Translations under genes and position numbers: made by a program | Source: a virus | Strand: one strand, 5' to 3' | IMG/VR virus record: IMGVR_UViG_3300030116_001845 | Coordinates: 1 to 20,031 of that record | Length of the DNA: 20,031 nt | In this document: one piece after another, positions 1 to 20,031 of the stretch | How the letters are laid out: each line of letters starts with the position of its first letter | How positions within the stretch are numbered: position 1 is the first letter of the stretch | The notes under the pieces: model-generated | The model's database searches: none | The model's input: only the letters and a program-made list of their open reading frames with translations | What the model was told of the DNA's origin: nothing

Positions 1-1
1 A

Positions 2-2371
2 GGTGGTGATACAACGCTCAGTGGTCATGTTTCGCTAGCAGATGGGAAAGTTTTGAGGCTTGGCGACAATAATGACCTGCAATTCTTTCATGATGGCACC
101 AACAGCAACTCTCATATACAAAATCAAACAGGAGCTTTAATTGCAACAACGGCCACGTTTGTAGTTAATAATGCAGCCAACACAGAAAACATGATTACTG
201 CAGCACAAGATGGTGCAGTTACCTTGTTTCATAATCACCAAGCAAAACTTGCCACTGCGTCAGGTGGGGTCACGATTACAGGTACAGCCACCGCTACAAC
301 GTTCGCAGGAGAGCTGTCAGGCACGATCACCTCTGCTACGACAGGTACCACGCAATCAGCATCAGATAACAGCACCAAGCTAGCCACAACAGCTTACGTA
401 ACGACAGCTATATCTAACCTAGTAGATAGCTCGCCGAGTGCCTTAAACACGCTCAACGAGCTTGCAGCGGCCTTAGGAGATGACGCTAACTTCTCTACTA
501 CTGTGACTAACTCTATTGCTACTAAGCTGCCACTTGCAGGTGGCACGATGACTGGTGCGCTCAATATGGGTTCACAGAATATTACAAACGCAGGGACTAT
601 AGCGAGTGGAGCTATAACAGCAGATGGAAATATAACAGCAGATTACAATGACACTATCTCTCTGAACTACTCTGTAGCTAATGGTGATTATCACAAAGGA
701 ATGTCAGGCACATCTTTTGCCTCAGGAAATACTGCGAGAGGTTTGCATTTATTCAATTTTGATAATGACAGCAACTTTGGAATCAACTTTTGGGTAGGCA
801 CAACAGCATCCAAAGTATTTGCGGCTCGCATTGACTACGCAGGAAACTTAGGTCTGGGCAACGATTCGCCCACTAATTACTACTCTACATTTAGGAACCT
901 AGTAATTGGATCAACCGGATCAAACGGCATCACGGTAGTAAGTGGAACTACGGGAGCTGGCACTGTGGCATTCGCAGACGGCACATCAGGAGATGCTCAG
1001 TACAGAGGCTATATACAATACAACCACAACGGAGACTCATTAGCCCTTGGAAGTGCAGGTGGCGATAGAGTGACTATTGATTCCTCAGGCAACGCCACCT
1101 TTGCAGGCAATATCACATTAGGAGGGGCAGACGCAGATAATGCTGTCCTTAGTTTAACAGCTAATACTGGTAATTGGGTTTTCACCAATGTTCAATCAAA
1201 TAGAAATTTAGAGATTTCTGATTCAGATGGCACAGGAACAGTATTAACCATAGATACGTCTGGAAAAGTTGGCATCGGTAATGCTCCAGTAAGACAGCTA
1301 ACAGTACATAGCGATACAACAATCACGTCTGGCTTCAATGATATTGCAGAATTTTTAGATACTACTATAGGGGCAGGAGGCTCAGTCAGTCTCAACATTG
1401 GTAAAGCTAATAGCACAAAAAATCTTGGCAAGATGGCGTTTAAGTATGCGGGGTCAGGGTCTAATGATAATGCTCTGAATTTTGGATTCTATGATGCGGA
1501 TAACCTTGTAACCCTACGTGCAAACGGCTACTTAGGCATTAATGGAACGCCACAAAACCTTCTGCATATTCAAGGAGGTTCAAGTGATTCAAGAGTCCAG
1601 TTTACAAACAACAACTCTGGCAACGCATACGCTGATGGTTTCTGGGTAGGCATGGATAGCACTCAGGCATACCTATTACAGCGAGAAAACCAACCAATAT
1701 CTTTCTTCACGAATGCAACTAAAAGAATGTCTATCAGTGAAGATGGCGATGTAACAATTTCTGATAATGCTCTTACCACAGGCATAGGTCATTTCCAAAA
1801 TACAGGAATCACCTCTACTACAGGTTCAAATGCTGGGTGGACGCTAACAACTAATAGTGGCACATACAATGATAGAGGGTCTTTAGAGGTAGCGGGTATC
1901 TCTAATAGGCACGTCTTCAAATGGGGATTCAGTGGCGATCTAGCGGCTAATACATGGTATGCATTTGCTAAAAGAAGCGAATTAGCGACTTATGGCCCTG
2001 ATAGCGGTAATAATTCAGAATCTGGTTTTGCTATGTATTTTAGAATCTATACATACGCTTCAACATCAGGCTGGGGTGAGTATCTTTCCAACAGAGTGAC
2101 AAATATGTGTTGGATAAGTAACTATGGCTCAAATAGTACACAAGAGCATGAATTTATAGTTGGCCCTGGATTAGGACATGCTCCAAACGCTGGTCACTCT
2201 GTGGATACCCCAAGCTCCAATCCAATAAGAATGAAAATACACCATAGAATGGGGAGTAACGATAATCCTAATTCGGATCAGACATTTGAAATTAGAGTTT
2301 CTAGTGCATTGACGGGATTGAATCCGAGTGTTAACGGCAGGCAGCTGTTGATTTATGGGTATATAGTATAG
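2..2371 (+). CDS. Fibre-like phage structural protein (5' end outside window)
   Basis: The frame is open from base 2 with no stop before 2369, so the gene starts upstream. The TTG at 53 is an internal Leu codon of the motif LRLGDNNDLQFFHDG, which is common in fibre-like proteins of marine phages. About 789 residues are visible. Near nt 430-510 is a tail-fibre-type segment (TLNELAAALGDD), followed by LPLAGGTMTGALNMG (about nt 525-570), both familiar from T4- and lambda-type fibres. The middle is low-complexity Gly/Ser/Thr/Asn beta-rich repeat sequence (for example SGNATFAGN, SGKVGIGN). The last 190 or so residues are richer in Trp, Tyr and Phe and may form a receptor-binding or capping domain. 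The gene lies upstream of the head-tail connector genes, where capsid genes usually sit, so a head fibre is as plausible as a tail fibre. Structural role is well supported, exact location is not. Confidence 0.75.
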   Translation, partial: GGDTTLSGHVSLADGKVLRLGDNNDLQFFHDGTNSNSHIQNQTGALIATTATFVVNNAANTENMITAAQDGAVTLFHNHQAKLATASGGVTITGTATATTFAGELSGTITSATTGTTQSASDNSTKLATTAYVTTAISNLVDSSPSALNTLNELAAALGDDANFSTTVTNSIATKLPLAGGTMTGALNMGSQNITNAGTIASGAITADGNITADYNDTISLNYSVANGDYHKGMSGTSFASGNTARGLHLFNFDNDSNFGINFWVGTTASKVFAARIDYAGNLGLGNDSPTNYYSTFRNLVIGSTGSNGITVVSGTTGAGTVAFADGTSGDAQYRGYIQYNHNGDSLALGSAGGDRVTIDSSGNATFAGNITLGGADADNAVLSLTANTGNWVFTNVQSNRNLEISDSDGTGTVLTIDTSGKVGIGNAPVRQLTVHSDTTITSGFNDIAEFLDTTIGAGGSVSLNIGKANSTKNLGKMAFKYAGSGSNDNALNFGFYDADNLVTLRANGYLGINGTPQNLLHIQGGSSDSRVQFTNNNSGNAYADGFWVGMDSTQAYLLQRENQPISFFTNATKRMSISEDGDVTISDNALTTGIGHFQNTGITSTTGSNAGWTLTTNSGTYNDRGSLEVAGISNRHVFKWGFSGDLAANTWYAFAKRSELATYGPDSGNNSESGFAMYFRIYTYASTSGWGEYLSNRVTNMCWISNYGSNSTQEHEFIVGPGLGHAPNAGHSVDTPSSNPIRMKIHHRMGSNDNPNSDQTFEIRVSSALTGLNPSVNGRQLLIYGYIV

Positions 2372-2379
2372 GAGACAAG

Positions 2380-2589
2380 ATGGCACAAAAATTTAGAGTC
2401 GTTTACAACGAGTCAGATAAAACAGTTATAGGCTTGCTAGGGGATGACCTGGACAAAGATACTCATGAGGCTAATTCTCCAGAAGGCGTAAAAGTTACAG
2501 ACAACGTTCTGGAATTTGAAGACGATGCGGAGATCGTGACGTTGGATAGAGTGTTAGTGACAGATGAAGGTCAAGCACAAAAAACGTAA
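2380..2589 (+). CDS. Small acidic hypothetical protein
   Basis: A 69-residue protein that I do not recognise. It starts at ATG 2380 behind an AGGAGA ribosome site (2370-2375) that overlaps the stop of the fibre gene, so the two are probably translated from one message. It is acidic, with a central Glu/Asp cluster (EFEDDAE), and has no signal peptide or membrane segment. Its position among structural genes suggests a small virion or assembly protein, but the sequence does not show a function. Confidence 0.6.
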   Translation: MAQKFRVVYNESDKTVIGLLGDDLDKDTHEANSPEGVKVTDNVLEFEDDAEIVTLDRVLVTDEGQAQKT

Positions 2590-2631
2590 TCATGTTAAAC
2601 TATTTCATACAACTATCCCAAGGAGGAAATT

Positions 2632-2973
2632 ATGGCAGAAGCTACGTTAGATGAAATCAAAGGACTTTTGGAACAAGCAATCCAGAAGCCTGTGGAGAAG
2701 AAGCTCCTAATCGCGGGAGAAAACGAAGGCGATGAACCCGCTGAGGTTATGTTCAGCGATATGGACGATGAGCTTAAGGTGTTATACGCCAAGCTAGAAA
2801 TCGTGCAAAAAGAAGGGCAAAACCTTCAGGCAAATGCTAACTTCAAGCTAGAGCAGAATCAGATTCTGCAAAACGCTTACTCTGCAGCTATCAAGGAAAA
2901 GCTAGCCAAAGGCGATGAGCCTGTAGAGGCAGAGGTAGTAGAAGATGAGCCAAACGGAAAGTCTAAAGACTGA
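2632..2973 (+). CDS. Hypothetical helical acidic protein
   Basis: A 113-residue protein whose start at ATG 2632 is fixed by a near-perfect AAGGAGG at 2620-2626, one of the strongest ribosome sites in the window. This suggests high expression. The sequence is mostly predicted helix, with charged heptad-like stretches at about residues 40-90 and an acidic tail (EAEVVEDEP). No known motif is recognised. It lies between the fibre gene and the head-tail connector. A scaffold-like or small virion protein would fit, but that is only inference. Its 3' end overlaps the next gene by 29 nt. Confidence 0.6.
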   Translation: MAEATLDEIKGLLEQAIQKPVEKKLLIAGENEGDEPAEVMFSDMDDELKVLYAKLEIVQKEGQNLQANANFKLEQNQILQNAYSAAIKEKLAKGDEPVEAEVVEDEPNGKSKD

Positions 2974-3136
2974 TGTGACTAAGCTAGAGCTGCACGAGCA
3001 GATATGTGCGCTCAGGTATGAAAACATAGAGAAGCGCCTTGACGCAGGGTCTAAGCGTTTCGTCCGTATGGAGCTAATGATACTAGGACTGTATGGCACG
3101 ATCATCGGAACTTATGTACTAGAGAAGGTGATGTAG
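2945..3136 (+). CDS. Small coiled-coil plus single membrane segment protein (XhlA-like?)
   Basis: A 63-residue protein starting at ATG 2945 inside the end of the previous gene and ending immediately before the ATG of the connector gene. Residues 1-38 form a charged heptad-like helix (TDVTKLELHEQ, NIEKRLDAG). Residues 43-58 are a short hydrophobic segment (ELMILGLYGTIIGTYV). This layout, an N-terminal coiled coil followed by a C-terminal membrane anchor at about 60-70 residues, resembles XhlA-type haemolysin/holin accessory proteins. A lysis role is possible, but its place among head genes is unusual and the family match is by architecture only. Confidence 0.5.
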   Translation: MSQTESLKTDVTKLELHEQICALRYENIEKRLDAGSKRFVRMELMILGLYGTIIGTYVLEKVM

Positions 3137-3799
3137 ATGGCAGGATTACAGGTAACAACAGCTCCCACACAAGAACCTCTTACATTACAAGAGGTTAAAG
3201 ATTATCTTAGGTTAGATGATGCTTTAGATGAGCGAGTCCTACAGGATCTTGTTGAGGCAGCTCGTATGTTCTGCGAGGACTATACGGGCAGGGCGTTGAT
3301 GACCCAGACGCTGACCATGACCATTGACGGTTACAACGAGTTAGCAGATCCACTCTTTGAAGGCACCAGGACTGTACCATACCTAAACTATTACAAGAGC
3401 TATATTGATATACCAAAGGCTCCTGTGCAAAGCGTCACATCAGTCAAGACGTTTGACGATGCAGACAACGCAACAACTTTCGCTACCACTAAGTATTACG
3501 TGGACACACAGCGTGAGCCGTCCCGGATAGTCCTAAGAACAGGCGAGACATTTCCTACAGCGTTACGAGTAGCTAACGCCATAGAAGTTATCTACGTGGC
3601 GGGATACGCTAGCAGAGCAGCCCTACCCGCACCTCTACGGATTGGAATGCTGCAGCACATAGCTTATCTCTACGAGCAACGGGGAGACATGGGCGACTAC
3701 CTGCAGACAAGACAATTCCCACCAGCAATCAAGCAGCTATATGCGCCATTCGTCATACACAAGGCGCTAGGAAGTTCCTCTCTACTGGCTCTAGGATAA
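3137..3799 (+). CDS. Head-tail connector protein (HK97 gp6-like)
   Basis: A 220-residue protein resembling the gp6/Phage_connect_1 type of head-tail adaptor, which forms a ring under the portal and joins the filled head to the tail. The N-terminal part carries the family pattern: TLQEVKDYLRLDD, then DERVLQDLVEAARMFCEDYTG (about residues 16-51), the helical hairpin typical of this fold. An insertion with Tyr-rich beta strands follows, and the C-terminal helices (about 165-205) include LRIGMLQHIAYLYEQRG, also typical. It starts directly after the previous stop (TAG 3134-3136, ATG 3137), with GAAGGTG upstream at 3124-3130. It is followed by three further head-tail joining genes in the expected order, which supports the call. 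Confidence 0.85.
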   Translation: MAGLQVTTAPTQEPLTLQEVKDYLRLDDALDERVLQDLVEAARMFCEDYTGRALMTQTLTMTIDGYNELADPLFEGTRTVPYLNYYKSYIDIPKAPVQSVTSVKTFDDADNATTFATTKYYVDTQREPSRIVLRTGETFPTALRVANAIEVIYVAGYASRAALPAPLRIGMLQHIAYLYEQRGDMGDYLQTRQFPPAIKQLYAPFVIHKALGSSSLLALG

Positions 3800-3803
3800 G
3801 ATC

Positions 3804-4133
3804 ATGGCTTACTCTATCGGCAAGATGCGTCACAAGGTAGAGATCCAAGCCCCTGTGAATACCACAGATACGGGTGGTGGATCAGCTAGAACATGGTCAA
3901 CAGTAAACACACGCTTTGCTAATGTAAGGCCCGTTAAAGGCGTAGAGGCGTATAGACAAGGGCAGGTGCAAGAAACGCTCTCCTACGAGGTTGTGATGCG
4001 TCATACGGACGATATAGGCACCAACTACAGGCTGAAATTTGGCAGTAGGATTTTGAACATTAGGCATCTACGTAATGAAAATCAACGCGACAAGTATACG
4101 ATCTTGCAGTGTGAGGAAGGCGTAGCGATATGA
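3804..4133 (+). CDS. Head-tail joining protein (SPP1 gp16 / Phage_H_T_join-like)
   Basis: A 109-residue protein whose opening (GKMRHKVEIQAP) and following strands match the head-tail joining/stopper family. This family makes small beta-barrel proteins that form the second ring between connector and tail and help keep packaged DNA in place. The pattern MRHKVEI..P....D..GG....W, the central ANVRPVKGVE and the late RHTDDIGTNYRL are all characteristic. The length is usual for the family. It starts 4 nt after the gp6-like gene and its stop overlaps the next start (ATGA at 4130-4133), which implies translational coupling. Confidence 0.85.
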   Translation: MAYSIGKMRHKVEIQAPVNTTDTGGGSARTWSTVNTRFANVRPVKGVEAYRQGQVQETLSYEVVMRHTDDIGTNYRLKFGSRILNIRHLRNENQRDKYTILQCEEGVAI

Positions 4134-4540
4134 TTAAAAATCTACCAGAGTTCCTAAGGCGAATGAATAAGCGTGTCGTGGAAAAGCCTGAAAAAGAAGT
4201 AAAAAAACTTATAACAGAGGCAACACTACTGGTCAGAGGCAGTGCGGTCAGCTCAATACTAAGAGATCCTAAAACAGGTCAAATATACGGTAATCACATA
4301 GCGTCTGCACCAGGCGAAGCGCCAGCAAGCGACACGGGATTTCTCGCCAACAATATCATGTTTGACGTGAATGACAGCTCCGGGGAGGTCGTAGGATACG
4401 TGACTTCGTCAGCGCCATACTCTGCAGCATTAGAGTTTGGTACCCGAAACATAGCGCCAAGACCATTCATGCAGCCAGCCTTAGAAAAAAACATCAGTAA
4501 GATAGAGCGCAAATTTACAAAGGGTGGCCTAATCAAATGA
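4130..4540 (+). CDS. HK97 gp10-family tail completion protein
   Basis: A 136-residue protein with the HK97 gp10 family layout. An N-terminal helical segment is rich in Lys and Glu (residues 1-45), followed by a region with SAPGEAPASDTG. The C-terminal signature AALEFGTRNIAPRPFMQPALE (about residues 101-121) is strongly typical: an E-F-G-T turn and then P-R-P-F. Members act in tail completion at the head-tail interface. The start at 4130 overlaps the previous stop, and its own stop overlaps the next ATG at 4537, so the four head-tail genes behave as one translation unit. Confidence 0.85.
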   Translation: MIKNLPEFLRRMNKRVVEKPEKEVKKLITEATLLVRGSAVSSILRDPKTGQIYGNHIASAPGEAPASDTGFLANNIMFDVNDSSGEVVGYVTSSAPYSAALEFGTRNIAPRPFMQPALEKNISKIERKFTKGGLIK

Positions 4541-4941
4541 GTATAGGTCAGTTCCCACTACAAGAGATAATCTATACGACGCTCAATAACGACAGCACGA
4601 TAACATCCACGTACAGCGCTGGTGTGTTTGATGACGTGCTAGAGGGTTCTACGTATCCCTTTATAGAGATAGGCAACGAAACAGCAATAGACTACAGCAC
4701 GAAAGACAGTGTTGGAGCCGAATATACGGTGACTATTCACGTATGGTCGCAGTATGCAGGCTCTAAGGAAACCAAGCAGATTATGGACAGAATACATGAT
4801 CTGCTGCACAATAGTAATCTGACCGTCACTGGGTTCTCTCTGATTAACCTCAGATTTGAATTTAGTGATATACTTAGAGAGCCAGATGGTAAAACAAGAC
4901 ATGGGGTCATGCGATTTCGTGCGATAATATTAGGAAACTAA
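4537..4941 (+). CDS. Tail terminator/completion protein (DUF3168-like)
   Basis: A 134-residue protein matching the DUF3168 pattern: an N-terminal helix (LQEIIYTTLNND), a strand with YPFIEIGNET (about residues 39-48), a T-rich segment before HVWSQYAGSKETKQIMDRI (about 66-84), and a terminal strand GVMRFRAII. The W-S...S..E...I..RI.. run is the family hallmark. In related phages this protein caps the tail tube and sets the end of tail polymerisation before head joining. It lies between the gp10-like gene and the major tail protein, which is the expected order. Confidence 0.8.
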   Translation: MSIGQFPLQEIIYTTLNNDSTITSTYSAGVFDDVLEGSTYPFIEIGNETAIDYSTKDSVGAEYTVTIHVWSQYAGSKETKQIMDRIHDLLHNSNLTVTGFSLINLRFEFSDILREPDGKTRHGVMRFRAIILGN

Positions 4942-4962
4942 TGTATTAGATAGGAGAAACGT

Positions 4963-5370
4963 ATGGCAGCACAAAAAGGAGCAGCATTACTGCTCAAGAT
5001 AAACACCACAGGTAGCACCTATGTTACTGTAGGTGGTCTACGCTCTACCTCCATTACCCTCAACGATGAAGCTGTTGACGTTACTAACAAGGATTCCTCT
5101 GGGAATCGTACTCTGTTAGCTGACGGCGGTATTCACTCTATATCTGTTTCAGGTAGCGGAGTGTTCACAGACGCAGCATCAGAGACTACTTTGAAAGATG
5201 CGATGAATGCAACCACTTTTAAGAACTTCCAAATCATTATACCTGACTTTGGAACGTATCAAGGTGCCTTCATGGTAGCATCATTAGAGTATGCTGGAGA
5301 GTTCAATGGAGAAGTTACATATTCTGTAACACTTGAGTCATCTGGCGCTATCACATTCACAGGCGCGTAA
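4963..5370 (+). CDS. Major tail tube protein (TP901-1 / phage_tail_2 family)
   Basis: A 135-residue protein recognised as a tail tube subunit. It begins AQKGAALLLKI, has the characteristic VDVTNKDSSGNRTLLADGG (about residues 38-56), and continues with SISVSGSGVFTDAASE and a C-terminal GEFNGEVTYSVTLESSG. These are family signatures of the TP901-1-type and gene-transfer-agent tube proteins, which polymerise into the hollow tube that conducts DNA. The start at ATG 4963 has a clear ribosome site, AGGAGA, around 4952-4957. The length and place after the tail terminator fit. No sheath gene follows, which argues for a non-contractile tail. Confidence 0.9.
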   Translation: MAAQKGAALLLKINTTGSTYVTVGGLRSTSITLNDEAVDVTNKDSSGNRTLLADGGIHSISVSGSGVFTDAASETTLKDAMNATTFKNFQIIIPDFGTYQGAFMVASLEYAGEFNGEVTYSVTLESSGAITFTGA

Positions 5371-5371
5371 T

Positions 5372-5632
5372 ATGGCTTGGGATGAGGCTAAAATCAAATT
5401 AGGCCAAGAAGAGCTTGACGGCATGGTCAATGGCGATCTTGTCAATTGTCCTATGCCTGAAGCTGGTATGGACGATGTACACAAGGTAAGCGTTGATGGC
5501 AAAAGCTATGAGATAGGAGCGTGGCAGATTGATATAAGGGACAATTTATTAACCATAGTTCTCGCAATGGCGGGGGCTAAAGAAAAGGAGGTGTCAGATG
5601 ACCAACCCGCTAAAGGGCGAAGTAACACTTAA
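5372..5632 (+). CDS. Small hypothetical protein between tail tube and chaperone genes
   Basis: An 86-residue protein from ATG 5372, 1 nt after the tail tube stop. The frame extends upstream to a TTG at 5333, but that would overlap the tail tube gene with no ribosome site, so I prefer the ATG. The sequence starts MAWDEAKIKLGQEELDG, has a central IGAWQIDIRDNLLTIVLAMAG and a polar tail. No signal peptide or known motif is recognised. Its last 35 nt overlap the next gene, and the ribosome site of that gene lies inside its coding sequence. The position suggests a tail assembly helper, but I cannot assign a function. Confidence 0.6.
   Translation: MAWDEAKIKLGQEELDGMVNGDLVNCPMPEAGMDDVHKVSVDGKSYEIGAWQIDIRDNLLTIVLAMAGAKEKEVSDDQPAKGRSNT
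5585..5592 (+). promoter_or_regulatory. Ribosome binding site for the tail assembly chaperone
   Basis: AAGGAGGT at 5585-5592 lies 5 nt before ATG 5598, inside the 3' end of the preceding small gene. It fixes the chaperone start and indicates strong independent initiation, as expected for a protein needed in excess during tail assembly. Confidence 0.8.
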
Positions 5633-5954
5633 TATTGGTGGTACTGAATATAACGCTCGTTTAACTGTGGACGCAATCATGCAGATAGAAACATCTGTAG
5701 GATGCGGCATATTGAAACTCGCACAACGTATGAGCGAGGCTGATATTCGCGTGAGCGATATCATACAAGTGTTGACACCAGCGCTGAGGGGCGGTGGTAA
5801 AGACATAAAACCAAAAGATGTAAGTAAAATTATATCTGAAGTCGGCATCGTTGAAGCGACAACAGCTGTTGCAAATCTACTCACTATGGCAATTTCGCCA
5901 CAAGATGACTCAATGGAGGATTCAGAGGGAACGCCCGAAAAAAAGGAATCCTAG
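5598..5954 (+). CDS. Tail assembly chaperone, frame-0 product (GTA gp10 / TAC_11-like)
   Basis: A 118-residue protein resembling the gene-transfer-agent gp10 family (Phage_TAC_11). Its opening (NPLKGEVTLNIGGTEYNARLTVDAIMQIE) fits the family pattern of short beta strands, then a helix starting with an Ala/Ile-x-x-E-x-x-x-G, followed by GILKLAQRM and a helical Leu/Ala-rich half (ADIRVSDIIQVLTPALRGGG). It sits just upstream of the tape measure gene, the standard place for tail assembly chaperones, which coat the tape measure protein before tube polymerisation. The frame-0 reading ends EKKES-stop. The two Lys codons form a slippery heptamer, so a fraction of ribosomes should continue into the next frame (separate entries). 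Confidence 0.8.
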   Translation: MTNPLKGEVTLNIGGTEYNARLTVDAIMQIETSVGCGILKLAQRMSEADIRVSDIIQVLTPALRGGGKDIKPKDVSKIISEVGIVEATTAVANLLTMAISPQDDSMEDSEGTPEKKES

Positions 5955-6011
5955 TAGATGACAGGTTGCCCATCAAAAGATTCTACGAGGTATGTGTTGG
6001 CATGATGGGTA
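5939..6011 (+). promoter_or_regulatory. -1 programmed frameshift signal: slippery heptamer plus candidate pseudoknot
   Basis: Frame-0 codons of the chaperone read ...GAA AAA AAG GAA TCC TAG. The heptamer A AAA AAG at 5939-5945 is in exact X XXY YYZ phase and is the classic efficient bacterial slip site. Four nt downstream, 5950-5958 (CCTAGTAGA) can pair with 5982-5990 (TCTACGAGG) in 8 of 9 positions (one A-G mismatch). The loop segment 5967-5975 (TGCCCATCA) can pair with 6003-6011 (TGATGGGTA) in 9 positions, one of them G-U. Together these make an H-type pseudoknot with linkers of 8, 6 and 12 nt. A -1 slip enters an open frame that runs to 6157. Pairing was worked out by hand; no folding energy was computed. 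Confidence 0.8.
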
Positions 6012-6157
6012 TGCAGCCAACAGAATTTTGGAATTGTAGCCCTATAGAGGTTTACAACGCCATTGAGGGATTCAGAGAGTTCAACAGCTCGGACAATAAC
6101 CGTCCGATGTCAAAAGACGAATTATCTGATCTGATGGAGATGTACCCCGATGGCTAA
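5945..6157 (+). CDS. Tail assembly chaperone, -1 frame extension (TAC_6 / GTA gp10.1-like)
   Basis: In the -1 frame, after the slip at 5945, translation continues GILVDDRLPIKRF... for 70 residues to a TAA at 6155-6157. This gives a fusion of about 186 residues with the upstream chaperone. The segment RFYEVCVGMMGMQPTEFWNCSP matches the second chaperone family of gene-transfer-agent-type phages, whose hallmark is a W/F..G...L.L.P..FW..TP pattern. This domain is usually the one that contacts the tape measure or tube subunits. No ATG or GTG start with a ribosome site exists for this frame; the only internal option is TTG 5966. A lambda gpG/gpGT-style fusion is therefore more likely than a separate gene. 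The end overlaps the tape measure start (ATG 6150) by 8 nt. Confidence 0.75.
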   Translation, partial: GILVDDRLPIKRFYEVCVGMMGMQPTEFWNCSPIEVYNAIEGFREFNSSDNNRPMSKDELSDLMEMYPDG

Positions 6158-8240
6158 GACGATTGATGAGTTAGTAGTTGAGATACGCGCAGAAACAGCT
6201 GGACTGCGTAAGGGACTAGACTCACTAAACACCAAACTCAACCGCAGTAATACGATTGCAAAAAGATCTATCGTATCGTTTGGTGGCTTAGCCAAAGCAT
6301 TTGCTGCTGTGGGCGCAGTTAGACTTGGTGCTGGTATCGTAAATACAGCCAGGTCGTTTGAAGATTTAGGCGCTACGATGAGGGCTGTAACAGGCTCTAC
6401 TCAGAATGCCAACAAAGCTATGTCTGTGATTACAGACTTCACAGCAGGCACACCTTTCCAGTTGCAAGAAGTGACTGGCGCATTCATAAAATTCTATCAA
6501 GCTGGTATCACACCATCAGCAGAAAATCTGACTGCCTTTGGTAATCTTGCTGCAGGTATGGGTAAAGACATTGAGACTTTAGCCCAAGCAGTGTTCAACG
6601 CCACTACTGGCGAGATGGAAATGCTCAAGCAGTTTGGTATCAAAGCCAAACAGATGGGCGATGAAGTTGAGCTGACGTTTGAAGGTCAAACGGTCACAGT
6701 AGACAAAACTCGTGAAGCCATAGCGGAATATGTCAGAAGCATCGGAGCGGAGCGATTCCCTACAGCGCTAGCGGAGCGGTTAGCTACACTCTCAGGATCG
6801 TTTTCTAACTTGCAAGATACTGCTGCTATATTTGCTAATCAGATAGGTGAAGCGGGACTGACAGGAGCGCTGACAAGGCTTGCAGGGACTTTACAAGGAA
6901 CAATCAACGCTGCAGGTGATGAAGGATTGGCGACAACCCTGGGGTCAAGCCTAGGCACTGCGGTAGATAAAATCAGCGGTGCAATAGAATATTTGAACAC
7001 AAACTTTGAGGACGTGATGGCCACACTCAAAGCTCTTGGTGTTGTTATCGTCACTGTCGCTACAGTAAACATACTGGCCACCTTTGTCGGCTCACTAACC
7101 GTATTGGCTACAACGATCACGGCAACGGTCATACCAGCTATCGTTAGTGCAACTACGGCGATGTATGCCTTTGCAGCAGCGATGGCAGTAAATCCAATTA
7201 CTTACATCGTCTTAGCGTTAGCAGGTCTCGTGGCGATAGGCGTGGCTATCTATAACAATTTTGACGAGCTACGAGTGTTCTTCAAAAATCTGTTTACAGT
7301 GCATATTCCGAATTTTATTGATAAAGGTTTGATTGCCTTCAATGAGTTCAAAATAGATCTTATAGTGGTTTTGAATGACCTACTCGCCAAAGCACAAATA
7401 AAAATCAATGAGCTGATACGTCTATATAACGAGATTCCTTTTTTAGATGACGCAGAACCCGTAAGGCTAGAGCTTGATACTGGCCCTGCGACAGACAAAA
7501 TAAACGAGCTAAACGCAGCCATAGATGCACGTATCCTGCAATTAGAAACTTATACTAAGAAGTCAGCAGAAGCCGTAGAAGCTGTAGTTGTTAACGCTCC
7601 GGTAGCGCCTACGACTGGCAATGCAGGAACACCAGAAAGCGGTGGTTCAATTGTCCCACCAGCTCCAGAGGTAAACGAAACCACTGATGCTGTGATGACG
7701 CTAGAAGAAGCGATGCAAGACATGAGATCCACTCTTATAGAGAGTACACATGCCTTCTCTCAAGATTTCGTCAAGGGATTGTTAGATGGTCAAGATGCCT
7801 TAGCTAGTTTCAAAGACTTTGCCAAGAACATGGTATCTCAAATCATTGCAACGTTTTTGCAGTTAGCAGTCGTTAATCAAATTCTAAATTCTATATTTGG
7901 TCTCTCCGGGACATCGGCCTTACCAACAATCGGCAGCTTAGGCGGTAAAGCAGGCGGTGGCAAATTGCAAAAAGGTAGAGCCATGCTAGTCGGCGAGAGA
8001 GGCCCAGAAATTTTTGTACCAGATACATCAGGCACTTTGCGAAACAACATGGACTCTATGAACATGGGCGGTAGTCCAGTCGTTATCAATCAGAGCCTGA
8101 ACTTTTCAACAGGTGTTGTACCTACGGTAAGGGCAGAGATCACTAAGATGCTGCCACAAATTAACGACATGACTAAAGCTGCGGTGCTAGAGGCATCCGC
8201 TAGAGGAGGTTCATACAGGAAAGGGTTACTAGGATCATGA
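6150..8240 (+). CDS. Tape measure protein
   Basis: A 696-residue tail length determinant. Residues 1-70 contain a coiled-coil start and a Gly/Ala-rich hydrophobic stretch. Around residues 92-185 is the tape measure N-terminal family signature: FTAGTPFQLQEV, IKFYQAGI, NLAAGMGKDIETLAQAVFNA and GEMEMLKQFGIKAK. Residues about 287-372 are strongly hydrophobic, as is usual for proteins that are ejected and may line the DNA path through the inner membrane. The C-terminal GRAMLVGERGPEIFVP (about residues 609-624) is a typical tape measure ending motif. At the usual 1.5 angstrom per residue the tail would be roughly 100 nm long; this is an estimate from family behaviour. ATG 6150 overlaps the chaperone extension, and the stop overlaps the next start (ATGA, 8237-8240). 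Confidence 0.9.
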   Translation: MAKTIDELVVEIRAETAGLRKGLDSLNTKLNRSNTIAKRSIVSFGGLAKAFAAVGAVRLGAGIVNTARSFEDLGATMRAVTGSTQNANKAMSVITDFTAGTPFQLQEVTGAFIKFYQAGITPSAENLTAFGNLAAGMGKDIETLAQAVFNATTGEMEMLKQFGIKAKQMGDEVELTFEGQTVTVDKTREAIAEYVRSIGAERFPTALAERLATLSGSFSNLQDTAAIFANQIGEAGLTGALTRLAGTLQGTINAAGDEGLATTLGSSLGTAVDKISGAIEYLNTNFEDVMATLKALGVVIVTVATVNILATFVGSLTVLATTITATVIPAIVSATTAMYAFAAAMAVNPITYIVLALAGLVAIGVAIYNNFDELRVFFKNLFTVHIPNFIDKGLIAFNEFKIDLIVVLNDLLAKAQIKINELIRLYNEIPFLDDAEPVRLELDTGPATDKINELNAAIDARILQLETYTKKSAEAVEAVVVNAPVAPTTGNAGTPESGGSIVPPAPEVNETTDAVMTLEEAMQDMRSTLIESTHAFSQDFVKGLLDGQDALASFKDFAKNMVSQIIATFLQLAVVNQILNSIFGLSGTSALPTIGSLGGKAGGGKLQKGRAMLVGERGPEIFVPDTSGTLRNNMDSMNMGGSPVVINQSLNFSTGVVPTVRAEITKMLPQINDMTKAAVLEASARGGSYRKGLLGS

Positions 8241-9100
8241 GTAGAATTATTACGATGCCATCAGCTCCAAACTTCAACAGGAGCGAATTTGAATTGTTTA
8301 GAGCAATAGGCCAAACAGTTTCGCCGTTCACAGGTAAGCAGCGCACTCAAGAGTTTGACGCAGTTTACTGGATGGGGACGATGACGTTGCCGCCAATGAA
8401 ACGAGAACAGGCAAGAAACTGGCAGAGCTTTTTGATGCAGCTAAAAGGCACCACAAATACTTTTGCGATGGGTGATCCTGATGCCCTATCACCACAAGGA
8501 ACCTACAACGGCAACAATTTCACTGGATCAGCGCAAGTCAATACAGGCTCCTCTGCGGTTTCTATTGCTATCAGCGGCGCAAATGTAACGAGATCAGGTG
8601 CTTTTGCTAACGCTTTTGCAGGCAGCTTCATACATATAACGGGTGCTGCTAATGACGGAAACAACGGGACACACAAGGTAGCGTCTAAGACAAATAACAA
8701 TACTGTGGTGTTAGATACAACGTTTTCTCCTGACCTTACAAACGAAACATTCAACGGCAAGATTAAGCAAAATGTTAAAGGTGCAGAAGCCCTTAACCTA
8801 GTGAGGACGGGCAGCGGCAGCGGGACTGTAAAGAAAGGGGATTATTTAGGTGTACTATCAGCAAACTCTGCAACAGCAGCTCCGAAACAGTTGGTATTGG
8901 CGGTGGAAGATGCTGTAGTCAGTGGCACTCAATACTCCATACAAACAGAGCCGAAGCTACGCAACGATCTAACAGATGGCTTTTTTGTAACCTATAGCGC
9001 ACCGAGGGGATTGTTCCGATTACAAGATAACACAGTTACGTGGTCTGCGAATCAAGTCTCTACCTACGGTATTTCATTTGCGGTGCAGGAGGTTGTATAG
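8237..9100 (+). CDS. Distal-tail/minor tail protein
   Basis: A 287-residue protein directly after the tape measure, where siphophages encode the distal tail ring protein. The N-terminal part contains SPFTGKQRTQEFDAVYWMGTMTLPPMKREQARNW (given here only as the shape of residues about 30-63: beta strand, then the LPPM turn and a helix), followed by FAMGDPDA. This LPPM...A..W..FL..L.G....F..GDPD pattern recurs in minor tail proteins of marine and Pseudomonas siphophages. An insertion from about residues 90-175 is Gly/Asn/Thr-rich and looks like an added beta domain, possibly carbohydrate-binding. The C-terminal strands (YGISFAVQEVV) are typical of tail ring proteins. Role inferred mainly from position and the conserved N-terminal half. 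Confidence 0.65.
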   Translation: MSRIITMPSAPNFNRSEFELFRAIGQTVSPFTGKQRTQEFDAVYWMGTMTLPPMKREQARNWQSFLMQLKGTTNTFAMGDPDALSPQGTYNGNNFTGSAQVNTGSSAVSIAISGANVTRSGAFANAFAGSFIHITGAANDGNNGTHKVASKTNNNTVVLDTTFSPDLTNETFNGKIKQNVKGAEALNLVRTGSGSGTVKKGDYLGVLSANSATAAPKQLVLAVEDAVVSGTQYSIQTEPKLRNDLTDGFFVTYSAPRGLFRLQDNTVTWSANQVSTYGISFAVQEVV

Positions 9101-9745
9101 ATGGCAACCCGTCCTGGAATAGATACTGCTATAGCAAATAGGCTAGCAGCAGACCACCAGAATACCTTTTTCGCTATCAAAGCAGAATTTGATACATCAG
9201 ATATATTGCTGTGGACTGGCACAGATGACCTTGTTATCAACTCAGAAACGTATACCGGGGCTGGCAGTCTTATAAATATAAGCAACGTTGAGGACTCTAT
9301 AGAGTTAAAAAGTAGCGGCCTCATGGTTACGATCTCTGGCATGGATGCAACAGTGCTTGATTATGCGCTCACAGAAAATTATCAAAATCGGTTCATAAGT
9401 CTTTTCATGGGATTCCTAATGGGCGGTTCTAACGAGGTAGCGGGAATACTCACATTATTCAAGGGACGTATGACTAACCTTACGATCAACGACACCGCAG
9501 ATGGTGCAACTATTTCTGTAAATGCAGAAAACAGGCTTGTTGATCTAAAGCGCCCTTGCAACTTGCGGTATACCAAGAACAGTCAGAAGTTCGTAGATAG
9601 TAACGATACTGGCTTTAATCGTGTCAACTCAATACAAGACATGGAGATCATCTGGGGCAGAGAAGGTAACACAGGAAGTGCAGCTAGAGTCACAGGCGGT
9701 GGTACCGATGGATTCAACCACAATATAAGGTTTGACCGCAGATAA
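9101..9745 (+). CDS. Tail hub protein, DUF2163 / phiJL001 gp84-like
   Basis: A 214-residue protein with the layout of DUF2163 proteins, which form part of the baseplate hub in gene-transfer-agent-like tails. Visible markers are the opening (FFAIKAEFDTSDILLWTG, about residues 23-40), the strand pattern with YTGAGSLINISNVEDSIELKSSG, the segment GILTLFKGRMTNLTI, and a Cys followed by LRYTKNSQKF near residue 153. The family usually has several Cys in the C-terminal half; only C153 stands out here, so metal binding is doubtful. It abuts the previous gene (TAG then ATG) and overlaps the next by 1 nt. Its place between the distal tail gene and the NlpC-like gene is exactly that of the transfer-agent cluster. 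Confidence 0.75.
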   Translation: MATRPGIDTAIANRLAADHQNTFFAIKAEFDTSDILLWTGTDDLVINSETYTGAGSLINISNVEDSIELKSSGLMVTISGMDATVLDYALTENYQNRFISLFMGFLMGGSNEVAGILTLFKGRMTNLTINDTADGATISVNAENRLVDLKRPCNLRYTKNSQKFVDSNDTGFNRVNSIQDMEIIWGREGNTGSAARVTGGGTDGFNHNIRFDRR

Positions 9746-10164
9746 TGAAGAAAAAGAGCGATTGGCAAGTTCTACTGATTGAGTTCATAGAAGAACATAA
9801 AGACACACCCTTTGAATGGGGTAAGTGGGATTGTTGTATTTTTGCTAATGCGGCTCTTAAAGCTATATCGGGTAAGAACGTCATACCAAAAGACCTCAAA
9901 TGGAAAGACGAAAAAACCGCTATGAAAGCCATAAAAGACTATGGCAAAACCCTCAACGGCGCACTGACCAAAGCATGTAAAGGTGCAGGGATGGAAACTA
10001 TACAACCTGCTTTTGCCACAGCAGGCGATCTTATTTTATTCAAAGAAGAAAGCGAGCTGGCTGGTATTCATGATGGATTTAATATATTAGCTCCAACAGA
10101 TGATGGCATAACTACTAAAGATCCATCTCTAACCATCAAGGCATGGAGGGTGCCTCGTGGCTAA
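9745..10164 (+). CDS. NlpC/P60-like tail-tip protein (DUF6950-type)
   Basis: A 139-residue protein with the short papain-like layout of tail-associated cell-wall peptidases. It has an N-terminal helix, then FEWGKWDCCIFA (residues 23-34) with candidate nucleophile C30, followed by GDLILFKEE (residues 94-102) and a candidate histidine H109 in GIHDG. The WG..DC..FA start is the hallmark of the DUF6950/NlpC-like tail proteins, which sit between the hub and tip genes and are thought to open peptidoglycan during DNA entry. No third catalytic residue is obvious and C31 makes the choice of nucleophile uncertain, so activity is inferred. The gene overlaps its neighbours by 1 nt and 8 nt. Confidence 0.7.
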   Translation: MKKKSDWQVLLIEFIEEHKDTPFEWGKWDCCIFANAALKAISGKNVIPKDLKWKDEKTAMKAIKDYGKTLNGALTKACKGAGMETIQPAFATAGDLILFKEESELAGIHDGFNILAPTDDGITTKDPSLTIKAWRVPRG

Positions 10165-13100
10165 GGCCATTAAAGCAGCGGTGGTCGCTGCACTTGTAGT
10201 TTTTGTAGTTGCAACTACGGGCGGTGTAGGGGCTGCTGCGTTTAGTGCATTTGGTTTGACAGGTGCTGCTGCGATGGCAGCGGTCACGTTTGCTACTACG
10301 TTGATTTCGTCTGGCCTTTCTATGCTGACTTCAAAAGGTATAGAGGCAAACAATAAAAACTTTGGTACAAAAGTCACCTCCAGAAATGCTACAGCGCCAA
10401 GGCAGATTGTATATGGCGAGACCATTGTTGGTGGCACGATTGTACACATGCAAACGTCAGGCACTGACAATCACCTATTACACATGGTCGCCATTGTCGC
10501 TGGTCATGAAATACAGAGCTTAGAAGCACTCAGAATAAACGGTAAAAATGTAGTCATTGGTAGCAACACAACCACATCAACTATTGGTGGCAAGCAAGTA
10601 TTTAATGTCAATCTGGCATCGTTTAAGAATTCAGATAATGATAATAAGTTAGATAGTGGCGGTACGTTAATTAGGTTTTCATTCAACAACGGATCACAGA
10701 CCACAGCAGATGGTTTTCTGCGTAATCAGCTAAGTGGTTCTATACCGTCTACCCATGTCTACAAAGACTGTGCCTACGTGTATGTGCAGATGGTATACGA
10801 CACAGAAAAGCTGCCACAGCCACCTACAATTACTTTTAAGGTCAAAGGCAAAAAGTGCTTTGATCCTAGGACAAACGCCACAGCATTTACCTCTAACCCT
10901 GCACTATGTATACGCGATTATCTCAGTAACACCACATACGGACTCAAAGCCGAATCTGCAGAATTGAATGACAGTACCTCAGCAGGCGGTTTTGCCTCAG
11001 CAGCTAACACATGCGATCAAGACGTCACCCTAGCTGACAACTCAAGCACCGAGGACAGGTATACCGCAAACGGATTCACAGACATGTCTGCCTCTCCCGA
11101 TGGTGTGTTAGAGGGCTTATTGTCCTCATGTGCCGGTAAACTTACATACGTCAATGGCAAATTCAGTCTGTTCGTAGGAGCTGCACAAACACCTTCTCTG
11201 ACGATCACTGATGATAAGTTGCTTGCACCCGCACAGGTGAGTACTCGGCCTAACAATGGCGAGCTGTACAACACAGTCAAACCTATATATGTAGACGCAT
11301 CTCAGAACTACACAGGGACTGACGGGGCTGTAATACAGGACGCAACATTTTTATCCGCAGACACGCCTAGTGGCGAAAGCTCTGCAAACTATGTCAAGCA
11401 ACAAGAAATACAGCTGCCGTATACTACGACAGCAACGATGGCAGATAGGCTAGCTAAGATAGCTCTGCGACACGGTAGACAGAGTGTAGCGTTGTCATTA
11501 GTTACAACAATAGAGTTTTTGAAGCTACAGCCTGGAGATTGGGTCTATGTCACTAACGAGAGACTAGGGTATACCAACAAAGTCTTTGAGGTCATCTCTA
11601 CAAATATGGAGATGGTTGGTGATGAAACACCAGCTGCAGCAACAAAATTAGAGTTGAAAGAAAACAATAGCTCTGTATTCAACCACGTTTTTAACGAATA
11701 CAGCACTATCCCAGATGAAGGGTCAGACGTTTCCGATGACTCCAGAACGCCAGCAGCTCCCACTAATCTGAGTGCAACCACGATTAGTTTTAATGTCTAC
11801 GTAGTCAACCAAAAAATCATACGAGCTAATTGGACTAACTCAACGTCAGAGCTGGTGACAGGCACAGAGCTTTCCTACAAGCTCACGTCAGATAGCGATT
11901 ACACATTACAGCCAATGATACCTAAGGGCGTGGCTGTAGGCTTCATACCCAATGTGCAGACAGGTCAGCAATATGATGTGCGTGTGAGGCACCTCAACAT
12001 ACATGGCATCTATAGCTCTTATGCCACTGTACAGCACACAGTATCGGGGTCAGCACAATCTAACACAGACTTACAAAACGATGCCATTAGCATTGACAGC
12101 TCTAGCGGGGAGATCAGTGGCATTGGTACAGGCAACAATTCCAGAATTTTTAATGACATCATAGACATAGATCTTGCTACTAGTGGGTCAAATATAGGCA
12201 GAGTGACCATCGGTGGTATCGGTGGCAGTAACAACTTCATAGACGTCACTAAGTCTAATCTAGCTCTGGACTACTTTGATGGCGCAAACAAAACGGAGTT
12301 TGATAGCCTAACAACACAAGATGGCAAGATAGGCATTAAGAACAACAATGCCTCTAGCTTCACCTTGCTAGAGCCGTTCACATCAGCAGAGCTAACTAAG
12401 CTGGTAAACCTACGAGCAGGCACAGCGCCTGATGATGCAAACGTTAGCATAAAGAATGATGGCATCACTATCAACTCAAGTACTGGGGTTATAGGTGGCA
12501 TTGGTACGGGTTCAGGTTCCCGTGTATTCAACGATGTCATTGGTATAGCACTTGATACAACCACTAACGTAGGTCGTGTGTCCATATCTGGTATTGGTTC
12601 GTCAAACACGTTTGTAGATGTGACAAAAGGCAACCTAGGTTTGCTATACGATGATGGAGCGACTGTCGGCGCTAGATTAGGCGTTAATCTGAGTGACAGC
12701 GGAGGCACTGCTCTTAGTGATGAAGACGTAAGAAACAGCGATCTCTCTTTAGCGTATAGCGGCACTAGCCTGCAAATAAAAAAAGGCAGCACCCAAATCG
12801 GGTCAAACCTACCCGCTGCAAATGGACTGGTGAACAGTCGTATTCAGATGAATACAAACGGCAGCTTGAACTACAACAACAATGGTTCGGGCAACCCTAC
12901 CATGAACACGTTAACGGATGGTGGCAACATACGATCTAGGCTGACAGCAGGTCTAAATTCCTCTGGTGATGTCATTAGGACTGTAAGCAAAAGTGTTGGT
13001 GGATTCGGTCAAGACGTATCTGCTGCTACAGGTATACCAGATTTCACAAGTGGGACACTTAATATTAGAACCACTGTGCCACCCGCAAGAGGTGGTTTTG

Positions 13101-13936
13101 GTATAGATGTAGCAAGCACATTTGGAACCAGTGCAGGTATTTTGCCTAGATGGAATGGCTCATCATTTGAAAATCTAGCCGAGGGCGGTCTTCTTAATAG
13201 CGGTATTACTATCAACAACGATGGTGAAATATCAGGTATCGGTACAGGCTCTGGAACCTTTGTAGATAACAGCCTTACTGGGAACAGTCGCACCCTTACA
13301 ATTAACTCAAGTTCTGCAGCGTATAACTCAGCCAGAGGGCTACCAAATGGATCAGACACTACTGGTAAAAGCTATCTGATAGGTACCACGGGACTGCCTA
13401 CCTATGGAAGCGCAACTTATGATTCGGGTCACAAAGTTGCGCCCTCAGCCTTCTTCATTGAGTCGGTGCAATCGGGTGGATACAACAAGATTACACTCAA
13501 GAATTTCCAATTTGGTGTGACTGGTAATGTCACATTTACATCCTCTGGTAAGGGCAGCACAGGCGGCAACCTGTTGATCTATGTGTCTGCAGGTATTAGT
13601 AGTAGCTCATCCTCATACAACCAAGTCACAAACGGCGACATAGGCGAGGTCTTAGCCCTCAGTCAATTCAGCACAGCAACTACATTTACCGGGGGGTTCA
13701 GTGTCCTAGTCAACGAGCTAGAAATTAATGTGCCGCAAGCGTCTCAAACTGTAACAGGTACGCTGTGGCTATGGTGTGAGCTATTTGTGTCAAGCGTTAC
13801 GGCAGTATCTAGCACACCAAAAATACAGCTTGTGGATAGGACAGATTCGCAAATAATACTGGGTAGAACAACCGGGGGCGCACAGACAGGCAACTATAGT
13901 CACTCTACCAGTACTCATAGTATTGCGAGGAGTTAA
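10157..13936 (+). CDS. Tail tip / host specificity protein (lambda J / GTA gp15-like)
   Basis: A 1259-residue protein, the largest in the window, that would form the central tip and contact the host. It starts at GTG 10157, 6 nt after GGAGGG (10145-10150), overlapping the previous stop. Residues 4-60 are a hydrophobic Ala/Val-rich helix pair, common at the N-terminus of J-like proteins. Residues about 78-125 carry the family signature RQIVYGETIVGGTIV followed by LHMVAIVAGHEI and LRINGK. The middle (about 220-510) has the hub-type beta structure, and about residues 535-635 resemble a fibronectin-like segment (AAPTNLSATTI, then QYDVRVRHLN). The C-terminal half is Gly/Ser/Asn-rich with three related repeats (separate entry) and ends in beta-rich sequence, likely the receptor-facing region. 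Confidence 0.85.
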   Translation: MAKAIKAAVVAALVVFVVATTGGVGAAAFSAFGLTGAAAMAAVTFATTLISSGLSMLTSKGIEANNKNFGTKVTSRNATAPRQIVYGETIVGGTIVHMQTSGTDNHLLHMVAIVAGHEIQSLEALRINGKNVVIGSNTTTSTIGGKQVFNVNLASFKNSDNDNKLDSGGTLIRFSFNNGSQTTADGFLRNQLSGSIPSTHVYKDCAYVYVQMVYDTEKLPQPPTITFKVKGKKCFDPRTNATAFTSNPALCIRDYLSNTTYGLKAESAELNDSTSAGGFASAANTCDQDVTLADNSSTEDRYTANGFTDMSASPDGVLEGLLSSCAGKLTYVNGKFSLFVGAAQTPSLTITDDKLLAPAQVSTRPNNGELYNTVKPIYVDASQNYTGTDGAVIQDATFLSADTPSGESSANYVKQQEIQLPYTTTATMADRLAKIALRHGRQSVALSLVTTIEFLKLQPGDWVYVTNERLGYTNKVFEVISTNMEMVGDETPAAATKLELKENNSSVFNHVFNEYSTIPDEGSDVSDDSRTPAAPTNLSATTISFNVYVVNQKIIRANWTNSTSELVTGTELSYKLTSDSDYTLQPMIPKGVAVGFIPNVQTGQQYDVRVRHLNIHGIYSSYATVQHTVSGSAQSNTDLQNDAISIDSSSGEISGIGTGNNSRIFNDIIDIDLATSGSNIGRVTIGGIGGSNNFIDVTKSNLALDYFDGANKTEFDSLTTQDGKIGIKNNNASSFTLLEPFTSAELTKLVNLRAGTAPDDANVSIKNDGITINSSTGVIGGIGTGSGSRVFNDVIGIALDTTTNVGRVSISGIGSSNTFVDVTKGNLGLLYDDGATVGARLGVNLSDSGGTALSDEDVRNSDLSLAYSGTSLQIKKGSTQIGSNLPAANGLVNSRIQMNTNGSLNYNNNGSGNPTMNTLTDGGNIRSRLTAGLNSSGDVIRTVSKSVGGFGQDVSAATGIPDFTSGTLNIRTTVPPARGGFGIDVASTFGTSAGILPRWNGSSFENLAEGGLLNSGITINNDGEISGIGTGSGTFVDNSLTGNSRTLTINSSSAAYNSARGLPNGSDTTGKSYLIGTTGLPTYGSATYDSGHKVAPSAFFIESVQSGGYNKITLKNFQFGVTGNVTFTSSGKGSTGGNLLIYVSAGISSSSSSYNQVTNGDIGEVLALSQFSTATTFTGGFSVLVNELEINVPQASQTVTGTLWLWCELFVSSVTAVSSTPKIQLVDRTDSQIILGRTTGGAQTGNYSHSTSTHSIARS
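12077..13272 (+). repeat. Three diverged internal repeats in the tail tip gene
   Basis: Repeat 1 (about 12077-12268) and repeat 2 (about 12454-12648) share the protein pattern I-x-I-[DN]-S-S-[ST]-G-x-I-x-G-I-G-T-G, then R-[IV]-F-N-D-[IV]-I and G-R-V-[ST]-I-x-G-I-G, ending F-[IV]-D-V-T-K. Repeat 3 (about 13184-13272) keeps only the first part (ITINNDGEISGIGTGSG). They look like fibre modules embedded in the C-terminal half of the tip protein. Confidence 0.7.
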
Positions 13937-13938
13937 TT

Positions 13939-14169
13939 ATGCCCATGAATCCTGAAGACATTAAAAACAAAGGCTGGTTAGTCAAGCGATTGGCTGCCTA
14001 TGAAACAATGTCCGAGGGTGAGTTTAGAGACATGACTATCGGGCTGCTCAACGTCCTCGTGTCAGAATTACTAGAAAATGCTACAATAGAACCGAGCAAG
14101 TTCCGCAGAGAGGATCTTGAAAGACTGGCGATGATACTGAGTATCAAGACCGATAACCCAAAAGACTAG
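13939..14169 (+). CDS. Small helical hypothetical protein
   Basis: A 76-residue protein starting at ATG 13939 behind GAGGAGT (13927-13933). It is almost entirely helical and amphipathic (WLVKRLAAYETMSEGEF, IGLLNVLVSELLEN) with no membrane segment, signal or known motif. It lies between the tail tip gene and a tiny basic gene, the region where accessory tail-tip or late genes are usually found. Function not recognised. Confidence 0.6.
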   Translation: MPMNPEDIKNKGWLVKRLAAYETMSEGEFRDMTIGLLNVLVSELLENATIEPSKFRREDLERLAMILSIKTDNPKD

Positions 14170-14174
14170 GAGGA
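14168..14174 (+). promoter_or_regulatory. Ribosome binding site for the 40-residue basic protein
   Basis: AGGAGGA at 14168-14174 lies 4 nt before ATG 14179 and overlaps the stop codon of the upstream gene. It is the main evidence that the very short downstream frame is a real gene. Confidence 0.75.
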
Positions 14175-14178
14175 AGAT

Positions 14179-14301
14179 ATGCCATACGGAGCGCACCAAG
14201 GCGGCAAAAAGCCTGAAAAAGGAATGCAGAAAAAGCCTGGAAAGAAGCTGGCTGGAACTGCATACGGCAAACCAGAGAAGCCAATGAAACCTAGAAAATG
14301 A
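14179..14301 (+). CDS. Tiny lysine/proline/glycine-rich basic protein (40 residues)
   Basis: ATG 14179 to TGA 14301 encodes 40 residues, of which 11 are Lys and 1 is Arg, with Pro, Gly and Tyr making up much of the rest (MPYGAHQGGKKPEKG, ending KPMKPRK). It has a strong ribosome site, and its stop overlaps the next start (ATGA at 14298-14301), both signs of a translated gene. It must be disordered in isolation and, given its charge, may bind nucleic acid or membrane phospholipid. No family is recognised. Confidence 0.65.
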   Translation: MPYGAHQGGKKPEKGMQKKPGKKLAGTAYGKPEKPMKPRK

Positions 14302-14849
14302 GCGATAAGCTCTTACGAGTACATGGCACTACCACTAACTTAACCTTTGGTCAGTTGCATGAGAGCCAATTTCCTGTTGTTGCTAAGGCAATGGGCAGAT
14401 CTTTGGCGCAATTTCATGGCCTTGTAAAAGCAAATGGGTGGCGTGTACATGCTGCAATAAGGACAACGGACAACAAACTTGTCTGTGTTTTTGTAGTAGC
14501 ACTGCCTGAATTAAGAGGCAAGGAAGGTGATGCCTGGGAGCTGACCGATACACAAAACAACAATCTAAGATCTAACCTATCCGAGTTCACTGTAGAATTT
14601 GTTTGGACACCAGAGGATGAGCGCAACAAGGGATATTTCAAAGAGTTTTCTATCGGCGTAAACGAAAATTTATTTACCACAACGCCATTACAAAAAATCA
14701 CAGCAGTCAAGATTGACAAGGACGCAGCAGGATACGACTACGTTAAGAAGCGTACATCCACTGCGAATCACACAGAATTAGGCACAGACGAATACGGGTT
14801 TGAGCTTAGTGAGCTGACTAAGGAGCAATGGACAACAGATAATACTTGA
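14298..14849 (+). CDS. Hypothetical protein after the tail tip genes
   Basis: A 183-residue soluble protein starting in the ATGA overlap with the tiny basic gene. It has mixed alpha/beta character: an N-terminal helix with FPVVAKAMGRSLAQF, then strands WRVHAAIRTTDNKLVCVFVVALPE (roughly residues 48-71), a central FTVEFVWTPEDERN and a polar C-terminal tail. No signal peptide, membrane segment or catalytic motif is evident, and I do not recognise a family. It is coupled to its neighbours and probably belongs to the late operon. Confidence 0.6.
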   Translation: MSDKLLRVHGTTTNLTFGQLHESQFPVVAKAMGRSLAQFHGLVKANGWRVHAAIRTTDNKLVCVFVVALPELRGKEGDAWELTDTQNNNLRSNLSEFTVEFVWTPEDERNKGYFKEFSIGVNENLFTTTPLQKITAVKIDKDAAGYDYVKKRTSTANHTELGTDEYGFELSELTKEQWTTDNT

Positions 14850-14850
14850 G

Positions 14851-15198
14851 ATGGATTTTATAGCGTTAATTACTGAGGTAGGATTCCCTATCGCCGCAGC
14901 CGTTGGGCTAGGTATGTTTGTGTGGAAACTTATCAACAGAATCATTGATGGTATGGAATCTAAGATTGATGTCTTAGACGAAAAAGTTGCAGCTCAAGTC
15001 GCTGAGATGGAGAAGCGATTAGACACAAAACTTGACGCACAGATGGGAATTTTAGTCTCTCTAATAGACAGAGTAAGATCTGTTGACAATGAGATAATTA
15101 GACAAGATACCATGATTAAGACTATACTAGGGGTTCCCCATTTGATGCAGTCAGACAGACTGGCTAAAGCAGACAGGGACGATCAGAGAAAAGACTAA
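14851..15198 (+). CDS. Membrane-anchored coiled-coil protein, candidate holin
   Basis: A 115-residue protein with one N-terminal membrane segment (about residues 4-28: IALITEVGFPIAAAVGLGMFVW) followed by a long charged helix with heptad spacing (residues 33-85: ESKIDVLDEKVAAQVAEMEKR). A short membrane anchor with a cytoplasmic coiled coil recalls BhlA/UviB-type holin-like proteins. The position after the tail genes is where lysis genes often lie. No endolysin is visible nearby, so lysis is an inference. It starts 1 nt after the previous stop, and its TAA overlaps the ATG of the csgF-like gene, so it is translationally linked to the curli-type cluster. A role in that cluster cannot be excluded. 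Confidence 0.55.
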   Translation: MDFIALITEVGFPIAAAVGLGMFVWKLINRIIDGMESKIDVLDEKVAAQVAEMEKRLDTKLDAQMGILVSLIDRVRSVDNEIIRQDTMIKTILGVPHLMQSDRLAKADRDDQRKD

Positions 15199-15722
15199 TG
15201 GCGAAGAGAGGCAGACCTAGTAAGAAACAGCTAGAGCAAATTAAGAAAGATAAAGAGAAAACTCTTATCATCAAAATACTATTGGCTATCGGAGCCTTAC
15301 TGTTCATTGGCATTTTCGCGCAGAATGCGATGGCAGATCAGATGGTATATAAATTCAAGTCTCCATCATTTAGTGGTATCAACCAATCAAGCCACTACCT
15401 CACAATAGAAAATCAAGAATTCAATCGCAAGAAAGCGATCAAAGAAGAGATCAAGGCGTATAGAGAACAGCTCAAGCGAGATGAAGAGAATACGACCTTG
15501 GCTAGGTTCTTACGTAACCTAGAGTCTCGCATATATGCACAACTATCGCGCCAGTTGGTAGATCAGTTGTTCGGAGAGAACCCCCAGACTGAGGGCATTC
15601 TTGAACTACTGGGTAACACGATTAGCTACATCGTGGAGGGTGATATGATTACCCTTACCATAACCGATAGTGAAGGCAATGTCACAACGATCTCTTTACC
15701 GCTGGGTTCATTCACGTTTTAG
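15198..15722 (+). CDS. csgF: CsgF-like curli assembly protein
   Basis: A 174-residue protein. In Escherichia coli, CsgF inserts its N-terminus into the CsgG channel and couples export to nucleation of the amyloid fibre at the cell surface. Here residues 23-40 are a hydrophobic signal core with cleavage expected after AMA (residue 46). The mature protein then begins DQMVYKFKSPSFSG (47-60), the counterpart of the E. coli TFQFRNPNFGG segment that binds the pore. A helical region follows (about 97-128, LARFLRNLESRIYAQLSRQLVDQL cut here for length) and a C-terminal beta part (GDMITLTITDSEGN) similar to the family end. Unusually, about 22 basic residues precede the signal core, starting MAKRGRPSKK. 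The 3' end overlaps the next gene. Confidence 0.85.
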   Translation: MAKRGRPSKKQLEQIKKDKEKTLIIKILLAIGALLFIGIFAQNAMADQMVYKFKSPSFSGINQSSHYLTIENQEFNRKKAIKEEIKAYREQLKRDEENTTLARFLRNLESRIYAQLSRQLVDQLFGENPQTEGILELLGNTISYIVEGDMITLTITDSEGNVTTISLPLGSFTF

Positions 15723-16521
15723 TAAAGCCATAGTCGCAGTAGGAGCCTTGCTCCTCAACGGTTGTGCGCTAATGTTTGATCCATTAGATAACAACCTCCC
15801 TCCTATCAAACACATAGAAGCATCCGAGATAGCACCTATCGTTATTCAGGAGCTAGCGGATGTAGGTAAGCCAAAGCAAAGGCCCACAGTCGCAGTTTAC
15901 CCCGATGCCTTTACCGATCAGACAGGCGCTAGGCTCTCTAACGGGCAGTATGCGAGTTTTTCTACAGCCATAACACAAGCACCCTACCTGTACCTAGTAC
16001 GGGCCTTACATCGCGCTGGAGAGACGCATGGAGGGTTCTTCAATGTCGTTGAGCGCATAGGGCTTGATAACCTAACTAAAGAGAGACAACTTATTAGAAA
16101 TACGCGCCAACAGTTTGAAGAAGAACAAGAATTGATGCCCCTAAAGTTCGCAGGTTTGTTAATAAGGGGAAGTGTGGTAGGATATGAAAGTAACGTTTCG
16201 TCAGGAGGCGCAGGTGCGAGGTTCCTGGGGTTGGGTAACTCCAGAGAATACCGGGAAGATGAAGTAATAGTCTCTCTCCGCATTATATCTGTATCTACGG
16301 GTAGCGTATTGTTGGAAGTCCTTGTGACTAAGACGATACTATCAGCGTCAATTTCACAAGATGTATTCCGCTTCATAACGCAGGGAACAGAGCTTGTGGA
16401 GATTGAAGGGGGACTGGTAAGAAACGAATCAGTCAACCTAGCACTACAAGCTGCTATAGAAACTGCGGTATTGCAGCTCATACAGGAAGGCTCCAACAAG
16501 GGATTTTGGAGTATGGAATGA
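15679..16521 (+). CDS. csgG: CsgG-like curli export pore lipoprotein
   Basis: A 280-residue protein if ATG 15679 is used; GTG 15670 in frame is an alternative. A lipoprotein signal ends LLLNGC with lipidated Cys29. CsgG forms a nine-subunit outer-membrane channel for unfolded curlin. Matches to the family are dense: VAVYPDAFTDQTG (71-83), FSTAI (94-98), the helix LVRAL (106-110), VVERIGLDNLTKERQLIR (123-140), GSVVGYESNVSSGGAGAR (164-181), which starts the membrane hairpin, VSLRIISVSTG (198-208), SKTIL-type VTKTIL (216-221), and FRF followed by AIETAVLQLIQEG. Length is close to the E. coli protein (277 with signal). The signal-peptide codons lie inside the end of csgF. Asn55 and Tyr51 of the E. 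coli constriction are not kept (see findings). Confidence 0.93.
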   Translation: MSQRSLYRWVHSRFSKAIVAVGALLLNGCALMFDPLDNNLPPIKHIEASEIAPIVIQELADVGKPKQRPTVAVYPDAFTDQTGARLSNGQYASFSTAITQAPYLYLVRALHRAGETHGGFFNVVERIGLDNLTKERQLIRNTRQQFEEEQELMPLKFAGLLIRGSVVGYESNVSSGGAGARFLGLGNSREYREDEVIVSLRIISVSTGSVLLEVLVTKTILSASISQDVFRFITQGTELVEIEGGLVRNESVNLALQAAIETAVLQLIQEGSNKGFWSME

Positions 16522-17234
16522 TGAGACGTTTAATAATTATCCTGGCGTGTGGATGTTTTCCACTGTCTGTTTACAGCGCAGACAATGAGATCTATATAGA
16601 TCAAGTTGGCGCTACCCTCAACCTTGATGCCGAGCAGCTAGGTAATAGCAATATTATCGGAGGCCTGAATGCCGCTGCAGGCAACATGACACCACTAGAT
16701 CTTGACGGTCTGAATCTTACTATTGACATCAACCAGATTGGTAATTCAAACCAATTTTTGGGCGATATTAACGGAGATAATATTACTTGGGATTCTACCT
16801 TTGATGGAGATTCCAATGTCTTTAAGATCCAGGTAGACCCTACAAATACCTATGGTGCTGACTCTGGTAACTACAATATTGATGTAACAGGCAGCAGTAA
16901 TACCTTTGATCTCAATGTAGGTACGTCAGCATTGTCTGACACCTTGGATCTGGACTGGACGATCATGGGAGACAGCAATGACTTAGACTTTGACATCAAC
17001 TACGAGACAGGCACTTCCTACGTAGACATAGATGGCGACTCAAATACAGTAGATTTTACAGGGTCAGGGAAAGACCAAGGCTATTTCTACTTAGATCAAA
17101 CAGGAGACAGCAGGACGTTCAACATACAACAGAAGAGTACGTTAGTAAGTGATTGGCTTAAGATTATCACTAGCGGTAATGGTGGTACTGTGTGTATCGT
17201 TCAAGACGATAACGGCACCGCTACAGGCTGCTGA
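16518..17234 (+). CDS. Secreted curlin-repeat protein (CsgA/CsgB-like)
   Basis: A 238-residue protein from ATG 16518, which overlaps the csgG stop (ATGA); an ATG at 16521 is also possible. Residues 2-21 form a signal peptide (RRLIIILACGCF core), with cleavage expected near YSA-DNE. The mature part is a run of curlin-type strand-turn-strand units with the core Q-x-G-x-S-N: DQVG (28-31), EQLGNSN (39-45), NQIGNSN (72-78), and Asp-shifted versions DGDSN (96-100), TGSSN (124-128), GDSN (151-154), DGDSN (172-176) and QTGDSR (194-199). It is rich in Asp and poor in basic residues, and ends in a segment with Cys226 and terminal Cys238. It is the expected substrate of the adjacent pore. Whether it is a fibre subunit or a nucleator cannot be told. 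FecR-gene codons overlap its 3' end. Confidence 0.85.
   Translation: MMRRLIIILACGCFPLSVYSADNEIYIDQVGATLNLDAEQLGNSNIIGGLNAAAGNMTPLDLDGLNLTIDINQIGNSNQFLGDINGDNITWDSTFDGDSNVFKIQVDPTNTYGADSGNYNIDVTGSSNTFDLNVGTSALSDTLDLDWTIMGDSNDLDFDINYETGTSYVDIDGDSNTVDFTGSGKDQGYFYLDQTGDSRTFNIQQKSTLVSDWLKIITSGNGGTVCIVQDDNGTATGC
16590..17126 (+). repeat. Curlin-type repeat array
   Basis: Around seven to eight diverged units of about 20-30 residues, each with a G-[NDS]-S-N turn flanked by alternating hydrophobic/polar strands (for example LTIDINQIGNSN, YVDIDGDSN). The first units keep the canonical Gln before the turn; later units have Asp, Thr or Met there. The units are recognisable in protein but poorly conserved in DNA, so they are old rather than recently duplicated. 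Confidence 0.75.
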
Positions 17235-18276
17235 GGATATCGGAGAAGTATCGGAGCTGCGTGGCTCTGCGCGGATCTATCGGGAAGAACCCATAGAGGC
17301 CCTCCTAGAGGTGCCTATACAGCCCTTAGACGATGTTAGAACCAGCAAGGGTAGGTTAGCCATAACGTTCTTAGATGAGACCATAGTGCGTCTTACAGAG
17401 CATTCTAAGCTGATTGTGGATGAATACATCTACTCCAGCAATCCCAGCAACTCTAAACTAGCTATCAACTTTGCCCAAGGCACTGCGCGATTCGTCACAG
17501 GCAAACTAGGGCGCATAGACAAACGCAACATCAAGCTCCGCACACCCTCCGCAGACATAGCTATTCGGGGTACGTCCCTGGCAATCACCGTGACAGAGCT
17601 TGGATCTAGCCTGATTATGCTGCTGCCAGACCCCATAACGGGGTTATCTAGTGGCGAGATTCTAGTATCTACGGCGATGGGAGAGGTGCTGCTCAATAAG
17701 CCATTTGAAGCCACCACTGTAGAAGTCTTTGAAACCACCCCATCTGCACCTGTTATTTTGGATCTAACCCTTGAGCTGATAGACAATATGCTGATTGTCA
17801 GTCCACCAAAGGTCTCGGAGGATTACGCACAGACCGAAAACGCCATACAAGCAGCCGATGACTACCTAGCCTTTGAAGACCTGGACATAGACCTGCTGGC
17901 AGAGGACTTCCTAGATAATGAAGCTGACCTAGACTTTACAGAGCTGGATATAAACTACTTAGATGTGAACTTTTTAGAGGATCTGCTTGAGATCATAGAC
18001 AAGCTAGGTGACATAGAAGAAGAAGACCAGCTAGATCAGGTAGCCACATCCGTAGCAATCAAAGGCACTAAGCTAGGACAAGATGCAGAGACAGGCATCA
18101 TAACCATTGTAGATCAACAGCGTGTCTCGCTCAGAAGACAGGTGGAGGACAGCATACGCTTGGACATAGATGCTGGCGGTAGCTATACAGTCATCTTTAT
18201 ACAAAACGGAATCAGTAGGACGGTCACTGTTAATGGAGGGGGTAGCAGCACCATTCGCATTACCCAAGGGCAATGA
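17149..18276 (+). CDS. Secreted FecR-domain protein
   Basis: A 375-residue protein starting at GTG 17149 (or ATG 17179), 86 nt inside the curlin gene. The overlap encodes a signal peptide (hydrophobic core about residues 5-17, cleavage near LQA-AED at 27), which is why I keep the long start. Residues about 33-150 are a FecR domain: VRTSKGRLAITFLDETIVRLTE, a strand LAINFAQGTARFVTG and the family end motif KLRTPSADIAIRGTSLAI. FecR domains sense periplasmic signals, but the anti-sigma helix and membrane anchor of classical FecR are absent. Residues about 236-294 are a very acidic Leu/Asp-rich stretch, followed by a second beta-rich domain (297-375, SVAIKGTKLG). The stop overlaps the cyclase start (ATGA). 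A sensor partner for the cyclase is the simplest reading. Confidence 0.8.
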   Translation: MIGLRLSLAVMVVLCVSFKTITAPLQAAEDIGEVSELRGSARIYREEPIEALLEVPIQPLDDVRTSKGRLAITFLDETIVRLTEHSKLIVDEYIYSSNPSNSKLAINFAQGTARFVTGKLGRIDKRNIKLRTPSADIAIRGTSLAITVTELGSSLIMLLPDPITGLSSGEILVSTAMGEVLLNKPFEATTVEVFETTPSAPVILDLTLELIDNMLIVSPPKVSEDYAQTENAIQAADDYLAFEDLDIDLLAEDFLDNEADLDFTELDINYLDVNFLEDLLEIIDKLGDIEEEDQLDQVATSVAIKGTKLGQDAETGIITIVDQQRVSLRRQVEDSIRLDIDAGGSYTVIFIQNGISRTVTVNGGGSSTIRITQGQ

Positions 18277-20031
18277 AAAAGATTGTACTGCTCATCATTG
18301 CTGCGCTTGCACTGCCTCTAATTTATCAGGTCAACATCGTAGAGATTATCAAGCTCAGGACGTTTGACGCTTTCATAGAGCCAGTAGAAGAGACTGGCAA
18401 CATTGTTCTACTCAACATCACTGACAAAGATCTACAGGAGTATGGGCAGTGGCCCTGGTCAAGAGAGCAGCTTGGCCTGATACATGTAGATCTACTGAAT
18501 GCAGGAGCTACCTCAGTAAGCTGGGTGGTGTCATTCCCGGAGCCAGATAGGTTTGGTAAAGATGAAGTCTTTGCAGAGGCACTATCCTACTACCCCAGTG
18601 TGCTGGCTATGTTTGAGACAGACACCTGGAACGACATACCCGCAACAGAAGGCACCGTCATATTAGGTGATGAGGTTGGTGGTATAGAAGCGCAAGGGGT
18701 CTTGCAGAACATACCAGCGCTAAGAGACCAAGCATTGCAAGGCATCGTATCAGCCCCGGTAGACGTGGATAACCTGCTACGCAGAATGCCTCTGCTCATG
18801 CGTAGCCCCGATGGTTGGCTTGCAGCGTTTGCCACACAGATGCTCAAGGCAGTCACAGGCACCAATACCTATGTCATCAAGACCAATGAATTAGGCATAG
18901 AAGAGATACGAGTCAAACAGTTAAACCCAATACCTACGGATCAATACGGCAGAGTCTGGATTAACTGGAGTGTTCCACATGGAACATCCTTAGAGGCTAT
19001 GGACGTAGAAGGCAAAATGGTAGTGGTCAACCTTAAAGCGAAAGGTATCCTGCCCATGACAGCTACGCCTGTAGGATTATTAACACCTGCAGAGATCCAA
19101 GCAGCGGTAGCAGAGACGATCATACACGCTTCATCACAGCCGATGCCTGGAATACCAGCGAACAGCCTATTGTATGAATTGCTAATATTTGCAGCAGGAA
19201 CATTAGCAGTATTTATAATGGTAAATCACCTAGGCTTATATCTTGGTCTAGGATTATCACTAGCATCTATGTTAGCAGTCGGTGGTGGTGGTGTGTTTCT
19301 CATCAAGTCGGGCGCATTGATTGATGTAACCTGGACGCTCATATCACAGTTTGTAACCGCCTCCAGCAGCTTCTATATAAGGTTCCGGGAACAGTACAAG
19401 CTGCGCCAACAAATACGCGATCAGTTTGGCACTTACATCTCGCCAGAGTACGTGGACATCATCATCAAGAATCCAGATCTGATGGTCTTAGGTGGACAGA
19501 ATAAAACCATGTCATACCTCTTTAGCGACATAGTGGGCTTTACCCCCATCTCTGAAATGTATATGAAGAACGATGACCCTGAAGGCCTGGTCAGTCTCAT
19601 CAATCATTTCCTAGATGAGATGACCAAAGTGGTGATCGGTAATGGCATGACCCTAGATAAATATATGGGTGACTGCATTATGGCGTGGGCAGGAGCGCCG
19701 ATACCCAGAGAAGACCATGCAATCGTTACAGTTAAGACAGCTATAGAGCTAGAGCTACTATGTCAAAAACTCAATCAAGATCTTAAAGACCAAGGGCTAG
19801 ATCTACCACCAGTGATGTTTGGCTCTGGAATCTCTACAGGGCCAAGTATTGTAGGTAACACCGGGTCATCTATGAGAATGAATTACTCTGTGATCGGTGA
19901 TGCAGTAAATCTAGGCGCAAGGTTAGAGGGAGAAACGAGAAAGCAGGATACCCCAATATTGCTGCCCCAAGCCACCTATGATCTCATACAAAACGAGATA
20001 GCCTGTGTGTATGTAGATAAGATAAAGGTTA
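18273..20031 (+). CDS. CHASE2-domain class III adenylate/guanylate cyclase (3' end outside window)
   Basis: ATG 18273 overlaps the FecR stop; 586 residues are visible and the frame is still open at the end. Layout: a membrane segment (4-19), an extracytoplasmic CHASE2 domain (about 25-290) with LRTFDAF and GQWPWSR (58-64), three membrane segments (about 299-368), a linker (FGTYISPEYV), then a class III cyclase domain. Metal-binding aspartates are D419 (FSDIVGF) and D467 (DKYMGD); K463 fits the purine-contacting Lys; N546 and R550 (GDAVNLGAR) are the transition-state pair. The second purine-specifying position, Asp in class IIIa and Thr in IIIb, is Ser539 (NYSVIGD), which suggests class IIIb and probably cAMP synthesis. 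It is likely to turn an envelope signal, perhaps via the FecR protein, into a cytoplasmic messenger. Confidence 0.9.
   Translation, partial: MKKIVLLIIAALALPLIYQVNIVEIIKLRTFDAFIEPVEETGNIVLLNITDKDLQEYGQWPWSREQLGLIHVDLLNAGATSVSWVVSFPEPDRFGKDEVFAEALSYYPSVLAMFETDTWNDIPATEGTVILGDEVGGIEAQGVLQNIPALRDQALQGIVSAPVDVDNLLRRMPLLMRSPDGWLAAFATQMLKAVTGTNTYVIKTNELGIEEIRVKQLNPIPTDQYGRVWINWSVPHGTSLEAMDVEGKMVVVNLKAKGILPMTATPVGLLTPAEIQAAVAETIIHASSQPMPGIPANSLLYELLIFAAGTLAVFIMVNHLGLYLGLGLSLASMLAVGGGGVFLIKSGALIDVTWTLISQFVTASSSFYIRFREQYKLRQQIRDQFGTYISPEYVDIIIKNPDLMVLGGQNKTMSYLFSDIVGFTPISEMYMKNDDPEGLVSLINHFLDEMTKVVIGNGMTLDKYMGDCIMAWAGAPIPREDHAIVTVKTAIELELLCQKLNQDLKDQGLDLPPVMFGSGISTGPSIVGNTGSSMRMNYSVIGDAVNLGARLEGETRKQDTPILLPQATYDLIQNEIACVYVDKIKV

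Follow-up and report, generated by a model that had tools for sequence, protein, structure and literature searches.

A curli-type gene set between the tail and lysis genes of marine siphophages as a putative late secretion cassette

Why would a phage carry genes of the curli (type VIII) secretion pathway directly behind its tail genes, and what would their product do for the infection? The question is raised by IMG/VR record IMGVR_UViG_3300030116_001845, which was analysed as a whole (20,031 bases; hereafter the window). An earlier note, made from the sequence alone, had described there a phage late operon in which CsgF, CsgG, a curlin-repeat protein and a secreted FecR protein are linked to a siphovirus-type tail. 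All four genes were located where that note had placed them (Table 1), and profile matches together with gene order support the reading as a late operon of this composition.

Table 1. Features of the window, with coordinates, strand and the evidence for each assignment.
Feature	Coordinates	Strand	Evidence
Siphovirus head-tail connector and tail genes	3137..9100	+	PHROGs matches
Tail protein, small conserved tail-region gene, central fibre J	9101..13936	+	phrog_2048, phrog_2134 (the small conserved tail-region gene), phrog_5616/phrog_31
Two small conserved genes (76 and 183 aa), J-to-module interval	13939..14849	+	97% and 92% identical in sibling contig L004
115-aa single-TM coiled-coil protein	14851..15198	+	phrog_18771
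CsgF	15198..15722	+	PF10614 1.1e-20, phrog_35372
CsgG outer-membrane pore lipoprotein	15670..16521	+	PF03783 2.1e-45
Curlin-like secreted beta-solenoid protein	16506..17234	+	Family Curlin_rpt matches, GxSN repeats, AlphaFold2
Secreted FecR-domain protein	17149..18276	+	PF04773 4.8e-10, phrog_37870
CHASE2 membrane adenylate-cyclase-like protein	18273..20030	+	PF05226 2.1e-30, PF00211 6.2e-14

The first of these blocks holds the adaptor, head closure, neck, tail terminator, major tail protein, tape measure and neighbouring genes, and the tail upstream of the module is of the long non-contractile, lambda/HK97 type according to PHROGs. Pfam and PHROG searches with the two small genes behind J gave no match. 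At 14179-14301, a 40-aa lysine/glycine-rich reading frame (MPYGAHQGGKKPEKGMQKKPGKKLAG...) overlaps the next gene at an ATGA and has a purine-rich stretch resembling a ribosome-binding site. The module itself is an overlapping train (TAATG at 15196-15200; csgF/csgG, 53 nt; curlin/fecR, 86 nt; fecR/cyclase, ATGA), and CsgF, CsgG, FecR and the cyclase each also match a PHROG family of unknown function. Scans for promoters and terminators returned signals no more often than in shuffled sequence.

The phage origin of the locus was assessed with a sibling contig from another metagenome (L004, also L006; 36,622 bases, ~36.6 kb), where the same run of tail genes, J, two small genes and the module ends in a cyclase that is complete at 609 aa, the window copy running off the end of the record. 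Identities to the window were 92% for CsgG, 89% for FecR and 89% for the cyclase. A chimera near position 15198, which the earlier note had named as one way of being wrong, is ruled out because the junction recurs in this independent contig. The second, bacterial chromosomal genes beyond the cyclase, is ruled out as well, since the sibling contig continues there into lysis genes (an Rz-type spanin, an overlapping Rz1-type lipoprotein, a nuclease and a lysozyme). Its other half carries terminase, portal, protease and HK97-type capsid genes, the head genes whose confirmation the note had proposed. Of the siphovirus features, tape measure, tail terminator, major tail protein and J are seen in the window and the HK97-type head in its sibling. 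A search of nine related contigs (36-54 kb) for tyrosine integrases came back empty, which fits a virulent phage, and the window probably derives from a virulent marine siphophage. Relatives of J, TerL and the major capsid protein disagree on a possible host. All module genes are under purifying selection when compared with the sibling contig (dN/dS 0.03-0.08, estimated with unsaturated dS only). In the same comparison, dS was 0.75-0.78 in csgF and csgG (15198-16518) and mostly at least 1.4 in most neighbours, with the lowest value, 0.18 on few sites, in the first 23 csgF codons; recombination or an overlapping signal could account for this.

With regard to the secretion proteins, the adaptor and the lipoprotein pore of a type VIII system are both present. 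CsgF matches PF10614 over residues 33-168, and its alignment shows a signal sequence and a 23-aa basic N-terminal extension; a comparison with solved structures gave only spurious ubiquitin matches. The CsgG family profile aligns to the solved CsgG 3x2r at 8e-62, and a lipobox-like LNGC is seen in the sequence. CsgE (PF10627) was not found in 10 curli-phage records, which are possibly fragments, and was recovered in the E. coli control.

The putative substrate has a signal peptide and a C-terminal cysteine pair. Curlin_rpt is matched by 7 of 19 family members (best 8.6e-6), the window copy being without a Pfam match. That copy nevertheless holds six G-x-S-N turns against 0.22 expected from shuffles (none of 20,000 reached six), and AlphaFold2 models it as an all-beta solenoid (pLDDT 81). 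The nearest structures by VIA-align were the SufB/SufD beta-helices (Z 17.1, rmsd 3.5, 198 residues), a likeness that denotes a generic beta-helix and says nothing of function. Foldseek found nothing at E<=0.001, the VIA-align matches listed include no CsgA chain, and we claim no match to the CsgA fold. Across the family, length, signal peptide and turns are kept. HTVC008M encodes a second curlin-like protein (L002:10555-11880) in which, by eye, an N-terminal PA14-like domain appears to precede the curlin repeats.

Upstream of csgF lies a gene that had been described as a membrane protein bridging the module to the tail. It does adjoin both, but it is more than a bridge, being the constant upstream partner of csgF and consisting of one transmembrane segment and a coiled coil. 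Among 50,697 phage records its relatives occur only in HTVC008M and Melnitz, in each just 5' of csgF, and none was found in 337 alphaproteobacterial genomes, where phage-bearing assemblies served as a positive control and did give a signal. Judged from these searches, the protein seems restricted to curli phages, and such a phage-specific gene ahead of csgF is new as far as we have checked. It is probably the 'histidine kinase' of an earlier description, in which one or two genes so named precede the module (PMC9599517), given its position, size and tandem copies; the Pfam families listed for 27 proteins of this family include neither HisKA nor HATPase. Within the main group, conservation is strong in the C-terminal half (KLDSQHGILVALIDRVRSLDNEIIRQDT), and the distribution of charges suggests that the protein is anchored in the inner membrane with its coiled coil in the cytoplasm. 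An assignment as holin was rejected, as the PHROG holin matches are weak (E 0.014-0.017), no Pfam holin matches and the gene tracks csgF.

The two genes at the other end of the module encode FecR and the cyclase. In the FecR model the FecR domain is resolved and the C-terminal half is of low confidence; this N-terminal domain is common to many alphaproteobacterial proteins, whose matches mostly end near profile position 202 of 371. All 24 FecR members end in an [IV]x[IV]xQ motif, which had prompted the idea of a curlin-like nucleator at the C-terminus; HHalign against the curlin family gave a probability of 0.8%, and the idea was dropped. The cyclase retains D419, K463, D467, N546 and R550, conserved in the phage family, which we take to be the metal, base-recognition and transition-state residues of class III adenylyl cyclases. 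This apparently intact catalytic site would suit a module devoted to host signalling, where FecR and the CHASE2-cyclase raise cAMP and the curli genes merely ride along. The cyclase, however, went undetected in 12 of the 32 loci that have fecR and lysozyme, and the curli genes persist there, so that we regard host signalling as the least probable of the readings weighed here. The retention of fecR in loci where the cyclase was not detected also indicates that FecR is not only the cyclase's partner.

The curli gene set itself is already known from other marine phages. A CsgF-CsgG-CsgA/B-FecR-cyclase module has been described in pelagiphage podo- and myoviruses, including HTVC023P-type podoviruses (Wittmers 2022, PMC9599517), curli genes are known in pelagimyophages (Zaragoza-Solas 2020, PMC7029224) and in methylophage Melnitz (Buchholz 2022, PMC9004378), and csgG is reported to be frequent in seawater phages (PMC11309003; PMC7003362). 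The suggestion that the linkage with FecR and a cyclase may be undescribed therefore has to be withdrawn, as Wittmers 2022 reports it and both HTVC008M and Melnitz carry it. The other half of that suggestion, linkage with a long non-contractile tail, holds so far: a search of the open-access literature turned up no siphovirus described with the set. The pelagiphage modules (HTVC008M) have the same order of small membrane gene(s), CsgF, CsgG, curlin, FecR and cyclase, whereas here a siphophage lineage carries the set, with one curlin gene, between J and the lysis cassette (CsgG 44% identical to that of HTVC008M). Melnitz shares the order, its csgF-csgG pair preceded by two small membrane genes and followed by curlin, FecR, curlin and cyclase, but is a myovirus with CsgG 37% identical, a second curlin and no lysis cassette annotated in the stretch read. 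Alphaproteobacterial curli operons (L092, L140-L143) share csgF-csgG adjoining curlin genes; a similarity search did not find FecR, cyclase or the 1-TM coiled-coil gene adjacent to them. Modules of this group also without CsgE have been reported (PMC9599517). The E. coli csgBAC-csgDEFG system shares the CsgG and CsgF families, CsgG being related by sequence to the solved pore; compared with it, CsgE was not found here, CsgC and CsgD were not seen among the annotated genes, and FecR and the cyclase are added.

A profile scan of viral contigs showed that at least 585 encode CsgG relatives, of which the best 80 were mapped. Gene order in these loci is nearly constant (in most, 1-TM coiled-coil gene, csgF, csgG, curlin, fecR, cyclase), and lysis genes follow in contigs long enough to include them, provided that their sequences are close enough for detection. 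The module order of Wittmers 2022 is that of the window, HTVC008M and Melnitz, and with near constancy that of the 80 further loci mapped. Several phage types are carriers: besides the J lineage there are contigs encoding an internal virion protein of phrog_511, others with a structural protein of phrog_3287, and the podovirus-like L093 (phrog_38 terminase, phrog_1216 portal). In the CsgG tree, the J-lineage label has to change at least six times across branches with strong support, which indicates that versions of the module moved between phage lineages; the placement of bacterial sequences, on long branches, is unsure. Scanning genome contigs returned mostly phage-type modules in MAG contigs. 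Those labelled Maricaulis, Neomarinimicrobiota, Synechococcus and Pelagibacter (L087-L090, L093) appear to be phage sequence that was binned with bacterial genomes.

The constancy of the set was surveyed in loci chosen by J and not by the curli set. The set was present in 15 of the 17 siphophage loci showing both J and downstream lysis genes, in a sample that lies near the curli phages, since the J profile was built from their J proteins and the best 80 of 170 loci were kept, and that contains a few near-duplicates or repeats of contigs already mapped. In the two exceptions every curli gene is missing even by family HMM, and a different secreted set fills the same J-to-lysis interval (L176:13277-18588; L188:7816-13681). 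Two proteins of this second set are secreted, one of 371 aa with an N/T/S-rich tract of 167 residues and one of 744 aa; a 119-aa protein with one TM segment and a coiled coil and, often, a 67-aa lipoprotein complete the set, in which no pore homologue was recognised. The 744-aa protein was found in at least 115 viral contigs, and many of the best 80 loci (L223-L302) adjoin lysis genes; it has no Pfam family above threshold and is absent from the 50,697 phage records. Measured on partial contigs, the two sets are mutually exclusive: csgG occurs in none of the 80 best loci of the 744-aa protein (of at least 115 contigs), and the 744-aa protein in none of 84 csgG loci. As far as we have checked, the near-constancy in a siphophage lineage and the alternative set in the same slot are new, and the N/T-rich set is undescribed.

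This slot bears on the proposal, made for Melnitz (PMC9004378), that the CsgG/CsgF pore is a lysis device that permeabilises or depolarises the envelope and times lysis, with curlin and FecR as accessories. The location would agree, as the module stands directly between the tail and the spanin/lysozyme genes in the siphophages and beside them in L093, and a small 1-TM protein precedes it. A spanin pair, a lysozyme and holin candidates are nevertheless present independently of the module, and a full lysis cassette without it exists. The proposal also leaves without explanation the conserved and selected curlin and FecR, as well as a replacement set that has no recognised pore homologue, and we consider it unlikely. 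A related suggestion is that an open CsgG channel admits large solutes into the infected cell (PMC7029224, PMC9599517), and the missing CsgE gate in the ten records noted above would agree with a channel left open. Uptake accounts neither for the conservation of CsgF and curlin nor for the replacement set, and expression late in infection, if it is late, allows little time to profit from nutrients, which makes it a very improbable main function.

Our preferred reading, which we hold at a probability of roughly 60%, is a late-operon type VIII secretion cassette that exports a curlin fibre onto the infected cell before lysis. Late in infection, a timing that we infer from operon position, the CsgG pore and the CsgF plug/adaptor would be placed in the host outer membrane. 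The curlin-like beta-solenoid would be exported, presumably by this pore, and may polymerise as a surface fibre. FecR and the CHASE2-cyclase may sense the envelope and signal through cAMP, and the products of the spanin/lysozyme genes just downstream would then open the cell. Several observations count for this: purifying selection acts on CsgF, CsgG and curlin, whose genes overlap in a single train; curlin, its length, signal peptide and turns kept, accompanies the pore almost throughout the mapped loci (the best 80 of at least 585); and the 17 J-selected loci that show the whole J-to-lysis interval carry either this set (15) or another secreted one (two), next to a lysis cassette that can be complete without it. 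The second secreted set in the same slot argues that selection acts on the extracellular product and not on the pore; likening it to the curli set is by analogy, and the two may be counterparts. Counted against the fibre are the failure to find CsgE, the window curlin without a Pfam match, and the finding that clumping was not seen in Melnitz infections (Buchholz 2022, PMC9004378). The benefit of a fibre could be the clumping of neighbouring cells or the stopping of re-adsorption to infected cells and debris, which are the two leading options. The earlier note had set a surface fibre beside a pore that leaks or imports solutes; either may apply, and the comparison of loci speaks more for a secreted fibre than for a bare leak pore.

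More broadly, at somewhat less than even odds, a large marine siphophage lineage may always carry a surface-polymer cassette in its tail-lysis slot, as one of two mutually exclusive and unrelated secreted sets, either the curli-type set, exchanged between phage lineages, or the undescribed N/T-rich set. So far, phage curli genes have been regarded as auxiliary genes that turn up occasionally, chiefly in SAR11 phages. If the broader statement is true, the formation of an extracellular fibre ahead of lysis would belong to the core functions of a phage and not to its optional auxiliary ones. The same phage backbone with two different sets offers a clean comparison for the polymer's role, and the near-constancy, the fixed slot, the exchange between lineages and the existence of a second set suggest that a late extracellular polymer may be a general strategy of ocean phages.

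Follow-up and report, generated by a model that had tools for sequence, protein, structure and literature searches.

Do the genes for a curlin-like protein, a FecR-domain protein and a membrane-bound cyclase, which follow one another at the end of this phage sequence, form a circuit that senses the cell envelope, and would such a circuit be new? The original prediction answered yes to both and saw in the locus a new kind of host reprogramming. That novelty does not hold, because FecR and adenylate cyclase genes had been reported from phage curli clusters in 2022: Wittmers et al. described T8SS clusters in pelagiphage podo- and myoviruses that include genes for FecR, a "histidine kinase" and an adenylate cyclase and, in the text available, proposed a regulatory role (PMC9599517). 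The csg part is discussed in the available text of Zaragoza-Solas 2020 (PMC7029224) and Buchholz 2022 (PMC9004378), and the same gene order, annotated accordingly, is present in HTVC008M (gp014-gp019) and Melnitz (genes 99-104). Thus, the phage module with FecR and cyclase is known in outline, and most of the circuit, plausible as it is, is not new. What is new relative to the published accounts is a siphovirus lineage as carrier, CHASE2 as the sensor together with the FecR-CHASE2 link to bacteria, and a catalytic domain that, as judged by sequence, has been exchanged. The available text of PMC9599517, PMC7029224 and PMC9004378 mentions neither CHASE2 nor a siphovirus carrier, and a literature search for a siphovirus with csgG found no paper. 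Phage curli modules are thereby extended to a third, unrelated lineage, and a sensor domain left out of the available text of these accounts is named.

A siphovirus lineage carries the curli module

The window, i.e., the whole stretch of DNA that was analysed, is a 20,031-bp IMG/VR virus record with a GC content of 45%. Homologue searches identify its first 14 kb as the tail block of a long-tailed phage, comprising a head-tail adaptor, a neck/tail completion protein, a tail terminator, a major tail protein, a tape measure, a further tail protein and a lambda J-type protein. After this block, and on the same strand, come the genes for a 115-aa protein, CsgF, CsgG, the curlin-like protein, FecR and the CHASE2-cyclase, the last of which runs off the contig end. 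With its tape measure, major tail, tail terminator and lambda J homologues, the window is not a pelagiphage podo- or myovirus carrier; it represents a third carrier type of the curli module, a marine siphovirus lineage unrelated to the two published phage types. Eighty viral contigs have the window's tail protein in common, many of them with the csg-FecR module downstream of J, and in most of those that extend far enough the cyclase comes next. Contigs L002-L019 are of a different phage type wherever their flanks are readable, and one of them (L016) encodes ribonucleotide reductase, DNA polymerase I and primase-helicase, which fits a podovirus. Integrase genes were searched in 11 records and none was found, giving no sign of lysogeny, and a host search via the tail protein in 385 Alphaproteobacteria returned only distant prophage-like matches (≤37% identity).

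The module of the window resembles the pelagiphage T8SS/curli cluster in having CsgF, CsgG, curlin-like, FecR and CHASE2-cyclase genes in the same order, with its small upstream gene at the "HK" position. It differs in its long-tailed lineage with a lambda-like tail, in an 86-nt curlin/FecR overlap and in its GC content of 45%, and, unlike the pelagiphage cluster, it has no second curlin gene between FecR and the cyclase. The siphovirus lineage shares its gene order with myoviruses and podovirus-like contigs; the recurrence of this order in dozens of viral contigs, together with a dN/dS of roughly 0.1 in close pairs, argues that the module is not a chance assembly. Purifying selection acts strongly on the cyclase as well as on FecR. 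Among 25 longer siphovirus-lineage records and two podovirus-like records, FecR is present in 18 and the cyclase in 16, and every cyclase-positive record has FecR (16/16). The two FecR-positive records in which no cyclase was found (2/18; G001 and G003) are 21 and 49 kb long, the longer being 48.8 kb.

Secretion genes and curlin-like protein

The 115-aa protein (14851..15198, + strand) has one transmembrane helix and a coiled coil and no kinase domain. Its homologues sit before csgF in podo-, myo- and most siphovirus copies, and its gene probably corresponds to the position named "histidine kinase" in the published pelagiphage clusters. It is followed on the + strand by homologues of the curli assembly factor CsgF (15198..15722, 174 aa; Pfam CsgF 1.1e-20, phrog_35372 1.9e-41) and of the outer-membrane curli secretion channel CsgG (15670..16521; Pfam CsgG 2.1e-45, 44% to HTVC008M CsgG). 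As read from the sequence, the CsgG N-terminus is of the lipoprotein type (LLLNGC). No gene for CsgE or CsgC was found in the window's module.

The next gene encodes an exported, curlin-like repeat protein of about 238 aa (16518..17234, + strand), which we start at the ATG at 16518 rather than at the upstream TTG at 16506 where the mechanical open reading frame begins. The original prediction named this protein a curlin, and several observations are in line with that identity: GxxN repeats are in excess (9 versus 2.9 expected, P=0.0006), and the HTVC008M and Melnitz homologues carry a curlin annotation. Profile and structure databases did not bear it out, as there was no match in Pfam or the PDB, and hhalign to Escherichia coli CsgA/CsgB gave a probability of 7%. 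The product is likely a curlin. With CsgF, CsgG, the curlin-like gene and FecR in order, the window contains the phage T8SS/curli module.

An exported FecR protein whose gene starts inside the curlin-like gene

The 375-aa FecR-domain protein (17149..18276, + strand; Pfam FecR 4.8e-10) starts with GTG, a start backed by homologues whose ATG or GTG start codons coincide with it. Its FecR domain (PF04773) spans residues 61-147 and scores 40.2 bits against a curated cut-off of 24; beyond it lie an acidic middle and a conserved, beta-rich C-terminal tail of about 50 residues. Strong hydrophobicity is confined to the N-terminal signal sequence, and there is no transmembrane helix beyond the signal peptide. 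As anticipated, the protein is exported and has no transmembrane or anti-sigma part of its own: only the signal peptide precedes the domain, in contrast to FecR-type anti-sigma proteins with a cytoplasmic anti-sigma segment and a transmembrane helix. The AF2 prediction had a pLDDT of 38 and was left out of fold searches. The beta-rich tail holds NGG...ITQ features reminiscent of curlin repeats. A curlin repeat at the C-terminus was considered and rejected, the profile comparison with the curlin family being not significant (hhalign 5%).

The curlin-like, FecR and cyclase genes do occupy consecutive overlapping frames, as originally described, with overlaps of 86 and 4 nt. In the first (17149..17234, + strand), one frame encodes the curlin C-terminus and the other the FecR signal peptide. 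A curlin/FecR overlap of 86-92 nt occurs in 10/10 podovirus and siphovirus relatives checked and is absent in two myoviruses; in the ten copies that have it, FecR starts at an unchanged position, with ATG except for the GTG of the window and L023. The 4-nt overlap (ATGA) between FecR and cyclase had been taken to imply stoichiometric production, a proposal at odds with the relatives, in which the spacing ranges from −4 to 1305 nt (−4, −1, 79-101 or 385 nt, and 1305 nt where a second curlin gene intervenes). The gap holds another small open reading frame in some relatives and the second curlin gene in myoviruses. Because this spacing varies, translational coupling of FecR and cyclase is not a conserved feature.

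A CHASE2 membrane cyclase with an intact active site

The cyclase gene (18273..20031, + strand) starts with ATG at 18273 and encodes 586 aa up to the contig end, with CHASE2 (Pfam 2.1e-30; match covering residues 10-310) and Guanylate_cyc (6.2e-14) domains in one protein. The predicted layout comprises a transmembrane helix at about 2-18, CHASE2 at about 35-297, transmembrane segments at 298-319 and 322-345, a helix at 353-385 that would combine the last transmembrane segment with a signalling helix, and the catalytic domain at 409-586. The AF2 model (pLDDT 86.6) likewise has one transmembrane helix, a periplasmic CHASE2 domain and further transmembrane segments, after which an unbroken helix leads into the catalytic domain. 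Thus, by Pfam and AF2, CHASE2 lies between an N-terminal transmembrane helix and three later transmembrane segments, as in CHASE2 receptors. Most homologues in podovirus-like and siphovirus records have 589-606 aa, which suggests that the window's protein probably lacks only about 15-20 C-terminal residues. A truncated or frame-disrupted cyclase would have undermined the proposed circuit; none occurs in 16 relatives, and there are no internal stops.

The catalytic residues on which the prediction relied (D419, K463, D467, N546, R550) are all present in this membrane protein. The active-site set consists of the metal-binding D419 and D467, the purine-selecting K463, S539 at the second specificity position (where class IIIb enzymes have T or S), and the transition-state residues N546 and R550, and it follows the class IIIb pattern. 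Across phage cyclases, D419, K463, D467 and R550 are conserved in 15/15 and N546 in 13/15. In hmmsearch and Foldseek comparisons, the catalytic domain has a class III fold, with CyaC, CyaB and Cya2 among the best matches at 34-36% identity. Class IIIb adenylyl cyclases are the closest relatives of known structure; two of them, CyaC (1WC1) and CyaB (3R5G), share the catalytic fold and active-site pattern of the phage enzyme but differ in their sensor domains, the phage enzyme being a CHASE2 membrane protein. Among class IIIb patterns, the combination of K463 and S539 is the one predicted for ATP as substrate and so points to ATP; judged by these residues, the cyclase probably makes cAMP. A cAMP receptor domain (PF00027) was searched for in HTVC008M, Melnitz and 12 further contigs and found in none of these 14 records, so that an effect of cAMP would depend on the host.

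Two halves of the cyclase with different histories

Against podovirus-like contigs, the window cyclase reaches 70-71% identity in its CHASE2 domain and only 35-36% in its catalytic domain. Conversely, siphovirus records G015 and G019 match it at 63-65% identity in the catalytic domain but at 49-51% in CHASE2, and HTVC008M matches it at 54% in the catalytic domain but at 28% in CHASE2 (28-29% for CHASE2 against the myovirus versions). The CHASE2 and catalytic trees conflict, and AU tests reject both the catalytic domain on the CHASE2 grouping (p=5e-4) and the reverse (p=6e-53). The linker goes with the catalytic domain, which would place the break near the last transmembrane/signalling helix. 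Type A domains (window, HTVC008M) have S at 539 and type B domains have T, and the active site is kept in both; in Melnitz and L020, position 539 is D and N546 is replaced by S. On these comparisons, the catalytic domain has been swapped between phage lineages beneath a conserved CHASE2 domain. Such an exchange in a phage signalling enzyme suggests selection on the cyclase output itself.

FecR-CHASE2 pairs recur in bacteria

FecR lies directly upstream in 11/71 of the nearest bacterial CHASE2-cyclases with enough upstream sequence. Among the matches listed for 142 alphaproteobacterial genomes, at least 35 CHASE2 domains have a FecR domain no more than 3.5 kb away, compared to about 0.9 expected under uniform placement and with rounded totals; FecR is upstream on the same strand in at least 21 of these pairs. 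No FecR-CHASE2 fusion protein occurred among the listed frames of this survey. The bacterial partners include giant adhesins bearing FecR and FecR proteins with cadherin, Big and laminin-G domains. In 20 longer regions around the closest bacterial FecR genes, examined after 30 short loci had yielded no information, a CHASE2 gene is present in 6/20 and csgG in 0/20. Thus, random association of FecR and CHASE2, which would have counted against the circuit, is not what we find in phages or in bacteria. CsgG is absent from 13 of 14 bacterial genomes with such cyclases and present in one, indicating that curli is not the usual signal. Altogether, the FecR-CHASE2 neighbourhood is a recurrent bacterial design, usually without curli, and the phage FecR is tied to it. 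The distance correlation between FecR and CHASE2 given CsgG (0.48-0.61, from few sequences) is suggestive of a link at most.

Discussion

We suggest, as the most likely explanation, a model in which a curli-type surface apparatus is coupled to a FecR-CHASE2 sensor that sets cAMP, a reading that we consider evenly poised between right and wrong. One phage operon would supply an infected cell with a trans-envelope reporter and with a curli-type apparatus for secretion and fibre formation, made up of the CsgG pore, CsgF and the curlin-like subunit. FecR, exported to the periplasm, would associate with the surface apparatus or its substrate and act as input to the periplasmic CHASE2 domain of the inner-membrane class IIIb cyclase. 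The state of CHASE2 would travel through the last transmembrane/signalling helix and set the activity of a homodimeric catalytic domain, whose presumed product cAMP may be read by a cAMP receptor of the host and so alter programmes for the surface, biofilm or metabolism.

This sensor model is favoured by the conserved order across lineages, the presence of FecR in all 16 cyclase records and the enrichment of bacterial pairs, as well as by the class IIIb ATP pattern, the low dN/dS and the retention of active-site residues although the catalytic type is swapped. Precedents also favour it. The Sinorhizobium meliloti CHASE2 cyclases respond via the outer-membrane barrel NsrA (PMC7529298, PMC13001267), and CyaD1 turns constitutive once CHASE2 is removed (PMC5498481). 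CyaD1, CyaD2 and CyaK are inner-membrane CHASE2 cyclases, as in the phage, with evidence for outer-membrane input and CHASE2 autoinhibition; they differ in their input protein, chromosomal location, plant signal and lack of curli genes. A FecR/CHASE2-kinase operon controls Burkholderia biofilm (PMC5192318). This BiofilmReg operon of Burkholderia contaminans and relatives (LysM-FecR) similarly has an exported FecR encoded just upstream of a CHASE2 membrane sensor and a link to biofilm, whereas its output is a histidine kinase and response regulator rather than a cyclase. With all parts together, the small phage operon would be a convenient system in which to learn what CHASE2 senses, a long-standing gap. 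A bolder version, in which unrelated phages circulate a trans-envelope surface sensor whose FecR reports the state of the phage curli apparatus to the CHASE2 cyclase and whose output domain is exchanged to suit each host's cAMP response, is one that we advance only tentatively.

Against the sensor model stand the FecR genes without a cyclase, the lack of a cAMP receptor in the phage records searched and the bacterial genomes without CsgG. FecR kept without a cyclase may have an added role in the curli part. Taken further, FecR could be a working part of the phage curli apparatus, as a periplasmic adaptor or chaperone in place of the missing CsgE or CsgC or as a fibre anchor, and the cyclase a separate, optional add-on. 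We regard this as possible, if rather doubtful. FecR does sit beside CsgG and curlin in G001 and G003, its start is embedded in the curlin gene, the module has neither CsgE nor CsgC gene, and its tail recalls curlin repeats. However, that resemblance did not extend to the profile comparison, bacterial FecR-CHASE2 pairs are strongly enriched and mostly without curli, and no cyclase-positive record lacks FecR.

A function in lysis timing, with CsgG/CsgF as a gated outer-membrane pore and FecR and the cyclase sensing the envelope to time release, seems unlikely to us. Buchholz et al., in the text available, proposed that the CsgGF part of Melnitz works in the manner of a pinholin or secretin (PMC9004378), the siphovirus-lineage module is placed between tail genes and spanin-like genes as read from sequences (L023, L028), and the 115-aa protein shows a weak similarity to holin families (E about 0.015). 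That similarity is marginal, however; conserved curlin-like subunits would be superfluous for a mere pore, and the cyclase has no tie to lysis. We are similarly sceptical that the cyclase simply raises host cAMP without specific periplasmic input, FecR and CHASE2 being baggage from a bacterial source operon: the free exchange of the output domain under CHASE2 and the lack of direct ligand evidence would fit, but strong purifying selection acts on both proteins, and the CHASE2-FecR pairing is kept in all cyclase-bearing lineages. Functionless passenger genes or an assembly artefact might be invoked, since the contig is fragmentary and ends within the cyclase gene. This is highly improbable and already contradicted by conservation, given open frames without internal stops in 16 records, a dN/dS of roughly 0.1, and dozens of independent contigs and cultured phages that carry the module.

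The gene immediately preceding csgF (window 14851-15198) encodes a small membrane/coiled-coil protein that is homologous to proteins of about 94-115 aa, likewise with membrane/coiled-coil features, in the myoviruses HTVC008M and Melnitz. In both phages, these small genes form a tandem pair (HTVC008M, L021:3845-4407). The published account of pelagiphage T8SS clusters describes a "histidine kinase", in some cases two (PMC9599517). The window gene probably occupies this "histidine kinase" position, but a kinase domain is absent.

The cyclases of Melnitz (L022) and of the viral locus L020 have Ser in place of the transition-state residue N546 and Asp at the specificity position. Because of these two features, the activity of Melnitz-type phage cyclases may be reduced or altered. 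In the podovirus-like contig L019, the cyclase is broken into two frames (L019:4457-6248), possibly by a frameshift or sequencing error. In four siphovirus contigs (L024, L056, L067 and L094), unrelated small ORFs of about 125-157 aa separate FecR from the cyclase. In two loci of the siphovirus lineage, the cyclase is absent and the genes after FecR (L023:13809-14601 and L028:17256-18045) encode two small proteins, one a membrane protein and the other a lipoprotein, which on reading of the sequence alone look like an inner/outer spanin pair.

The GC content of the whole window is 45%, whereas it is 34-37% at the measured loci of siphovirus relatives and ∼35% in the HTVC008M stretch. This higher GC content suggests that the window phage has a host other than that of its relatives.
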